Assembly: GCA_902518505.1 (NCBI GenBank)
Contig: CABYGG010000002.1
Location: forward strand, 1-64,000
DNA: 64,000 nt
Direction of reading: 5' to 3'
Origin: an uncultured Alphaproteobacteria bacterium
GTDB taxonomy: Bacteria; Pseudomonadota; Alphaproteobacteria; HIMB59
Below are positions 1 to 64,000 of this stretch, piece after piece. Numbering within the stretch: position 1 is the stretch's first letter; each line of letters starts with the position of its first letter. The notes beneath the pieces were generated by a model. It saw only the letters and a list, made by a program, of their open reading frames with translations. It was not told where the DNA came from and did not search any database. Position numbers and translations under genes: made by a program.

Positions 1-38
1 TCTGCATTAGTTTTAGGGAGTTGTTGGTTTTCCATCAT
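1..38 (-). CDS. 5' fragment of a gene downstream of mfd (unidentified)
   Basis: On the minus strand the mfd stop TGA is embedded in an ATGATGG context. ATG codons at 38 and 35 open a frame that runs off the left edge of the window and reads MMENQQLPKTNA. The overlap with the mfd stop looks like translational coupling, but only about 12 codons are visible, so the product cannot be named and the frame could be spurious. Confidence 0.3.
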   Translation of the reverse strand, partial: MMENQQLPKTNA

Positions 39-3000
39 TTTAATCCTAACTTTTTATAGAAAAGATTTATAGTGTAAAATAAGTCCTTACTGTCATTATT
101 TTTGATCTGAATAGAACTAGAACTTTGCATTTTGATAATATTTTCTTGTGCCATTTGAATTAAATCATCTAGTGTTTTTTGACTTGCTTTTTTAAAAGTA
201 ATATCAATAAAATTTCTTTTTATATTTATTTTTGAAATACCAAGGGTAAGAGATTTAATTTTAATAGTTAGTAAATTAAATAAATTAGTAACTTCAACTG
301 GGTAATTACCATATCGATCATGTATCTCATCTAAAACATTCTTGAGCTCTTGAATATTCTTTGAATTAGTAAATTTACGATAAATAATCAACCTGGAAAT
401 ATCATCAGATATGTAATTCTTTGGGATGTAATACTCAAAAAATGCATCGAACTCAAATTCATCATAATCATCTTCAGTTTCTGCATTATTATTTTTTTGT
501 CTTTCAACCTCTTCTTTTAACATACTTTGGTAAAGCTCTATTCCAATATCTTTCACATGACCACTTTGCTCATCACCAAGTAAATTACCTGCTCCTCTTA
601 TTTCTAAATCCTCATTAGCTAACTGAAAATTTGATCCTAGATTTTCATAGTTAGCTAAAACTTGAAGTTTCTTTAGAGCTGTTTTATTGATTAATTTTTC
701 ACTGTCATGAAATAAATAGGCATATGCTCTTTTATTTGAACGACCTACCCTTCCTCGCAATTGATATAATTGAGATAAACCAAATAAATTAGAATTAAAA
801 ATTATTAGTGTGTTTGCATTTTTAATATCTATTCCAGACTCAATAATATTTGTAGAAATAAGGCACTGTATCTCACCTTTTGTAAAAGATATGAACACAT
901 CCTCAATATCTTTTTCTTTCATTTTGCTGTGACCTACTCCGTAAGAAAGATCTAAATTTAATTTTTTAATTTCATTTTCTACAAAAGGAATATGGCTTAT
1001 TCTTGGTACAACAATAAAAATTTGTCCATTCCTTTCTAATTCATTCTTTATTGCTGAAATGAGAGCAACAGACTCATATTTTTGAACATAAGTTCTTATA
1101 CTAATTCTATTTGATGGAGGTGTTCCAATAATACTTAAATCTTTTAAGCCTAATAAAGACATCTGAAGTGTTCTAGGAATAGGTGTTGCAGACAATGAAA
1201 ATAAATGAATAGTTGGGTATTTGTTGATCAAATATTCTTTTTGATCGACACCAAATTTTTGTTCTTCATCTATTACCAGTGTGCCTAAATTATTAAATTC
1301 TATGTCTTTTTTAAAAAGACTATGTGTTGCAATAAGAATTTGAATATCGCCTGACTTTAATGAAATTAAAATTTCTTTTTTTTCTTTTGACGAAGTAAAT
1401 CTAGATAGACATGCAACCTTAATGTTAAAAACTGAAAACCTCTCGCTAAATGTATTAGTGTGTTGCATTGCTAGTAATGTGGTGGGAACAACTATTACAA
1501 ATTGAAAACCTGATAAATATGTTGCACATGCAATTCTTAAAGCCACTTCAGTTTTACCAAATCCTACATCGCCACATATAAGGCGATTAGATGGTTTATC
1601 TTGTTTTAAATCATTTAAAGATTGTTCAATTGAGTTTAATTGGTCCTCAGTTTCAACAAATGGAAATTGTTGATTAAATTTCTCAAGATCAGAATTATTA
1701 TATTGATACTCTTTGATGTTTATAGTGGATCTCTTTGCTGCATTTTTTAAAAGTTTATTAGCTAGAAAACGAATTTTCTTCTTAACTGAAGATTTTCTTA
1801 AAATCCAATCATTCGAGCCTAATTTATCAAGAAGTAGATTATTATCATCAAACCCATATCTTGAAATATAGTTTAAATTTTCAATTGGTAGTAAAAGCTT
1901 GTCGTTACCGCGGTAAATTAATCTTATAAACTCCCTAATTCGATTATTAATTTCAATATTATCAATGGATATGAATCTCCCAATTCCATGCTTTTGATGA
2001 ACAACTGCATCTCCTAATGAAAGATCATTAAAATTGATTATAGTATCTAAATTCGTCTTTTTTGTAGTATGAGTGTTTTTATTGAGGTGTACGTTTCCAT
2101 CAAATAGATAGTCTTTTGAAATAACAGATTTATAGAAATATAAATTATTACCATAATTTGATTCAATATTCTTCTTTTGATGAAATTCGTTTTCTATTGA
2201 GGGGGAATTTTTTCCACTATGAAAATATATTTTATTACTCATTTTAGAAAATTCATCTAAAGAGGTATTTGATGTAATTTTTAATGATTTAGGAGAGCTA
2301 GATAATATATTTGTAAATTTAAAATTTTTTATTTTGTTATCTTCTAAATAATAATTTGAAAAAGGGATCTCAGGTTGGACTTGATCAAAAATTGATTTAA
2401 GAAAATTTAGCTTTTCTTTTAATATTATGTCACTTCTATTAATTGTATAAATGGAATATCTCATAACGATATCCTCAAAATAACTATCTTTATTACTTGG
2501 CTCTAATAACTCAATATTAGGGTTAAATATATCAATCCTCTCTTTCTCATCTTTAAAAGTAAGTTGTGTTTGAGGATTGAATTCTTTTATTGTTTCAATC
2601 ACATTATCAAAGAATGAAATTCTATAAGGATTATTATTACTGTTATAAATATCTAAAATATCACCTCTTAGTGAAAATTCGAGTTTATTATAAGCATTTG
2701 CTTGGTTTGAATGATTAAATTCAACTAATTTTTCTAAAATTGTATTAGCTTCAATAGTTTGATTTTTAGTTAATGTTAAAAAATGATTAGCATCTTTATT
2801 TATTTGAAATTTTTTTAAAAGATTATTGCAAGTTATTATTATTATATCATTATGAGTTAATGTCTGTAATTTTTCTGACCTATCAAGTAAGATGTCAGAT
2901 GATGAACTTTCAGAACTGAATGGTAAAGAGTCATGTGCTGGAAAATAACATATTTTCTTATGGGGATAATGTATATTTAGAATATTTTCATAGTCTAGAG

Positions 3001-3064
3001 CTATCTTATCATCTTCACACAATAAAATTGATTTATTGCCAAATTTAGAAATAGGATTTTCCAA
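35..3064 (-). CDS. mfd: Transcription-repair coupling factor Mfd
   Basis: Mfd is a DNA translocase that removes stalled RNA polymerase from lesions and recruits UvrA. The 1009-aa protein is shorter than the E. coli enzyme (about 1150 aa), mainly in the N-terminal half. Visible in order are a UvrB-like N-terminal region, a CarD-like RNA-polymerase-interacting domain near residues 345-410 (GDAVVHQKHGIGRF), Walker A GDVGFGKTE near 500, motif II DEEQKFGV near 600, a RecG-like second helicase lobe (QLRGRVGRS) and a C-terminal TRCF domain. The start is a TTG (3062-3064) with no nearby ATG; it overlaps no gene but lies next to the sdhE stop, so mfd is probably co-transcribed with sdhE. Identity is secure; the exact start is not. 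Confidence 0.97.
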   Translation of the reverse strand: MENPISKFGNKSILLCEDDKIALDYENILNIHYPHKKICYFPAHDSLPFSSESSSSDILLDRSEKLQTLTHNDIIIITCNNLLKKFQINKDANHFLTLTKNQTIEANTILEKLVEFNHSNQANAYNKLEFSLRGDILDIYNSNNNPYRISFFDNVIETIKEFNPQTQLTFKDEKERIDIFNPNIELLEPSNKDSYFEDIVMRYSIYTINRSDIILKEKLNFLKSIFDQVQPEIPFSNYYLEDNKIKNFKFTNILSSSPKSLKITSNTSLDEFSKMSNKIYFHSGKNSPSIENEFHQKKNIESNYGNNLYFYKSVISKDYLFDGNVHLNKNTHTTKKTNLDTIINFNDLSLGDAVVHQKHGIGRFISIDNIEINNRIREFIRLIYRGNDKLLLPIENLNYISRYGFDDNNLLLDKLGSNDWILRKSSVKKKIRFLANKLLKNAAKRSTINIKEYQYNNSDLEKFNQQFPFVETEDQLNSIEQSLNDLKQDKPSNRLICGDVGFGKTEVALRIACATYLSGFQFVIVVPTTLLAMQHTNTFSERFSVFNIKVACLSRFTSSKEKKEILISLKSGDIQILIATHSLFKKDIEFNNLGTLVIDEEQKFGVDQKEYLINKYPTIHLFSLSATPIPRTLQMSLLGLKDLSIIGTPPSNRISIRTYVQKYESVALISAIKNELERNGQIFIVVPRISHIPFVENEIKKLNLDLSYGVGHSKMKEKDIEDVFISFTKGEIQCLISTNIIESGIDIKNANTLIIFNSNLFGLSQLYQLRGRVGRSNKRAYAYLFHDSEKLINKTALKKLQVLANYENLGSNFQLANEDLEIRGAGNLLGDEQSGHVKDIGIELYQSMLKEEVERQKNNNAETEDDYDEFEFDAFFEYYIPKNYISDDISRLIIYRKFTNSKNIQELKNVLDEIHDRYGNYPVEVTNLFNLLTIKIKSLTLGISKINIKRNFIDITFKKASQKTLDDLIQMAQENIIKMQSSSSIQIKNNDSKDLFYTINLFYKKLGLK

Positions 3065-3066
3065 TA

Positions 3067-3315
3067 TTATTTTGATAAATTTATAATTTTAAGGTACTTA
3101 ATTCTATCTTCTTTGAAAGACTCATTAAAAAATACGTCAAATATGTATTGTGTTTCATTCTTTAATAAATCATCTAATTGATCAATTAGAGCCTCATCAT
3201 TAGTGTTTACAAGTTTTGAATAAATTCTCTCAAAAATTACATCTAATTCTTTTATACCTAATGTTTGACATCGATATTTTATTTTTTTTAATTTATCTTT
3301 GTAGTTATTATTCAT
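3067..3315 (-). CDS. sdhE: Succinate dehydrogenase flavinylation factor SdhE (SDHAF2/YgfY family)
   Basis: SdhE is a small helical protein that helps attach FAD covalently to the SdhA flavoprotein. It is recognised by size (82-85 aa), by the helical pattern with a motif aligning to RGxxE (here TLGIKELD) and by its position between mfd and recG, a usual alphaproteobacterial place. I prefer the ATG at 3315 (MNNNYKDK) over the TTG at 3324. The start overlaps the divergent recG start: both ATGs share the CATG at 3313-3316. Oddly, the Arg of RGxxE reads as Leu while Gly and Glu are kept. Confidence 0.82.
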   Translation of the reverse strand: MNNNYKDKLKKIKYRCQTLGIKELDVIFERIYSKLVNTNDEALIDQLDDLLKNETQYIFDVFFNESFKEDRIKYLKIINLSK

Positions 3316-5383
3316 GAATGACAACAGTTTCGATTTTTTATATCAGAATGTAGAAAAACTTAAAGGAATAGGTCCAAAGAAAGCGTCCTATTTTAAAAAT
3401 CTAAATATAAACACAGTTATTGATATATTTTATAATTTACCAACTAGATCAATAGATCGTACTCAGGATATTGACTTTAAAAATCTTGAAAAAGGACAAA
3501 CTATCACCACTCTCGTTAAGGTAAAAAAACACCATTTTCCTTTCAATCCTAAACTGCCCTACGTGATTGAATGTGAAAAAGGATCTTTAATCATAAACAT
3601 AATTTATTTTTCAATAAGAGGGAATTTTCTTAGAAAAAAATATGCTGAAAACAAAGAATTAATTATTAGTGGAAAAGTATCATTTTATAAAAGCAACCTT
3701 AGTATAGCACACCCTGATTACATAGAAGAGATAGAAAATGAGGATAAGTTAAGAACTTTTGAAAATATTTATCCTTTAACAAGGGGTATCACATTAAAAG
3801 ATATCAGAATAGTTTTAAATGACGCAAAAAAACATTTAAATAAATTTGATGAATGGTTGAACGAAAATATTATTAAAAAATATAATTTTTCAAGTTTCAA
3901 TGAATCATTAATAAAAATGCATTTTCCCTCTGTGAAAGAAGATATTGAAAATAGAGAGAATTTTAGAAAAAGGTTGGCAGTTGATGAATTAGTATCAAAT
4001 TATTTTGCTATTAGATACTTAAAAGAAAAAACAAAAAGAAAAAATGAAAGTTTAAATCTAAAATTTAGTTTACAAGAAAAATTGTTAAATGAGCTACCTT
4101 TTAAGTTGACAAAAAATCAATATAAAATCATGAACGATATAAATAATTATAATAATACTCAATATCGAGAAACTGTACTATTACAAGGTGATGTAGGTTC
4201 AGGCAAAACTATTGTATCCTTATTAACAGCAATCCCTTTTATTCAAAAACATAAACAAGTTGCGTATATGGCGCCTACAGAAATATTAGCTAATCAAATT
4301 TACAGTAATGTATTAAATCACTTAGATAATGAAGAAGTTAAACCTATATTGCTCACTGGAAGTAGTAAAAATAAAAGTAAAATTTATGAAAAAATAGAAA
4401 AAGGTATTTTTAATTTTATTATTGGTACTCATGCAATTTTTCAAGAAAATTTAAATTTCTTATCCTTGGCATATGTAATAATCGATGAACAACATCGATT
4501 TGGTGTTCAACAAAGACTGTATTTAGCTGAAAAAGGAATAAATACAAATATTCTATTAATGTCTGCCACACCTATTCCAAGAACACTTGCATTAGCTCAA
4601 TATGGTGAAATAGAACAGGTAATCCTAAAAGAAAAGCCAGCTTTTCAAAAACCGATAATAACTAAAGTATCGAGCATTGACAAAATTAAAGATATAGAAA
4701 TTTTGTTAAAGAAAAAAATTTCAAATGTATCTCAAGTTTACTGGATTTGTCCTTTAGTAGAAGCATCAGAGACTCAAAAGTACAAAGATGTAGAAACACG
4801 ATTTAAGTCATTGAAAAATATATTTGGTTCAGAAGTTGAAATGTTACATGGTAAAATTAAAAGTGATCAAAAAGAGAGAATTATACAAAATTTTCAAAAA
4901 GGAAATATAAAAATATTAGTTGCTACTACTGTAGTAGAGGTAGGTATAGATAATAAAAATGCAGATTATATTGTAATTGAAAATGCAGAAAAATTTGGCT
5001 TATCTCAATTACATCAGTTAAGAGGAAGAGTAGGAAGAGGTAACAATCAAGGTTATTGTTTTGCTTTATATGGCAAGGATTTACCTGATAATACGATAAA
5101 TCGACTAAAAATATTCAAAGAAAACTTAGATGGTTTTAAATTATCCGAAAAAGATCTCGAAATTAGAGGCACTGGTGACATATTAGGATATCGTCAAAGT
5201 GGTGACTCATTATTCAAGTTTGTAAATGTTTATCGTGATCAAGAACTAATAATAGATGCACTTCAATATGTAAAAAAATTGATTGAAAAAAAAGAGTATG
5301 AAAATGAAAAATTTAAAAAAGATATATATAAGTTACTTATGTTTTTTAAGCAGCAAGAAGCAATAAAACTATTATTTAGTTAA
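3314..5383 (+). CDS. recG: ATP-dependent DNA helicase RecG
   Basis: RecG remodels stalled forks and branch-migrates Holliday junctions. The 689-aa protein has the expected N-terminal helical and OB-fold wedge region (LKGIGPKKASYFKNL at the N-terminus, wedge about residues 60-150), Walker A GDVGSGKT near 292, motif II DEQHRFGVQQR near 391, motif III SATPIPRTLAL and a second lobe with QLRGRVGRG. Length matches the family. Its 3' end overlaps the convergent DUF502 gene by 12 bases. Its start overlaps sdhE, so its promoter must lie inside sdhE or the message is nearly leaderless. Confidence 0.97.
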   Translation: MNDNSFDFLYQNVEKLKGIGPKKASYFKNLNINTVIDIFYNLPTRSIDRTQDIDFKNLEKGQTITTLVKVKKHHFPFNPKLPYVIECEKGSLIINIIYFSIRGNFLRKKYAENKELIISGKVSFYKSNLSIAHPDYIEEIENEDKLRTFENIYPLTRGITLKDIRIVLNDAKKHLNKFDEWLNENIIKKYNFSSFNESLIKMHFPSVKEDIENRENFRKRLAVDELVSNYFAIRYLKEKTKRKNESLNLKFSLQEKLLNELPFKLTKNQYKIMNDINNYNNTQYRETVLLQGDVGSGKTIVSLLTAIPFIQKHKQVAYMAPTEILANQIYSNVLNHLDNEEVKPILLTGSSKNKSKIYEKIEKGIFNFIIGTHAIFQENLNFLSLAYVIIDEQHRFGVQQRLYLAEKGINTNILLMSATPIPRTLALAQYGEIEQVILKEKPAFQKPIITKVSSIDKIKDIEILLKKKISNVSQVYWICPLVEASETQKYKDVETRFKSLKNIFGSEVEMLHGKIKSDQKERIIQNFQKGNIKILVATTVVEVGIDNKNADYIVIENAEKFGLSQLHQLRGRVGRGNNQGYCFALYGKDLPDNTINRLKIFKENLDGFKLSEKDLEIRGTGDILGYRQSGDSLFKFVNVYRDQELIIDALQYVKKLIEKKEYENEKFKKDIYKLLMFFKQQEAIKLLFS

Positions 5384-6019
5384 CTTTTTAATTTTTTTCT
5401 TTTTAGGAAGAGCTTTTTTAATTTCCGGTGCTTTGGGTGTAACTAGTCCTGCAGAAATGATGTATTTGATTGCTTGATCGACAGACATATTAAGTTTGGT
5501 ACATTTTGATAATGGAACAAACATCAAGAAACCTGTAGTTGGATTAGGTGTAGATGGCATGAAAACATTTATCATCTTTTGATTTTTTCTTTTTGCTATT
5601 TCCCCTTTTGTTTCACTTGTTAAAAATGCAAGAGCAAAAATATCTTTTTGAGGATATTCAATAAGAACAACCTCTTTAAAAGCATTAGACTGTGTCGTAG
5701 CAAATGTATCAATAATCTGTTTTACTGTATTATAAATTGAGTTTAAGCCGGGTATTTTGGATAAAACAGCATCAACTACTCGATGATAAAGTTTTCCAAA
5801 AAAACTTCCAGCTATGGCTCCTAAAATTGTAAAAAATAAAAAAGCAACTATTAAACCAACACCAGGTATTTCAGATGGAATACCAAATTTATTTAGAGGT
5901 ATGAAAGGTCTAAATATTTTATCTGCAATACCAACTACTACCCATGCAACGTAAATAGATAAAGCTAATGGTGCAACAATTAATATGCCACTAATAAAAT
6001 GATTTTGAATTTTTTTCAT
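5372..6019 (-). CDS. DUF502 family inner-membrane protein
   Basis: A 215-aa membrane protein of the DUF502 family, often found beside recG in alphaproteobacteria. Two hydrophobic helices are visible (about residues 8-28 and 50-75), followed by the family-typical GKLYHRVVDAVLSKIPGLN, YNTVKQI and PTTGFLMFVP segments and a Lys-rich tail. No biochemical function is established. The gene converges on recG with a 12-base overlap and is followed upstream by a small DUF6494-like gene in the same direction, five bases away, so the two are probably co-transcribed. Confidence 0.88.
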   Translation of the reverse strand: MKKIQNHFISGILIVAPLALSIYVAWVVVGIADKIFRPFIPLNKFGIPSEIPGVGLIVAFLFFTILGAIAGSFFGKLYHRVVDAVLSKIPGLNSIYNTVKQIIDTFATTQSNAFKEVVLIEYPQKDIFALAFLTSETKGEIAKRKNQKMINVFMPSTPNPTTGFLMFVPLSKCTKLNMSVDQAIKYIISAGLVTPKAPEIKKALPKKKKIKKLTK

Positions 6020-6024
6020 TTATA

Positions 6025-6204
6025 TTAATTATTTATTTTATCTTCAAACTCAAAAACATTCTTATTATTAATTTCAAAAGATACTTTTATCGATAGATCC
6101 TTTACATCAGGGTTATTTTCAATGAATTGATTAAGTTCTTGTTGTGAGCTAATCCCTAACCTTTTGAGAAATTTTCTAACTTTTAATTGTGTTTCATCAT
6201 CCAT
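6025..6204 (-). CDS. Small DUF6494-like protein (59 aa)
   Basis: A complete reading frame from ATG (6204) to TAA (6025) encodes 59 aa starting MDDETQLKVRKFLKRLG. The pattern of an N-terminal basic helix (VRKFLKRLGISSQQELN), an acidic linker and a short beta-rich tail (LSIKVSFEIN) resembles the small DUF6494 proteins of alphaproteobacteria; this is from memory and unverified. It lies five bases upstream of the DUF502 gene on the same strand. Function unknown. The similarity and the tight spacing argue that it is real. Confidence 0.65.
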   Translation of the reverse strand: MDDETQLKVRKFLKRLGISSQQELNQFIENNPDVKDLSIKVSFEINNKNVFEFEDKINN

Positions 6205-6252
6205 GAAATTGATAATATGGATTTTTTTTCATATTTGAAGGCTTTTAAATAA

Positions 6253-6600
6253 TCAAAAACTATAAATGATAGTTAGGATAGTTTTCAATTCTAAGATAGT
6301 TGTAGATATGCCTATTACTACGATTAATCTAGCTAAAAAAGATAGTATTTTATTGCCTTTATATTTTTGTGAACTTCTCCAAACACCAATGCAAGATGTA
6401 AAGTAATAAATTAAATTTAGTACAAGATATAATGAAAATGTATAAATAAAATTTTGTATATGTATTTTTGTGACGAGCAAAAGAGGTGCCGAAATAAGGA
6501 AATTAACAAGAACGTAATAAATCCAATAACTTTTGTATAAAGGTAAATTACCTTTAAAAAGCTCCATAAGGTTATTTTCAATTTTAAATATGAAATTCAT
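6253..6600 (-). CDS. Small integral membrane protein, unknown function
   Basis: A 115-aa protein with three or four hydrophobic segments (about 24-44, 50-68 and 87-110). It carries a short conserved-looking loop CIGVWRSSQKYKG, of a type I associate with uncharacterised proteobacterial membrane proteins that have SYW and GVWRSA motifs. No charged catalytic motif is evident. The ATG at 6600 lies just downstream of the broken DUF2061 gene, on the same strand. I cannot assign a function. Confidence 0.6.
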   Translation of the reverse strand: MNFIFKIENNLMELFKGNLPLYKSYWIYYVLVNFLISAPLLLVTKIHIQNFIYTFSLYLVLNLIYYFTSCIGVWRSSQKYKGNKILSFLARLIVVIGISTTILELKTILTIIYSF

Positions 6601-6616
6601 ATTTTAATTCTTCCCA

Positions 6617-6790
6617 TTAAATTTTATTCCAGACTCTCTCATGAATATAATAAATTAATATACCGTTCATTATTTCATAAATTACAATGGATTTTGTCCA
6701 ATCTAAGTTTGATGCAATAAACATAGCAGAAATAAATGTTATTGTAGATGCGGCTAATCTCCATGTGAGTGCCTTGAAAATGATATAAGT
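6617..6790 (-). pseudogene. Second DUF2061 domain, out of frame and cut short
   Basis: On the minus strand, in a frame displaced by one base from the upstream DUF2061 gene, the sequence encodes KALTWRLAASTITFISAM and then ends in YYIHERVWNKI followed by TAA (6617-6619). This is a second DUF2061 repeat: compare the KTISYRIVG and YYFHERVWN of the first. The frame has no start codon of its own (it opens after a TAG at 6791-6793). Adding one base in the TTTT run at 6777-6780 would fuse it to the upstream gene. After the stop the codons still read WEELKY, the usual DUF2061 tail, as though a Lys codon AAA had become TAA. Confidence 0.7.
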
Positions 6791-7026
6791 CTAATTACTT
6801 TTTTATTAAATCTGCCATATTTGTATAAATTCCATACTCTTTCATGAAAATAGTATGTAATCATTTTTAAAATGAAAACAATTAAAGCTACATAGAAAGG
6901 AGAAGTTGCATCAAAGTTTTCTGAACCATAAGAAATAACAAAAAAAATTATTAGAAAGGTATTTATAAGACCAACTATTCTATAACTTATAGTTTTTAAG
7001 ATTGATCTATTTTTTGTTACTTTCAT
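6754..7026 (-). CDS. DUF2061 membrane protein (first repeat of a broken two-repeat gene)
   Basis: The 90-aa product carries one DUF2061 domain: an N-terminal SILKTISYRIVGLINTF helix, a second membrane helix and the terminal YYFHERVWN motif. DUF2061 proteins are small membrane proteins of unknown function, often with two repeats. The last residues (LISFSRHSHGD) look like out-of-frame translation, and the second repeat continues one frame away in 6617-6790. The ATG at 7026 abuts the stop of the upstream DUF3108 gene. The gene is either frameshifted in nature or affected by a one-base assembly error. Confidence 0.75.
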   Translation of the reverse strand: MKVTKNRSILKTISYRIVGLINTFLIIFFVISYGSENFDATSPFYVALIVFILKMITYYFHERVWNLYKYGRFNKKVIRLISFSRHSHGD

Positions 7027-7775
7027 TATTGAAGAATTTCATATTCTTTCAAATGAAGATTAGCTTTAAATTTTTTTGAATTAATTCTAAATTTAGCAGG
7101 AATTTTAATTATTTCTTTTTCAAATGAATAAACCGTTATAACTTCTAAATTATTTTTTTTATTCTCTTTATAAAGACCTTTAAAAAAAGGAAATACTAAA
7201 TCTATAACTTCGACGTTTCCTTTGTATATAGAAGGATTATTAGATTTTAAGTTTTCTATATTTTTTGTAGTTGATGATAATTCATAAATGTTAATTCCAT
7301 CAATAATTAACCTTTTTGAATCTGTTTGGAAAATAAAATATTGAACTAATTGTGATATCGGATCAGTGAAAAATTGATAATCATTAATTAAAGTATTTTG
7401 CAAATTAATCTGATCACTGGAGAGTTCTTTTGAAATTTCAATATTTGATATAGTGCCATTCTTGTTAAAAACAATATTTTCAAATCTATCCTGTTTAGAG
7501 CTTTTTGTTTTACTTTTGTAAATCATGGGATTAAAGCTATCATCTTTAATTTCTCCACTAACTTTTGTAATTGACTCATACCCATAAATTTTGTCAGTCA
7601 CACCATAACTTTTAATTGTGAAATCAATTTCGTATAAATTATCTTTAATTTCTATTTTCCAGAATAAGTCTGCTAGGTGAATTGATTTCCAATCAATTTC
7701 ATATTTTAGATTTATTACTTTAGAGTTGAGGTAATATGGATATATTAATAAAAAAATTATGAAAAATATGCGCAT
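7026..7775 (-). CDS. DUF3108 domain protein, probably periplasmic
   Basis: The protein of about 249 aa starts with a hydrophobic export signal (MRIFFIIFLLIYPYYLNSK) and then has a beta-rich body with the features of DUF3108: a Y-x-I-D-W start strand, VTDKIYGYES, and a late segment with PAKFRINS. DUF3108 proteins are envelope proteins of unknown biochemical role. I take the ATG at 7775 rather than the TTG at 7778. The start codon overlaps the divergent mnmH start inside the palindrome ATGCGCAT (7768-7775). Its stop abuts the DUF2061 ATG. Confidence 0.75.
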   Translation of the reverse strand: MRIFFIIFLLIYPYYLNSKVINLKYEIDWKSIHLADLFWKIEIKDNLYEIDFTIKSYGVTDKIYGYESITKVSGEIKDDSFNPMIYKSKTKSSKQDRFENIVFNKNGTISNIEISKELSSDQINLQNTLINDYQFFTDPISQLVQYFIFQTDSKRLIIDGINIYELSSTTKNIENLKSNNPSIYKGNVEVIDLVFPFFKGLYKENKKNNLEVITVYSFEKEIIKIPAKFRINSKKFKANLHLKEYEILQ

Positions 7776-8799
7776 CAATAAAACATCGTATAAAAGTACT
7801 ACTATCGATGATTATAATACTATAATTGATGTAAGAACCCCATTAGAGTTTGATGAAGACCATATCCCAAGATCAGTAAATTATCCTGTATTAACAAATA
7901 AACAACGTCATGAAATAGGATTGAAATATAAAGAGAATTCTTTTTTAGCCAAAAAAGAAGGAGCAAGCATTATTAGTGCAAATATTTCCAAAATTATTAA
8001 TAAAATAAAATTTGATAAAAAAAATAAAACATTAATTTATTGTTGGAGAGGTGGTCTAAGATCACTTAGTTTATATTTAGTTCTTAAACAAATCGGCTAC
8101 GACGTAACATTATTAGAGGGTGGATATAAGACATACAGAGGTTATGTAGTAGATTTTTTTGAAAATAATACTGATAAATTTAAATTTAACCAAATTATGG
8201 GTGTAACAGGAGTAGGAAAAACACTTTTTATCAAAGAATTATCGAAAAAATATCAAGTGATCGATTTTGAAGGTTTGGCAAAACATAAAGGCTCTATTTT
8301 AGGAAATATACCCAATACTGTTCAACCATCACAAAAATTATTTGAAACATTAATTTATGAAAAACTTCACTCTTTCAATTCAAGAAAAAATATATGGGTT
8401 GAAGCAGAAAGTATCAAAGTAGGAAAGTTAAGTATTCCAAGTAAAATCTGGAAAAATATGCCTTTGGGTAAAAATGTAAAAATAAAGAGTAATTTAACCG
8501 AGAGAGTAAAATTCATTTTAAAGGATTATAAATATTTTACAAATTCACCAGATTTAATGAAAAATGCACTTATTGTATTAAAAAAAATTATTCCAAAAGA
8601 AGAATTTAAACTTATTGAAATAAATTTAAAAAAAAAGGAATATTTTCAGTTTGTTAAATCATTAATTGAATATCATTACGATAGAGCTTATAAAAAGACT
8701 CGAGCTGAAAATGATAGTAATATTTATAAAGAGATATATTTAAATAAAATCAACTTAATAAATATTAAAAGAGTTATTAAAGAGAGTAATTATTTTTAA
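7759..8799 (+). CDS. mnmH: tRNA 2-selenouridine synthase MnmH (SelU)
   Basis: MnmH converts 2-thiouridine at the wobble base of tRNAs for Lys, Glu and Gln to 2-selenouridine, via a geranylated intermediate. The N-terminal rhodanese domain is clear (IDVRTPLEFDEDHIPRSVN) with the catalytic Cys in YCWRGGLRS (Cys about 95), followed by LLEGGYKTYR and a P-loop domain starting GVTGVGKT near 147. Length 346 aa is normal. ATGs at 7759 and 7768 are both possible starts. Selenation needs selenophosphate from SelD, which is not in this window. The 3' end overlaps convergent thiL by 23 bases. Confidence 0.93.
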   Translation: MKNMRINKTSYKSTTIDDYNTIIDVRTPLEFDEDHIPRSVNYPVLTNKQRHEIGLKYKENSFLAKKEGASIISANISKIINKIKFDKKNKTLIYCWRGGLRSLSLYLVLKQIGYDVTLLEGGYKTYRGYVVDFFENNTDKFKFNQIMGVTGVGKTLFIKELSKKYQVIDFEGLAKHKGSILGNIPNTVQPSQKLFETLIYEKLHSFNSRKNIWVEAESIKVGKLSIPSKIWKNMPLGKNVKIKSNLTERVKFILKDYKYFTNSPDLMKNALIVLKKIIPKEEFKLIEINLKKKEYFQFVKSLIEYHYDRAYKKTRAENDSNIYKEIYLNKINLINIKRVIKESNYF

Positions 8800-9721
8800 A
8801 ATGGTCAAATTTTTTTACTTTGCCAAGATTAAAATTTTTTAGATTTACACCCTTTCCTTTTTCTACACTTCCAATACATATAATTCTAATACCCCTTTTA
8901 ATTAAAAGTTTTTTTTTATTTAAATATAATAAGTTTTTAGGTGAGGTAAAAACTGGAACATACTCCTCCCCACTGGATAAAATAAGAGAAATATATTTTT
9001 CTTCTTCAAAAAACTTATAGAGCTTTGAATTAACAGAGGTGAGATTATTTAATTTAATTTTTTTTTTGGATTTGAACGAGATAGTTTCTAAAGTTGATAA
9101 AAGACTATCTGATAAATCCATACAACTTGTAATATTTAGATACCTAAATATATCTTGATAAATATACATTTTAGGTTTTAAAAATTGTTTTACTGATAAA
9201 TTTTTTAAATTATTAGGTAATTTAAACTTACTATATAAACTTAGGTATCCTAGTTTTGAATATCCAATACCTGAAAATGTATAAACTTTATCATCAACCT
9301 TAGCATTAGATCTCTTTGTTATTTTAGTATTATTAATTTTATCGCTAATAATTGTTAAAGATAAAAATATTTTTTCAGAAGAAGTAGTATCCCCGCCTAT
9401 TATCTCAATCTTATTTCTTAGGCATATTCTATGAAAATTAGTTATTATTTGTTGCACAAACTTATAGTTTTTATTTGGGAAACTAATATTTAGTAGAACA
9501 TATTTAGGTACGCCACCTGAGGATTGAATATCACTATAATTTGAAAGAAAAAGTCTGTGTGCTATGTTTTGAGGAGTAAAATGCTTTAGATCAAAATGCT
9601 TATTTTCAACTAAAGTATCAGAAGAGATTAATTGTTTTGTTGTGTTTATATAAGCACAATCATCACCTATTTTCTTATAATTTTTTTGAAAATAATTAAT
9701 AATTTTTTGCTCATATGACAT
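8777..9721 (-). CDS. thiL: Thiamine-monophosphate kinase ThiL
   Basis: ThiL phosphorylates thiamine monophosphate to thiamine diphosphate. The 314-aa protein shows the AIR-synthase-like kinase pattern: IGDDCAYI near the N-terminus, LISSDTLVENKHFD, SNYSDIQSSGG, the Mg/ATP-binding IIGGDTTSS and later MDLSDSLLSTLE and SSGEEY. The DTLVE..HF segment and the lack of an N-terminal Cys/Sec motif separate it from the related SelD. ATG start at 9721; cfa lies 41 bases upstream on the same strand. The C-terminal half is unusually Lys-rich, matching the low GC of the region. Confidence 0.9.
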   Translation of the reverse strand: MSYEQKIINYFQKNYKKIGDDCAYINTTKQLISSDTLVENKHFDLKHFTPQNIAHRLFLSNYSDIQSSGGVPKYVLLNISFPNKNYKFVQQIITNFHRICLRNKIEIIGGDTTSSEKIFLSLTIISDKINNTKITKRSNAKVDDKVYTFSGIGYSKLGYLSLYSKFKLPNNLKNLSVKQFLKPKMYIYQDIFRYLNITSCMDLSDSLLSTLETISFKSKKKIKLNNLTSVNSKLYKFFEEEKYISLILSSGEEYVPVFTSPKNLLYLNKKKLLIKRGIRIICIGSVEKGKGVNLKNFNLGKVKKFDHFKNNYSL

Positions 9722-9762
9722 TAAGTAAATATAATTGAATATGAATTCAAAAACAGAGATAT

Positions 9763-10950
9763 TTAACTAATTTTTTTTCTTACCAAAGGAAATGAGTCTC
9801 TTTTTTTAGTTAAAACTAGTTGGAAAATCACATTATCACCTTTAGTAAAAGATATTTCACTTAAATTTAAATAAGCTTCCCACATTCTTACAAATCTATC
9901 ATCATATAATTTAAGAACTTCTTTTTCTTCTTTTTTAAAATTTTTAAACCAATGAGAAAGTGTTTTAGCATAATGTAATCTAAGAACCTCTATATCTGAA
10001 ATTATAAGACCAGATTTTTCTACAGCTGGCATTACCTCAGACAAAGATGGTATATATCCACCAGGAAATATATATTTTCTAATAAATGCAGGAGTCATTT
10101 TCGGAACTCTAATGTTACCAATTGTATGTACTACCGCTATGCCATCATCAGATAATAAATTATATATTTTTTTAAAATAGGTTTTGTAGAAGGGTTTTCC
10201 TACATGCTCAAACATTCCTACAGAAACTATTTTTGAATAAGAATTCTCTTCATCTCTATAATCTTGTAAAGAATAAGATAAATTTTCTTTTTTATCTGAC
10301 TTTTTAAGTTGGTCATTACAGTATTTAATTTGCTCTTCAGATAATGAAACACCCTTTACTTTACAATCATGATTATCTGCAAAGTGTCTACTAAGTGATC
10401 CCCACCCACACCCTATGTCTAAAACTCTATCATTAGAATTTAATAATAATTTGTCAGCTAATCTGCTCATTTTGTTAGTTTGTGCTTGTGTTAATGAGTC
10501 GTTTTCATTTTCAAAGTATGCGCATGAATATTGCCTAGTTTCATCCAAAAATAAGTCATACAACCTATCAGATAAGTCATAGTGACTTGCGACATTACTT
10601 TTTGAACTCTTTACGAAATTTAACTGAAATAGTGGATTAATGATTAAAATAATTCTGAATATTAGTGTATTTGATATTTTTTCAAGGTATTTATTATAAT
10701 TTTCAATAAGTAATTCAGAAAACTCATAAAAAGTCGAATTGTTTAACTCGTAATCTTTATCCATATATCCTTCTGTGAGTACGAGAGAAGGTGCATAAAA
10801 AATTTTATTTAAAAATTTCTTATTATTGATCTGTAAAATTAATGGATCTGTGCCGTTGTCAATAAGATGGTCATTTCCCTCAAATTTTATAATAACAGAT
10901 CTTGTTTTAATTAAATGTTTAATTAAAAATTTGAGTACCCTAAAAGACAT
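9763..10950 (-). CDS. cfa: Cyclopropane-fatty-acyl-phospholipid synthase
   Basis: This enzyme transfers a methylene group from S-adenosylmethionine to double bonds of membrane phospholipid acyl chains. The 395-aa length fits. The N-terminal lipid-binding region is followed by HYDLSDRLYDLF (about 125-140), the SAM motif VLDIGCGWGS near 178, SVGMFEHVGKPFY and FPGGYIPSL, all hallmarks of the CFA/SAM methyltransferase family. ATG at 10950, with a 125-base divergent intergenic region shared with nadE that must hold both promoters. Related enzymes add branched or other methyl groups, so the exact lipid product is inferred. Confidence 0.9.
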   Translation of the reverse strand: MSFRVLKFLIKHLIKTRSVIIKFEGNDHLIDNGTDPLILQINNKKFLNKIFYAPSLVLTEGYMDKDYELNNSTFYEFSELLIENYNKYLEKISNTLIFRIILIINPLFQLNFVKSSKSNVASHYDLSDRLYDLFLDETRQYSCAYFENENDSLTQAQTNKMSRLADKLLLNSNDRVLDIGCGWGSLSRHFADNHDCKVKGVSLSEEQIKYCNDQLKKSDKKENLSYSLQDYRDEENSYSKIVSVGMFEHVGKPFYKTYFKKIYNLLSDDGIAVVHTIGNIRVPKMTPAFIRKYIFPGGYIPSLSEVMPAVEKSGLIISDIEVLRLHYAKTLSHWFKNFKKEEKEVLKLYDDRFVRMWEAYLNLSEISFTKGDNVIFQLVLTKKRDSFPLVRKKIS

Positions 10951-11075
10951 AATTTTCTTATAAATATCTATATATACAAAATTTATAAAATTTTATCATA
11001 TATTGATTGATAAAATGAATTAAAATATCAATTAAATAGTTAAACTTTTGATATTAAGCTAACGTAATACAAAAT

Positions 11076-11807
11076 ATGCATACTAAAGAAAAAATTGAAT
11101 TTATATCAAATTGGATAAAAGATTATGCACATTCAAATAATGTTGATGCGTTAGTTATTGGTATTTCAGGAGGCATTGACTCTGCTGTTACAAGTACGTT
11201 GTCAGCAAAAACAGGCTTGAGAACGTTTGTTGCGAACATGCCAATACTTGATCACAAAACAACTAATGAAAGAGGTATAAATCACATAGACTGGTTAAAA
11301 AAGAATTTTGGTAATGTAACAGACTTTAAAATAGATCTCTCTCTTGTATTTGAAAGTTTTAAGTCAGCTCTCGATAAAAATGACTCAGAACACGGTTATG
11401 CAAATTCACAGGCTCGATTAAGGATGATGACTTTGTATCAAATAGCTGCTAGCAATAACGGAATCGTTGTTGGCACAGGAAATAAAGTTGAAGACTTTGG
11501 AATAGGTTTCTATACAAAATACGGTGATGGAGGAGTTGATATTTCTCCTATCGCAGATTGTCTCAAAACAGAAGTATGGGATATGGGTAAGGAATTAAAT
11601 ATAAACAAAGACATAATAGATGCAGCCCCAACAGATGGTTTATGGACTGATGGAAGATCTGATGAAGATCAAGTTGGTTTAAGTTACTCTGAAATTGAAG
11701 AGGCAATGCTTAATGAGGAATCATCAAATAGACAAAAGTATCTTGAGATTAGAAAAAATAATATTCATAAAATGAACCCTATCCCTGTTTGTATTTTACC
11801 AAAATAG
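11076..11807 (+). CDS. nadE: NAD(+) synthetase, ammonia-dependent type
   Basis: NadE amidates nicotinic acid adenine dinucleotide to NAD. The 243-aa protein is the short form without a nitrilase-like glutaminase domain, so it should use free ammonia. The ATP-pyrophosphatase P-loop SGGIDSAVTS lies at residues 31-40; GTGNKVEDFGIGFYTKYGDGG and DISPIADCLKTEV are the substrate-binding segments. ATG at 11076; it converges on ugpC with a 14-base gap. No glutaminase partner gene is adjacent. Confidence 0.95.
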   Translation: MHTKEKIEFISNWIKDYAHSNNVDALVIGISGGIDSAVTSTLSAKTGLRTFVANMPILDHKTTNERGINHIDWLKKNFGNVTDFKIDLSLVFESFKSALDKNDSEHGYANSQARLRMMTLYQIAASNNGIVVGTGNKVEDFGIGFYTKYGDGGVDISPIADCLKTEVWDMGKELNINKDIIDAAPTDGLWTDGRSDEDQVGLSYSEIEEAMLNEESSNRQKYLEIRKNNIHKMNPIPVCILPK

Positions 11808-11821
11808 ACTTTTTTTAAAAC

Positions 11822-12868
11822 TTATACTCTTGAACCGTTCGTGTTATCAAAAAGGTGCACTAATGTATTAGATATATCAAATTTAAATGTATCTCCTGCA
11901 TTTAGATTTATTTTGGAGGATAATTTACAACTAAACTCTTGATCACCAATTTTTGAATAAATGATCATATCTGAACCTAAATATTCCACTAGGTTTGCTA
12001 CACAAGTATGCTGTCCATTATCTGAAATTAGGATATCGTCTGGCCTTATACCTAAACTAGCATCATCGATGTTTGCAGAATTATTAAGGTTAATTCTCAT
12101 ATCAGCTATATGAGCTATGCCATTTTCGATTTTGCAATTAAATAAATTCATCTGTGGGGATCCTATAAATTCAGCAACAAATTTAGTGTTTGGTTTAGAA
12201 TATATCTCTTTAGGTGTGCCAACTTGTTCAACAACACCATTGTTAATTACTACTATCCTGTCTCCTAGTGTCATCGCCTCTGTTTGATCATGAGTAACAA
12301 AAATACTTGTTACGCCCATTTGTCTTTGAAGACGTTTGATTTCCAAACGCATTTGATTTCTTAATTTTGCATCTAGGTTAGATAGTGGTTCATCAAATAA
12401 AAATATTTTTGGATTTCTAACTATGGCTCTTCCCATTGCAACTCGTTGTCTTTGGCCTCCTGAAAGCATACTTGGTTTTCTTGTGAGTAATTGATCTATT
12501 TCCAGGAGTTTAGCAACATCATTAACTTTGTTATTGATCTCTTCTTTAGATATTCCTCTATTTTTAAGACCATAAGCCATGTTATTAAATACTGACATGT
12601 GAGGATAAAGTGCATAATTTTGAAAAACCATTGCTACATCTCTTTCAGACGGATCAATATTATTAATAACATTACCATCTAGGGATATTTCCCCATTTGT
12701 AATATCCTCTAATCCGGCTATCATTCTTAATAAAGTTGATTTACCACATCCACTAGGACCAACAAATACAACAAATTCTCCATTATCAATATTTAAAGAA
12801 GTCTCATTAACAGCTTTAGTGCCATTGGGATATATTTTAGTAATATTTTGTAATTCTAAAAAACTCAT
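11822..12868 (-). CDS. ugpC: ABC transporter ATPase, UgpC/MalK type
   Basis: ATPase of the glycerol-3-phosphate-type importer encoded upstream. It has Walker A GPSGCGKST near residues 33-41, signature LSGGQRQRVAMGRA near 132, DEPLSNLDA and a switch His in FVTHDQTEA, then a C-terminal TOBE-like regulatory domain (LGIRPDDIL). I choose the ATG at 12868 (MSFLELQNITKIYPNGT) rather than a frame-extended start at 12907, because residues before it overlap the permease gene and lack homology. It is the last gene of the ugpB-A-E-E-C operon. Confidence 0.92.
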   Translation of the reverse strand: MSFLELQNITKIYPNGTKAVNETSLNIDNGEFVVFVGPSGCGKSTLLRMIAGLEDITNGEISLDGNVINNIDPSERDVAMVFQNYALYPHMSVFNNMAYGLKNRGISKEEINNKVNDVAKLLEIDQLLTRKPSMLSGGQRQRVAMGRAIVRNPKIFLFDEPLSNLDAKLRNQMRLEIKRLQRQMGVTSIFVTHDQTEAMTLGDRIVVINNGVVEQVGTPKEIYSKPNTKFVAEFIGSPQMNLFNCKIENGIAHIADMRINLNNSANIDDASLGIRPDDILISDNGQHTCVANLVEYLGSDMIIYSKIGDQEFSCKLSSKINLNAGDTFKFDISNTLVHLFDNTNGSRV

Positions 12869-12870
12869 TT

Positions 12871-13722
12871 TTATTTTTCTGTTTGAATTAATCCTTTGAT
12901 AAACCATCTTTGAAGAATTACAACAACTAACACAGGTGGAAGCATTGACAATATAATATAGGCAAATCTCTCGCCTGTTCTAGGTAAAGCAACACCCTCA
13001 TAATTTTCTGTAAAAATAATCTTCATTCCCATCACTACTGTCCAATATTTTTCGTCAGTAGTCATTATTAAAGGCCATAAATATTGGCTATATCCATAGA
13101 CAAACATGAAAATAAACATAGCTGCTAACATTGTTTTTGATAGTGGCAATAAGAAGTCAATAAAAAATCTCCAACTATTTGCACCATCTAATTTTGCAGA
13201 CTCTAACAATTCATCAGGGATTGTTTTATAAAATTGTCTAAAGAAAAATGTTGCAGTAGCAGAAGCAACTAGTGGGAGTATAAGTCCCGTATATGTATTT
13301 GTTAGACCAAGATCAGATACAATTTTATAACTTGGAAAGATTCTTACTTCTAGTGGAACTAAAAGAGTAATAAAGATTAGCCAAAATATTGGAACAGCTA
13401 ATTTAAATCTAAAATAAACTAATGCGTAAGCTGACATAGCTGAGATGACAACTTTCAATGTTGCGATTCCAAGAGCCATAATAAAACTATTTACAAACAT
13501 TCTTGCTGCAGTAACTTCCTCAGACCAACCCCCTTTTTCATTCAAAACTTCATTGTAATTTTGAGAAAAACTCTCACCTAAAAAAAATTTCATTCCCTCA
13601 GTCATTATTGAAACATTATCATGAGTTGAAGTGGCAAAAGAAAACCAAATTGGTAATACCATTAATAAAACGCCAAGTATGAGAATAATGTGTGTTAGTA
13701 TTTCTAATGGTTTGAACTTCAT
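12871..13722 (-). CDS. ugpE: Sugar-phosphate ABC permease, UgpE type (second copy)
   Basis: A 283-aa MalG/UgpE-like inner-membrane permease with about six helices and the cytoplasmic EAA loop (LLESAKLDGANSWRFF) that docks the ATPase. It is a clear tandem paralogue of the neighbouring 13719-14540 product: both share LVPLE.RI.PSY, ATFFFRQFYK.IPDELLE and QYLWPLIMTT. It begins inside the end of the preceding gene (4-base overlap) and differs by an insertion near residues 235-245 (NYEGVALPRTG). It may form a heteromeric or alternative channel with UgpA. Confidence 0.9.
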   Translation of the reverse strand: MKFKPLEILTHIILILGVLLMVLPIWFSFATSTHDNVSIMTEGMKFFLGESFSQNYNEVLNEKGGWSEEVTAARMFVNSFIMALGIATLKVVISAMSAYALVYFRFKLAVPIFWLIFITLLVPLEVRIFPSYKIVSDLGLTNTYTGLILPLVASATATFFFRQFYKTIPDELLESAKLDGANSWRFFIDFLLPLSKTMLAAMFIFMFVYGYSQYLWPLIMTTDEKYWTVVMGMKIIFTENYEGVALPRTGERFAYIILSMLPPVLVVVILQRWFIKGLIQTEK

Positions 13723-14540
13723 TTATTTTGAAATATTCCTTGAATAAATAATTTTTGTAGAAAAATAATTATAATTACTGGTGGGATCATTGACATAATT
13801 ACAAAAGCAAAGCGGTCAGAAATAGATCCGTACATTGTCTTAAGACCCATTACAACAGTCCAATATTGCTCACTAGTAGTCATTATTAATGGCCAAAGAT
13901 ATTGATTATAGCCAAATACGAACATAAATATAAAAACAGCAGCAATCATCGTTTTAGATAAAGGAATTAAAAAATCTATAAAAAAGCTCCAACTATTAGT
14001 TCCATCTAATTTAGCCGCTTCTAATAATTCATCAGGAATTGATTTATAAAATTGTCTAAAAAAGAAGGTTGCTATTGCAGAGGCAGAGATGGGTAGAATT
14101 AAACCAGCAAATGTATTTACAAGATTTAATTTTGACATAACTATGTATGAGGGCATTATTCTAAGCTCCAAAGGAACTAATAAAGTAATAAAAATTAACC
14201 AAAATATAAAAGTCGCATATTTGACTTTAAAATAAACTAAACCGTATGCGGCCATAAGTGATGTTATTACAGATAAAGTTGCTATACCTGTTGCCATAAC
14301 AAAACTATTTAAAAACATTTTAAGAGCTGTTATTTCATTAAAAAAACCAGATTGTTTAAATAAAACCCTAGAATAATTATCAATAAAATTATCTCCTAAA
14401 AAGAATTGTAAACCGTTTGTATTTATAAATAGGCTTGAATGTGTTGAGCTTGCAAAAATTATCCATATTGGAACAACCATAATAAGTAAACCAATTGAAA
14501 GAATAAAATGATTAATAGTTGAAGATATATATTTAGTCAT
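13719..14540 (-). CDS. ugpE: Sugar-phosphate ABC permease, UgpE type (first copy)
   Basis: A 273-aa MalG/UgpE-family permease with six predicted helices, FFLGDNF in the periplasmic loop and the EAA loop LLEAAKLDGTNSWSFF. It is followed by its paralogue with a 4-base overlap and preceded by ugpA, whose stop touches its ATG at 14540. Ugp and Mal importers normally have one A/F-type and one E/G-type permease; here there are two E-type genes. Which copy pairs with UgpA cannot be told from sequence. Confidence 0.9.
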   Translation of the reverse strand: MTKYISSTINHFILSIGLLIMVVPIWIIFASSTHSSLFINTNGLQFFLGDNFIDNYSRVLFKQSGFFNEITALKMFLNSFVMATGIATLSVITSLMAAYGLVYFKVKYATFIFWLIFITLLVPLELRIMPSYIVMSKLNLVNTFAGLILPISASAIATFFFRQFYKSIPDELLEAAKLDGTNSWSFFIDFLIPLSKTMIAAVFIFMFVFGYNQYLWPLIMTTSEQYWTVVMGLKTMYGSISDRFAFVIMSMIPPVIIIIFLQKLFIQGIFQNK

Positions 14541-15418
14541 TAATTGTAGTGAATTTTACCTTCTATGTATCTGAATTGGAAAATTGTAATGACAAGAACT
14601 ATTATCATCATCATGATTGATTGGGCACCAGCACTTCCAAGATCTAAACCTTTGAAGCCATCAATGTAGGCTTTATAAACTAAAGTTTTAGTTTCGCTAC
14701 CAGGAGCTCCAATAGTGGTTGTATCAATAATTCCAAATGTATCAAAGAAGGCATAAGTTATATTAATTATAATCAAGAAAAAAGTAGTCGGCATTAATAA
14801 AGGAAAAGTAATTGTCCAAAATCTTCGAATGTTGCTTTTACAATCAATAATAGAAGCTTCAATAACTGTTTTTTGAATAGCCTGAAGTCCTGCTAAAAAG
14901 AAAATAAAATTTGCACTTATTTGTTTCCAGGAACCAGCAATAATTACATAAATATATGCATCAAATACATTTTCATACCAATTAAAACCCCATAAATTAT
15001 TAAATAAATGATGAAGTAAACCATATCTTTCACTGAAGAAATAATTAGCCATAACACCAACAACAGCTGGTGCAATAGCATAAGGCCAAATTAAAAGGGT
15101 TTTATAAGCACTTTTCCCATGCATTACTTTATTAGCTTGCACAGCAAGCAATAAACCAATTGAACCTGTAATAACAGTAATTACAAAACTATAGATAATT
15201 GTAAACTTGAAAGCAGTGAAATAAGAGGGATCAGAAAAAATAAATAAAAAATTATCAAAACCAGCAAACTGAGAACCAAATCCAAAAGCATCTTGCATAG
15301 TAAAGGCATCTTTAAACGTTTGAATAATTGGCCAATATAAAAAAATTAATAAGATTAATAGCTGAGGAGCTAAGAAAAAATATTGAGAATAATTTGATTT
15401 AAATTGAACTTTTTTCAT
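14540..15418 (-). CDS. ugpA: Sugar-phosphate ABC permease, UgpA type
   Basis: A 292-aa MalF/UgpA-like permease with six helices. The N-terminal segment (FFLAPQLLILLIFLYWPI) and the cytoplasmic EAA loop (IEASIIDCKSNIRRFWTITF) are typical. It lies directly downstream of the binding-protein gene, separated by a 51-base gap that contains a strong stem-loop, and its stop abuts the ATG of the first ugpE. Its role is to form half of the membrane channel for UgpB-delivered substrate. Confidence 0.92.
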   Translation of the reverse strand: MKKVQFKSNYSQYFFLAPQLLILLIFLYWPIIQTFKDAFTMQDAFGFGSQFAGFDNFLFIFSDPSYFTAFKFTIIYSFVITVITGSIGLLLAVQANKVMHGKSAYKTLLIWPYAIAPAVVGVMANYFFSERYGLLHHLFNNLWGFNWYENVFDAYIYVIIAGSWKQISANFIFFLAGLQAIQKTVIEASIIDCKSNIRRFWTITFPLLMPTTFFLIIINITYAFFDTFGIIDTTTIGAPGSETKTLVYKAYIDGFKGLDLGSAGAQSIMMMIIVLVITIFQFRYIEGKIHYN

Positions 15419-15423
15419 TAAGT

Positions 15424-15457
15424 TAAAAGGAGGATATTATAAATACCCTCCTTTTTA
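15424..15457 (-). terminator. Stem-loop between ugpB and ugpA (attenuator or mRNA stabiliser)
   Basis: The gap holds a 9-base perfect inverted repeat, AAAAGGAGG paired with CCTCCTTTT, around a short AT-rich loop. On the transcribed minus strand it directly follows the ugpB stop and ends in TTTT. Such hairpins after a binding-protein gene commonly lower downstream expression or protect the upstream mRNA, so that the binding protein is made in excess over the permeases. Its function here is inferred. Confidence 0.6.
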
Positions 15458-15469
15458 AAATAATATTAA

Positions 15470-16777
15470 TTATAGGGTTTTAGCAAACTGTTTTAATAGT
15501 TTTGCTGCACCCTTATCCATATTGCTTAGAGCTTTTTCAACAGTGATATCACCATTAAGCATTGGCTCAACATTTTCGTATATTACTTCACGAATTTGAG
15601 GCCAGTTACCTGCTCTATATCCACCAGGGATAGTTGAACCTTCAAGACCTAATTGATCACCAACAGCTTTATGATAAGGAGAAGCTCTATAAAAATTTAT
15701 AGTTTCAGCTAATTCGATACCACCTTTTGTTACAGCAGCATAACCTGTCATGTTATGATAGTATAAATCCATTTCTGGTGAACCCATAAATTCAATAAAT
15801 TTTGCAAGTCCTTTATACTCTTCTTCTGTATGACCGTTTAAAATCCAATTAGCAGCACCACCAATAAATGTTGGATATTCTTTACCGCCTGTTACTGAGT
15901 CCCAATATGGTATTGGGTTAGTTGTAAAGTTTGGAAGTACACCTTTCATACCTCCAAAAGATGCAGCAGATCCAAACCAAAATGCAGCCTCACCGTTAGT
16001 AAATGGTGCTTGGTTATCTCCCCATGCTCTTCCCTTGTAGCCATAGTAACCCTTTTCATACCATTCTTTAACTTTAGTCCAGTGATAAACAAAAGCTTCT
16101 GTATCCGCAAAAAGTGTTTTTGTAGGAACAGCATCATAGCCATTATTGCCATCTGTCATCAATAAATTATGCCTTGAGAAGAAATTTTCAGTCCAAATCC
16201 AAGGACTGTGACTTTGAAGAAGAGGAATATATCCGGCATCGAGTATCTTTTGAGCCATACCTTCAAATTCTTCGTAAGTTTTTGGGACCTCTTCAATACC
16301 AACTTCATTTAAGATATCCATATTGGCATACATGAGACATGTAGAACTATTAAATGGAACACCGATCATTTTTCCATCACCATCAGCATAAAAGTTTTTT
16401 ATACCAGGAATGTAGTTATCAGCATCAACATCAATACCATATTTTTCGGCCATCTCTTCAAAGCCGATAACAACTCCATTTTTAACTTGTGCTACCATGA
16501 TAGCTGCACCTGCATCATAGACTTGTGAATAATGAGGTTGATCACCTGCTCTAAAAGCAGCTATTGTAGCTGCCATGTTGTCCTCATAGCTTCCTTTACC
16601 AGTAGGGATAACCATATACTCATCTTGTGATTCATTAAATCGATTAGCTATTTCTATGATTACATCACCTAAAAAACCACTGTTACCATACCACCAATGA
16701 ATTTCGGTTTTACTGTAACTGTTTGAAGTAAATGCAAAAGAAACTAAAAGTACAAAAATACTAATTAGTTTTTTCAT
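15470..16777 (-). CDS. ugpB: Glycerol-3-phosphate-binding protein UgpB-like
   Basis: Periplasmic solute-binding protein of 435 aa with a Sec signal peptide at residues 1-22 (MKKLISIFVLLVSFAFTS, cleavage near SYS-K). The sequence after it follows UgpB closely: EIHWWYGNSGFLGD, FNESQDEYMVIPTGKGSY, IAAFRAGDQPHY, GVPFNSSTCLMYANMD and PGGYRAGNWPQIREV. UgpB binds sn-glycerol-3-phosphate and glycerophosphodiesters, so the system likely scavenges phospholipid head-group material as a phosphorus and carbon source. A strong Shine-Dalgarno AGGAGG (16783-16788) precedes the ATG. First gene of the operon. Confidence 0.88.
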   Translation of the reverse strand: MKKLISIFVLLVSFAFTSNSYSKTEIHWWYGNSGFLGDVIIEIANRFNESQDEYMVIPTGKGSYEDNMAATIAAFRAGDQPHYSQVYDAGAAIMVAQVKNGVVIGFEEMAEKYGIDVDADNYIPGIKNFYADGDGKMIGVPFNSSTCLMYANMDILNEVGIEEVPKTYEEFEGMAQKILDAGYIPLLQSHSPWIWTENFFSRHNLLMTDGNNGYDAVPTKTLFADTEAFVYHWTKVKEWYEKGYYGYKGRAWGDNQAPFTNGEAAFWFGSAASFGGMKGVLPNFTTNPIPYWDSVTGGKEYPTFIGGAANWILNGHTEEEYKGLAKFIEFMGSPEMDLYYHNMTGYAAVTKGGIELAETINFYRASPYHKAVGDQLGLEGSTIPGGYRAGNWPQIREVIYENVEPMLNGDITVEKALSNMDKGAAKLLKQFAKTL

Positions 16778-16792
16778 TATGTCCTCCTATTA

Positions 16793-16829
16793 GAACGTTC
16801 CTGTTGCCATTATATAACTATTTAATAGT
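16793..16829 (-). promoter_or_regulatory. Candidate ugpB promoter with two palindromes
   Basis: Reading the minus strand, a perfect TATAAT (16809-16814) sits upstream of the ugpB Shine-Dalgarno. Just upstream of it is a perfect 13-base palindrome ACTATT-T-AATAGT (16817-16829) where a regulator could bind. GAACGTTC (16793-16800), a perfect 8-base palindrome, lies near the expected transcription start. The -35 element is weak. No Pho box is obvious. Promoter assignment is by motif and position only. Confidence 0.4.
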
Positions 16830-16904
16830 CTCAGGAATAGATTGGTTGTGTATAACTTAATAAAAAAATATTAAATATTTATGAAATTTAAAATAAGCTT
16901 TGAT

Positions 16905-17339
16905 TTATATGTTTTTTATTAAATATCTTAATGCGTAAATAAATCCATCTTTACCCATGCCTATAATTGAACAATTACAAGCTGGTGCTATGAGAGACTT
17001 TCTTCGAAAGTCCTCTCTAGAGTATATATTGGATAAATGAACTTCTATTTTAAATATTGTTTTAATTTCAAGAGAGTCGTGTAAAGAAACCGAAGTATGA
17101 GTCAAACCACCGGGATTGATTATGATACCAACGTATGACTCGTCTAAGCCATTTATTTTATTGATGATCTCTCCTTCTATATTACTTTGGAAAAAATCAA
17201 GTTTACATCCTAATGTTTCAGACTCCTTGAGTAGCTCGTTTTCTAAATCTTTTAATGTGAAATTTCCATAAACACTCTCTTTGCGTTTACCTAACATTTC
17301 TAGATTAGGGCCATTAATAATTAAAATTTTATTGTCCAT
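16905..17339 (-). CDS. aroQ: 3-dehydroquinate dehydratase, type II
   Basis: AroQ catalyses the third step of the shikimate pathway as a dodecamer. The 144-aa length is normal. Visible are ILIINGPNLEMLGKRKESVYG with the catalytic Tyr at 24, INPGGLTHTSVSLHDSL, the active-site His in EVHLSNIYSREDFRRKS and the C-terminal GFIYALRYL. ATG at 17339. It stands alone between the ugp operon and a divergent small gene; the often-seen neighbour accB is absent. Confidence 0.95.
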   Translation of the reverse strand: MDNKILIINGPNLEMLGKRKESVYGNFTLKDLENELLKESETLGCKLDFFQSNIEGEIINKINGLDESYVGIIINPGGLTHTSVSLHDSLEIKTIFKIEVHLSNIYSREDFRRKSLIAPACNCSIIGMGKDGFIYALRYLIKNI

Positions 17340-17464
17340 ATTTATTGAACTTATATCAAAGATTTTATCATTCCCAATGGGTATAATTTTAAATATTTTT
17401 ATATTTTTTTAGTTAAAATCACTATATTTATGATATTTAGTTAATTATTAATAGGAGGTTAGTT

Positions 17465-17677
17465 ATGAGAAAATTCATTATAGATATGACTATGTCGTAT
17501 GACTTTCAGGTAACTATAGAGGCTGAATCGGAGGAAGCAGCAAAAGCAAAGTTTACAAATACACCATTAGAACAACTTGGTAGCTATAAATTTGGCTCAT
17601 TTTATAAGACATTTAGAGGTATAAAATTAGATGAATTTGATCCAAGATTTTATAAGGACGAAGATAAAGTAAGATAA
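17465..17677 (+). CDS. Unknown 70-aa protein upstream of bioY
   Basis: A 70-aa soluble, acidic protein with a predicted beta-alpha-beta pattern: a beta strand (KFIIDMTMSYDFQVTIEA), a helix (ESEEAAKAKF) and a second strand ending GSFYKTFRGI. I do not recognise a named family. It is very likely translated: a perfect Shine-Dalgarno AGGAGG (17453-17458) lies six bases before its ATG, among the strongest in the window. bioY follows seven bases after its stop, so the two are probably co-transcribed. A TATAAT at 17382-17387 may be its promoter. A link to biotin uptake is only contextual. Confidence 0.75.
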   Translation: MRKFIIDMTMSYDFQVTIEAESEEAAKAKFTNTPLEQLGSYKFGSFYKTFRGIKLDEFDPRFYKDEDKVR

Positions 17678-17684
17678 TCATACG

Positions 17685-18239
17685 ATGAGTAGAACAATTA
17701 CTGAAAATCTTTTTGGTACACACTTCTTTAGCAAGTATTACCTAACTATACTAGGAGTGATTTTACTGACTATATCTTCTAAAATTTCTATTCCCTTTTA
17801 CCCTGTTCCAATGACATTACAAACTTTGGTGGTTTTCTTTATAGCTGCATCAATGGGCATGATTGGGTTTTATTCAACATTTATTTATGTGGTTTTAGGT
17901 TTGCTAGGACTGCCTTTATTCGCTAATGGTGGAGGAATTGGCTACATTTTTTCTCCAACATTTGGTTTTTTATACGGAATGGTAATTTCTGCGTTCATAA
18001 TTGCATATATTCTCAAATCTGAAGTAAAAACAGGTTTAATCAAGTTATCGGCTACTATTCTTGCAGGTGCATTTGTTATATTTTTGTGTGGTATTAGTCA
18101 CCTTTCGTTTTTTGTAGGTCTAGAACAAGCAATAAATCTTGGTTTATTGCCATTTTTGTATAGTGAATTTCTAAAAATTGTATTGGCTATAGCTATAATT
18201 TTTGGGTTGATTCAAAGAGTTAATCAAAAAAATTCATAA
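17685..18239 (+). CDS. bioY: Biotin transporter BioY
   Basis: BioY is the substrate-binding membrane component of ECF-type biotin transporters and can act alone in some bacteria. The 184-aa protein has about six helices and the family pattern PFYPVPMTLQTLVVFF, YVVLGLLGLPLFANGGG and SPTFGFLYG. No EcfA or EcfT (BioM/BioN) genes are adjacent, so it works with unlinked energising subunits or alone. It suggests biotin scavenging. Its end overlaps the convergent deacetylase gene by six bases. Confidence 0.93.
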   Translation: MSRTITENLFGTHFFSKYYLTILGVILLTISSKISIPFYPVPMTLQTLVVFFIAASMGMIGFYSTFIYVVLGLLGLPLFANGGGIGYIFSPTFGFLYGMVISAFIIAYILKSEVKTGLIKLSATILAGAFVIFLCGISHLSFFVGLEQAINLGLLPFLYSEFLKIVLAIAIIFGLIQRVNQKNS

Positions 18240-19142
18240 ATAAGTTTTACTCACAGTTTCGAATATTGAAAAGTGCCGAGATGCCAATTCTTGTCTATTC
18301 TTGCTGTATCCTCCACCTATAACAGTACAAAGAGGTATTTTTTTTTCTTTGAAATACTCACATACAATTTCATCTCTTTTTTTAATGCCATCATCAGTAA
18401 GGTTTAAATTACCTAGATCATCGTTAGAGTGAACATCAACTCCTGCATCATAAAAAACAATATCTGGTGTAAAATGAGTCTCAATTTGATCAAGCGTTTT
18501 TGTGAGGATATTTATATATTTAACATCATCTACTTCATCATCTATTGGTACATCTAAATTGCTATTTTTTTTGTCAAATGGAAAATTATTTTTACAATGA
18601 ATTGAACATGTAAAAATATTATCAATATTTTCACAAATAGAAGCAGTTCCATCACCTTGATGAACATCTAAATCTAATATTAAAATTTTATTTATTTTTT
18701 TTTGATTAAGTAAAGTTATCGAGGCATAGGCTAAATCGTTAAATACACAAAAACCAGATCCACAATCTTTAAATGCATGGTGAGTTCCACCTGCTAAATG
18801 ACATGAAATACCATAATCCAACGCCAATTGAGATGTTTGTAGTGTGCCTTGTATAGCTAGGAAAGATCTTTTAGCTAATTTTTCACTCCACGGTAAATTA
18901 ATTCTTCTTTCCTGATCTCTTGATAGATTACCTTCTTTAACACTCATAACATAATTACGGTTGTGTACTACTTGTACATCATTTATAGGAGCTGACTTAC
19001 TTTGATGAATTGTTAAATTTGTATATAAATTTGAGTTTTTGATAAAATTATATAAATCAGAAAATTTAGTACCAACAAATCTATGGCCCTCTGGTAGAGG
19101 AATGTCATAGTTATCATTGTAAACAACATTTAGTTTTTTCAT
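18234..19142 (-). CDS. Histone deacetylase-family lysine deacetylase
   Basis: A zinc-dependent deacetylase of the HDAC/AcuC superfamily, closest in feel to the small class IV-like bacterial members (about 302 aa). The catalytic His pair is in AGGTHHAFKD near residue 120. Zinc ligands are in LDLDVHQGDGTA (Asp and His near 157-160) and YDAGVDVH, and the transition-state Tyr is in VIGGGYSKN. I prefer the ATG at 19142 to the TTG at 19145. It is the last gene of an operon behind a NAD(P)-binding protein and malonyl-CoA synthetase. Deacylation of an acyl-CoA synthetase is a plausible role; polyamine or acetoin-type substrates are alternatives. Confidence 0.88.
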   Translation of the reverse strand: MKKLNVVYNDNYDIPLPEGHRFVGTKFSDLYNFIKNSNLYTNLTIHQSKSAPINDVQVVHNRNYVMSVKEGNLSRDQERRINLPWSEKLAKRSFLAIQGTLQTSQLALDYGISCHLAGGTHHAFKDCGSGFCVFNDLAYASITLLNQKKINKILILDLDVHQGDGTASICENIDNIFTCSIHCKNNFPFDKKNSNLDVPIDDEVDDVKYINILTKTLDQIETHFTPDIVFYDAGVDVHSNDDLGNLNLTDDGIKKRDEIVCEYFKEKKIPLCTVIGGGYSKNRQELASRHFSIFETVSKTYL

Positions 19143-19157
19143 CAATATAAATTTTCT

Positions 19158-19829
19158 TTAATATTCGCTAATCGTAACTATTTCATCAGACTCATATGTA
19201 GTTTGATCTAAGTTCTTCTTTACAATATTTGACATTGCATTAGCTACTTTTTTTGCATGAATTGGTCTCATTTTTTTAAGCGGGCCTAAAAATAATGGTG
19301 TTAATAGCTTGAAAATTGGAATTCCAATTTTCTCAGCAAGTCTAAATTGTACTCTTTTACCTAGTAAAAAAGATGGTCTTAAAATACCAAGGTTATCAAA
19401 GTTTAATCTTTTCAACTCTTCTTCAACTAGGCCCTTAAACCTTAAATATTCACCTTTATTATTAGGATCAGCAAAACCAGATGAGATATAGACGAAGGAC
19501 TTAATTGAGTTAGATTTACATATTTTGGCTATTTCCTTAGGTAAATCTAGCTCTACCCTTTGATATTCACTTTTTTTAGGAGAGTTTTTCTTTGTTGTAC
19601 CAATACAATAAAAACAACAATCAGCAATAATCTGATCTTTAATATTTTCAACATTTTTTAAATCTGTATTAATAATTTCTAATTTTGGATGTTTTATATT
19701 TACTTCAGAACGCGTAAAAATTTTAATGCTGGTATAATATTCATCTTTTATTAAGTTTTTTAATAAATAACTGCCAACTAAACCAGTAGCACCAAATATC
19801 ATTGCCGAAGACATATAAAACTTATACAT
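19158..19829 (-). CDS. Atypical SDR NAD(P)-binding protein (HTATIP2/TIP30-like)
   Basis: A 223-aa Rossmann-fold protein with the nucleotide-binding AMIFGATGLVGSYLLKNL at the N-terminus, CIGTTKKNSPKKSEY, the active-site-like SFVYISSGFADPNNKGEYLRFKG split below family norms, and a C-terminal PIHAKKVANAM. The motif order follows the TIP30/HTATIP2 group of atypical short-chain dehydrogenases. The substrate is unknown. ATG at 19829 or, less likely, at the internal Met 6. It is placed between matB and the deacetylase gene with gaps of 33 and 15 bases, so one transcript is likely. Confidence 0.8.
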   Translation of the reverse strand: MYKFYMSSAMIFGATGLVGSYLLKNLIKDEYYTSIKIFTRSEVNIKHPKLEIINTDLKNVENIKDQIIADCCFYCIGTTKKNSPKKSEYQRVELDLPKEIAKICKSNSIKSFVYISSGFADPNNKGEYLRFKGLVEEELKRLNFDNLGILRPSFLLGKRVQFRLAEKIGIPIFKLLTPLFLGPLKKMRPIHAKKVANAMSNIVKKNLDQTTYESDEIVTISEY

Positions 19830-19862
19830 TAATATTATTAAAAAAAAGAATATTTTTGGGAT

Positions 19863-21359
19863 TTAGGAATATTTTTCTTTTAAAGTATTTTTTTGAACTT
19901 TTCCCATGACGTTTTTTGGAAGTTCATCCAACAATATATATTTATTTGGAATTTTATATTTCGCTAAGTGTTTTTTTAAAAAATCTTTAAGATCATTTAA
20001 ATCTGTAGAATTATTCTTCATAACTATTGCTGCAATAGGTACTTCACCTAAATCGTCATTAGGGATACCAAAAACAGCAGACTCTAAAACTAATTCGTGT
20101 TGATTAATAATATCTTCAATTTCTTTAGGATAAACATTATATCCACCACTTATGATTAAATCTTTATTTCTTCCAGATATGAATAGATATCCATCATTAT
20201 CAAAATATCCAATATCACCGGTTATAAAAAAACCATCTTTAGTAAATGCCTCTTGTGTCTTTTTTGGATTATTTAGATAACCTTTAAATACATTAGGACC
20301 ATTTATTTCTATTGTTCCAATATCATTTTCTGATTTATTATTATCACTTTGAATATTATTTATTCTTATTTTAATATCTTTTAAAGGTTTACCAACTGAT
20401 CCTACCTTTCTTTGCCCATCACAAGGATTAGAGGCATTCATATTAGTTTCAGTCATACCATATCTCTCTAATATTTGATGACCGGTTACTCTATAAAAAT
20501 TTTTAAATGTTTGATTTAACAATGGAGCACTTCCAGATATAAATAATCTCATATTTTGTGTTAATTTCTTATCTAGTCTTTTGTCATTCAACAATCTCGT
20601 ATAAAAAGTTGGAACACCCATCATCAGAGTTGAATAATTAAATGCTTCAATAATTGAGTCTATATTAAAATTTTTTATAAATCTAATAGTAGCCCCACTT
20701 ATCATGGAGGTATTAATAGCAACAAACAATCCATGAGTATGATAAATTGGAAGTGAATGGATTAAAGTATCATTGCGATTTATATTCCATAAATTTATTA
20801 GTTCTTGAGCATTTGAAACTAAATTTTGTTCAGTTAACATAGCACCTTTAGGTTTTCCTGTAGTCCCAGAGGTATATAAAAGTGCTGCTAAATCATTATA
20901 TGTTCTTTTTGATGGTTCAAAAAAACTATCAAGGTTTTCTAAACCATCAGTAATCTCTCCAACTCCGTTTGCATTTAAAGATAAAATTCTACAGCCAATT
21001 TCATCGCAAAATGGTTTTAAACTATCTATTTCTGATTTATCACAGATAAGAAAAGATGGTTTTGAGTCCTTTATAAAATAAATTGTTTCATTAACTGTAT
21101 AGCTTGTATTAAGTGGAAAAAAAACTGACCCAGTAAGAATAGATGATAAATAAAGAGCTAAAGTCTCTTTACATTTGGCGGACTTTACAAGAATGTGACT
21201 ACCTGATTTTAACCCTAACTTTGATAATTTGTGAGAAATTTTTGATGCAAGAATTATGAAATTTTTATAAGTAATCTCGGATCCATCATCTAATATTAAA
21301 AAAGTTTTATTATTGTCTAAATTAGTTTCAACAAGATTTGAATAGAGTGAGTCTGTCAA
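19863..21359 (-). CDS. matB: Malonyl-CoA synthetase MatB
   Basis: An AMP-forming acyl-CoA synthetase of 498 aa. The ATP motif LLYTSGTTGKPKG lies near residues 158-170. LPIYHTHGLFVAIN, MMGVPTFYTRLL, RLFISGSAPL and ILERYGMTETNM follow the malonyl-CoA synthetase branch; the C-terminal catalytic Lys is in VMGKVQKN (about K487). It would activate malonate, or methylmalonate, to the CoA ester. The start is a TTG at 21359, because a stop codon lies three codons upstream. No malonyl-CoA decarboxylase is nearby, so malonate may feed fatty-acid synthesis or be decarboxylated elsewhere. Confidence 0.87.
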   Translation of the reverse strand: MTDSLYSNLVETNLDNNKTFLILDDGSEITYKNFIILASKISHKLSKLGLKSGSHILVKSAKCKETLALYLSSILTGSVFFPLNTSYTVNETIYFIKDSKPSFLICDKSEIDSLKPFCDEIGCRILSLNANGVGEITDGLENLDSFFEPSKRTYNDLAALLYTSGTTGKPKGAMLTEQNLVSNAQELINLWNINRNDTLIHSLPIYHTHGLFVAINTSMISGATIRFIKNFNIDSIIEAFNYSTLMMGVPTFYTRLLNDKRLDKKLTQNMRLFISGSAPLLNQTFKNFYRVTGHQILERYGMTETNMNASNPCDGQRKVGSVGKPLKDIKIRINNIQSDNNKSENDIGTIEINGPNVFKGYLNNPKKTQEAFTKDGFFITGDIGYFDNDGYLFISGRNKDLIISGGYNVYPKEIEDIINQHELVLESAVFGIPNDDLGEVPIAAIVMKNNSTDLNDLKDFLKKHLAKYKIPNKYILLDELPKNVMGKVQKNTLKEKYS

Positions 21360-21384
21360 AGTATATCAACGGAGTAATTAGGTT

Positions 21385-21407
21385 GGCCCTGCAATATATA
21401 CAGGGCC
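21385..21407 (-). terminator. GC-rich hairpin between the binding-protein gene and matB
   Basis: A perfect 7-base stem GGCCCTG/CAGGGCC with a 9-base loop stands out in AT-rich sequence, between the stop of the onium-binding protein and the TTG of matB. It lacks a clear U-tract on the transcribed minus strand, so it may be a weak terminator or an mRNA 3'-end stabiliser for the highly expressed binding-protein message. Confidence 0.55.
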
Positions 21408-21443
21408 TAATAAATAAAATAAAAAATCTAGATTATCCTAGGA

Positions 21444-22445
21444 TTATGGTAACCATTTCTCCCAAGTAGATTTATTGTTAGCTTTCCATTCAGCAACAAC
21501 ATCATTAAGTTCACCACCTTCACGAACTTTAACGAGCATCGCTGCTTGATCTGCATTTGATAATGCCATTTTACCAAAGAATTCAAGTGCTTTTTGGTTT
21601 TCTGGTTTAGCAAATGTATCAGGATTACCGTAGTTCATTGGATAGTCAACAGCCCAACCTGTTGCTGGCCAAGAGTCAGCTCCACAAGTTTCCCAGTTGT
21701 TTGCCTCGGTAAAGGTATCACAAGTTTTATTTGGAGCTAATTTTACACCTACTAATTCGTTAACACCAAAGAACCAATGAGGCTCCCAAAGATACATTAA
21801 GAAAGGTTCACCTCTATCGTACATACCTTGCGCTTCAGCAAGAGCAGCTGTTTCAGTTCCTAATTCATCAGCAACAAAGTCTAAACCAAGTAGGTCTAAT
21901 CTTTTTTGATCATGACAGTTCCAACCAGCAACTGGACAACCAATTAATCGACCTTTACCACCAGACTCCATAGTCGCAAAATCTTCTTTGAATTTATTTA
22001 AATCAGCATAGCTAGAAAAATCTGGATTTGCATCAGCCCAATATTTTGGAACATAGTAATCTGACATACCGGTAATACCAACAGTTCCAAGTAATTTTAC
22101 ACTTCCATCACCTGAGTAAGTCATTTTAACTTCCCCACCATGAATTAAGTCGCCATTTAACATAACCTCATCAGCTTCAGCGTAACTAGGCCATGACTCA
22201 CATGCAAAATCAATATCACCTGCAGCAATAGCTTCCCACAAGCCAGTTCCTGAGGCAAATACGATTCTATCAATTTCGTATCCTAACTCATCTTCAAGTA
22301 TGCTTACAGCTACTTGACATGAAATCTCTCCACCAGTCCAGTCAGCGATTGCTGCTAATAATTTTTCAGCATTAGCTTTACTGAATGTTGCGGTAAAAAG
22401 AATAGAGGATAGAATAAAAGTTATAATTGTTTTAGATATTCTCAT
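21444..22445 (-). CDS. Quaternary-amine (betaine/carnitine-type) binding protein, OpuAC/ProX family
   Basis: A periplasmic ABC binding protein of 333 aa with a Sec signal peptide ending near SKANA-E (residues 1-26). The mature part has the OpuAC fold pattern: WTGGEISCQVAVSILEDELG, GTGLWEAIAAGDIDFACESWP, VGITGMSDYYVPKYW and MYLWEPHWFFG. Several Trp and Tyr residues could form the aromatic box that holds a trimethylammonium group. A strong Shine-Dalgarno (GGGAGGG) precedes the ATG. Its permease and ATPase are at 27783-31038. Substrate could be carnitine, betaine or another onium compound; the nearby BKACE favours carnitine. Confidence 0.85.
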   Translation of the reverse strand: MRISKTIITFILSSILFTATFSKANAEKLLAAIADWTGGEISCQVAVSILEDELGYEIDRIVFASGTGLWEAIAAGDIDFACESWPSYAEADEVMLNGDLIHGGEVKMTYSGDGSVKLLGTVGITGMSDYYVPKYWADANPDFSSYADLNKFKEDFATMESGGKGRLIGCPVAGWNCHDQKRLDLLGLDFVADELGTETAALAEAQGMYDRGEPFLMYLWEPHWFFGVNELVGVKLAPNKTCDTFTEANNWETCGADSWPATGWAVDYPMNYGNPDTFAKPENQKALEFFGKMALSNADQAAMLVKVREGGELNDVVAEWKANNKSTWEKWLP

Positions 22446-22578
22446 AGATTATCCCTCCCATAAAGTATTTATATTAACAAAAAATAATCAAAGTACATAT
22501 GTTATTTATTCATTAATAGGTAACAAAACTCTATAAAATATGTTTTTTATTAATTAATTAAGTGTAATACTATCAAAA

Positions 22579-23466
22579 ATGATAAAAACTAAAGTATTTC
22601 TTACATGTGCTGTTAATGGATCCGGTGACACTGCATCAAAACATCCTGATCTTCCAAAGACTCCAAAACAAATAGCTAAATCCGCAATAGAGTCTGCTCA
22701 AGCAGGTGCATCTATAGTTCATATTCATGTCAGAGAGGAAGATGGAACGCCTAGTCGAAAATTTGAATTTTATAAGGAAGTAGTTGAAATAATTAGATCT
22801 AGTGACACTGATGTAATTATTAATTTAACAACCGGTATGGGAGGTGATTTAGATATAGGTGAAGGAGATAACCCAATGGATTTTGGTCCATATACAGATA
22901 TGGCTAATATTATGGAAAGAATATCTCATGTAGAGGAATTACTTCCGGAAATTTGTACACTTGATGCTGGAACTTTAAATTTTGGTGATAGTTCTGTGTT
23001 GGCAGTCAATACTCCAAATGATTTAAGAAAAGCAGCAAAACGATTAAAAGAAATTGGGGTTAAACCTGAAGTTGAAGCATTTGATTTAGGTAATATGTGG
23101 TTTGGTGCTCAGCTTTACGAAGAAGGATTACTTAGCGACCCACCCTTATATCAAATGTGTTTAGGAATTCCCTGGGGAGCTCCAGCAAAAACTACAGCTA
23201 TGATTGCAATGTTAGATGTCATGCCTAAAAATGCTATTTGGTCAGGCTTTGCAATTTCAAGAAATGAAATGCCCTTTGTTGCACAAACAGTTTTACTTGG
23301 AGGTAATCCCAGAGTTGGGCTTGAAGATAATTTATATTTATCAAAGGGAAAACTTGCAACTAATCCACAATTAGTTGAAAAGGCAATAAAAATAGTTCAT
23401 GAGTTGGGCTCCTCTATTATGAGTCCCCAAGAGACTAGAGATTATTTAAAGCTAAAAAAAACTTAA
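22579..23466 (+). CDS. Beta-keto acid cleavage enzyme (BKACE), probably 3-dehydrocarnitine-cleaving
   Basis: BKACE proteins are zinc enzymes that condense a beta-keto acid with acetyl-CoA and cleave it to acetoacetate and a new CoA ester. The 295-aa sequence has the metal ligands in IVHIHVREEDG (His 48 and His 50), NLTTGMGGD, HVEELLPEICTLDAGTLNFG, LCLGIPWGAP and VGLEDNLYL with the third acidic ligand. From memory this pattern fits the dehydrocarnitine-cleaving branch (CdhC of Pseudomonas), which yields betainyl-CoA. It is divergent from the binding-protein gene across a 133-base gap and ends 4 bases inside the convergent SDR gene. Confidence 0.87.
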   Translation: MIKTKVFLTCAVNGSGDTASKHPDLPKTPKQIAKSAIESAQAGASIVHIHVREEDGTPSRKFEFYKEVVEIIRSSDTDVIINLTTGMGGDLDIGEGDNPMDFGPYTDMANIMERISHVEELLPEICTLDAGTLNFGDSSVLAVNTPNDLRKAAKRLKEIGVKPEVEAFDLGNMWFGAQLYEEGLLSDPPLYQMCLGIPWGAPAKTTAMIAMLDVMPKNAIWSGFAISRNEMPFVAQTVLLGGNPRVGLEDNLYLSKGKLATNPQLVEKAIKIVHELGSSIMSPQETRDYLKLKKT

Positions 23467-24251
23467 TCCATTCTCTCAGTATTTCCATCAATAGAAATTA
23501 CTTGACCTGAGACTCTAAGGGAGTCTTGAGAAATTAAAAAGGAACACATTTTTGCTATATCATCTTCATAAACCCATTGTTTTAAAGAACTCATAGAAAC
23601 AAAATCTTTTTCAATTGATCTTACAGATTGCTTTAACATTTTTGCTTTCGCTTTTATGACTCTTATCATTCTCGCACCTTTAACAGAACCCGGGCATATT
23701 GCATTTACTCGTATATTAAATTTACCTAATTCCATTGCTAAAGTTTTAGTAATACCAACTAAGGCCCATTTGCTTGCCGCATAAGGTGATCTATTAGGAA
23801 AACCATCAATACCAGCTGTAGAGGAAATATTGATGATTGAGCCATTTTTAGATTTCTTAATCATGGGTATTGCATATTTAGTAAAATAAAAATGACTATT
23901 AATATTTACATGTAAGGTCTTTTCCCAATCATCAGATTTAATTTTCTCTAAAGGAGATGTGGGTCCAGCTATTCCTATATTATTTATAAGTCCATCTATT
24001 TTTTTTGTTTTATTTGATATTTCTTTATAAAATTTTTTCACCTCATCTTCTTTTGAAGCATCGCATTCTGATATAAAAAGTTTTTTATTAAAGTATGAAT
24101 TTTTTTTCAGTTTATTAATTTTTTTTTTATCAATATCACAAGTATAAACAATAGCACCTTGTAATAGTAATAATTTTACAGTAGCTAGACCTATCCCAGA
24201 AGCACCAGCAGATAAAATAATTTTTTTATTTTTAAGGAAATTATTTTGCAT
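23463..24251 (-). CDS. Short-chain dehydrogenase/reductase
   Basis: A classical SDR of about 262 aa. It has the cofactor motif SAGASGIGLATV at residues 16-27, NNIGIAGP, the catalytic Ser in INISSTAG and Tyr/Lys in YAASKWALVG near 155-160, and the closing CPGSV and SGQVISIDGN. The start is the ATG at 24251. It overlaps the end of the GcvT-like gene, suggesting translational coupling. In context it may oxidise the hydroxyl of an imported onium compound (for example carnitine to 3-dehydrocarnitine) before BKACE cleavage; that is inference, as SDR substrates cannot be read from sequence. Confidence 0.88.
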   Translation of the reverse strand: MQNNFLKNKKIILSAGASGIGLATVKLLLLQGAIVYTCDIDKKKINKLKKNSYFNKKLFISECDASKEDEVKKFYKEISNKTKKIDGLINNIGIAGPTSPLEKIKSDDWEKTLHVNINSHFYFTKYAIPMIKKSKNGSIINISSTAGIDGFPNRSPYAASKWALVGITKTLAMELGKFNIRVNAICPGSVKGARMIRVIKAKAKMLKQSVRSIEKDFVSMSSLKQWVYEDDIAKMCSFLISQDSLRVSGQVISIDGNTERMD

Positions 24252-25437
24252 CAAAAGAATTAATATCAGGCTTAATGGGAATAGATCTATCTATACCCTT
24301 TACAATTTTTTTTTCTTTATCATAAAAAGGTAAATCTACAACGACTCCGGTGTGTGAAGAATTATCTGGGAGAATCATTTCTATCTCTTTATTTATATAA
24401 TCATTTGGTTCATAAAATCTTACATAACCAATTCCTTGTTGGAGAGTTGGAGACGGTACGCCTGCTGTTATGTAGCCGACTTGTTTATCATTAATTTTTA
24501 TTTTACTTCCGGCTTTAGGAACTGCTGTTTTACATGTTATTCCAAATAAACAAGTCCTTTTATCTTTTTTAATTAATGCATCTTTACCGATAAAATCTTT
24601 ATCCATATTCACAAAATACCCCAGCCCTGCTTCGAAAGGAGTAATTGTTGTATCTATATCAGTTAAATTTCCAAAAATACCACCCTCAATTCTTCTAATA
24701 GTCATGGCTCTAGAAGCAGAAAATTGCATACCATATGGTTTACCACATTCTATAAGATGGTCCCATAGAGCCAAATGGTCTGTGTTAAAACCATCACAAA
24801 AAATTTCAAATCCTAATTCATTTGTAAAACCTGTTCTTGAAACATATAAAGTTTGCCCTCCTAGATCAAAAAAATTGGATGTAAAATAAGGCATATTTTC
24901 ATCAATCTTTCCATTAGAAGCTAACTTCATAATATCGATTGATGCCGGACCTTGAATTTGAAGAACTCTAGATTTAGGGTCTTTTATTTGAATATCATAA
25001 TTTGAACTGTGAGCAATAAGCCAATCTTCAAATGGGCCATCCGCTTGAACGTACCAAAACTTTTCTTCATCAAACCTAAATAAAACTCCATCCATGAAAA
25101 TTCCACCTTTTGGTGTACAGGCAAGTGCATAATAACCTCTGCTAATTTTTGTTTTTGAAATTTCTCTTGTCAGCACTTTATTCAAAAAAGAAACTGAGTC
25201 TTTTCCTGATATTTCTATCGGTTTTTCTGGAACATCAAATAAAAGAGCTTTTTGTCTTAAAAGCCAATATTTTTCTAAAGGATCTTCATCAATTTTCATA
25301 GGAAAGTATCTTCCTGCATAGACGCCTCTAACCATATTCGAAGTATTAGTACGTTGAATGAATGGAGACTCTTCAAATCTACGTGCACTAATTTGAATTG
25401 TTTTATTTAGATCAGCTTCTTCTTGTAAATTTCCCAT
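24241..25437 (-). CDS. GcvT-family (DmdA-like) folate-dependent demethylase
   Basis: A 398-aa member of the aminomethyltransferase fold that moves methyl or methylene groups to tetrahydrofolate. Family features are the N-terminal ISARRFEESPFIQRT, SFLNKVLTREI, the RVLQIQGPASIDIM core, RRIEGGIFGN, FEAGLGYFVNMDKDFIGK and ITCKTAVPKAGSKI. The N-terminal RRxxxxPF pattern recalls DMSP demethylase DmdA, but I would not name it so; betaine, dimethylglycine or another methylated onium compound is equally possible. Its ATG follows the stop of the molybdoenzyme gene with no intervening base. Confidence 0.82.
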   Translation of the reverse strand: MGNLQEEADLNKTIQISARRFEESPFIQRTNTSNMVRGVYAGRYFPMKIDEDPLEKYWLLRQKALLFDVPEKPIEISGKDSVSFLNKVLTREISKTKISRGYYALACTPKGGIFMDGVLFRFDEEKFWYVQADGPFEDWLIAHSSNYDIQIKDPKSRVLQIQGPASIDIMKLASNGKIDENMPYFTSNFFDLGGQTLYVSRTGFTNELGFEIFCDGFNTDHLALWDHLIECGKPYGMQFSASRAMTIRRIEGGIFGNLTDIDTTITPFEAGLGYFVNMDKDFIGKDALIKKDKRTCLFGITCKTAVPKAGSKIKINDKQVGYITAGVPSPTLQQGIGYVRFYEPNDYINKEIEMILPDNSSHTGVVVDLPFYDKEKKIVKGIDRSIPIKPDINSFDAK

Positions 25438-27783
25438 TTATTTATCAATGACTCTATTAGATTTATAGTCACGAATAATAACAGGAGGGTCAAATGCGGT
25501 CACAGGTGAAATTTTATCTTTAACTAATTCTACTTCGATGAGACATGAATGTGCTATAGGACCTTGACCTAATTTCGAAGTTCCTTTGTCTTTTGTAAGG
25601 ACATTAGGATTACCATGTTTACAGATAGTTTTTAAATTTTTAGTATCCTCAGGATCATACCATGCACCTGTACTAATTTGAACAACTCCAGGGCGTATAT
25701 TATCATTAATGTTTACACCAGCTAAACAGGCACCTCTGTCATTGAAAAGTTTTACTATATCTCCCTCATTTATACCTCGACTACTAGCGTCAATACTATT
25801 CATTTCAATTGGTTCACGATCTTTAATTTTAAAAGATTTACTATAACTTCCGTGATCCATTTGACTATGTAATTTATTTTTTGGTTGATTAGATATTAAA
25901 TGTAAAGGATAATTTTTATTTTTACTTCCAAGCCATTCACAGGGTTCTAACCAGATTGGATGACCAGGACAATCATCATAATTAAAACTATCTACTGTTT
26001 TAGAATATATTTCTATTTTTCCACTTGGAGTAGAGAGCGGGAATTTAGTAGGATCTTCTCTGAAATCTTTTAACATTATTGTATTTTCTTTTGGCGGTGG
26101 AACTTTAAACCACCCTATTTTTCTAAACTCCTGATAGCTAGGAAAATCAATATTTTTTAATGACTTTGATTTGACTGATGTTTCTTGATAAATCCATTTT
26201 TGCCAATCTTCTTCATCTCTTCCTTCAGTAAAAAGATTTTCGACATCCATTTTTTTTGCAATTCCTTTAAAAATATCAAAATCACTTTTAGCCTCTTTAA
26301 AAGGTTCAACTAATTTTGACATTGAAATTACATAAGGATCTCTTGGGGTAAGCATTATATCTTGTCTTTCAAGTGGAGTGGTACAAGGTAAGATAATATC
26401 TGAATATTTAGCTAAAGAATTCCAGCACCATTCATTAGAAATGATAGTTTCAGGTTTTTGCCAAGCTAGCAAAAGTTTATTAATATCTTGATGATGATGA
26501 AATGGATTTCCACCTGCCCAATAAATTAATTTAATATCAGGATATTCATACTCCTTGCCATCAAAATGAAAAGTTTCACCCGGATTTAAAAGTAAATCAC
26601 TAATCCTTGCAACTGGGATAAAATTATCAATTTTATTGTCAGATTGTGGAAAAGCAGCGCCAGGAATAATAGAAAACTGCCCACCAATGTGATTTGTTGC
26701 ACTATAACCAAATCCAAAACCACCACCTGGTAAACCTATTTGACCCAACATTGATGCCAACATAATTGCTGCCCAAAAAGGCTGTTCACCATGATCTTGG
26801 CGAGTTAAAGACCAACTAACAGATATCATAGTTCGCTTTGAGGACATGTCTCTTGCCAAAGAAATAATTTCATCTGATGAGATTTCACTTATTTCTGAAG
26901 CCCAATTAGCATCTTTTACAACTCCATCTAAATCTCCTAAAAGATATGGTAAGAAAATATCAAAACCTTCTGTGTATTTTTTAATAAATATTTCACTAAA
27001 TAAATTTTCTTTGTATAGAGTGTGCGCTAGACCGAGCATAATTGCTACATCAGTATTAGGTCTTAAAGGTAACCACTTTCCTTTAACCTCATCTAACAAG
27101 TCACTTTTCAATGGACTCAAATTTACAAATCTTATGCCAGCTTTAGCAGAACTAATTAGTTTTTCTTTTTGATTATGACTCCCTGTTCCACCTTGCGCTA
27201 TTTGACCATTTTTTAAAGGGACTCCCCCAAAACATACAAATAGTTCTGTGTTTTCTTCGATTGAGTCCCAACTAGTGCAAGTATCAAGATAGGCTCTATA
27301 ACTTCCAAGTATATGGGGAACCATAGCTTCTGCCGCTGCAAAACTATAAGTAAACTTTGATTTTGTGTAGCCACCAATGCAATTTAAAAAACGATGTAGT
27401 TGGCTTTGAGCGTGGTGAAATCTTCCAGCACTAGCCCAGCCGTAAGATCCACCAAATATTGAGGAATTACCAAAGTTCTCTCTTACTCTATTTAATTCTT
27501 TGGCTACTATATTTTCAGCATCATCCCAAGATACAGCCACAAAAGGATCTATCCCTCTTAAGTTATTATTTGTTCCTGGTCCATTATCAATCCAACTTTT
27601 TCTTATCATAGGCTTATCAATACGCGTTTGATTATCGTGAATGTCTACAATACCTGGGCCTATTGGTGATGGATCTTTATCATTTTCCCATCCTATTAAT
27701 TCTGTGACTTTCCCATTATTTACTTTTGCTCTATAAGTTCCCCAATGCGAACTAGTTAAGGGAAGATCTTTCTTAAAACCCAT
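25438..27783 (-). CDS. Cytoplasmic molybdopterin oxidoreductase, BisC/TorZ type
   Basis: A 781-aa DMSO-reductase-family enzyme. SYGWASAGRFHHAQSQL near residues 110-126 carries the presumed Mo-ligand Ser; WSLTRQDHGEQPFWA, GGNPFHHHQDINKL and HLISNQPKNKLHSQMDHGSY are cofactor-binding segments typical of BisC and TorA/TorZ. There is no N-terminal [4Fe-4S] Cys cluster motif and no twin-Arg signal, so it should act in the cytoplasm without an iron-sulfur centre. Known relatives reduce S-oxides or N-oxides (biotin or methionine sulfoxide, TMAO). Its ATG overlaps the permease stop (TAATG), tying it to onium uptake. The true substrate is unknown. Confidence 0.87.
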   Translation of the reverse strand: MGFKKDLPLTSSHWGTYRAKVNNGKVTELIGWENDKDPSPIGPGIVDIHDNQTRIDKPMIRKSWIDNGPGTNNNLRGIDPFVAVSWDDAENIVAKELNRVRENFGNSSIFGGSYGWASAGRFHHAQSQLHRFLNCIGGYTKSKFTYSFAAAEAMVPHILGSYRAYLDTCTSWDSIEENTELFVCFGGVPLKNGQIAQGGTGSHNQKEKLISSAKAGIRFVNLSPLKSDLLDEVKGKWLPLRPNTDVAIMLGLAHTLYKENLFSEIFIKKYTEGFDIFLPYLLGDLDGVVKDANWASEISEISSDEIISLARDMSSKRTMISVSWSLTRQDHGEQPFWAAIMLASMLGQIGLPGGGFGFGYSATNHIGGQFSIIPGAAFPQSDNKIDNFIPVARISDLLLNPGETFHFDGKEYEYPDIKLIYWAGGNPFHHHQDINKLLLAWQKPETIISNEWCWNSLAKYSDIILPCTTPLERQDIMLTPRDPYVISMSKLVEPFKEAKSDFDIFKGIAKKMDVENLFTEGRDEEDWQKWIYQETSVKSKSLKNIDFPSYQEFRKIGWFKVPPPKENTIMLKDFREDPTKFPLSTPSGKIEIYSKTVDSFNYDDCPGHPIWLEPCEWLGSKNKNYPLHLISNQPKNKLHSQMDHGSYSKSFKIKDREPIEMNSIDASSRGINEGDIVKLFNDRGACLAGVNINDNIRPGVVQISTGAWYDPEDTKNLKTICKHGNPNVLTKDKGTSKLGQGPIAHSCLIEVELVKDKISPVTAFDPPVIIRDYKSNRVIDK

Positions 27784-29906
27784 TAGGATTTATCTAATCC
27801 AAGGGCTTGTCTTTGTTTCTTAGTCCAGGCGTGGGTTATCCTATCGATGATAATAGCTAGAAGAACGATAGCTAAACCAGCTGATAAACCTCTTCCTGTA
27901 TCTGATCTTTGAAGTGCATTAAATACTTGGAGTCCTAGACCTTTTCCTCCAATCAAAGGCGTAACAATTTGCATTGCAAAAGCCATTATTACAGTTTGAT
28001 TAAAACCCATAACGAGACTGGGAACAGCTAGTGGAAATTTTACTTTATTTAAAGTTTGAATTCCTGTCCCTCCAAAAGATTTAGATACCTCTGAATAGCT
28101 CCCTGAAACTTGTGACAAACCAAGAGCTGTTAATCTTATTATTGGTGGCACAGAATATATAACTGTTGCAATAACAGCAGATACTATATTTCCTCCAAAA
28201 AACATTAAAACAGGAATTAAATAGCAAAAATAAGGTAAAGTTTGCATTGCATCTAAAACAACATTTTGGATATCTCTGTACCATTTATTGTAGGATGCTA
28301 TTACTCCAAGTGGTACTCCTATTACAAAACATATTAAAACTGAAACTAGTACTGACGATAGCGTAATCATTGAATGCACCCACATACCTGTAGCTCCAAT
28401 GAAGGCTAATAATATTGCGGTAATGGTGGCAAACTTTATTCCAACTGTCACATATCCTATAAGTATAAAAACAATCATTGTATACCACCAAGGTATCTGA
28501 GTAAGAAATAAATTTAATGGGTTTAGCAAATATAAGTAAACAAAATACTTCATGCCTTTTGCAAATGATATAAAACCAGGATCAAGAGTCATTGCCTTGA
28601 CAGTATCTTCTATTGGTTTTTGAATATCAATTGTCCAAGTTTCTGGAAAAGTTCCTATACTATAAATGTATGCATCAAAAATATAAATAAAGATAAAAAT
28701 TAAAAATGATGAAAATAAAAAATATCGTTGATTTATAAAATTTTTAACTGAACCTTTTTGAGACTTATTAAAAAAAGAAATAAAGCTAGCTATTAAACTA
28801 GCAAAAACATTAACAATAGTTGTAAAAAATATATTTATAAGCTTTACAGATATTCTCAAAGGTAATTCAATTAAGTTTGCTACAGGGTTTCTGTGTAGAT
28901 TTTGCGGCAATAAGTAAAATTTTTTTACATCATCTGGTAAGGTTTCTTTTTCTTTACTAATAGCACTACTTATTCTATCAAACATTATTGCCATAAATAA
29001 AATACACAAGCCCCCTTCCATTGCCCAACCAACATCTAATTTTCTAATTGCTTGCCATACTTGACCACCTAAACCTTCAGCACCAATAAAAGTTGCAAGA
29101 ACAACTAGAGCTAATGCCATCATAATTGTTTGATTTACACCCATCATGATACTTGGTAAGGCCATTGGAATTTTAATTTTAAATAAAAGCTGAAATTTAT
29201 TAGATCCAAAAGATTCAGCTGACTCTATTGTTTCTTTAGATACTTGTCTAATTCCTAAATTTGTTAATCTAATAATTGGAGGCATAGCATAAATTAATGT
29301 AGCAAGTATTGCTGGAGCGCCACCAATTCCAAAAAAGAACATTGCAGGGAATAAATATACAAATGCAGGCATGACTTGCATGGTGTCTAAAATAGGTTTT
29401 AGAAAATTTTCAAATCTATCACTTTGAGAACTGAGTATTCCTAAGATAACTCCAAAAATTACAGATAAAATTACTGATAAGCCCATTAATGCTAATGTTT
29501 GCATTGAGACCTCCCACATGTCCACAGCGCCCCAGAAATAAACTGTAAACATACAAAATAGAGCTAGTTTAATACCACCATATGCTAAAGCTGGAAGAGC
29601 CATTAAGGACATTATTAAAATCCATGGAGACTCAACAAAGAAATTTTCCAATGCCATGTAACCAGCTTGTAAAAAAGAGGCAAATAATCTCGTTATCCAT
29701 CTATAGTTATCTTTTAAATAATCCTCACCAGCATTTATCCATGCGGTAAATTTAAATTCATCAGTAATTGATTTAGGAAATACAGTAGGATCCTCATTAA
29801 TAATCGACAGATAATATGCTACTGCACCAATGATAAAAATACTTATGTAAAAAATTATATTTTTATTTAATTTATTTTTAGTAGCTATATTTTGATCTAA
29901 AGACAT
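27783..29906 (-). CDS. Onium-compound ABC permease, two ProW-type domains fused
   Basis: A 707-aa inner-membrane protein with two homologous ProW-like permease domains (about 130-330 and 490-700) joined by extra membrane helices. Each has an EAA-type loop: ETIESAESFGSNKFQLLF and YSEVSKSFGGTGIQTLNK, each followed by a VPS/LPSIMMG-like helix start. One chain thus supplies the whole channel, as in some marine betaine, proline or carnitine importers. It is the first gene of a coupled operon running into the molybdoenzyme, the GcvT-like demethylase and the SDR. A 97-base divergent gap separates it from the ATPase gene. Confidence 0.88.
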   Translation of the reverse strand: MSLDQNIATKNKLNKNIIFYISIFIIGAVAYYLSIINEDPTVFPKSITDEFKFTAWINAGEDYLKDNYRWITRLFASFLQAGYMALENFFVESPWILIMSLMALPALAYGGIKLALFCMFTVYFWGAVDMWEVSMQTLALMGLSVILSVIFGVILGILSSQSDRFENFLKPILDTMQVMPAFVYLFPAMFFFGIGGAPAILATLIYAMPPIIRLTNLGIRQVSKETIESAESFGSNKFQLLFKIKIPMALPSIMMGVNQTIMMALALVVLATFIGAEGLGGQVWQAIRKLDVGWAMEGGLCILFMAIMFDRISSAISKEKETLPDDVKKFYLLPQNLHRNPVANLIELPLRISVKLINIFFTTIVNVFASLIASFISFFNKSQKGSVKNFINQRYFLFSSFLIFIFIYIFDAYIYSIGTFPETWTIDIQKPIEDTVKAMTLDPGFISFAKGMKYFVYLYLLNPLNLFLTQIPWWYTMIVFILIGYVTVGIKFATITAILLAFIGATGMWVHSMITLSSVLVSVLICFVIGVPLGVIASYNKWYRDIQNVVLDAMQTLPYFCYLIPVLMFFGGNIVSAVIATVIYSVPPIIRLTALGLSQVSGSYSEVSKSFGGTGIQTLNKVKFPLAVPSLVMGFNQTVIMAFAMQIVTPLIGGKGLGLQVFNALQRSDTGRGLSAGLAIVLLAIIIDRITHAWTKKQRQALGLDKS

Positions 29907-29978
29907 ATTTAATTATATTTATTCAATTATATAAGAATTTATAAAAATAATTTTATTTTAATAGTATTAATTCACAAT

Positions 29979-29984
29979 TATAAT
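29979..29984 (+). promoter_or_regulatory. Candidate -10 box for the onium ABC ATPase gene
   Basis: A perfect TATAAT lies 19 bases before the ATG at 30004, in the 97-base divergent gap between permease and ATPase. The expected start site would leave a leader of only about a dozen bases. The upstream -35 (TTTTAA-like) is poor, so this is a motif-based guess. Confidence 0.3.
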
Positions 29985-30003
29985 AGCTTTATACCTGAAT
30001 AAT

Positions 30004-31038
30004 ATGGATAAAATTATTTGTTCAAATATATGGAAAATTTTTGGAAATGATGAAAAAAGAATTTTAGACAATTTAGATCCAAATTTAACAAGAGACGAAG
30101 TCCAAGAAAAAACTGGACATGTAGTAGCTGTAAAAGATGTCAGCTTTTCTATTCAAAAAGGTGAAACATTTGTTGTAATGGGATTATCAGGAAGTGGAAA
30201 ATCAACTTTAGTAAGATGTTTAACTAGATTAATTGAACCTACATCTGGATCAGTAATTATTGATGATATTGACATTACAAAAATAAGTAGAAATAGCCTT
30301 CTTGAACTTAGAAGAAATAAAATGAGTATGGTATTTCAACACTTTGGACTTTTTCCACATCGTACAGTTCTTGAAAATATCTCTTATGGTTTAGAAATTA
30401 GGGGAGAAAAAAAACAAGAAAGATTAGACAAGGCTACAGAGTCTTTAAATCTTGTTGGTTTAAAAGGTTGGCATAATAATTATCCAAGAGAGCTATCAGG
30501 TGGAATGCAACAAAGAGTTGGTTTAGCACGTGCAATGGCAGTTGAGCCAGAAATCTTAATATTTGATGAGCCATTTTCTGCTTTAGACCCATTGATTAGA
30601 AGAGAAATGCAAGACGAACTCTTAGACATTCAAAAAAAATTACAGCGAACTATGGTTTTTATTACTCATGATTTTTTAGAGGCAATAAAAATGGGAGATC
30701 ATATTGCTATTATGAAAGATGGTGAGATTTCTCAAGTTGGAACACCTGAAGAAATTGTGGCAAATCCGGTTGATAAATACGTTAAAGATTTTTGTGAAGA
30801 TGTTCCTAAATATAAAGTATTAAGCGCAGGAAAAGTTATGCGTAAACAATGTTCTGATGAGTCAAAAAAATTATTTTCTGATAAAACAAAATGCATAGAT
30901 GAAAATGCTAAAATTGAAACATTAATTGACCAGATATGTGAAGATGATACGGCCTACCCTATAATAAATTCGCAATCTGGAGAGTTAGTTGGAGAAATTG
31001 ATCGAACCATTGTTATGAAGTCTATGAAATCTAAATGA
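30004..31038 (+). CDS. Onium-compound ABC ATPase, ProV/OpuAA type
   Basis: A 344-aa ATPase of the glycine-betaine/carnitine importer family. Walker A GLSGSGKST is at about residues 60-68, signature ELSGGMQQRVGLARA near 160, DEPFSALDPLIRREMQ and the switch His in FITHDFLEA. The long N-terminal extension before the P-loop (NIWKIFGNDEKRILDNL) is typical of ProV. A C-terminal CBS-like tail of about 65 residues is present, shorter than a full CBS pair; in OpuA such domains sense ionic strength. It pairs with the permease transcribed divergently and the binding protein at 21.4-22.4 kb. Confidence 0.92.
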   Translation: MDKIICSNIWKIFGNDEKRILDNLDPNLTRDEVQEKTGHVVAVKDVSFSIQKGETFVVMGLSGSGKSTLVRCLTRLIEPTSGSVIIDDIDITKISRNSLLELRRNKMSMVFQHFGLFPHRTVLENISYGLEIRGEKKQERLDKATESLNLVGLKGWHNNYPRELSGGMQQRVGLARAMAVEPEILIFDEPFSALDPLIRREMQDELLDIQKKLQRTMVFITHDFLEAIKMGDHIAIMKDGEISQVGTPEEIVANPVDKYVKDFCEDVPKYKVLSAGKVMRKQCSDESKKLFSDKTKCIDENAKIETLIDQICEDDTAYPIINSQSGELVGEIDRTIVMKSMKSK

Positions 31039-31047
31039 ACTTATCAT

Positions 31048-31959
31048 TTAGTTTGGTTTATTAATTTTCTTATTTTTATCTCTCCAAATAATAATCATTC
31101 CTGCAAAAACTATTAATAAAACTCCAGGAAAAAGTTGATCAAAAGGTGCTTCACCAAAAAATATCCATGCTAGAATAAAAGATGAGGGTATTGCTAAATA
31201 TTCAAAAACTGCGATTTTACTAGCTGCTATTAACCTATAAGAGTAAATAAATAGAATTGCAGCTGTTCCTCCAAAAATACCAATTAATGATAAAATTAAA
31301 AAATCAGTATTACTCTCAATATATGTATGACCAGTTGTAAAAAAAATAAATATTAATGAACCAAGAAAAGATGAAAAGAGAGAATAGAATTGAATTTTTC
31401 CTGTAGAAAAATTATCTGGTATAAATTTTAGTACTATCACTTGGACAGCCCATAAGAAAGCAACTAGTATTGGTAAAATAGAATAATAAGAAAAAATACT
31501 ACTATTAGGTTTCATAATCATTACAACTCCAACAAAGCCAATTATAACAGCTGACCATCTATATATACCCACTCTGTCTCCTAAAAAGAAGATTGATAAA
31601 ATTACTATAAAAAATGTAGAGGAAAAAGTTAGTGTAGATGCTGTAGCAAATTCCATATTATTTATTGCAATGTAATACAAGATATTAATAGCCAAAAAAC
31701 AAGAACCTCTGATAAAACAAAATAAAATAAATTTTTTATTTAAATTTTTAAAAAGGTCTGAGCTTTCTTTATTATAAATTAGTAATAGTATTAGGGGGAT
31801 TATCGCAAAAGTATTTCTAAAAAGAGCTAGTTGAATTGTAGAATACTCACCTCCTAAATATTTTACAATCAATCCATGTATATCTATGAATATAACTCCA
31901 ATAACCATTGCAGAGATTGCAAGAAATGTATTTTTTTGATTATAAATAAAATTAATCAT
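31048..31959 (-). CDS. EamA/DMT-family transporter
   Basis: A 303-aa drug/metabolite-transporter protein with about ten hydrophobic helices arranged as two EamA repeats (first about 15-145, second 160-295). Segments such as LFRNTFAIIPLILLL, FLGDRVGIYRWSAVIIGF and FFGEAPFDQLFPGVLLI are typical. Such proteins often export or exchange small metabolites; substrate unknown. It converges on the ATPase gene with a 9-base gap and is divergent from the alcohol dehydrogenase gene, with only 41 bases for both promoters. Confidence 0.85.
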   Translation of the reverse strand: MINFIYNQKNTFLAISAMVIGVIFIDIHGLIVKYLGGEYSTIQLALFRNTFAIIPLILLLIYNKESSDLFKNLNKKFILFCFIRGSCFLAINILYYIAINNMEFATASTLTFSSTFFIVILSIFFLGDRVGIYRWSAVIIGFVGVVMIMKPNSSIFSYYSILPILVAFLWAVQVIVLKFIPDNFSTGKIQFYSLFSSFLGSLIFIFFTTGHTYIESNTDFLILSLIGIFGGTAAILFIYSYRLIAASKIAVFEYLAIPSSFILAWIFFGEAPFDQLFPGVLLIVFAGMIIIWRDKNKKINKPN

Positions 31960-32000
31960 TTCATATCACTATTAACTTGTTATAAACTTTATTATTCTAA

Positions 32001-33191
32001 ATGAAAAACTTTAAACTAAACGAAAAAGATATCCTCTCTAACCAAGACTGGACTTTTCCGACAACCACATATTACGGACCAGGAAGATTTAATGAAATTG
32101 CAAAATTTTGTGAGGAATTTGATATTAAAAATCCTCTTATTGTAACAGATAGTGGCAGCAAGGATCTTCCTTTTATTAAGAAATTAATAGCATTATTATC
32201 AAAAAATAATATTAAATCAGATTTATTTTATAATATATCGCCTAACCCACGAGATGATGAGATATCAAAAGGATGTGTCCAGTTTAAAAATGGAAGTCAC
32301 GACTCAATCATAGCTATTGGTGGTGGGAGTGCTATGGATGGTGGTAAGTCTATATGTTTAACTGTTAATAGTGAAACCCCATTATGGGATTTTGAGTTTG
32401 AACAACCAGTACCAAAAATAACAAAAGAAAATGCATTTCCAAAAATAATAACTGTCCCAACAACTGCAGGAACCGGGGCTGAAACAGAAATAACAGCAAT
32501 GGTCACACATTTAGAAAAAGGAATGAAATTTTGCATCTGGCATCCAGATGTAAGACCTATATTCACACTAGTAGATCCAGAGTTAACATTAGAATTACCT
32601 CCAAAATTAACAGCGTGGACAGGTGTCGATGCTCTTGTACATAGTATCGAGGGATACTGTGTGCCAGGTTTTCATCCACTTTGTGATGGAGCTGCTTTGG
32701 AAAGTCTTAATTTAATTTCAAAATCTCTTGTTTTAGCTGTAGAAGAACCAAATAATTTGTTAGCAAGAGGTGCAATGATCATAGGATCATATTTGGGAGG
32801 AATATCCTTTTTAAAGGGATTAGGTAATGTTCATTCAATATCCCACATGGTTGGAGCAGAATTTAATACTCATCATGGTTTAACGAATGCTATTGTTTTA
32901 CCACCTGTTCTTCATTTCAATTTACCAGGTATGGATGAAAAAGTTCAAAGAATGTCAGAAGCTATGCAATTTGAAAATCATACAGTAAATGAATTTACAC
33001 AAAATATTGAATTGTTACTTGATAGATTAAATATCCCTAAAAGTTTAAAAGAAATTGATGTTCCTGAAGACTGTGCTGAAAGGATTGCAAAAAAAGCTAT
33101 GCAGGATCAAGCCTATGCAACAAATCCAAAAGAAGCATCATTGTTGCAAATGAAAGACATTGTTACTCAAAGTATAAAACAAGCTCGCTAA
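32001..33191 (+). CDS. Iron-containing alcohol dehydrogenase
   Basis: A 396-aa group III NAD(P)-dependent alcohol dehydrogenase. NAD binding is shown by AIGGGSAMDGGKSI and VPTTAGTGAE; metal ligands are in WTGVDALVHSIEGYC and GNVHSISHMVGAEFNTHHG (Asp, His, His, His). The family oxidises primary or hydroxy-acid substrates or reduces aldehydes. It heads a tightly spaced operon with amidase, EamA transporter, homocysteine methyltransferase and an enolase-superfamily enzyme (gaps of -4 to +6 bases), so it probably processes a catabolic intermediate of that operon. Confidence 0.88.
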   Translation: MKNFKLNEKDILSNQDWTFPTTTYYGPGRFNEIAKFCEEFDIKNPLIVTDSGSKDLPFIKKLIALLSKNNIKSDLFYNISPNPRDDEISKGCVQFKNGSHDSIIAIGGGSAMDGGKSICLTVNSETPLWDFEFEQPVPKITKENAFPKIITVPTTAGTGAETEITAMVTHLEKGMKFCIWHPDVRPIFTLVDPELTLELPPKLTAWTGVDALVHSIEGYCVPGFHPLCDGAALESLNLISKSLVLAVEEPNNLLARGAMIIGSYLGGISFLKGLGNVHSISHMVGAEFNTHHGLTNAIVLPPVLHFNLPGMDEKVQRMSEAMQFENHTVNEFTQNIELLLDRLNIPKSLKEIDVPEDCAERIAKKAMQDQAYATNPKEASLLQMKDIVTQSIKQAR

Positions 33192-33197
33192 GCCTAT

Positions 33198-34613
33198 ATG
33201 CTTGAGGATCAATCTGTTGAAGAAATAATACACAATATAAATCAGCGACAAATATCTATTAAAGAGGTAATGGAATACTATTTGGATAGAATTGAAAAAT
33301 TTAATCCAGATTTAAATGCAATAGTACTTCTCAAGGATAGAGGGGATCTTATTAAAGAAGCTATATATAAAGATAATTCAACTCAATCTGAGAAGACTTT
33401 AGATGGAATCCCCATAGCTATTAAAGATTTAAGTGATGTAGTTGGCATTAAAACAACATATGGCTATCCTGGAACAAAAGATTATTTTCCCAAAAAAAAT
33501 TCATTGTTTGTTGAACGTCTTATTAAAAGCGGAGCTATTATAATTGGAAAGACTAACACAGCAGAATTAGGTGTTGGTGGACATACAATAAACAGATTGT
33601 TTGGCCCAACTTCTAATTATTATGATAATAAAAAATCTGCAGCAGGATCAAGTGGAGGAGCCAGTACTGCTGTAGCAGCAGGACTAATACCATTTGCAGA
33701 CGGCACTGATCAAATGGGATCATGCAGAGGACCAGCGGCATATGCAAATATTTATGGATACAGACCTACACCTGGCTTAATTTCAGTTGATAGAGGGAAC
33801 CAACTATCAAAAATTCCCATACTCACAACACCTGGTTGTTTAGCAAAATCACCAAGTGATATGGCATTTTTATTAGATGAAATGATTGGAAGTGATACAA
33901 GGGATAACTATTCTTTTGATTTAAAAGAACTTTTTAAAAATCAAAAAATAAAAGATGAAGATTTAACCAATATCAAAATAGGTTGGTTATCTAATATGAA
34001 TAATAATTATAAAATTGAAACAAAAATTTTAGATATGTGTGAGTCTCAACTTAAAAAATTAGAAAACTTTTATGTAAAAATTGAAAGATTAAAACCAGAT
34101 TTTGATAATGAAGCTCTATGGAATAGTTGGATAACGTTTAGATCAAAAAGTATTTACGAAGATACTTTAGCAATGAACATAAAAGATATTAATACAATGA
34201 CTTACCAAGCTATATGGGAGTACAATCACGGAAAAAATATAAAAAATGAAGACTTAGATAGTGCTTATAAACAAAAAAAAAGGTGTGAAGAACAAATTGA
34301 AAATATATTTAAAAACTTTGATTTTCTAGCTTTACCCTCTGCACAACTATTTCCGTTTGATAAAAATCAACAGTTTCCTGAAAAAATAAATTCTTTTCAG
34401 TTAGATACTTACCACCGTTGGTTAGAAATTTTTATATTGTCTAGTCTTCTTGAATTACCGACATTCACTATCCCTGTCGGATTTGATGAATTTGGTATGC
34501 CAATGGGTATGCAGATAATTGGAAAAAGAAAAAGTGATTTACAATTATTTGCTTTTGCAAAAAAATATGAGGAAATATTTAACTTTAGTAAGTTTAAACC
34601 TCTGTTAGATTAA
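33198..34613 (+). CDS. Amidase, amidase-signature family
   Basis: A 471-aa amidase-signature hydrolase with the Ser-cisSer-Lys triad: Lys in IAIKDLSDVVG, cis-Ser in AAGSSGGAST and the nucleophile Ser in GTDQMGSCRGPA. The usual DxGGS reads DQMGS, so the first oxyanion-hole Gly is replaced by Met; activity could still be retained. The substrate is unknown. GatA and other amidases share the fold, but no gatB or gatC is adjacent. It follows the alcohol dehydrogenase by six bases, consistent with hydrolysis of an amide in the same pathway. Confidence 0.86.
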   Translation: MLEDQSVEEIIHNINQRQISIKEVMEYYLDRIEKFNPDLNAIVLLKDRGDLIKEAIYKDNSTQSEKTLDGIPIAIKDLSDVVGIKTTYGYPGTKDYFPKKNSLFVERLIKSGAIIIGKTNTAELGVGGHTINRLFGPTSNYYDNKKSAAGSSGGASTAVAAGLIPFADGTDQMGSCRGPAAYANIYGYRPTPGLISVDRGNQLSKIPILTTPGCLAKSPSDMAFLLDEMIGSDTRDNYSFDLKELFKNQKIKDEDLTNIKIGWLSNMNNNYKIETKILDMCESQLKKLENFYVKIERLKPDFDNEALWNSWITFRSKSIYEDTLAMNIKDINTMTYQAIWEYNHGKNIKNEDLDSAYKQKKRCEEQIENIFKNFDFLALPSAQLFPFDKNQQFPEKINSFQLDTYHRWLEIFILSSLLELPTFTIPVGFDEFGMPMGMQIIGKRKSDLQLFAFAKKYEEIFNFSKFKPLLD

Positions 34614-34618
34614 TAATA

Positions 34619-35512
34619 ATGAGGCACCCTCATCATTATAAAATAGCAGCTGCCCTTGCTATATCAGCTGGATCATGGGGTATATATTGGTTACCACAAA
34701 GAATATTAGAAGACGGTGGTCTTACTGGTGGTTGGGGAACTATTGCACAAATGATTATTGGAGTTTTAATTTTATCTCCAATTGCAGTGTGGCGTAAAAT
34801 TAATGGAAAAACTTTTGGTTTAGAGCTACCGATAACAGGCTTACTTTGTGGTGGCGGCTTTATTTGTTATGCGTTGAGTTTTCTTTTAACTGATGTAGTT
34901 CGAGCATTAATACTTTTTTACATGACACCAATATGGACTACTATTTTTGAAATTTTATTTTTGAAAAAAAGACCTGGGATAGAAAGAGCTATAACACTTG
35001 GTTTAGCTTTAGGAGGGCTATGGGTAGTATTTAGTAAGCAAACGATAATCCCTTTACCAGAGAATGCTGGTGATTGGTTAGCTTTTGCTGGAGGGGCATT
35101 ATTTGCTGGCGGGATGATAAAATTAGAAATCGCAAAGACAGATGGTGTATTCCCTACAATTTTTTCTTTCTTTTTTTATGGAACTTTATTTAACATTGTC
35201 GCTGGCATCTTTTTGAAAGATTATTTAGGACCTATGCCTACAATGGACTCTTTCGTTGCAATGTCTTCATTTCTTTTCTTTATATCTGTTTTTTATTTTA
35301 TACCAACAGGTGTAGTAATATTCTGGTCTCCTAGCAAATTAGGTGCGGGTTTGTGTTCCATTCTTTTTTTATCAGAAATACTTGTTGGTGTGACCAGTTC
35401 TAGTATTTTGACAGATGAGCCTTTTGGCTGGCGTGAAATAATAGGAAGTTCAATGATTGTGCTTGGTGGAATTTTAGCAGTAGTACTTGCGCCAAACACA
35501 AAAAAATCATGA
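34619..35512 (+). CDS. EamA/DMT-family transporter
   Basis: A 297-aa membrane protein with about ten helices and two EamA-like repeats (ALAISAGSWGIYWLPQRIL at the start, WREIIGSSMIVLGGILAVV at the end). It looks slightly richer in G and C than its neighbours. It sits inside the operon, five bases after the amidase, and overlaps the methyltransferase start by four bases (ATGA). It is likely an import or export partner of the operon; it is only distantly like the EamA protein at 31048-31959. Confidence 0.83.
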   Translation: MRHPHHYKIAAALAISAGSWGIYWLPQRILEDGGLTGGWGTIAQMIIGVLILSPIAVWRKINGKTFGLELPITGLLCGGGFICYALSFLLTDVVRALILFYMTPIWTTIFEILFLKKRPGIERAITLGLALGGLWVVFSKQTIIPLPENAGDWLAFAGGALFAGGMIKLEIAKTDGVFPTIFSFFFYGTLFNIVAGIFLKDYLGPMPTMDSFVAMSSFLFFISVFYFIPTGVVIFWSPSKLGAGLCSILFLSEILVGVTSSSILTDEPFGWREIIGSSMIVLGGILAVVLAPNTKKS

Positions 35513-36495
35513 TTTATAAAGAAAAATTAAATAACAATTCAAAAATTTTCCTCGATGGTGGAAATGGTTCTGAGATTGCTAAATTAGGTGGTGATATGAG
35601 CCCTGCTTTTGCAGCATTATCAACAATTACATCTCCTGATATTGTTGTAAAAGTTCATGAAAACTTCATCAATGCTGGATGTGATATCATTACCGCTAAC
35701 ACTTTTGCAACCAGTAGACACGTTTTACAAAGTTTAAATCGTGAAAATGAAACTATAGAATTTTTAACTGGATCTGTCGAATTAGCAAAAAAAGCATTAA
35801 AAAACTGTAATAAGGAAAATCAGGTTGCTATAGCTGGAAGTCTATCCAATTTTTTTGCTTTAAAGGAAAATGAATTTGTACCTGATCCAAGGTTTATTCC
35901 GTCATTTAAACAAGAAGAAGAGAATTATATAGAGGCAGCTAACACATTAAAAAATTCTGGTGTAGATATTTTAATATTAGAAATGTTATTAGACATAGAC
36001 CATTCACAATTATTATTGAATGCTGCTTTACAAACTGGTTTACCTGTATGGGTTGGATTAAGTTGTTGTGTAAGTAAATATGATAACACGATAGTTGGAA
36101 GAAATTTTAGAGCTGAAAAAGAAAAATCACTAATTTATGATGAAAAGATATATCAAGAACAACCAAAATTTTTACCTGAAGATGATATAATTTTATTTGA
36201 AGATATTATAAAAACACTAACAAATATTGGTGGGGATGTTTATGGTATTATGCACACATGGTTTCAAGATAGCTATGGTGGATTGAAAATTATAAAAGAT
36301 CATTGGAGTGGCCCTATGATGTATTATCCAGAAATACATAAATTTGATACAAGCACACATGAAGCTATTGCTACATGTAATGAAGATGAATTTGCAAATT
36401 CTTGCCTAGAATTTATTGATGATCAAATACAAATCATTGGTGGATGCTGTGGTGTAAGTGACAATCATTTAAAGAAATTAATTGAAAAATTTTAA
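35509..36495 (+). CDS. Homocysteine S-methyltransferase family protein (BHMT/MmuM-like), copy 1
   Basis: A 328-aa pterin-independent homocysteine methyltransferase-like TIM barrel. LDGGNGSEIAKLGG starts it, ITANTFATSRHVL follows, and the zinc Cys residues are in VGLSCCVSK (about 185) and IIGGCCGVS (about 309-311). Family members use betaine, dimethylsulfoniopropionate or S-methylmethionine as methyl donor. The donor cannot be read from sequence. Coupled to the EamA gene by a 4-base overlap. A paralogue is encoded on the opposite strand beyond the next gene. Confidence 0.85.
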   Translation: MIYKEKLNNNSKIFLDGGNGSEIAKLGGDMSPAFAALSTITSPDIVVKVHENFINAGCDIITANTFATSRHVLQSLNRENETIEFLTGSVELAKKALKNCNKENQVAIAGSLSNFFALKENEFVPDPRFIPSFKQEEENYIEAANTLKNSGVDILILEMLLDIDHSQLLLNAALQTGLPVWVGLSCCVSKYDNTIVGRNFRAEKEKSLIYDEKIYQEQPKFLPEDDIILFEDIIKTLTNIGGDVYGIMHTWFQDSYGGLKIIKDHWSGPMMYYPEIHKFDTSTHEAIATCNEDEFANSCLEFIDDQIQIIGGCCGVSDNHLKKLIEKF

Positions 36496-36498
36496 ATA

Positions 36499-37623
36499 AT
36501 GACATTCATAAGAAAAGTGGAGACATGGATAACTAATTCAAAACAAACTGAAGATGGATGGTCGCAAATAAAACCATTTATATTTTTAAAATTAACTAAC
36601 TCTGATGGTTTTGAGGGCTGGGGTGAGGCTTTTTCATTACCTGCAAGAGAAAAAGGAATTGTTGAAATTATTCATAATTTAATGAACTCTTTATCTCATG
36701 TAAAAGACATAACACCAGATAGATTTTATACAGAGTCAAATTTAATAGCTGATGGACATCGTGGAATTGACTTTTCCGCTGCAACAAGTGCTATAGAAAT
36801 GAGTCTTTGGGATATAGAAGGGAAGAAAGAAAAAAAACCTCTTTATAAAATATTATCAAAGGATTATAGAGAAAAAGTTCCTGTTTATGCAACAATATGG
36901 AGTGAGGATTTTAAAAATGATGAAAATTTATCATCAAGATGTATAGAAACACTAAGCGATGGTTATGGAGGAATTAAAATATATCCACTTCAAAATAGAA
37001 CTGTTGAACAAGCAGCAAAATGTGTTTCAAAAATTAGAAATGTTTTAGGCTATAAAATACCTCTTATGTTAGATCTAGCCTGCCCTAAAGATACAAATAT
37101 ATCATTAAAACTAGCTTCACTTGTTGAGGAATTTAGACCTTATTGGTTTGAAGAACCAGTTGATGGTGAAGCAACAAGAGCACTTAAAGATATTAGAGAC
37201 AAAACAAATTTGAGAATTGTTTCAGGTGAAAAGCAATGTGGATTAAATCATTTTATTGAAACTTTAGCTTTGGACGCAGTTGATATTTTCAATCCAGATA
37301 TTTCAGGTGTTGGGGGAATTATTGATATGATAAAAATAATCAAATTATCTCATGAAAAAAAAGTTACAGTTTCTCCTCATTGTTGGAATTCTATGTCAAT
37401 TGCAGCATCTGCGATGGTACATGTATGTATGAGTTTTACAAATACAGAAATTGCAGAATTTTTTCCTGAATATATTCCATACTCATTAAAATTTAGTAAT
37501 CAAAACTATGAAATAAAAGATGGATTTGTCAAAATAGAGGACAATGAAGGTTTAGGTATAAATATTAATACTAAATTGTTAATGGAAGATACATCTTCTT
37601 ACAGAGAAACAGAATTAACTTAA
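36499..37623 (+). CDS. Mandelate racemase/muconate lactonizing (enolase superfamily) enzyme
   Basis: A 374-aa enolase-superfamily protein with an N-terminal capping domain and a TIM barrel. Metal ligands are visible in LMLDLAC (Asp), WFEEPVD (Glu) and VSGEKQ (Glu). The His/Asp dyad is present (FNPDISGVGG and SPHCWNS). The usual KxK catalytic pair reads KIY, so one general base is missing; a dehydratase rather than a racemase seems more likely. Probably acts on a sugar acid or other alpha-hydroxy acid. It is the last gene of the plus-strand operon. Confidence 0.84.
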   Translation: MTFIRKVETWITNSKQTEDGWSQIKPFIFLKLTNSDGFEGWGEAFSLPAREKGIVEIIHNLMNSLSHVKDITPDRFYTESNLIADGHRGIDFSAATSAIEMSLWDIEGKKEKKPLYKILSKDYREKVPVYATIWSEDFKNDENLSSRCIETLSDGYGGIKIYPLQNRTVEQAAKCVSKIRNVLGYKIPLMLDLACPKDTNISLKLASLVEEFRPYWFEEPVDGEATRALKDIRDKTNLRIVSGEKQCGLNHFIETLALDAVDIFNPDISGVGGIIDMIKIIKLSHEKKVTVSPHCWNSMSIAASAMVHVCMSFTNTEIAEFFPEYIPYSLKFSNQNYEIKDGFVKIEDNEGLGININTKLLMEDTSSYRETELT

Positions 37624-37626
37624 AAA

Positions 37627-38547
37627 TTAATTCTTTAAAACTGATAATGCTTTAATATGACTAGGGCTGACTCCACAGCAACCACCAATAATTTGTGCTC
37701 CACTTTCAACCCATAATTTAGCTTCTTCATAATACTCTTGTGGAGAAATACTCTCTACCACATTCCAATGTGGTTTTTTAAAAAAACCATTATTTGGATA
37801 TGCCCCAATAACACCATTATAATTACTTTTGATTATTTGAATTCCTTGATTTATCACCTTTATATCGGAATGAGCTATTAATATAGGACCATCATGAATT
37901 TTTTTAAATTCATTAATAGAATTTTCAAAATCATCGTAAAAAAATGCTTCAGAATTACTTATACTTTCTTGATATCCAAGCATAAGTTGATTTCTATCTC
38001 TGTTCAATGCACACGATATTGAAAGCCATATTGATATATCAAATTTATTAGAACAATCCAATAATGCCTCTATGGTTCTTGTCGATGAAGTCATCGCTTC
38101 AAGGATAATTAAATCAACACCTGCTTCAGATAAAATACTTAATTGTTTTAAAAAACCTGGTTTTAAGAATTTTGGTTCAATTCTATCCCAACTACCATAT
38201 GTAGAAACCGAACCAGCTACACATACATTGGAATTAGAATTATCAATAACATTTTTAGCTATTTTTACACTCGCTTTATTCCATTCTTCGATATGGTTTT
38301 CATAGCCATATTCTTTCATTGAAATTGGAGTACTAGCGTAAGTATTAGTCGTAATTATATCTGAGCCTGATTGAATAAAATTTTGATGGGCTTTGTATAC
38401 GATTTCAGGATTGTCTACAGAGCATCTGCCAGACCAAAGATTATTATCCATAGATGCTCCGAGTTTTTCTAGTTCAGCACCCATCCCACCATCAAGAATA
38501 ATAATTTTTCCTGAGTTCAATTTATTTTCAATATCAGAATAAGTCAT
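37627..38547 (-). CDS. Homocysteine S-methyltransferase family protein, copy 2
   Basis: A 306-aa paralogue of the 35509-36495 product on the opposite strand. Features are LDGGMGAELEKLGA, ITTNTYASTPISM, the Zn Cys in LSISCALNRD and IIGGCCGVSPSHI. The N-terminal half is closer to canonical MmuM/BHMT patterns than copy 1. The donor may differ from copy 1. It is the last gene of a minus-strand set with the VOC and aldehyde dehydrogenase genes upstream. It converges with the enolase-superfamily gene, 3 bases apart. Confidence 0.86.
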   Translation of the reverse strand: MTYSDIENKLNSGKIIILDGGMGAELEKLGASMDNNLWSGRCSVDNPEIVYKAHQNFIQSGSDIITTNTYASTPISMKEYGYENHIEEWNKASVKIAKNVIDNSNSNVCVAGSVSTYGSWDRIEPKFLKPGFLKQLSILSEAGVDLIILEAMTSSTRTIEALLDCSNKFDISIWLSISCALNRDRNQLMLGYQESISNSEAFFYDDFENSINEFKKIHDGPILIAHSDIKVINQGIQIIKSNYNGVIGAYPNNGFFKKPHWNVVESISPQEYYEEAKLWVESGAQIIGGCCGVSPSHIKALSVLKN

Positions 38548-38564
38548 AAAAATAAAATAAATCT

Positions 38565-38945
38565 CTATTTATTAAGGTAAGTATAACCACAAATTTTGTT
38601 GCCATCTAAATCTCTGATATAAGAATAATACTCACCTTCATATCTCTCACCTGGGGCGCCTTCATCTTTTGCACCTAAGCTTATTGCAGTAGAATGAAAT
38701 AAATCGACAGCTTCTTTATTATTTATATAAAAAGAAATTTGAGTTCCGTTACCAACTGATGCTTTTTCTTCATTGAAAGGAATTGTAACATAAAATTCTA
38801 CTGCTTCAGGATTTGATTTAGGGGCGTAGGAGGCATAAGTATCAGTTTTTTCAATTTTCTTTAAATCGATAATTTCAAGAAGGGTGTCATAAAACCCAGT
38901 AGCTTTATCAAGATCGTTTGTTCCAACCATGACAAATCCTATCAT
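38565..38945 (-). CDS. VOC-family (glyoxalase-like) protein
   Basis: A 126-aa vicinal-oxygen-chelate fold protein with the two beta-alpha-beta-beta-beta modules: FVMVGTNDLDKATGFYDTLL and ISFYINNKEAVDLFHSTA, ending SYIRDLDGNKICGYTY. It may be a small metal-dependent lyase, isomerase or detoxifying enzyme; the substrate is unknown. Its ATG lies directly at the aldehyde dehydrogenase stop (one-base spacing), so the two are co-translated. It likely acts on the aldehyde pathway product. Confidence 0.8.
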   Translation of the reverse strand: MIGFVMVGTNDLDKATGFYDTLLEIIDLKKIEKTDTYASYAPKSNPEAVEFYVTIPFNEEKASVGNGTQISFYINNKEAVDLFHSTAISLGAKDEGAPGERYEGEYYSYIRDLDGNKICGYTYLNK

Positions 38946-40376
38946 CTATTTCCAACCACTAATTGCTTTAACTTCCAAATATTCATACAGACCCCACGTT
39001 CCACCCTCTCGTCCATTACCAGATTGGTTGTAGCCTCCAAAAGGTGTTCCAGCGTCAGGAGCATTTCCATTGATTTGAACTACACCAGCCCTTAATTGTT
39101 TTGAAACTCTTCTGGCTCTTTCTTTATTCTCAGTTTGTAAAAAATTACCTAATCCATATGGTGTATCATTAGTTATCGAAATTGCCTCTTCTTCAGACTC
39201 AAAAGGAATAATGGATAGCACTGGGCCAAATATTTCCTCTTTAGCTATTCTCATATCATTACTAACATTTGTAAATACAGTTGGTTTTACATAATAACCT
39301 TTTTCAAGATTTGATGGTCTACCCGCTCCACCAGCTACAAGTGTTGCACCCTCGTCAATACCACTTTGAATTAACGACTGTATTTTCTCAAATTGAGATT
39401 TATTAATTACAGGTCCTATATGATCTCCTGATTTAGATGGTAAATCTACGCCTATCTTTTTAGCTTCATCTGCAGCTTCCTCAACAGCTTTTTCATAAAT
39501 TGATTTTTCAACTAACATTCTTGTAGGTGCATCACATGATTGACCAGAATTACTCATTATATTTCTTACACCATCTCTAACGGCATTGGGATATGCATCA
39601 GCAAAAATAATATTACCTCCCTTACCACCAAGCTCTAAACAAACTCTTTTAATTGTGTCAGCTGCACTTTTTGAAATTAATTTACCTGCTCTAGTAGAGC
39701 CAGTAAATGAAACCATGTCTATATCAGGATGACTCGATATTTGGGATCCAACACCTGCCCCATCTCCATTTACTAAATTAAAAACACCAGTAGGAAAACC
39801 TGCTTCATGTATCATTTCAGCAAATAACAAACCAGATAGAGGTGCCATTTCAGATGGTTTTAAAATCATGGTGCAGCCAGTGGCAAAAGCTGGTATTACT
39901 TTAAGAGCTATTTGGTTTATAGGCCAATTCCATGGTGTGATAAGACCACACACACCAATAGGTTCATAAACTATATAATTATTAGAACTTTCATCAAATA
40001 TTGTTTCAAATTCAAATTTTTTTAATCTCAATATGAAATCTTCAATATGTGACTCTCCAGAGGCTGTTTGTGCAGATGAAGCCCAATCTAAGGGAGCACC
40101 AAGTTCAGTTGAAATGGCTTGGGTCATCTCATGAAATCTTCTCTTGTAAATCTTTAAGAGTTTTTCAAGTAAAGTTATTCTTTCCTCTACAGAGGTATTT
40201 TTCCATGAAGTAAAAGCATTTTTTGCCGCCACTACAGCCTTGTTAGTGTCATCTTCATTACCTAAAGATATAGTTACATAAGGTTCTTCTGTAGCTGGAT
40301 TAATTACATTAAAATCTGAGTTTTTTGATGGAGATACCCATTCACCATTTATATAAAATTTTCTTTTATCAAGCAT
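38946..40376 (-). CDS. NAD(P)-dependent aldehyde dehydrogenase
   Basis: A 476-aa ALDH-superfamily enzyme. It has WNWPINQIALKVIPA with the NAD-binding N-terminus, catalytic Glu in CLELGGKGGN near residue 245, catalytic Cys in SNSGQSCDAPTRM near 280, EEIFGPVLSI and YNQSGNGREGG. The C-terminal half is closest to broad-specificity aldehyde dehydrogenases. It could oxidise the aldehyde made by the nearby Fe-alcohol dehydrogenase, which runs from a separate operon. The exact substrate is unknown. Confidence 0.9.
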   Translation of the reverse strand: MLDKRKFYINGEWVSPSKNSDFNVINPATEEPYVTISLGNEDDTNKAVVAAKNAFTSWKNTSVEERITLLEKLLKIYKRRFHEMTQAISTELGAPLDWASSAQTASGESHIEDFILRLKKFEFETIFDESSNNYIVYEPIGVCGLITPWNWPINQIALKVIPAFATGCTMILKPSEMAPLSGLLFAEMIHEAGFPTGVFNLVNGDGAGVGSQISSHPDIDMVSFTGSTRAGKLISKSAADTIKRVCLELGGKGGNIIFADAYPNAVRDGVRNIMSNSGQSCDAPTRMLVEKSIYEKAVEEAADEAKKIGVDLPSKSGDHIGPVINKSQFEKIQSLIQSGIDEGATLVAGGAGRPSNLEKGYYVKPTVFTNVSNDMRIAKEEIFGPVLSIIPFESEEEAISITNDTPYGLGNFLQTENKERARRVSKQLRAGVVQINGNAPDAGTPFGGYNQSGNGREGGTWGLYEYLEVKAISGWK

Positions 40377-40430
40377 ATTTCAGATTATAACCATAAATAA
40401 ACAGTTGGTCGATTTATTATATTTACATAT

Positions 40431-40883
40431 TTATTTTTCAAGAGATCCATCTTGGACATATTTTAAAATACGAACTACTTGTTCATTATTAGACACTACA
40501 GCAGAAGCTGCTGCATCTACCTCTTTTAAAGCATGTTGATGATCATCACTATGTATAATAATAATTGATTTGTTTAGAGCCGAAGCATATCCAGCATCAA
40601 AGGCAGTGTTCCATTGTTTATATTTTTCTCCAAATTTAACAACTACTACATCGCTATCCTTTATAGCTTTTTTTGTGCGAATAGAATTAATATTGGCACC
40701 TTTATTATCTTTCCAAAAATTTTTATCCTCAGGTCCTAATATTTCTACTCCACAATTATCAGAATTTTCATGATTGGTGACAGGAGAGAAAAATTGAGTC
40801 TTCAAATTAGCAGAATTACACAATTGAATTAAATCTTCACGCCAATTAGTGTGTATTTCTCCAGCTAAATAAACTTTAATCAT
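40431..40883 (-). CDS. YtoQ-like nucleoside 2-deoxyribosyltransferase-fold protein
   Basis: The product is about 150 aa, starting MIKVYLAGEIHTNWREDLI. The pattern of KVYLAGEI, IKDSDVVVVKFGEKYKQWN and AFDAGYASALNKSIIII recalls YtoQ proteins with a nucleoside 2-deoxyribosyltransferase-like fold. I take the ATG at 40883: upstream in the same frame lies a tRNA gene on this strand, whose translation (SQVRILLGSPL) is a common artefact. The function is unknown. Confidence 0.78.
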   Translation of the reverse strand: MIKVYLAGEIHTNWREDLIQLCNSANLKTQFFSPVTNHENSDNCGVEILGPEDKNFWKDNKGANINSIRTKKAIKDSDVVVVKFGEKYKQWNTAFDAGYASALNKSIIIIHSDDHQHALKEVDAAASAVVSNNEQVVRILKYVQDGSLEK

Positions 40884-40892
40884 AGTTTTAAG

Positions 40893-40968
40893 TGGTGAGC
40901 CCAGCAGGATTCGAACCTGCGACACCCTGATTAAAAGTCAGGTGCTCTACCGGCTGAGCTATGGGCCC
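40893..40968 (-). tRNA. tRNA-Lys (anticodon UUU)
   Basis: A complete cloverleaf on the minus strand. It has a 7-pair acceptor stem GGGCCCA/TGGGCTC, D-loop AGCTCAGCCGGTAGAGC, anticodon stem-loop CCTGACTTTTAATCAGG with anticodon TTT, T-loop GGTTCGAATCC, and an encoded CCA end at 40893-40895. It reads AAA and AAG, the most used Lys codons in this AT-rich genome. It is also a substrate for MnmH-type wobble modification, whose gene lies at 7.8 kb. Confidence 0.96.
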
Positions 40969-40990
40969 GTGTAGAATAATTGTGAACATT

Positions 40991-41479
40991 TCAAATTTTT
41001 GCCAAGAAATCAAGGACTGGTTTTGGTACACTTTTGGAAATATCCCCACCCAACTTGTGTATCTCTTTTATAAATCTTGATGATATAAAATGATATTTTT
41101 CTGAAGACATTAAAAAAATAGTTTCAATATCTTTATCGATTGATCTATTCATACCAGTCATTAAAAACTCATACTCAAAATCTGAAACAGCTCTTAAACC
41201 TCTAATAATCAATGAAGCATTTTTTGATTTTACATAGTGTACTAGTAAATTATCAAATTTTTCTACTTTAATTTTTAATAAATCTTTCTCAGGAAGAGAT
41301 GAGATCGATTGATTGATTAAATTTAATCTATCATCAATAGATATTAGGTGATTTTTAGACTTATTATTCGAAACAGCAATAACTAATTCATCAACTACAC
41401 TTAAACTCCTTTGAATAATATCAAGATGTCCATAAGTGATTGGATCGAATGAACCGGGATATATACCAATTTTTGACAT
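40991..41479 (-). CDS. coaD: Phosphopantetheine adenylyltransferase CoaD
   Basis: CoaD transfers an AMP group to 4'-phosphopantetheine in coenzyme A synthesis. The 162-aa length is normal. Motifs are IYPGSFDPITYGHLDIIQR (nucleotide-binding TxGH), IIRGLRAVSDFEYE and the closing HFISSRFIKEI. It lies one base downstream of gyrA on the same strand, an order seen in alphaproteobacteria. Confidence 0.96.
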   Translation of the reverse strand: MSKIGIYPGSFDPITYGHLDIIQRSLSVVDELVIAVSNNKSKNHLISIDDRLNLINQSISSLPEKDLLKIKVEKFDNLLVHYVKSKNASLIIRGLRAVSDFEYEFLMTGMNRSIDKDIETIFLMSSEKYHFISSRFIKEIHKLGGDISKSVPKPVLDFLAKI

Positions 41480-41480
41480 T

Positions 41481-44147
41481 TTAATCTTCTAACCTTGCTA
41501 CAGAGACAATTTTTTCATTTGCATCTACTTTAAATACAGAGACACCTTGGGAAACTCTTCCAACTACTCTGATATTATCTCCAACATTACACCTTAATAA
41601 TTTACCAGTATCTGAAATTAAAGCTATATTATCATCCAAATTTACTTTTAATGATTGAATAACTCTTCCATTTTTAGGGGTAACAGTAATATTAGTAACT
41701 CCTGATCCACCTCTATTAGTAATTCTGTATTCATAAGCAGAACTTAACTTACCATAACCATTTTCGGTAATTGACAAGAGATACTCTTCTGTATTTGCCA
41801 GTTCATTAAATTTATTATTTATTTTTGATATATCTTTTTTAGCTTCATTTTTTGCTTTTAAATAGGACTCTCTGACATCTATAGATATTTTATTATGAAG
41901 TAAACTGCATACCGATACGACTTTATCATCTTTAGCTAGTTTAATCCCCCTTACACCAGCAGAACCTAATCCTGAAAACTCTCTTAAATCTTTTGTAGCA
42001 AATCTGATTGATTTACCATTTGTTGTTGCAAGCTGTACATCATCATTTTCTATAACAGAAATTACACCAATTAACCTATCTCCTGTTTTAAGTTTAATGG
42101 CAGTCTTACCTGTTCTAGATAATTTTCTTGAACCACTCATTGCAACATCTTTTAGTTTATTTTTTCTAATGTTACCAAGGCTAGTAGCAAAAACTAAATT
42201 ATAATTCTCAAAATCATCAATATCTTTTGGCAATGTAAGAATAGAAGAAATTTTTTCGTTTTTTGTTATTGGAATAAGATTGACTATTGCTTTTCCCCTC
42301 GATGTAGGTGTGCCAGCAGGTAATTCATAGGCTTTCATAGAATAAACTTTTCCAACTGAAGTAAAAAATAATATTGTATCACGAGTAGTGGCTGCAAATA
42401 CTTGTTCAAGAAAATCTTCATCTCGTGTAGTCATAGCTTTTTTACCTTTACCACCTCTTTTTTGAACTTTGTAAGAGGATTTTAAAACTCTTTTTATGTA
42501 ACCTTGATGGGAAACTGTGACTACAACATCTTCTTCGATTATTAGATCTTCCGTATCTATGTCTTCAATATCATGTTTTTGAATTTCAGTTTTTCGATCT
42601 GTAGAAAAATTATCTTTTATTTCTGTCAATTCACTTTTTAATACTTTTAATAATTGCTTATCTGAATTTAATATTTTGAGATATGTATTTATGTCTTCTA
42701 CAAGTGATTTTAAATTATTAAATAAATCATCTCTTTCTAAAGCTGTTAACTTTTGAAGTCTTAATTCCAGAATAGCCTTAGCTTGTTCCTCATCTAACTG
42801 CATCTTAGATCCTGATAGCTTAAAAGAAGGGTTTATTAACTTAATGTATTGAGTAACACTAGATTTTACTGTCCATTTTGTTGATAATAATTTTTCTTTT
42901 GCCTCTGCAGGAGTTTTAGATTTTTTAATAAGGTTAATTACTGCATCAATATTATTAACAGCAATTGATAATCCAATTAAAATGTTAGCTTTTTCTCTTG
43001 CTTTGTTAAGTTTATATACAGTTCTTTTTGTAATAACATCTTTTCTAAAATTAATAAAATAAGTGAGGCCATCTTTTAAATTAAGTGTTAAAGGCTTTGT
43101 CTCTTTCAATGCAAGCATATTACTGCTGAATGAGGTTTTTAAGGGAGTATATTGAAATAGCTGATTTTTTATTATTTCAGGCACAGCGGATGATTTTAAT
43201 TCAACTACAATTCTAACGCCCTCTTTATTCGACTCATCACGAATATCGTTTATGCCCTCTATCGTTTTATTGTTAACTACGTCAGCAATACGCTCTAAAA
43301 GTTTTGACTTATTTTGCAAGTAAGGAATTTCTGTAATTATAATTGCATTTCTATTCTTAATTTTTTCTTCATGAAGTTTAGATAAGACTGTAACACTTCC
43401 CCTACCTGTTTCATACATTGAGCTTAGACCAGCAGTGCCAGATATAATTCCTCCAGTTGGAAAATCTGGCCCTTTAACGATTTTATGAAGTTGTTTAGAA
43501 GTTGTATCTGGTTCATCTACTAGAAGTAAAGTAGCATCTATAATTTCACCAAGATTATGAGGAGGAATGTTTGTTGCCATTCCTACTGCAATACCACTGG
43601 CACCATTTACAAAAATATTTGGAAATCTTGATGGTAAAACTTTTGGTTCTGTTAATGTCTCATCGTAATTTGCTCTAAGTTGAACTGTTTCATACTCTAA
43701 TTCTTCTAACATAAAAGATGAGATTTTATCTAATCTAGCTTCGGTGTAACGCATAGCTGCAGCAGGATCTCCGTCCATAGAACCATAATTTCCCTGGCCA
43801 TCTATTAAGGGGAGACGCATTGTAAAATCTTGTGCCATTCTAACCATAGACTCATATATTGCAGAGTCACCATGAGGGTGATATTTACCCATAACATCTC
43901 CAACTATTCTTGCAGATTTTTTGTAAGGTTTGTTGTGATGGTACGAAGACTCATACATAGAGTAAAGTATTCTTCTGTGAACTGGTTTTAATCCATCCCT
44001 AACGTCGGGTAAAGCTCTAGAGACTATGACACTCATAGCATAATCTAAATAACTTTTTTCTAATTCATCTGTAATATCTATGTTTGGATATATTTTAGTA
44101 TCCAAAACATCTAACTGTTTTGCTTTAGTTTTTTTCTTTTTAGCCAA
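41481..44147 (-). CDS. gyrA: DNA gyrase subunit A
   Basis: GyrA cleaves and rejoins DNA in the gyrase heterotetramer. The 888-aa length is typical. The catalytic Tyr lies in [10 protein letters not shown] (about residue 134). The quinolone-determining region is [13 protein letters not shown] with Ser-type residues retained. The C-terminal beta-pinwheel has the gyrase box KRGGKGKKA. The start is TTG at 44147; no closer ATG is in frame. Ssb begins 8 bases beyond on the same strand, so ssb-gyrA-coaD form an operon. Confidence 0.97.
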
Positions 44148-44155
44148 TGATTTTT

Positions 44156-44626
44156 TTAAAAAGGAATATCATCATCGAGTTGTTCAGCTGTAGATGTTTC
44201 TGAACCACCCATTGCTTCATCTGCTGCTGAGTCTAATTGATTACTATTATTTTCATCACTAACAGATGATTGAGAACGAGTATCTAACATCGTTAATACT
44301 CCAGAATAATTTGGAATAACTACTTCAGTGGTATATTTATCAACACCATTATTATCAGTCCATTTCCTTGTTTGAAGTTGACCTTCTATGTATATCTTTG
44401 AACCTTTCCTTAAATATTTTTCACAAATATCAGCTAACTTATCATTAAAAACAACAACTCTGTGCCACTCAGTCTTATCCTCTAACTGTTGAGTATCTTT
44501 GTTTCGGTATTTCGTAGAGGTAGCGATTGAAAAACTCGCCAATCTCGATCCAGCTGTGGTCGCTCTAATATCAGGATCTTTACCTAAGTTACCTAGAAGA
44601 ATTACTTTATTTACTGATCCAGCCAT
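44156..44626 (-). CDS. ssb: Single-stranded DNA-binding protein
   Basis: A 156-aa Ssb with an N-terminal OB-fold ([53 protein letters not shown]) and a low-complexity acidic tail ending in the protein-docking tip DDDIPF. It is divergent from uvrA, with about 64 bases between their starts, the classical ssb/uvrA arrangement that usually shares a promoter region for both. Confidence 0.97.
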
Positions 44627-44690
44627 GAATATTTTTATTAAAAGGTAATATTAATATATATTAAAAGCCCTTTAATTGATATCTAATTTA

Positions 44691-47492
44691 ATGGATAAAC
44701 ATTCACCACTTACTCACATTATTGTTCATAATGCCCATGAACATAATTTAAAAAATATAAATTTAAATTTACCAAAAAACAAACTCGTTGTAATAACTGG
44801 TGTGAGTGGATCTGGCAAATCAACATTAGCCTTCGATACAATTTATGCAGAAGGACAGAGAAAGTATATCGAATCACTAAGTGCTTATGCTCGTCAGTTT
44901 TTAGATATGATGGATAAACCTAAGGTTGATAAAATAGAAGGTTTATCTCCTGCTATTTCAATTGATCAAAAAACAACTTCAAAAAACCCTAGATCAACAG
45001 TAGGAACAGTAACAGAAATTTATGATTATTTAAGAGTTCTATTCTCAAGAGTTGGTGTCCCGCACTCACCCGCAACTGGAAAACCAATCAAAGGCTTAAC
45101 TAGCTCAGAAATGATAGATGAAGTTAATTTAAAATTTAATTCAAAAAAAATAATGATTATGTCTCCATTAATTAAAGGGAGAAAAGGAGAGTATAAAAAA
45201 CTCTTTGAGGAATATTTTAAAAAAGGTTACGAGAGATTTTTGATTAATAACAAACTTTATCAAAAAGAAGAACTACCTGAATTAAGCAAAAACTTTAAAC
45301 ATTCTATAAGTGTTGTAATTGATAGAATAATACCGTCAAAAGATAATAGAGATAGATTAGCAAATAGTATTGAAATTAGTTTAAAAGAAAGTGAAGGAAG
45401 TGTAGAGGTATTTAATATTGATGATAATGAAATAATTACATTGTCTGATAAATTCATGTGTCCCGTAAGCGGATTTAGTATTGATGAGATAGAACCCAGA
45501 TTATTTAGTTTTAATAATCCATATGGAGCTTGTAAAACATGTGACGGTCTTGGTGAGATAGATACATTTGATGAAGATATATTGATACCAGATAAAAATT
45601 TATCATTTAATGATGGAGCAATAAATTTTTGGTCAGAAAGATCAAAATCAAGAATATTTCCAAAGCTAAAAAAAATGTTTAATGCAAAAAGATTAGAAAA
45701 TGTTATTTGGTCTAAAATACCTAAATCTTTTCAAAATGAGGTTCTTTTTGGTGGAAGACAATTTGATGGTTTAATAAATATTATGGACGATATCTATGAG
45801 GGCTCTTCAAGTTGGTGGAGGCAATGGGAGCTTGAAAAATTTAGAAACTCAAAAACTTGTCATGACTGTAATGGAAAAAGACTAAATGAACAAGCACTAT
45901 GTGTTAAAATTAATAATATAACCATTTCTGACTTTACTTCTTTAAGCATTTCTAATTCTTTGAAGTGGATTAATGAATTTGAAAATGAATTAAATAATCA
46001 GGAAAAACTAATAGCAGCTCCATTAAAAAAAGAAATCTTTTCTAGATTAAATTTTTTAAACGAAGTTGGTTTGAATTACTTAAGTTTATCGAGAAAAAGT
46101 TCTACTCTATCTGGTGGAGAATCTCAAAGAATTCGATTAGCAAGTCAAATTGGGTCTGGTTTAACTGGAGTTACATATGTATTAGATGAACCTTCAATAG
46201 GACTTCATCAAAGAGATAATCAAAAACTAATAAACACTCTTAAGAATTTAAGAGATTTAGGAAACACAATAATAGTCGTTGAGCATGATGAGGATATTAT
46301 TAGAGAGGCAGATTATGTAGTTGATATCGGTAAGCATGCGGGTATCAATGGTGGATCTATTGTAGCTAACGGAGAATTTAACAAAATACTAAATAGTAAA
46401 GATAGTTTAACTAGCAGCTATATAAGAGGTTTAATTGGTAGGTATCCACCCACTCATAATAAAATTCCATCAAAACAATTTATTGAAATTAAAAAGGCAA
46501 ATGGGAATAATTTAAAAGATGTGAGTGTAAAATTTCCTTTAAGTAAGTTTATAACTATTACTGGTGTATCTGGAAGTGGAAAGTCAACATTAATTAATGA
46601 GACTTTGTATGGAGCTACTAATAACAGAATTTATGAAAAAATTATAAAAACACTCCCCTATGAGGACATTAAAGGTATAGAAAATATTGATAAAGTTATA
46701 AATATCGATCAATCACCGATTGGAAGAACACCTAGATCAAACCCAGCTACCTATGTTGGGCTTTTTACACCAATAAGAGAATGGTTTGCAAATTTACCAG
46801 AGGCTAAAGTTAAAGGTTTTAAACCTGGCAGATTTTCATTTAATGTTAAAGGAGGTAGGTGTGAGAGTTGTGAGGGTGATGGATTAAAAAAAATTGAAAT
46901 GCATTTTTTAGCTCCTGTATATGTTAAATGTGAAGTTTGTAACGGAAGAAGATATAATAAGGAAACGTTAAGTATTCAGTACAATAAAAAAAATATTAAT
47001 GATATTTTATCAATGACAGTAGATGATGCTGAAGAATTTTTTATTAATAATCCACAAGTATATTCAAAGCTTAAAACACTAAAAGATGTTGGTTTAGGGT
47101 ATATTTCTATTGGTCAATCAGCAACAACACTATCCGGTGGAGAAGCTCAAAGGATTAAACTCTCTAAAGAATTATCAAAACGTCAAACTGGCAAAACACT
47201 TTATATATTAGACGAACCTACAACTGGACTTCACTTTGATGATATAAAGAAACTTTTAGAGATACTTCATAAATTAGTGTCTTACGGAAATACTGTAATC
47301 GTAATAGAACACAACTTAGATGTTATTAACACGAGTGATTGGATTATAGATCTAGGACCTGAAGGTGGAGAAAAAGGTGGGAATATTTTGTTTGAAGGTA
47401 AACCAAAGGATCTAATTAAGAATAAAAATAATCAAACAGGTATTTATTTAAAAAAATATCAAGAGTCTCTTGCTTTAAGCACTGCTTCATAA
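44691..47492 (+). CDS. uvrA: Excinuclease ABC subunit A (UvrA)
   Basis: UvrA finds DNA lesions and loads UvrB. The protein is about 933 aa with two ABC ATPase modules: P-loops GVSGSGKST near residue 36 and again near 627, signatures LSGGESQRIRLASQ and LSGGEAQRIKLSKE. The C-terminal zinc finger is complete (RCESCEGDG...VKCEVCNGRR). The insertion-domain zinc site reads CPVSGFS then ACKTCDG, lacking the second Cys of the E. coli type, a variation I recall as common in alphaproteobacteria. ATG at 44691 preferred over TTG at 44676. It overlaps secF by 34 bases. Confidence 0.97.
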   Translation: MDKHSPLTHIIVHNAHEHNLKNINLNLPKNKLVVITGVSGSGKSTLAFDTIYAEGQRKYIESLSAYARQFLDMMDKPKVDKIEGLSPAISIDQKTTSKNPRSTVGTVTEIYDYLRVLFSRVGVPHSPATGKPIKGLTSSEMIDEVNLKFNSKKIMIMSPLIKGRKGEYKKLFEEYFKKGYERFLINNKLYQKEELPELSKNFKHSISVVIDRIIPSKDNRDRLANSIEISLKESEGSVEVFNIDDNEIITLSDKFMCPVSGFSIDEIEPRLFSFNNPYGACKTCDGLGEIDTFDEDILIPDKNLSFNDGAINFWSERSKSRIFPKLKKMFNAKRLENVIWSKIPKSFQNEVLFGGRQFDGLINIMDDIYEGSSSWWRQWELEKFRNSKTCHDCNGKRLNEQALCVKINNITISDFTSLSISNSLKWINEFENELNNQEKLIAAPLKKEIFSRLNFLNEVGLNYLSLSRKSSTLSGGESQRIRLASQIGSGLTGVTYVLDEPSIGLHQRDNQKLINTLKNLRDLGNTIIVVEHDEDIIREADYVVDIGKHAGINGGSIVANGEFNKILNSKDSLTSSYIRGLIGRYPPTHNKIPSKQFIEIKKANGNNLKDVSVKFPLSKFITITGVSGSGKSTLINETLYGATNNRIYEKIIKTLPYEDIKGIENIDKVINIDQSPIGRTPRSNPATYVGLFTPIREWFANLPEAKVKGFKPGRFSFNVKGGRCESCEGDGLKKIEMHFLAPVYVKCEVCNGRRYNKETLSIQYNKKNINDILSMTVDDAEEFFINNPQVYSKLKTLKDVGLGYISIGQSATTLSGGEAQRIKLSKELSKRQTGKTLYILDEPTTGLHFDDIKKLLEILHKLVSYGNTVIVIEHNLDVINTSDWIIDLGPEGGEKGGNILFEGKPKDLIKNKNNQTGIYLKKYQESLALSTAS

Positions 47493-48331
47493 TTCAAATC
47501 CCCCACTATTCCAAGCACAAGAAATAAAGAAGAAAAAGTTCCAATCAAAACCCCAAAAATAAAAACTATTGGCATTTCAGTTAAATTAACAGGTGCAAGA
47601 AAAACTAGACATAATAATGCCAATATAGTTGTAAAACTTGTCAATATAGTTCTTCGAAGATTTAATTTAATTGAGTTGTTAACATTAGTTTCAAAATTAT
47701 CTTTATTTTCCTCGTTTGAAGTTAAACTTCTAAGTCGATCAAATAAAACTATAGTATCGTTTATGCTGTATCCCGCAATTAGTAGCAAAGCTGCGATCAT
47801 TGTTAAATTAAATTCAATATTAAATAATGACATAAAGCCTATAGCTACAAAAACATCATGTAATAATGCAAATATACCTGATGCTGCAAACTGCCAATCA
47901 AACCTTATCCAAACATAAACGGCTATTACCAACAAAGAAGATGCTAAAGCATAAATAGAATTTTTTATGAGTTCTTCACTAAAAGTTGGTTCTATATACT
48001 CAGAGAGTAAAATTTCAATATCCGGGTTTTGATCAATTATATTTTTTATTTCTTCAATAAAAACAGGATTATTATCACCTGACTCTATTCTGATACTGAA
48101 AACATCACTGCCAACCTCTCTTTTAATTAAAACTTCTCTATCAGAGTCTATAAAATCAAAGTATTCATTAAGCTGATTAGTTGTTAAGTTTGATTTTACC
48201 TCAAAGTTCAATCCACCTTTGAAATCAATTCCCAAATTTAATCCTTTAAAAAAAATAATTGTAATTGTTAGAATTATAAGAGTAAGGGAGACTAAATAAG
48301 ATTTATTTTTAAAAGAGTAAAAATTAATCAT
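47459..48331 (-). CDS. secF: Protein translocase subunit SecF
   Basis: SecF works with SecD to pull secreted proteins across the membrane using the proton gradient. The 290-aa protein has an N-terminal helix, LGIDFKGGLNFEVK, a periplasmic loop with EPTFSEELIKNSIYALAS, and the RND-like helices with YSINDTIVLFDRLR and FTTILALLCLVFLAP. It overlaps the secD stop (ATGA, 4 bases). Its 3' end runs 34 bases into uvrA. Confidence 0.96.
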   Translation of the reverse strand: MINFYSFKNKSYLVSLTLIILTITIIFFKGLNLGIDFKGGLNFEVKSNLTTNQLNEYFDFIDSDREVLIKREVGSDVFSIRIESGDNNPVFIEEIKNIIDQNPDIEILLSEYIEPTFSEELIKNSIYALASSLLVIAVYVWIRFDWQFAASGIFALLHDVFVAIGFMSLFNIEFNLTMIAALLLIAGYSINDTIVLFDRLRSLTSNEENKDNFETNVNNSIKLNLRRTILTSFTTILALLCLVFLAPVNLTEMPIVFIFGVLIGTFSSLFLVLGIVGDLNYEAVLKARDS

Positions 48332-49785
48332 CTTTGAAGTCCAAGGTATTTTATTGAAGTTATATTAATAAATAATTTTAGTATTATGTAAGTAACTATT
48401 AGAGAGGATATAATACCAATAATTAATGAAATTGAAAAACCTCTAATAGGCCCAAAACCAAAAGCAAATAAAAAAACAGCAGCAAATAATGTTGTTAAAT
48501 TAGAGTCAAGAATAGTTACATAAGCAGAATTGAAACCATGGTTTTTAGGGTCTTCAATATTATGTTTAAAATTTTCTCGAATTCTTTCAAATATTAAAAC
48601 ATTTGCATCTACACACATTCCTATTGTTAATACTATTCCAATAACACCAGGTAGTGTTAATGTTGTATTTAATAAGGACATCATTGCAAAAAGTAGAGAC
48701 AGACAGCTAATAATTGTGATAACTGTAAAAAATCCTGAAATTTTATAATAAATAATCATAAAAAGAGTAATAGCTATAAGAGCTATTATTGATGCTATAA
48801 CTCCTTTCTCTACGCCTTCTTGTCCGAGAGTTGGGCCTATTTGTTTTTCTTGAATTATTTTTATTTGAGTTGGTAAAGATCCAGACTTTAAAATGATTGC
48901 AAGATTATTAGCAGTTTCATTTGTAAAACCTCCAGATATTTGACCACTGCCGCCAGTAATTGACTCTCTTATAACTGGAGCAGTGATTAAAGAACCATCA
49001 AGAACTATTGCAAATCTAGAACCAACATTTTCAGAAGTCATTTTCGCAAAAAGATCTGAACCCTCTTTATTAAAAGAAAAAGCAACGACTGGTTCATTTT
49101 GATTATATTGAAGTGATGCATCTTGAATAAAGTCACCTGTTATATTTGGAATTTCTTGAACTCTAACTTGTTCGCCAGTTTCTTCATTTATAAAAGTCTT
49201 AGAACCAACTATATTATTCTTTTCAAGGTGCAATGTTAATTTAGCCGTTTTGGAGATTACTTCTTTGACGTTATTATCCAAATCACCAGGTATTTCTAAT
49301 AAAATTTTATTTAATCCTACTTTTTGTATAGATAATTCTTTATTACCAAGAAAATCAACTCTTGACCTGACGATTTCAACTGCATTTAAAGTCATATCTG
49401 ACAATGATTTATTAAAACTTTGTTTAGAAAAAATATAACTATTTTGCTTATCTGATTTTTCATTAATTTCTAAACCTAAATTTTGTATAACAATATTTGT
49501 AAGAGCATCTAAATTTTGGTTTTTAGATATTACAATTTCACCATTATCTATATCGGATGAAATAGAATAAGTATTTTCAATATATTGAGATGTTTTAACT
49601 AAAAGATTGTTAAGATATTCTTCCTCATTCAATTCCAGTAGATATGAAAAACCTCCCTGAATATCTAATCCAAAATTTATTTTGCTATCAGATGTTTGAC
49701 TTTCAAAATTAGGTTTAATTAATATATAACTTCCTATTAACAGTAATAAAGATACCCATAATCTCCACTGTTTAAAAATAATCAT
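48328..49785 (-). CDS. secD: Protein translocase subunit SecD
   Basis: SecD (485 aa, slightly short) has an N-terminal membrane helix, the LDIQGGFSYLLEL start of the periplasmic head, a P1 domain with VDFLGNKELSIQKVG, and the conserved AIVLDGSLITAPVIRE and ISGGFTNETANNLAIILKSGSLP. The membrane half has GMCVDANVLIFERIREN, with the conserved Asp. It is followed by secF and preceded by yajC with 22 bases between. Confidence 0.96.
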   Translation of the reverse strand: MIIFKQWRLWVSLLLLIGSYILIKPNFESQTSDSKINFGLDIQGGFSYLLELNEEEYLNNLLVKTSQYIENTYSISSDIDNGEIVISKNQNLDALTNIVIQNLGLEINEKSDKQNSYIFSKQSFNKSLSDMTLNAVEIVRSRVDFLGNKELSIQKVGLNKILLEIPGDLDNNVKEVISKTAKLTLHLEKNNIVGSKTFINEETGEQVRVQEIPNITGDFIQDASLQYNQNEPVVAFSFNKEGSDLFAKMTSENVGSRFAIVLDGSLITAPVIRESITGGSGQISGGFTNETANNLAIILKSGSLPTQIKIIQEKQIGPTLGQEGVEKGVIASIIALIAITLFMIIYYKISGFFTVITIISCLSLLFAMMSLLNTTLTLPGVIGIVLTIGMCVDANVLIFERIRENFKHNIEDPKNHGFNSAYVTILDSNLTTLFAAVFLFAFGFGPIRGFSISLIIGIISSLIVTYIILKLFINITSIKYLGLQR

Positions 49786-49807
49786 TATGTTAATTTAGTT
49801 TATTAAG

Positions 49808-50071
49808 CTATTTAGCTGCTATATCAGCTATCATACCCTTAGCTACTTTGACTTGAACGTTATCTGCTATTTCTACAGAAAGAGTACCATCATCATTTAC
49901 ATAATGGATGTTGCCTATAATTCCGCCTTGGGTCACGACTCGATCACCTTTTTTTAAATTTGCGATCATATTTTTGTGATCTTTTAATTTCTTTTGTTGG
50001 GGCCTAATAAGTAAAAAGTAGAAAACGACAAAAATTAATATAAGTGGTAGAATTCCTGCAAGTTGTTCCAT
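49808..50071 (-). CDS. yajC: Sec translocon accessory protein YajC
   Basis: An 87-aa single-helix membrane protein. The N-terminal helix (LAGILPLILIFVVFYFLLIRPQQKKLKDHK) is split here as LILIFVVFYFLLIRPQQ, then a small beta-rich domain with LKKGDRVVTQGGIIG. Both parts are diagnostic of YajC. First gene of the yajC-secD-secF operon and divergent from the DUF815 ATPase, 69 bases apart. Confidence 0.95.
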   Translation of the reverse strand: MEQLAGILPLILIFVVFYFLLIRPQQKKLKDHKNMIANLKKGDRVVTQGGIIGNIHYVNDDGTLSVEIADNVQVKVAKGMIADIAAK

Positions 50072-50140
50072 GATTTAAATCCTTTAAATTAATAAAATAA
50101 GCACTAAAATCTCACAATCATCAATGAAGTCAACATAAAA

Positions 50141-50899
50141 TTGAAAAATAAATATTTACTCTGCTGGAATAGATCAAAAAATTCTTTAGATAAAATACCA
50201 TACAATAAAGTCCTTGATTTAAAGCTTTTGTACGGTGTTGATCAACAAATAAAAAAAATAGAGGAAAATACAAAAAACTTTTTAGAAGGTTTAGCGTTTA
50301 ATCATGGTCTTTTATGGGGTGTGCGAGGAAGTGGCAAAAGCAGTATTATTAGAGGTATATTAAAAAACTATGCACATAAATATGATAAGTTTGAAACATT
50401 AGAAATTAATAGTGAAGATTTATCAGATTTACCAAATATTTTTTTAAATTATAAGTTCGATAAAAAAATCATAATATTTATTGACGATCTATCATTTGAA
50501 CAAAATGATAGAAGATACATTCAATTTAAATCTTTTCTTGAAGGGTCTTTTTACAACTCAAACTACGAATTTCTAATATATGTCACAAGTAACAGAAGGC
50601 ATTTAATGAAGAGAGATATGTTAGATAATGAGAGATCATCTGCAATATCTCAAGATGAAGGGATTGAAGAAAAATTATCTTTATCTGATCGATTTGGATT
50701 ATGGATTAGTTTTCATAACTTAAGTAAGAAAGGCTTCATCTTAATAATTAAAAATTATTGTAAATTTTATAAAGTAGAATTTGATAATGAGATTGAAAAT
50801 AGTGCACTCAAATGGATCTTTTCAAGAGGAAATAGAACAGGCAGGTCTGCTTATCAATTTTTTAAATATTATTGTTCAAGTAAGAATATAATTATTTAG
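50141..50899 (+). CDS. DUF815-family AAA+ ATPase
   Basis: A 252-aa P-loop ATPase of the DUF815 family. It has LLYGVDQQIKKIEENT, Walker A WGVRGSGKSS near residues 60-68, Walker B-like IIIFIDDLSFE, the sensor-like IYVTSNRRHLM and SDRFGLWISF. The function of this widespread alphaproteobacterial ATPase is not settled. The start is a TTG at 50141, with no in-frame ATG close by. It ends 8 bases inside convergent serS. Confidence 0.88.
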   Translation: MKNKYLLCWNRSKNSLDKIPYNKVLDLKLLYGVDQQIKKIEENTKNFLEGLAFNHGLLWGVRGSGKSSIIRGILKNYAHKYDKFETLEINSEDLSDLPNIFLNYKFDKKIIIFIDDLSFEQNDRRYIQFKSFLEGSFYNSNYEFLIYVTSNRRHLMKRDMLDNERSSAISQDEGIEEKLSLSDRFGLWISFHNLSKKGFILIIKNYCKFYKVEFDNEIENSALKWIFSRGNRTGRSAYQFFKYYCSSKNIII

Positions 50900-52151
50900 A
50901 GATTTTATCTAAATTCCCCATATACGGTTTCAGGACCTGTGGAATACTAATACTACCATCCTCATTTTGATAGTTTTCCAAAATTGCTATTAATGTCCTC
51001 CCTACTGCTAGACCAGATCCATTTAAAGTGTGAACAAATTTATTTTGATCTGAGTCTTTATAACGAGCATTCATTCTCCTAGCTTGAAAAGAATTACAAT
51101 TACTACAAGAAGATATTTCTCTATATTTTCCCTCACCAGGTAACCACACTTCAATATCATAAGTTTTTTCTGCAGAAAAACCCATATCACCAGAAGATAA
51201 TAAAATAACTTGGTAAGGAATTTTTAAATCATCTAGTATTGAAGTTGCACAACTTAACATTCTTTCCAACTCTTTTTCCGACTCATCCTCTTTAGTTATG
51301 CTAACTAATTCGACCTTAGAAAATTGATGCTGTCTTATCATTCCCCTTGTATCTCTTCCAGCTGCTCCAGCTTCGGATCTATAACATGGTGTCCAAGCTG
51401 TGAACCTCAGGGGCAAATCCTTATCAGATACGATTGTATCTAATACTAAATTAGTCAAAGGGACCTCTGCTGTTGGTATTAACCAATGTTTTGTGTTAGT
51501 TTTGAATAAATCCTCTGAAAATTTTGGCAATTGTCCAGTTCCATAGGCTGCAGCGTCTCTAACTAAATTAGGAGGATTAATTTCTGTATAGTCAAATTCA
51601 TTTGTGTGTTTATCCAACATAAAATTAGCTATAGCTCTCTCTAATTGGGCAATTTTTTTCTTTAAATACACAAACCTAGTACCTGAGACTTTCCCCGCTT
51701 GTTCAAAATCAATCATTTCCAAGTTTTCTCCAAGTTCATAATGAGACTTTGGTGTAAAACTAAAAGAAGGAATTTTTCCCACTTGTTTAATTAATTTGTT
51801 TGAATTTTCGTCTTTTCCAACAGGTACATCATTATGTGGGAGGTTTGGCAAACTAGATAAATTGTTTTTTATTTGCTCATCTATTATTGAAATATCATTT
51901 TCTAGTTCATCAATCTTATTTTTAATTAATTGTACTTTTTTTTGTAATTCGGCTTTATCACCGTCGTTAAGATTTGCAAAAGAAGATGATAAATTCTTTC
52001 TTTTTGCTCGTAGTTCTTGAGATTTAGTTAACATATCTCTTTTGTTTTTATCAAGTAAGATAATTTCATTAGACTTTGGGTCAATAAATCTCTTATTTAA
52101 TAATTCATCAAATAAATCTGGATTATCTCTTATAAAATTAATATCGTGCAT
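50892..52151 (-). CDS. serS: Seryl-tRNA synthetase
   Basis: SerRS (419 aa) charges tRNA-Ser. The N-terminal coiled-coil arm (about 30-110) is clear, and class II motifs follow: motif 1 ending in EINPPNLVRDAA, motif 2 with FTAWTPCYRSEAGAAGRD and FSKVELVSI, and motif 3 LNGSGLAVGRTLIAILENYQ. It is one step downstream of tatC, as in the usual alphaproteobacterial tat-serS order. Confidence 0.97.
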   Translation of the reverse strand: MHDINFIRDNPDLFDELLNKRFIDPKSNEIILLDKNKRDMLTKSQELRAKRKNLSSSFANLNDGDKAELQKKVQLIKNKIDELENDISIIDEQIKNNLSSLPNLPHNDVPVGKDENSNKLIKQVGKIPSFSFTPKSHYELGENLEMIDFEQAGKVSGTRFVYLKKKIAQLERAIANFMLDKHTNEFDYTEINPPNLVRDAAAYGTGQLPKFSEDLFKTNTKHWLIPTAEVPLTNLVLDTIVSDKDLPLRFTAWTPCYRSEAGAAGRDTRGMIRQHQFSKVELVSITKEDESEKELERMLSCATSILDDLKIPYQVILLSSGDMGFSAEKTYDIEVWLPGEGKYREISSCSNCNSFQARRMNARYKDSDQNKFVHTLNGSGLAVGRTLIAILENYQNEDGSISIPQVLKPYMGNLDKISK

Positions 52152-52172
52152 AACTATCTTTTATTAATATTT

Positions 52173-52925
52173 TCATTCTTTTTTATTATGACGTTTAGCC
52201 ATAAATTTAGAAACAAGAATAGATATTTCATATAAAATTATTACGGGTAACGCTAGAGAAATTTGTGAGAATGGATCAGGTGGTGTTACAATTGCAGCAA
52301 ATACAAATGATAATACAATTGCATATTTTCTAAATGAAACTAATTGAGCGATAGTAAGAATACCAAATTTCACAAGTAATAGTAAAATAACAGGTAATTG
52401 AAAAGCTAACCCAAAAGCAAAAATAAATGTCATCATCAAGGACAAATATTCGTTCATTTTAGCTTGAAGTGTAATATTGATACCGTCTGCTTGTGAAGTT
52501 TGGAAACTTAAAAAAAACTTCCATGCTACCGGTGATATAACATAGTAAACAACAGCAGCGCCTAGGACGAACAAAAAAGGGATAGCTACTAAAGTTGGTA
52601 ATGAAATTTGTTTTTCTTTTTTAAGTAATCCTGGTGAAACAAAAGACCAAATCTGTATTGATAAAAATGGGAAAGAAATAAAAGCTGCTGTAAAAAAAGC
52701 TACTTTGACATTTGTTAAAAAAGCCTCTTGTAAGGCTGTATAAATTAATCCATTACCCTCTCCCAAAATTGATGTGAGAGGTTTAGCTAGAAATTCAAAT
52801 ATTGATTGAGAGAAATAAAAAGAAATTATAAATGTAACAATAAAGAAAATTATGACATATAAAAGTTTTTGTCTTAGTTCTTTTATATGATCGAAGAAAT
52901 TCATAGAGCTATCAGCTTCGGTCAT
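52173..52925 (-). CDS. tatC: Twin-arginine translocase subunit TatC
   Basis: TatC is the signal-peptide receptor of the Tat export system. It has six membrane helices. The N-terminal FFDHIKELRQKLLYVI, FPFLSIQIWSFVSPGLLKKEK and the later AIVTPPDPFSQISLALPVIILYE are diagnostic. I favour the ATG at 52925 (MTEADSSMNFF) over the ATG at 52934 because of length relative to E. coli TatC; either overlaps tatB. tatA-tatB-tatC are in one operon. Confidence 0.96.
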   Translation of the reverse strand: MTEADSSMNFFDHIKELRQKLLYVIIFFIVTFIISFYFSQSIFEFLAKPLTSILGEGNGLIYTALQEAFLTNVKVAFFTAAFISFPFLSIQIWSFVSPGLLKKEKQISLPTLVAIPFLFVLGAAVVYYVISPVAWKFFLSFQTSQADGINITLQAKMNEYLSLMMTFIFAFGLAFQLPVILLLLVKFGILTIAQLVSFRKYAIVLSFVFAAIVTPPDPFSQISLALPVIILYEISILVSKFMAKRHNKKE

Positions 52926-53214
52926 TATTTTCATCTCTCATAATTTGATCATTACTTTTTTCGATAAATTCGTCTAATTCTTTTCCCTCTTTTACTATTG
53001 ACTCTTTAGTGTCTAAAATTTCCTTTTTGATATCTTTTACTTCCTCTATATGTGATATCTCATTTACAGTTGATTTAAATTCTCTGGAGAGTTTTCCAAA
53101 ACCTGAAGTTATACTTTTTAAGAATTTAATAACAGTTGGTATTTCTTTTGGGCCTACAACTATTACTGTAATAATTAGGATGATGGATATCTCCATCCAA
53201 CCTAAAGAAAACAT
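52912..53214 (-). CDS. tatB: Twin-arginine translocase subunit TatB
   Basis: A 100-aa single-helix protein with the Tat N-terminal hydrophobic helix (MEISIILIITVIVVGPKEIP), the GPKEIP hinge, an amphipathic helix and an acidic C-terminus. It is shorter than many TatBs. It overlaps tatC and its ATG touches the tatA stop. Function: docks Tat substrates together with TatC. Confidence 0.93.
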   Translation of the reverse strand: MFSLGWMEISIILIITVIVVGPKEIPTVIKFLKSITSGFGKLSREFKSTVNEISHIEEVKDIKKEILDTKESIVKEGKELDEFIEKSNDQIMRDENNDRS

Positions 53215-53408
53215 TACTGGTCCTTATTTTGATTGTCTTGATCGTCTTTATCTGGATTAGTTGGTTTATCATCCTCGGCCATATTGCTCTTGAATGACTT
53301 AATACCTTTTGCCATATCTGCCATCAAAGTGGGTATTTTTCCTTTACCAAACAATAAAAGAACAATAATTAAAACAATTATCCAATGCCATATGCTAAAA
53401 GCACCCAT
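53214..53408 (-). CDS. tatA: Twin-arginine translocase subunit TatA
   Basis: A 64-aa pore-forming Tat subunit: N-terminal helix ([20 protein letters not shown]), the FGxGKIP hinge, amphipathic helix [15 protein letters not shown] and a charged tail. Typical TatA features and size. An unusual ABC ATPase gene lies just upstream, breaking the usual scpB-tatA contact. Confidence 0.94.
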
Positions 53409-53436
53409 TAATAAACTTTACTATATTATTGATATC

Positions 53437-54483
53437 TTATCTAGGGAAAATGAATACGTGATTAAGATCTAAAGAAAAAGATACTGAACTTGCAGGAGCA
53501 GGCAAAAATTCTCCAATCAATTTGCTATGAATGTGATGTTTATTATTATTTCTATCATTAACTGTCATATGAATTATAGCACTATTTCCTAAAAATTTAG
53601 AGTCAACTACAACTCCAGAGTTAGGATTTGTCAAAGGAGATTTTTCAACATTCAATTTAATAGCCTCAGGTCTAACTACTACATTAACTTGTTGGTTATC
53701 TTTAAAGTTTTTTGTATCTAGTAAGCCTAAAGGGGTTTCGCATTTATTATTTAGAACTTTCGTCTGAAAAATATTAACCTCTCCAAACAAAGAGGCAACA
53801 TAAACATTAGAAGGATTAAAGTAGATTTCACGAGGTTTTCCTATCTGAACTATTCTTCCATTTTCCATCACAACAATAACATTGCTAAGAAACATAGCTT
53901 CTTCGGCATTGTGTGTTACAACAATAGCAGAAGAGTCCAAGCTATTTATTAAGTGAAGCGTGTCATCAATAATTTCCTTTTTTAAATTAGTATCTAAATC
54001 AGAAAAAGGTTCATCTAAAAGTAATAGTCGTGGTTGAACAGCTATTGACCTTGCTAATGCTACTCTTTGCTGCTCTCCTCCACTGAGAGTATGAGGATAT
54101 TTATCAAGAAAATTTTCAACTTTTGCTAATTGTATAACTTGATCAATCAACTGTTTTTTATTCACTTTAGAACTTGCTGCAAAACTAATATTTTCTTTTA
54201 CATTCATGTGAGGGAATAATGCAAAGTCTTGGAAAACGTAAGAGATTGATCTTTGCTCAGGGGGAGTATTAAATTTTTCGTTTGCAACTAATTTACCCTC
54301 AAAAGATATTTGTCCCTTTTGAATTTCTTCCAAACCAGCTATTAATCGAATTAAAGTAGTTTTTCCGCAGCCGGAGGGACCCAAAATAGAAACAATCGAA
54401 TTGTGCTCTATTGAAAAACTTAGTTTATTTATAGCATTCACCTCACCGAAAGAGTGGTGAAGATCTTTCACATCAAGTATCAT
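53437..54483 (-). CDS. Orphan ABC ATPase, FbpC/PotA-like
   Basis: A 348-aa importer-type ATPase: Walker A GPSGCGKTT near 33-41, signature LSGGEQQRVALARS near 131, DEPFSDLDTN and switch His in VVTHNAEEA, then a TOBE-like C-terminal domain (VVRPEAIKL). It resembles ATPases for ferric iron, thiamine or polyamine importers, but no permease or binding protein is adjacent. It is embedded between scpB (its ATG overlaps the scpB stop by 11 bases) and tatA, where these genes are usually contiguous. Confidence 0.87.
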   Translation of the reverse strand: MILDVKDLHHSFGEVNAINKLSFSIEHNSIVSILGPSGCGKTTLIRLIAGLEEIQKGQISFEGKLVANEKFNTPPEQRSISYVFQDFALFPHMNVKENISFAASSKVNKKQLIDQVIQLAKVENFLDKYPHTLSGGEQQRVALARSIAVQPRLLLLDEPFSDLDTNLKKEIIDDTLHLINSLDSSAIVVTHNAEEAMFLSNVIVVMENGRIVQIGKPREIYFNPSNVYVASLFGEVNIFQTKVLNNKCETPLGLLDTKNFKDNQQVNVVVRPEAIKLNVEKSPLTNPNSGVVVDSKFLGNSAIIHMTVNDRNNNKHHIHSKLIGEFLPAPASSVSFSLDLNHVFIFPR

Positions 54484-55123
54484 TATTTTGAGTCAATTGG
54501 CTTTTTGAGAACTCATCAAGAGTTTCTGCTTCATCGTCATCATCTATAAATGCTTCATCCTTGTTTAAATCATCTGAAACCTCTTGAATATTCATTGAAG
54601 CAAAATTTTCATCTAATATTCCTGAGTTTTTCATTTCCTCAATTCCAGGAAGATTGTCTAGAGTACCTAAGCCAAAATGTAAAAGAAAGTCTTCAGTGGT
54701 ACCCCAAAGAATAGGTCTACCTGGAACCTCTTTTCGACCTCCTGGAGCTATCCATCCAAACTCCATTAATTGATCAAATATTCCTTGCCCTATAACAACT
54801 CCTCTAATACTTTCGATTTCTGATTTTGTTATAGGTTGATGATAAACAACTATTGCTAATGTCTCTATTGCTTGTTTTGAAAGTCTTTTTTGAATTTCTT
54901 TTTTTTCATGAAAGATCTCACTGACTTCTGTATTTGTTAAGAAAATCCATTTATTGGATATTTTTTTTAAATTTATACCTCTATGTTGATAAGCAGTTTC
55001 TAAGTTGGACATGACTTCAGATATATCTTCATGAATATCTAGTCTTTTTTTTATTTCATTTTCTGAAACTGGCTTGCTTGAAGCAAATATTAAAGCTTCT
55101 ATTTTTTGTGAAGTTTCACTCAT
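54473..55123 (-). CDS. scpB: Segregation and condensation protein B (ScpB)
   Basis: ScpB dimerises with ScpA and SMC to organise chromosomes. The 216-aa protein has the paired winged-helix region (KIEALIFASSKPVSENEIKKRL, QAIETLAIVVYHQPITKSEIE split as LAIVVYHQPITKSEIESI, RGVVIGQGIFDQLMEFGWI) and an acidic tail. It overlaps the upstream scpA stop by 8 bases. It is followed by the orphan ABC ATPase gene. Confidence 0.93.
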   Translation of the reverse strand: MSETSQKIEALIFASSKPVSENEIKKRLDIHEDISEVMSNLETAYQHRGINLKKISNKWIFLTNTEVSEIFHEKKEIQKRLSKQAIETLAIVVYHQPITKSEIESIRGVVIGQGIFDQLMEFGWIAPGGRKEVPGRPILWGTTEDFLLHFGLGTLDNLPGIEEMKNSGILDENFASMNIQEVSDDLNKDEAFIDDDDEAETLDEFSKSQLTQNNDT

Positions 55124-55850
55124 CTTTTTTTAAATATATATCAGAAAATGGAAAAGATTGCTTAATTACTATTTTTTTTTCTTCATTTTTATCTTCTTTT
55201 GCCATGTGAAGGCTAGCATTAAATGTGCTAGAAAAAAATGATTTATTCAAAATATCAGATTTTAAATTACCAGGTAATAAACTCTGCAATGTAAACCAAT
55301 CTTGGTTAAATAAAATTTCCTTAGAGATAACATTTTGACCATCCTTGATTGTAAATAATTTGGTAGAGCTAAACTTTAAAGTATATTGCTGATTTCTTTT
55401 ATGAATATTTGCATAAGCCTTTAGAAGATCAATTAGTTTATCTTTAATTACAAAGTTTTTTTCAATTTTTAATTTATGTTTTTGTGTATTTGGAAAAAAT
55501 TCTTGTTTGAATTTAGGAAGCTCGAATAACTTAATACTATTTTTATTCACAAGTTCTAGTATTGTTAATCGGTTTGTAAGAAATCTTGTTACTTTTTTAA
55601 CATCCTCTTCTTTATCTTTATTTACAAGGTATTTAGATTTTAAAAAGACCATAATAGCAGCCATTAGTAAATATTCAGATGCTATCTCTATGCTAACCTT
55701 TTTTAAATCTACAATAAAAGCAATATATTGGTTACAAAGACTAAGTATTGGTAGATTTTTTAAATCAAATTTATTTTTATGAACAAGTTCTAAAAGAACA
55801 TCTAAAGGTCCATTGTAGTCTTTAATGTCTATATTTAAGTTAGAATCCAT
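55116..55850 (-). CDS. scpA: Segregation and condensation protein A (ScpA)
   Basis: The kleisin subunit of the SMC complex, 244 aa. The N-terminal FNGPLDVLLELVHKNK-type motif is seen as DYNGPLDVLLELVHKNKFD; IASEYLLMAAIMVFLKSKYL and the C-terminal winged-helix follow. It overlaps nagZ upstream by 11 bases and scpB downstream by 8, so translation is coupled through the block. Confidence 0.92.
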   Translation of the reverse strand: MDSNLNIDIKDYNGPLDVLLELVHKNKFDLKNLPILSLCNQYIAFIVDLKKVSIEIASEYLLMAAIMVFLKSKYLVNKDKEEDVKKVTRFLTNRLTILELVNKNSIKLFELPKFKQEFFPNTQKHKLKIEKNFVIKDKLIDLLKAYANIHKRNQQYTLKFSSTKLFTIKDGQNVISKEILFNQDWFTLQSLLPGNLKSDILNKSFFSSTFNASLHMAKEDKNEEKKIVIKQSFPFSDIYLKKDE

Positions 55851-56856
55851 TAATTTTTAACAATTGATTATACAATTCATGATAGTGATTAATATTAATA
55901 GATTTAAAGTCTAATTTTTTCTTATATTGCTGAAGTTTATTGGATTTATGAACATTTACATAATTATTTGAAACATTAAACGAATTTATAATTTCACTAT
56001 ATTTAGCCAAATCAGAACTACAATCTAAAATAACATCTAATTTAGAAAAGTTAGCTAACTTAATAGCATCCTTAATATGATAAATATTTGCATTCATTTC
56101 TAGATCATCAGATATAATTAAACCTTTGAACCCAATTTTTTTTCTAATGATATTATCAATAATATAACTTGAAAAAGTAGCGATGTTATTTTTATCCCAC
56201 GACAGATATTTAATATGTGCAGTCATTGCTAAAGGTATTTTATTAAAATATTTAAATATTTTAATGTGGTCTTGAAGAGAAGATTTACTTAATTTTGTTA
56301 TTGGCAAAGTAAAATGTGAGTCTTTATTTGTTACACCATGACCTGGGATATGTTTCATTATTGGAATTAGTCCAAAGTAACTCAAGTTATCTAGTAATAT
56401 TTTCTGCAAAATTATATTGATATTAATATTGGGTCCAAAAGTTCTTTTTTTAATCATTAGGATTGTATTTTTAATTGGTAAATCTAGGACTGGAACAGTG
56501 TTAACATCAAAATTTAGTTTTTTTAGATAATACGATGTTATGAAAGACTTTAAAAAAACTAACTGTTTGGATAAAGAGGGGTATTTTAAATAAATCTTAT
56601 ATAACTCAAAATTATCTAAAAAATTAAATTCTTTGAATTTTTTAAATCTATTTACAATACCACCCTCTTGATCAATAAATATTAATGTATTTTTACTCAA
56701 CGATTTAATTGATTGATTTAACTTTGAAATTTGAGAAATATTACTGATATTTCTTGCGAAAATTATTACCCCAAAAGGTTTTATCTTATAAATAAAATTT
56801 TTTTCTTGTTTAGATAAAGCAATACTTTTTATGGATATAATTATTGGAAAGTTCAT
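55840..56856 (-). CDS. nagZ: Beta-N-acetylhexosaminidase NagZ (GH3)
   Basis: NagZ trims N-acetylglucosamine from recycled muropeptides in the cytoplasm. The 338-aa protein retains LIFIDQEGGIVNRF, the GH3 motif KHIPGHGVTNKDSHF near residue 168 and the nucleophile Asp in ISDDLEMNA near 247. Its ATG overlaps a 48-aa upstream gene (ATGA). The Lys/Ile-rich sequence is strongly AT-biased. Confidence 0.92.
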   Translation of the reverse strand: MNFPIIISIKSIALSKQEKNFIYKIKPFGVIIFARNISNISQISKLNQSIKSLSKNTLIFIDQEGGIVNRFKKFKEFNFLDNFELYKIYLKYPSLSKQLVFLKSFITSYYLKKLNFDVNTVPVLDLPIKNTILMIKKRTFGPNININIILQKILLDNLSYFGLIPIMKHIPGHGVTNKDSHFTLPITKLSKSSLQDHIKIFKYFNKIPLAMTAHIKYLSWDKNNIATFSSYIIDNIIRKKIGFKGLIISDDLEMNANIYHIKDAIKLANFSKLDVILDCSSDLAKYSEIINSFNVSNNYVNVHKSNKLQQYKKKLDFKSININHYHELYNQLLKINGF

Positions 56857-56999
56857 TTTATAAAATCAAATTCATCAGCAGTAATAGTTATAAAATTATC
56901 AAAAAAAATATACTTCAAGTAATTATCAAAAAATAGATAGGAAAATAATAAAGTCAGTATTAGAAAAAAAATTATTATTACTATTTTTAGATTTTTCAC
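56853..56999 (-). CDS. Tiny membrane protein (48 aa) coupled between argS and nagZ
   Basis: A GTG (56999) opens a 48-codon frame that reads MKNLKIVIIIFFLILTLLFS and then a short hydrophilic tail ending EFDFIK. It overlaps the argS stop (GTGA) and its own TGA overlaps the nagZ ATG (ATGA), the signature of translational coupling on both sides. One membrane helix is evident. In related alphaproteobacteria this slot usually holds a SPOR-domain protein; this may be what remains of its membrane anchor, or an unrelated small protein. Confidence 0.62.
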   Translation of the reverse strand: MKNLKIVIIIFFLILTLLFSYLFFDNYLKYIFFDNFITITADEFDFIK

Positions 57000-58645
57000 A
57001 TCTTTAATTTAGGCTTTATACCTAAAATTTTTAATCCTTCGTCTAAGACATTTTGATAATTATGTAATAACTTAATTATATTATAAGAAATATTATTCTC
57101 ATTATCTAAAAATTTTACTGATGGTTTATTTTTTGAGGAGGACCATAATGTGTGGAAATATGAAGACAAACTCTCTAAGTAGTGTGCTATTAAATGAACT
57201 TCTTTTTTTAAATATGCAGATTTTACTACATTATCCCACTCCAATAATTTTTTATATAAATTTTTTAATTCTGAAGTAATTGTAACGGGTGTATCAACAA
57301 CTTTATTTACCTTATTTAAAATGGATTGTGTTCTAGCATAAGAATACTGAATATAATAAATAGGATTTTCTTTATTCTCTCTCTTTATTAAATCTATGTC
57401 TAAATCCATGTGAGTATCATTTTTTCTGTAAGACATAAAATATCTAAAATTATCAATTCCTATTTCATCTATTAAATTTTTAAGTTCAAAAATGTTACCC
57501 TCTCTTTTTGAGAGTTTTTGTATTTTATTATCGCGTTTTAAATTGACAATTTGGCAAAAAACAACTGAAAAATCAATTTTTGGGTGTAAAGAAGTTATCG
57601 CTGATGACAATCTTTTGAGATATCCTAAATGATCAGCGCCCCATATATTTATTAATTTATTAAATCCTCTTTGAAATTTATCTTCATGATAAGCAATATC
57701 ATTTGCAAAATAAGTGGGAGTGCCATCATTTTTAGTTAATGCTCTATCTTCATCATCCTCAAAAAGAGTTGATTTAAATATTGTTAGCTGATTATCCTTT
57801 AAAGTACCCGTAAAATCTTTAGGTGCATTTAATTGACCTTCGTAAGTTAAATCTTTTTGCTTAAATTTTTCAAGAATTAATGGGAGATGACCCTTGCCCA
57901 TAATGGTTGTTTCATATGAAATTTGATCGAATTTAATCCCTGCTGTGACAAGTGTTTGAAGCGTCTGATTGACAAGATTTTCTATAGCATAATTTACTAT
58001 ATTGTTTTTCTCATCGGAACTTAGCTTATTATCAAATAAAGGTTTAAATTTTTCGTAACAGTTCTTTGCTATATCATTAATGTAATCACCTTTGTAAAAT
58101 TGTTTTTCATTAAGATTGAGATTATAAGTGTGTGAAATCGAATAAAGTATTGAAGATAGAAATTCATTAATTTGATTACCTGTGTTATTTACATAATATT
58201 CTCGAGTTACAGGATGTCCAAAATACTCAAATAAATTAGATAAAATATCACCAACAACTGCACCTCTTCCATGTGCTAGATGTAACGGGCCTGTTGGATT
58301 TGCAGATACGAATTCGATATTTACCTTTTCTTTTTCAGTAAATTCTTTTTTATTATTGAATAATTGAGTATTAAAACTTTCATCCTTGAGAAAAAAATTT
58401 ATAAAACCAGGTCCAGCAATTTCTACTTTTTCAAAATTATTTAAGTTAATACTCTTTAAAATAATATCTGCTAATTGATTTGGGTTTTTTCCAAATATTT
58501 TTGAAAATTTTAGTGCAGCATTAGTTGTAAAATCACCTTTTTTGTCAAAAAGTGTTTCAACTTCAACATCTTCAAAATTAATACTAACGTTTTTATCAAT
58601 TTTAATTAATATTTCAAAAAGAGATTTTTTTAAATTATGTAGCAT
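56996..58645 (-). CDS. argS: Arginyl-tRNA synthetase
   Basis: ArgRS (549 aa) charges tRNA-Arg. The class I HIGH-type motif is VSANPTGPLHLAHGRGAV near residues 110-125; the KMSKS equivalent is KLSKREGNIF, as usual in ArgRS. The C-terminal DALR anticodon-binding helices end the protein. First of a long coupled gene block reaching through nagZ and scpAB. The upstream dgt gene overlaps its start by 11 bases. Confidence 0.96.
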   Translation of the reverse strand: MLHNLKKSLFEILIKIDKNVSINFEDVEVETLFDKKGDFTTNAALKFSKIFGKNPNQLADIILKSINLNNFEKVEIAGPGFINFFLKDESFNTQLFNNKKEFTEKEKVNIEFVSANPTGPLHLAHGRGAVVGDILSNLFEYFGHPVTREYYVNNTGNQINEFLSSILYSISHTYNLNLNEKQFYKGDYINDIAKNCYEKFKPLFDNKLSSDEKNNIVNYAIENLVNQTLQTLVTAGIKFDQISYETTIMGKGHLPLILEKFKQKDLTYEGQLNAPKDFTGTLKDNQLTIFKSTLFEDDEDRALTKNDGTPTYFANDIAYHEDKFQRGFNKLINIWGADHLGYLKRLSSAITSLHPKIDFSVVFCQIVNLKRDNKIQKLSKREGNIFELKNLIDEIGIDNFRYFMSYRKNDTHMDLDIDLIKRENKENPIYYIQYSYARTQSILNKVNKVVDTPVTITSELKNLYKKLLEWDNVVKSAYLKKEVHLIAHYLESLSSYFHTLWSSSKNKPSVKFLDNENNISYNIIKLLHNYQNVLDEGLKILGIKPKLKM

Positions 58646-59744
58646 ATTTTTTATAGAAATTTATAGCATACTGATCTGTCATACCACATACATAATCGAC
58701 TATAATTTGTTGCTTATCTGTATCAGATTGTAATTTTTCTTTCCATTTAGATGGAAGCATAGAGGTATCATTATTTAATAATTTTATTATAGATACTAAA
58801 ATTTTTTCTGCTTGCATTCTATTTTTATATACAAAATCAGATGTGTAAAAAAATTCGAATAGAAAGTTTTTAAGAAATTTTACTTTATCTAATACTGGAG
58901 AACTAAACTTAACCAAAAAATTTGTGTTTATTATAACATCTTCAATTGATCGTATTTGTGAATTATTAGAAAGAGTATTTTCAGTTTCGTTAAGAAGATC
59001 CAAAATTAAGTAGTTCATAATGGACCTTGAAAAGTAATTTCTTGCAATACTTTTATCTAAGTTTGCAATGTATGAAAAATCTATAAAATTAAATTGTTCT
59101 TTATTTTCAGCTAAACTAGATATTGTCAAAATACCTGATCTTAAAGCATCATCGAAATCATGAGCTATGTAAGCTATATCATCAGACAAGGATGCGATTT
59201 GAGCCTCTAATGAGGGATTCTTATTTAAATCAAATTTAAAATTTTTTGATAAGTCATAGTTTCTATTTGTTTCTTCAATTTTTCCATTATGCTTTATTAA
59301 GCCATCTATTGTTTCCCAAGTTAAATTTAAACCATCAAAATTTATATATCTCTTTTCTAATAATGTAATTTGTCTAAATGATTGATAATTATGGTTAAAA
59401 TTTGCATCTAATTCTTGAGTAATTATTTCTTCGCCCACATGACCAAAAGGACTATGACCTAAATCATGAGATAGCGCTATACATTCTGTGAGATCTTCAT
59501 TTAAGGACAATTTTCTACTTATGGATCTTGCTATTTGAGACACCTCAAGAGTATGTGTTAGTCTATTTCTATAATAGTCACCTTTTTCGAACATAAATAC
59601 TTGTGTTTTATCTTTTAGTTTTCTAAAGGCTGTTGAATGATAAATTCTGTCTCTATCTCTCTCGTAGAGTGATCGATGATCATTTATTTCATCGTGAAGT
59701 CTTCCTTTTGAATTTTCTGGTAAAGCTGATAAATTATTGAACAT
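58635..59744 (-). CDS. dgt: dGTPase-like HD-domain triphosphohydrolase
   Basis: A Dgt-family enzyme of about 369 aa that cleaves deoxynucleoside triphosphates, or dGTP, to nucleoside and tripolyphosphate. Features are SLYERDRDRIYHSTAFRKL, HTLEVSQIARSI (HD His near 61), LSHDLGHSPFGH (HD pair near 93) and ASLSDDIAYIAHDFDDAL. I take the ATG at 59744 instead of the extension to 59789, since it abuts the erpA ATG exactly and matches the family N-terminus. It overlaps argS. Confidence 0.9.
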   Translation of the reverse strand: MFNNLSALPENSKGRLHDEINDHRSLYERDRDRIYHSTAFRKLKDKTQVFMFEKGDYYRNRLTHTLEVSQIARSISRKLSLNEDLTECIALSHDLGHSPFGHVGEEIITQELDANFNHNYQSFRQITLLEKRYINFDGLNLTWETIDGLIKHNGKIEETNRNYDLSKNFKFDLNKNPSLEAQIASLSDDIAYIAHDFDDALRSGILTISSLAENKEQFNFIDFSYIANLDKSIARNYFSRSIMNYLILDLLNETENTLSNNSQIRSIEDVIINTNFLVKFSSPVLDKVKFLKNFLFEFFYTSDFVYKNRMQAEKILVSIIKLLNNDTSMLPSKWKEKLQSDTDKQQIIVDYVCGMTDQYAINFYKKYAT

Positions 59745-60071
59745 ATGGGAAGTATTAATATAACAGATAAAGCTATAAATAAAATTCAAGAAGTTCTAAA
59801 AGATCAAAATATGAAATATTTTAGAATCAGAGTCAAAGGTGGTGGATGTTCTGGCTTTCAGTACGTATTTAAAAGTGAAAATGTAATAAATGAAACCAAA
59901 GATCATGTATTTAATTTTAAAGATTTACAAATTTTGATTGATAAGAATTCTATGACTTTCATAAATGAGTCTGAATTAGATTATAAAGATGAATTAATAG
60001 GTTCTAGTTTTTCTATTTCAAATCCTAATGCTAAAAATTCTTGTGGCTGTGGCACATCATTTAGCGTTTAA
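59745..60071 (+). CDS. erpA: Iron-sulfur cluster insertion protein ErpA
   Basis: A 108-aa A-type Fe-S carrier. The three cluster-binding Cys are present: Cys 35 in GGGCSGFQY and Cys 100 and 102 in NSCGCGTSF. It delivers [4Fe-4S] or [2Fe-2S] clusters to target enzymes. Its ATG directly abuts the divergent dgt ATG, so the CATATG palindrome carries both starts. xthA follows two bases after the stop. Confidence 0.93.
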   Translation: MGSINITDKAINKIQEVLKDQNMKYFRIRVKGGGCSGFQYVFKSENVINETKDHVFNFKDLQILIDKNSMTFINESELDYKDELIGSSFSISNPNAKNSCGCGTSFSV

Positions 60072-60073
60072 TT

Positions 60074-60841
60074 GTGAAAATTATTAGTTGGAATGTAAAT
60101 TCTTTAAGAGCACGAGAACCACTAATAGAACAAATAGTAAAATCAGAAGCTCCAGATATAATTTGCTTACAAGAACTGAAGATATTAGATAAAGAATACG
60201 TAGAAAATTTTTTTAATCAATTTTCATTGAAAACAGTGGCTGAAACTCAAAAAAGCTATAATGGGGTAAGTGTTTCTTGTAAAAGAGAGATAGCATTAAG
60301 TGAAAATCCCTTAAAGAAGTTAAATATGACACAAGCAAGAAACAATACAGTCATTATAAAAGATAAAAATTTAGCAATCCTCAATTGTTATTTTCCTAAT
60401 GGAAATCCTATAGATACAGATAAATTTACAAATAAGCTTGAATGGATGAAATTACTTTATAAAGAAATAGAAATACTTAAAAAAGAATATGAAGTTTTAT
60501 TAATGGGAGATTTTAATGTTATTCCAGATGATGAAGATGCTCATGATATTAAAAAATATAAAAATGATGCTTTAGCACAACCTCAATCTAGAAAAGAATT
60601 CTATAAATTAATAAATCTAGATCTAATTGATGTGTTCAAGACTACTCCAAAAAAACATAGTTATACTTTTTTTGATTATAAAACTTACAAATTTGGAAAA
60701 GAGGAAGGAATAAGAATAGACTTTTTTCTTTTATCTCCATTTCTAAATAGTAAAATTATGAAATTAAAAGTATTAAAAGAATACCGTGATATGGATAGAC
60801 CCTCTGATCACTGCCCTATTCTTATAGAATTAAATATCTGA
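60074..60841 (+). CDS. xthA: Exodeoxyribonuclease III / AP endonuclease
   Basis: XthA repairs abasic sites. The 255-aa protein has SWNVNSLRAREPL, CLQELKI, NCYFPNGNP, LLMGDFNVIPDDED and DRPSDHCPILIEL, carrying the metal and catalytic Asn, Glu, Asp and His residues. The start is GTG at 60074. It is co-transcribed with erpA and its end overlaps ilvD by 12 bases. Confidence 0.95.
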   Translation: MKIISWNVNSLRAREPLIEQIVKSEAPDIICLQELKILDKEYVENFFNQFSLKTVAETQKSYNGVSVSCKREIALSENPLKKLNMTQARNNTVIIKDKNLAILNCYFPNGNPIDTDKFTNKLEWMKLLYKEIEILKKEYEVLLMGDFNVIPDDEDAHDIKKYKNDALAQPQSRKEFYKLINLDLIDVFKTTPKKHSYTFFDYKTYKFGKEEGIRIDFFLLSPFLNSKIMKLKVLKEYRDMDRPSDHCPILIELNI

Positions 60842-62542
60842 ATAAGTCTTTTTTTCTAATTTACCGCCAGGGTGTGTAACTGCCCCTAGGCTTGCAGGTC
60901 CGACAGTTTTCATGTATTTCCATAAAGTACCTGACATAAACTCTGGTTCTTTATTAACCCATTTAGTTTTTCTATCGGATAACGTTTTTTCGTCTACATT
61001 CAAATTTAGTAAATTTTTCTCTGCATCAATTTCTATTTCATCACCATCTTCAACTAACGCTATAGGTCCGCAATCATAAGCCTCTGGACCTACATGGCCA
61101 ATACAAAAACCACGTGTACCTCCAGAGAACCTTCCGTCAGTAATTAAAGCTACCTCTTCGCCAAGATCTTGTCCGTATAGGGCACTCGTAGTAGAAAGCA
61201 TTTCTCTCATACCTGGACCTCCTTTTGGACCCTCGTATCTTATGATTACAACATGACCAGGTTTAATTTTACCATTTAATACAGCGTCTAGAGCATGTTC
61301 TTCTCTATCAAAGCAAATTGCCTTTCCTTTGAACTGTAATTTTTTTAGTCCAGCTATTTTTACGATCGCACCATCTGGAGCAAGTGAACCTTTCAAACCT
61401 ACCACGCCACCTGTTTTAGTAATCGGGCTACTGACAGGATAAACAACATCTTGATTTTTTGGTAACTCCACATCTTTTACATTTTCAGCTAACGTTTTTC
61501 CAGTAACAGTCATGCATGATCCATCAATCAAACCTCCATCAATGAGTGCTTTAATTAGAACAGGAACTCCACCAACTTCATATAAATCTTTAGCTACATA
61601 TTTCCCCCCTGGGGCTAAATTACCTATATAAGGTGTTGATTGGAAAATATTACAGACATCTTCCAAAGTAAATTCAATACCAGCTTCATGAGCCATAGCA
61701 GGTAGATGTAAACCTGCGTTTGTTGATCCACCTGATGCTGAAACAACCACAGCCGCATTAATTAGTGATTGTTTTGTAACAATATCCCTAGGTCTCAAGT
61801 TTTTTTCAATTAATTCCATAACCACTCTTCCACTTTCATAAGCATATTTATCTCTACTTTCATAGGGTGCAGGTGTCATAGCAGAACCTGGAAGTGCTAA
61901 ACCAATAGTCTCTGAAACGCATGCCATGGTATTTGCGGTGAACTGTCCGCCACAGGATCCAGCAGATGGACAGGCAACACACTCAATGTCATGGAGTTCT
62001 TGGTCTGAAATCTTTCCTGTTGAATGTTTTCCAACAGCTTCAAAAACATCTACTATAGTTACGTCCTTATCCTTATAAACACCTGGTAATATAGATCCAC
62101 CGTACATAAATACAGATGGCACATTAAGTCTTAGCATTGCCATCATTAAACCTGGCAAAGATTTATCACACCCAGCTAAACCAACTAAGGCATCATAACA
62201 GTGCCCTCTAACAGAAAGTTCAGTTGAGTCTGCTATAATCTCCCTACTAGTTAAAGAAGATTTCATTCCCTCATGACCCATAGCTATACCATCAGTAACA
62301 GTAATGGTGGTAAATTCTCTAGGTGTACCTTTTGCATCCCACACACCTTTTTTGGCTGATTGAGCTTGGCGAGAAAGTGAAATATTACAAGGGGCAGACT
62401 CATTCCATGTGGTTACTACACCGACAAAAGGTTGTTTAATCTGTTCTTCGGTAATACCCATAGCATAATAAAAAGCTCTATGTGGTGCACTTTTAGGACC
62501 TACAGAAACATGTCTACTTGGTAATTTGCTTTTATCAACCAT
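60830..62542 (-). CDS. ilvD: Dihydroxy-acid dehydratase
   Basis: IlvD makes the keto acids of valine, leucine and isoleucine and holds an Fe-S cluster. The 570-aa protein has the ligand motifs GCDKSLPGLM and CPSAGSCGG, TVTDGIAMGHEGM, and the C-terminal LITDGRFSGGTRG and IGHVGPEA. Its ATG overlaps the valS stop by one base (TAATG), so the two genes are coupled. Confidence 0.97.
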   Translation of the reverse strand: MVDKSKLPSRHVSVGPKSAPHRAFYYAMGITEEQIKQPFVGVVTTWNESAPCNISLSRQAQSAKKGVWDAKGTPREFTTITVTDGIAMGHEGMKSSLTSREIIADSTELSVRGHCYDALVGLAGCDKSLPGLMMAMLRLNVPSVFMYGGSILPGVYKDKDVTIVDVFEAVGKHSTGKISDQELHDIECVACPSAGSCGGQFTANTMACVSETIGLALPGSAMTPAPYESRDKYAYESGRVVMELIEKNLRPRDIVTKQSLINAAVVVSASGGSTNAGLHLPAMAHEAGIEFTLEDVCNIFQSTPYIGNLAPGGKYVAKDLYEVGGVPVLIKALIDGGLIDGSCMTVTGKTLAENVKDVELPKNQDVVYPVSSPITKTGGVVGLKGSLAPDGAIVKIAGLKKLQFKGKAICFDREEHALDAVLNGKIKPGHVVIIRYEGPKGGPGMREMLSTTSALYGQDLGEEVALITDGRFSGGTRGFCIGHVGPEAYDCGPIALVEDGDEIEIDAEKNLLNLNVDEKTLSDRKTKWVNKEPEFMSGTLWKYMKTVGPASLGAVTHPGGKLEKKTYSDI

Positions 62543-64000
62543 TATTGAATATTAATTAATATACTATCAATTTTAGACAATTCCATATTAATTGAACTTT
62601 GCCTTTCTTTATTTTGATCAATGAGATCTTTTGGAGCTTTTGATACAAAGTTTTCATTTGATAAATTTTTATCAATTGTATTTTTTTCTTTTTCCAAAGA
62701 GCTTTTATTTTCTTGAAGTTTTTCTTTAATTTTAGATTTATCGATTTGGCTAGCAGAAATTTCGAAATCAAACTCTTTAAAAGGTAAAGTAACACTATTA
62801 TCTTTATGGGACGATGAAAGTTTTTTTCTTGTTAAAAACTCGAATGTTTTTTTATTATCTCCTAAAATTGATTGAATAGATTGATTTTTAGAAAAAATTT
62901 CTACAGTATCTTCTTTTTTAATTTCAAAAAGTTTTTCTATTGACCTGTATTCCTCTATAAAATCTATAAATAACTTTGTTTTAGATACATCTTCACTCTC
63001 GGTTTTTAGATCAACATAGTCCCACTGATGATTCATCAAAATATCTTTATTATTTTTACCCCACAATTTTTCAGTGATAAAAGGAATAACTGGATGTAAA
63101 AGTTGCAATAAAGAATTAAATACTAAATGAAAAGTTTTTTTGGTCTCATCACTAAATTGACTGTCGTCTAAAAGATTTTTAGAAAGTTCAATATACCAGT
63201 CACAAAAAGTATGCCATGTGAAATGGTATAATTGATTAGCTACTTCATGAAAATAGTATTTTTCATAATTAACTTGAACTTTTTTATATAACTCTTGAAA
63301 CTCATTTATAATCCAAATATTAAAAATATGTTTAGGGTTAACTTTATCACTATCTGTAAATGGATAAATTCCTTTAAATTCTGCAAACTTATAGGCATTA
63401 GTGATTTTAGTAACAAAGTTTCTATAACCAGCTATACGTTGCTCACTTAACCTTACATCCCTTCCAGGTGTATTTAATGATGTTAAAGTAAAGCGAAGTG
63501 TATCTGCACCATACTTGTCAATTATTTCTAAAGGATCAATGACATTACCTTTTGATTTTGACATTTTTTGACCTTTTTCATCACGAACAAGAGCATGAAC
63601 ATAAACAGTATTAAAAGGTGTTTCTGACATAAATTTATTTCCCATCATCATCATGCGAGCAACCCAGAAAAAGATGATATCAAAACCCGTAACTAGGACA
63701 GAATTAGGGTAAAATGTATCTAATGTTTGTTCTTTATTAGGCCATCCTAAAGTAGAGAAAGGCCAAAGAGCTGAGGAGAACCAGGTGTCCAAGACGTCTT
63801 GATCTCTTTTTAAAATTATTTTATCCGCTTTATAAAAGTCTACGGCTAAATTTTTTGCTTCTTCTTCAGTTTCTGCACAAAATTCTTTTCCATCAGGGCC
63901 ATACCAAACTGGAATTTGATGTCCCCACCATATTTGTCGAGAAATACACCAAGGTCTAATATTTTCCATCCATTGAAAGTATGTTTTCTCCCAATTTGAG
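62542..64000 (-). CDS. valS: Valyl-tRNA synthetase, C-terminal part (runs off the window)
   Basis: About 485 residues of a class I ValRS, open at the right edge. The partial sequence starts within [18 protein letters not shown] and contains the tRNA-editing/active-site bridge, LPVWYGPDG, the KMSKS loop as [15 protein letters not shown], the GRDVRLSE region and the anticodon-binding domain. The last 65 residues form the ValRS coiled coil ([17 protein letters not shown]). Its stop overlaps the ilvD ATG. Confidence 0.95.

Follow-up and report, generated by a model that had tools for sequence, protein, structure and literature searches.

A conserved gene core of onium importer, molybdoenzyme and GcvT-like protein in HIMB59-, SAR11- and roseobacter-type loci

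The window, a 64,000-nucleotide stretch of contig CABYGG010000002.1 from an uncultured HIMB59-type alphaproteobacterium, contains an island in which four genes run head to tail on the minus strand with overlapping or abutting frames. These encode a double-length permease with a TmoW-like layout (27783..29906; two BPD_transp_1 stretches by Pfam), a molybdoenzyme of the bis-MGD S/N-oxide reductase family, BisC/DorA/TorZ type (25438..27783; PF00384/PF01568/PF18364), a GcvT-fold protein presumed to be a folate-dependent methyltransferase (24241..25437; PF01571 plus PF08669) and an SDR oxidoreductase (23463..24251; PF13561/PF00106). The junctions are those given in the initial annotation: the permease (29906-27783) and molybdoenzyme (27783-25438) frames have one base in common (TAATG), the GcvT-like ATG at 25437 directly follows the molybdoenzyme stop at 25440-25438 (TAAATG), and the SDR ATG at 24251 lies within the end of the GcvT-like frame, an 11-bp overlap that closes at 24241. 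The flanking genes were also correctly placed: an OpuAC-family onium-binding protein (21444..22445, minus strand; PF04069), a beta-keto acid cleavage enzyme (BKACE; 22579..23466, plus strand; PF05853, 299.5 bits versus a gathering score of 24.8) and a ProV-type ABC ATPase (30004..31038, plus strand; TIGR01186, 370.6 bits, cut-off 326.6). However, BKACE and the ATPase are on the opposite strand and thus the same-strand abutting arrangement is limited to four genes. By coordinates, BKACE is convergent with the SDR gene, and the ATPase diverges from the permease across 97 bp (29907..30003), the presumed location of both promoters.

Linked genes continue past 31038. An EamA transporter (31048..31959, minus strand; PF00892, family F7) and an amidase-signature hydrolase (33198..34613, plus strand; PF01425, F8), each linked in HIMB59- and SAR11-type loci and present in 12 of the 34 loci compared, bracket an iron-containing alcohol dehydrogenase (32001..33191, plus strand; PF00465/PF25137) that was left out of the island as first annotated. 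The best solved relative of this dehydrogenase is the NAD methanol dehydrogenase 8zrl (218.5 bits). It is often linked to the core, being present in 17/17 SAR11-type loci whose contig extends that far and adjoining the GcvT-like gene in 11 of the 18 other loci that carry the reductase-GcvT pair and have at least 0.5 kb beyond the GcvT-like gene. Farther along the plus strand lie a second EamA transporter (34619..35512; PF00892, F9, 11/34 loci), a homocysteine S-methyltransferase family protein (35509..36495; PF02574, F17, 5/34) and an enolase-superfamily (MR/MLE) protein (36499..37623; PF13378/PF02746, F21) whose family occurs in the window, L080, L119 and L125, two roseobacter-type loci with it close to the core being counted here. 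The minus strand then encodes a second homocysteine S-methyltransferase family protein (37627..38547; PF02574, F18, 4/34), a VOC/glyoxalase-like protein (38565..38945; PF00903, F15, 6/34, including L088, L118, L121, L124 and L125) and an aldehyde dehydrogenase (38946..40376; PF00171, F10, 9/34) that also occurs in SAR11- and roseobacter-type loci. Downstream of the binding protein is a malonyl-CoA synthase-type ligase (19863..21359, minus strand; NF005702, 642.9 bits, cut-off 558), which is present in 30/32 HIMB59-type loci, 0/22 SAR11-type loci and 0/26 other loci.

Conservation defined which of these genes belong together. A GcvT-like ortholog (at least 76% identity) was found in all 33 same-genus genomes that carry the molybdoenzyme and in none of the other 19, which lack it. 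Across 385 genomes of the class, GcvT-like matches above 51% identity were confined to the three genomes having the reductase at 86% identity or more. When the 80 best molybdoenzyme loci (32 HIMB59-type, 22 SAR11-type and 26 other, the set including roseobacter-type loci) were compared, the GcvT-like gene directly followed the molybdoenzyme in 75, a count that takes in L122, where GcvT is present only as fragments. The initial annotation had held that permease orthologs lying away from the molybdoenzyme would speak against it. We searched 33 same-genus genomes and found a permease ortholog (at least 87% identity) in 21, abutting the molybdoenzyme in every case; the 12 molybdoenzyme-free genomes in this set had none. 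The gap between the two genes is -1 in 31/32 HIMB59-type loci (L073 was not resolved), whereas among the 22 SAR11-type loci it is +1 in 12, 0 in 7 and -4 in 2 (L086 gave an odd value), and among the remaining loci 13 had a permease match, with a gap of -4 in eight and of 11 to 95 bp in five. As the junction recurs with a geometry that differs by lineage, it is not due to chance. No permease match lay upstream in 6 of the 19 other pair-bearing loci having at least 1 kb of upstream sequence. The binding protein gene follows the core in 22/22 SAR11-type loci. The island core is an onium ABC importer, a molybdoenzyme and a GcvT-like protein, often accompanied by the iron alcohol dehydrogenase. Conserved co-occurrence and gene order support the earlier linking of these three functions, which are co-selected.

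BKACE and SDR do not share this conservation. The initial annotation read all seven genes as degrading one carnitine-like beta-hydroxy onium acid, with SDR oxidizing it, BKACE cleaving the resulting beta-keto acid, the GcvT-like protein demethylating the betaine and the reductase accepting oxidized forms. All seven are indeed present in 28/32 HIMB59-type loci; L051, L067, L072 and L073, which make up the rest, are cut short at contig edges. In relatives L080, L096 and L103 a carnitine-dehydrogenase-type gene directly beside BKACE forms a group with BKACE and SDR close to the core. However, in the fetched stretches BKACE was found in 3/22 and SDR in 6/22 SAR11-type loci and, at E 1e-15 and at least 45% identity, neither gene turned up in any of the 26 other loci, while the reductase and GcvT-like genes stayed. 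Moreover, gamma-butyrobetaine-hydroxylase-type and carnitine-dehydrogenase-type genes lie elsewhere in the same genome, 45 kb from the island. Given these genes, the adjacent dehydrogenase gene of the relatives and the finding of only a single BKACE copy in the available genome sequence, BKACE more likely serves carnitine. BKACE and SDR are probably a co-located guest module for carnitine, and we consider a single seven-gene pathway quite unlikely. The broader claim that the island imports and degrades one onium compound retains the importer, reductase and GcvT-like core and loses BKACE and SDR as members.

The best NCBIfam model for the molybdoenzyme was bisC_fam (TIGR00509; 940.2 bits, under the cut-off of 1017.55). 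The protein keeps Tyr114, Trp116 and Ser147 (Rhodobacter DMSOR numbering), the last being the serine ligand to molybdenum. Pfam gave no match to an Fe4S4 domain and neither an export signal nor an N-terminal extension was found. The active site tyrosine, which is deleted in E. coli TorA, does not fit a TorA-type enzyme specific for N-oxides. According to a passage of PMC5122715, enzymes without this tyrosine are unable to reduce S-oxides and the combined S/N-oxide reductases carry both Tyr and Trp. By active site class we therefore infer a putative cytoplasmic combined S/N-oxide reductase. A single supported clade of 34 rows holds the reductases of pair-bearing loci, and 29 of its rows have the pair. 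The BisC-like family would also suit salvage of methionine sulfoxide or biotin sulfoxide, the role of BisC itself, the position of the gene then having no metabolic meaning. Five of the 80 loci lack an adjacent GcvT-like partner, and the genomes behind four of these yielded no GcvT-like ortholog, though one contains a 35% relative; hence, the reductase can persist alone. Related enzymes are solitary in other genomes, with no GcvT-family gene near 10 related class reductases (50-59% identity) within the fetched stretches. Against salvage stand the exact co-occurrence and the frames that abut, with overlaps that change, in several lineages. In addition, a catabolic cluster on Phaeobacter and Tritonibacter plasmids contains a reductase of 59% identity and, 11 kb away, a different GcvT-like protein (36%). 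We thus regard salvage as improbable.

The GcvT-like protein matched none of the named enzymes of its family. It scored 154 bits with the DmdA model NF009133 (cut-off 410; the genome's own DmdA scores 483.9), 188.6 bits with the Tdm model NF053776 in the C-terminal part only (cut-off 1100; the genome's own Tdm scores 1161.8) and 161.5 and 125.2 bits with the models for GcvT of the glycine cleavage system (NF001567, cut-off 300; TIGR00528, cut-off 235.85). In a GcvT-family tree with long branches it grouped with DmdA and another aminomethyltransferase (branch 99/98), and AU tests on this long-branched tree rejected both a union with Tdm (p 0.009) and DmdA alone as sister (p 0.017). It also has the shared [FW]W...[ASP]D motif, which we counted alongside the DmdA-side placement. 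The protein is presumably a folate-dependent methyltransferase, probably from the DmdA side of the family. Its closest relative in the same genome (47%) is a stand-alone protein beside Tdm in a TMAO island, and this location points to nitrogen.

The nearest solved structures to the binding protein are TmoX (Z 27.1) and the DMSP-binding DmpX (Z 26.7), and the protein scored below the cut-off for ProX, the glycine betaine binding protein of the E. coli type (NF008334, 57.2 bits, cut-off 215). Using TmoX residues taken from a portion of PMC8918994, we found the four-tryptophan box (W36/W85/W175/W220) in all 12 HIMB59/SAR11-type binding proteins compared, the window protein included. In TmoX, Glu131 forms a hydrogen bond to the N-oxide oxygen; the window protein has Ser128 at this position, and the 11 relatives of its type also have Ser. 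Roseobacter-type loci have another binding protein (about 30% identical), and the TMAO-type Glu is kept in the five compared. As the roseobacter-type loci use this different, Glu-bearing protein, substrates could differ between lineages. Scores with the models of the choline importer ChoXWV were mixed: the permease gave 425.6 bits with its two domains counted together (TIGR03416, cut-off 363), and the ATPase gave 375.9 (TIGR03415, cut-off 483.75). The layout of the permease is that of the TmoW-like permease (690 aa) of the genome's separate TMAO island, which also encodes Tmm (738 bits, cut-off 675) and Tdm (1162, cut-off 1100). The importer family and tryptophan box are seen directly, and we infer import of a methylated onium compound. 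Since the genome has both a separate TMAO island and a separate DmdA, another substrate is likely for this island.

We propose that the core imports, deoxygenates and then demethylates its substrate, for which dimethylsulfoxonium propionate (DMSOP) is the leading candidate, being a known marine onium S-oxide; we give this proposal an even chance. The OpuAC-type binding protein, ProV-type ATPase and double-length permease would import the methylated onium compound, and the cytoplasmic bis-MGD reductase would, from its active site class, remove the oxygen from sulfur or nitrogen. The GcvT-like protein, judged by its place in the tree, would then pass one onium methyl to tetrahydrofolate, in the manner of DmdA acting on DMSP. 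The iron alcohol dehydrogenase might process the remaining carbon skeleton or the methyl groups, as might, where present, the aldehyde dehydrogenase, the homocysteine methyltransferases and the enolase-superfamily protein. Translational coupling would hold permease, reductase and methyltransferase in step. Another oxidized sulfonium or an N-oxide would fit in place of DMSOP. DMSOP leaves the alcohol dehydrogenase, enolase-superfamily protein and amidase unexplained and, by a passage of PMC10686828, is scarce in open seawater at 0.14 nM. The stricter reading, a pathway dedicated to reductive demethylation of an oxidized sulfonium (most likely DMSOP), in which sulfoxonium would be reduced to sulfonium at molybdenum and a methyl passed to folate, is tentative and on balance doubtful. 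In a bolder form the two enzymes may be a redox-neutral pair, molybdenum taking the oxygen and oxidizing a methyl C-H bond and the GcvT-like protein trapping the product on folate. Such a pair would explain why the core has no recognizable electron donor for the reductase.

The same two steps could instead serve a tertiary-amine N-oxide other than TMAO, such as a methylamine N-oxide that bears a hydroxyl or carboxyl group. The reductase would then yield the amine, and the GcvT-like protein would take a methyl or formaldehyde-level unit. Enzymes with both Tyr and Trp also reduce N-oxides (in the same passage of PMC5122715), an amino alcohol would be a fitting substrate for the alcohol and aldehyde dehydrogenases and the closest GcvT-like relative in the genome adjoins the TMAO demethylase. 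However, the DmdA-side placement, the rejection of Tdm as partner and the Ser in place of TmoX Glu131 make such a substrate possible but unlikely. A methylated arsenical (arsenobetaine, arsenocholine or arsenosugar) would require the reductase to act on an arsine oxide. Its As-methyl groups would then be the target of the GcvT-like protein, while the dehydrogenases and the sugar-acid-type enolase would deal with the organic part. The structural neighbours of the binding protein include an OpuAC structure with arsenobetaine (5nxy, Z 20.8), and genes of the enolase superfamily and for dehydrogenases are found repeatedly around the core. Nonetheless, general annotation of the neighbours brought no arsenic gene to notice, dissolved organic arsenicals are rare and we know of no precedent for folate-dependent As demethylation, so we consider this reading very improbable.

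Oxidized methylated osmolytes are produced and turned over on a large scale in the sea. If the import-deoxygenate-demethylate proposal is correct, folate in aerobic plankton receives methyl groups by way of oxide deoxygenation, and the gene pair would be a metagenome marker for this process. If the stricter DMSOP reading holds, an oxide reductase would supply a folate demethylase, and the demethylation branch would take in the sulfur and methyl carbon of DMSOP rather than their being lost as DMSO. Whether DmdA demethylates DMSOP is called a future priority in a section of PMC10686828, a paper on DMSOP-cleaving enzymes, and in a section of PMC7221440, a study of further sulfonium osmolytes, the failure of DmdA to accept DMSA leads to the suggestion that there is one more demethylation pathway. 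The compact conserved set opens both questions to direct tests on purified proteins and knock-outs; the importer-reductase-demethylase set is also present in the roseobacter Marivita cryptomonadis CL-SK44 (L119), which has a public genome.

The island is a variant of known onium-catabolic islands, and its combination of importer, oxide reductase and folate demethylase looks undescribed. The tmoXVW-tdm(-tmm) islands of SAR11, HIMB59-type bacteria and roseobacters likewise have an OpuAC-type binding protein, a ProV-type ATPase, a double-length permease and, within their demethylase, a GcvT-fold part, and a stand-alone GcvT-like relative lies next to Tdm in the TMAO island of this genome. In the island studied here a molybdenum S/N-oxide reductase takes the place of Tdm. 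The TMAO importer has the oxide-contacting Glu where this binding protein has Ser, and DmpX of the DmpXWV-type DMSP importer is about as close to it as is TmoX. DmdA of DMSP demethylation probably shares the tree side of the GcvT-like protein, but that protein is far under the DmdA cut-off and DmdA itself is encoded elsewhere in the genome; to our knowledge the DMSP pathway has no oxide reductase. Dimethylglycine dehydrogenase (DMGDH), sarcosine dehydrogenase/oxidase and Tdm also pair a catalytic unit with a GcvT-fold unit through which C1 reaches folate. These are fused proteins with a flavin or Tdm-type catalytic unit, whereas the island has two separate proteins, with a molybdenum oxide reductase as catalytic unit. 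BisC, DorA and TorZ resemble the island enzyme in the Mo-ligand Ser, the active site Tyr and Trp and the lack of an Fe-S domain match, and BisC also in having no export signal. However, E. coli BisC and TorZ fall outside its clade, and the island enzyme differs in its operon-like arrangement with an onium importer and a folate-type demethylase.

Four genes run head to tail on the minus strand of the window: the permease (29906-27783), which overlaps the molybdoenzyme gene (27783-25438) by a single base, the GcvT-like gene (25437-24241), which abuts the molybdoenzyme gene without overlap, and last an SDR gene (24251-23463), which shares 11 bases with the GcvT-like gene. The run is flanked by genes encoding an OpuAC-type binding protein (22445-21444, minus strand), the beta-keto acid cleavage enzyme BKACE (22579-23466, plus strand) and the importer ATPase (30004-31038, plus strand), and an iron alcohol dehydrogenase (FeADH) lies at 32001-33191. 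The coordinates show that the initial annotation was exact in its gene order, overlaps and flanking genes. As the BKACE and ATPase genes are on the opposite strand, the island comprises three or more transcription units. The genome that holds the window is 1.21 Mb in 31 contigs with an estimated completeness of 79.5%.

The proposed coupling of permease and molybdoenzyme was borne out in relatives. When 33 same-genus genomes were searched for the permease, an ortholog (at least 87% identity) was found in 21 and abutted the molybdoenzyme in all 21; the remaining 12 had neither gene. In a search of 100 relatives the molybdoenzyme was present in 33 of the 52 same-genus genomes (identity at least 77%) and a 50% relative in one of the 48 genomes outside the genus, and a GcvT-like ortholog (at least 76%) was found in exactly the same 33 genomes as the molybdoenzyme. 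Completeness exceeds 90% in some genomes without the set (G017, G024, G030 and G038), and hence the set is an accessory trait.

From a named collection we compared the best 80 of 295 confirmed molybdoenzyme loci, and the GcvT-like gene directly followed the molybdoenzyme gene in 75 of these 80 (all 32 HIMB59-type loci, all 22 SAR11-type loci and 21 of 26 others, in one of which, L122, it was present only as fragments). The HIMB59-type loci include many near-identical ones, so the independent support comes from the pattern recurring across three kinds of lineage. Binning errors may account for three short contigs (L102, L115 and L117) that carry the labels Gammaproteobacteria, Halieaceae and Flavobacteriales. 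The permease-molybdoenzyme junction was -1 (TAATG) in 31 of 32 HIMB59-type loci (L073 could not be resolved), and among the 22 SAR11-type loci it was +1 in 12, 0 in seven and -4 in two, with an odd value in L086. Of 13 other loci having a permease match, eight had a -4 junction and five had gaps of 11 to 95 bp. That the junction geometry varies while the spacing stays tight argues for selection.

The association has its limits. Five of the best 80 loci (L104, L111, L112, L113 and L129) lacked an adjacent GcvT-like gene; their genomes are mostly draft or metagenome-assembled. The L129 genome carries the ortholog on a different contig and the L111 genome a 35% relative, and no GcvT-like match at E 1e-40 was found in three of the five genomes. 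Likewise, no GcvT-family gene was found in ten stretches around 50-59% molybdoenzyme relatives from other Alphaproteobacteria. Across 385 sampled genomes of the class, 78 had a molybdoenzyme relative at E 1e-200 or better, and GcvT-like matches above 51% identity were confined to the three HIMB59-type genomes carrying the set. In a SAR11-family sample the molybdoenzyme was present in only 5 of 247 genomes, two of them already among the named-collection loci, indicating that the set is rare there. When 49 molybdoenzymes were placed in a quick tree, those from pair-bearing loci fell within one 34-row clade (SH-aLRT 99), five rows of which lack the pair. Use of moaA as a test of molybdenum-cofactor co-occurrence was uninformative, since 87 of 100 relatives have the gene (79 of them above the cut-off) with or without the reductase.

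Many roseobacter-type loci have the order binding protein-ATPase-permease-molybdoenzyme-GcvT-like protein-FeADH, of which the SAR11-type and HIMB59-type loci have a divergent version. FeADH was present in 17 of the SAR11-type loci, and the remaining five of the 22 (L084, L085, L086, L087 and L093) end before its position; it directly followed the GcvT-like gene in 11 of the 18 other pair-bearing loci having at least 0.5 kb beyond that gene. Of the 19 other pair-bearing loci that extend 1 kb or more upstream, 13 had a permease match directly upstream; none was found there in L106, L110, L123, L127, L128 and L130. The position immediately upstream of the molybdoenzyme gene, taken by the permease in other lineages, is occupied in L123 (8682-9818) and L128 (6518-7702) by a gene for an enolase-superfamily protein (assigned by Pfam for L128) of a different family from that at 36499-37623 of the window. 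Enolase-superfamily, VOC and aldehyde dehydrogenase families are among those that the window shares with roseobacter-type loci. Among the 22 SAR11-type loci, three have BKACE and six the SDR, and neither gene was found in any of the 26 other loci; given this scarcity outside HIMB59-type loci, neither is core.

Other genes lie near the core. At 35509-38547 of the window the enolase-superfamily gene has a homocysteine S-methyltransferase family gene on either side, an arrangement that may provide a further methyl-transfer route for the core's substrate. A second GcvT-like gene lies beside a VOC protein gene in L118, L121, L124 and L125. A choline-dehydrogenase-like GMC oxidase and a BetI-type TetR regulator are encoded near the roseobacter-type core (L118:2099-3877, L125:886-2538 and L125:4809-5492), hinting at an alcohol-bearing ligand.

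BKACE, a single-copy gene in the genome as assembled, probably cleaves dehydrocarnitine, and the SDR would belong with it. A carnitine-dehydrogenase-type gene adjoins BKACE in L080 (same genus; 343 bits to the L-carnitine dehydrogenase model, cut-off 414), L096 and L103. In the window's genome a 52% relative of this gene lies head to tail with a gamma-butyrobetaine-hydroxylase-type gene just outside the window (G000:C2:66730-68846, L165), and these two could feed the window BKACE. The view that all seven genes form one pathway, for carnitine, was weakened by the patchy occurrence of BKACE and SDR and by the carnitine-type genes elsewhere in the genome.

The molybdoenzyme aligns over its full length with Rhodobacter DMSO reductase (694 bits) and retains Tyr114, Trp116 and Ser147. 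E. coli TorA lacks the active-site tyrosine; according to the passages of PMC5122715 on these residues, enzymes without that tyrosine do not reduce S-oxides and combined S/N-oxide reductases have both residues. As tyrosine and tryptophan are kept, the window protein is by residue class a predicted combined S/N-oxide reductase. Its N-terminus lies just ahead of a conserved LTSSHWG motif and has no signal, so the enzyme is presumably cytoplasmic, and no Fe4S4 domain match was found in it. We considered TMAO respiration and rejected it: the enzyme has neither an export signal nor a TorA-like active site, and no cytochrome gene was seen beside its gene. No recognisable electron source for the reductase was found in the core. 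BisC is likewise not known to come with one.

The GcvT-like protein fell below the cut-offs of its candidate models (Tdm, 188.6 of 1100 bits; DmdA, 154 of 410; GcvT, 161.5 of 300). In a 28-row tree it grouped with its 47% relative from the TMAO islands, with the plasmid GcvT-like proteins and with paralogues found at other loci. This group fell with the genome's own DmdA (483.9 bits, cut-off 410) and one aminomethyltransferase (best model also DmdA, 269.4 bits, below the cut-off), a branch with support 99/98 separating them from the Tdm, GcvT, SoxA and DMGDH-type domains. Forcing the protein with Tdm was rejected (p 0.009), as was DmdA alone as its sister (p 0.017). Given the long branches, placement on the DmdA side is moderate evidence. 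A [FW]W...[ASP]D motif is common to the GcvT-like protein and the DmdA side and is not found in the Tdm, GcvT, SoxA or DMGDH-type rows; an N-terminal R..SP[FY] motif was discarded as a DmdA marker because DMGDH-type proteins also have it. The structure model (mean pLDDT 75.5) resembled many GcvT-fold structures alike (Z 33-39; DmdA 3tfh, Z 35.3), and thus structure alone does not choose.

The nearest structure to the binding-protein model (mean pLDDT 80.1) was TmoX with TMAO (Z 27.1, rmsd 3.2, 283 residues), a tie with DmpX with DMSP (Z 26.7, rmsd 3.1, 277 residues). In the passages of PMC8918994 on TmoX residue roles, which include Glu131, four tryptophans box TMAO, and the window equivalents are W36, W85, W175 and W220. 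The Glu131 position is Ser128 in the window protein and serine in all 11 relatives of its type compared; it is glutamate in all five roseobacter-type binding proteins compared. By these residues the protein is a predicted onium-type binder and probably not a TMAO binder. The window's genome also has a TMAO island (G000:C3:62000-81900, L140) that brings together Tmm (738 bits, cut-off 675), Tdm (1161.8, cut-off 1100), the 47% stand-alone GcvT-like protein and an OpuAC-type importer; with this full island in the same genome, TMAO catabolism is unlikely to be the main role of the set. The same island in a relative (G030, L144) also has a Rieske oxygenase and a VOC protein 44% identical to that at 38565-38945 of the window.

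On plasmids of Phaeobacter inhibens and Tritonibacter scottomollicae, a molybdoenzyme of ~59% identity is encoded 11 kb away from a GcvT-like protein of another kind (36%). The clusters (L161:11218-25797 and L162:9292-23865), several protein accessions of which are identical between the two, encode a TRAP transporter, CoA ligase, crotonase, SDR, aldehyde dehydrogenase, GcvT-like protein and molybdoenzyme. A DMSP-type pathway was considered. The best structure matches were fatty-acyl- and feruloyl-CoA synthetases for the ligase and enoyl-CoA hydratase 3njb for the crotonase, which do not prove a sulfur route, and neither DmdB nor DmdD was among the matches listed under the E-value limits used. 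The plasmid neighbours identify no sulfur pathway; a second GcvT-like subfamily accompanying a molybdoenzyme relative suggests that the partnership of oxide reductase and folate demethylase is more general.

The best supported reading is that an onium compound would be imported and deoxygenated by the reductase, its methyl group then passing to folate via the GcvT-like protein. DMSOP fits this chemistry, as it is a zwitterionic onium oxide whose reduction yields DMSP, a possible substrate of a DmdA-like demethylase. The relevant passages of the DMSOP-lyase paper (PMC10686828), which does not use the term reductase, name DMSOP demethylation as an open priority and report low open-ocean concentrations. 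These low concentrations count against DMSOP, as do the dehydrogenases, enolase-superfamily protein and amidase that it leaves unexplained. An N-oxide or another sulfonium oxide is a possible substrate, an arsenical a possible but improbable one. In the literature searched, mostly outside subscription journals, we found no description of the set of importer, S/N-oxide reductase and folate demethylase, nor the phrase 'DMSOP reductase', nor a gene link for homarine. Term searches of the HIMB59/AEGEAN-169 and CHAB-I-5 genome papers returned no passage on the cluster. Other SAR11 aminomethyltransferases lie near betaine transporters, and the passages describing them name no oxide reductase (Sun et al. 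2011, PMC3160333). Each part of the combination is of a known family, the permease is double-length, as is the 690-aa permease of the genome's TMAO island, and the layout parallels that island.
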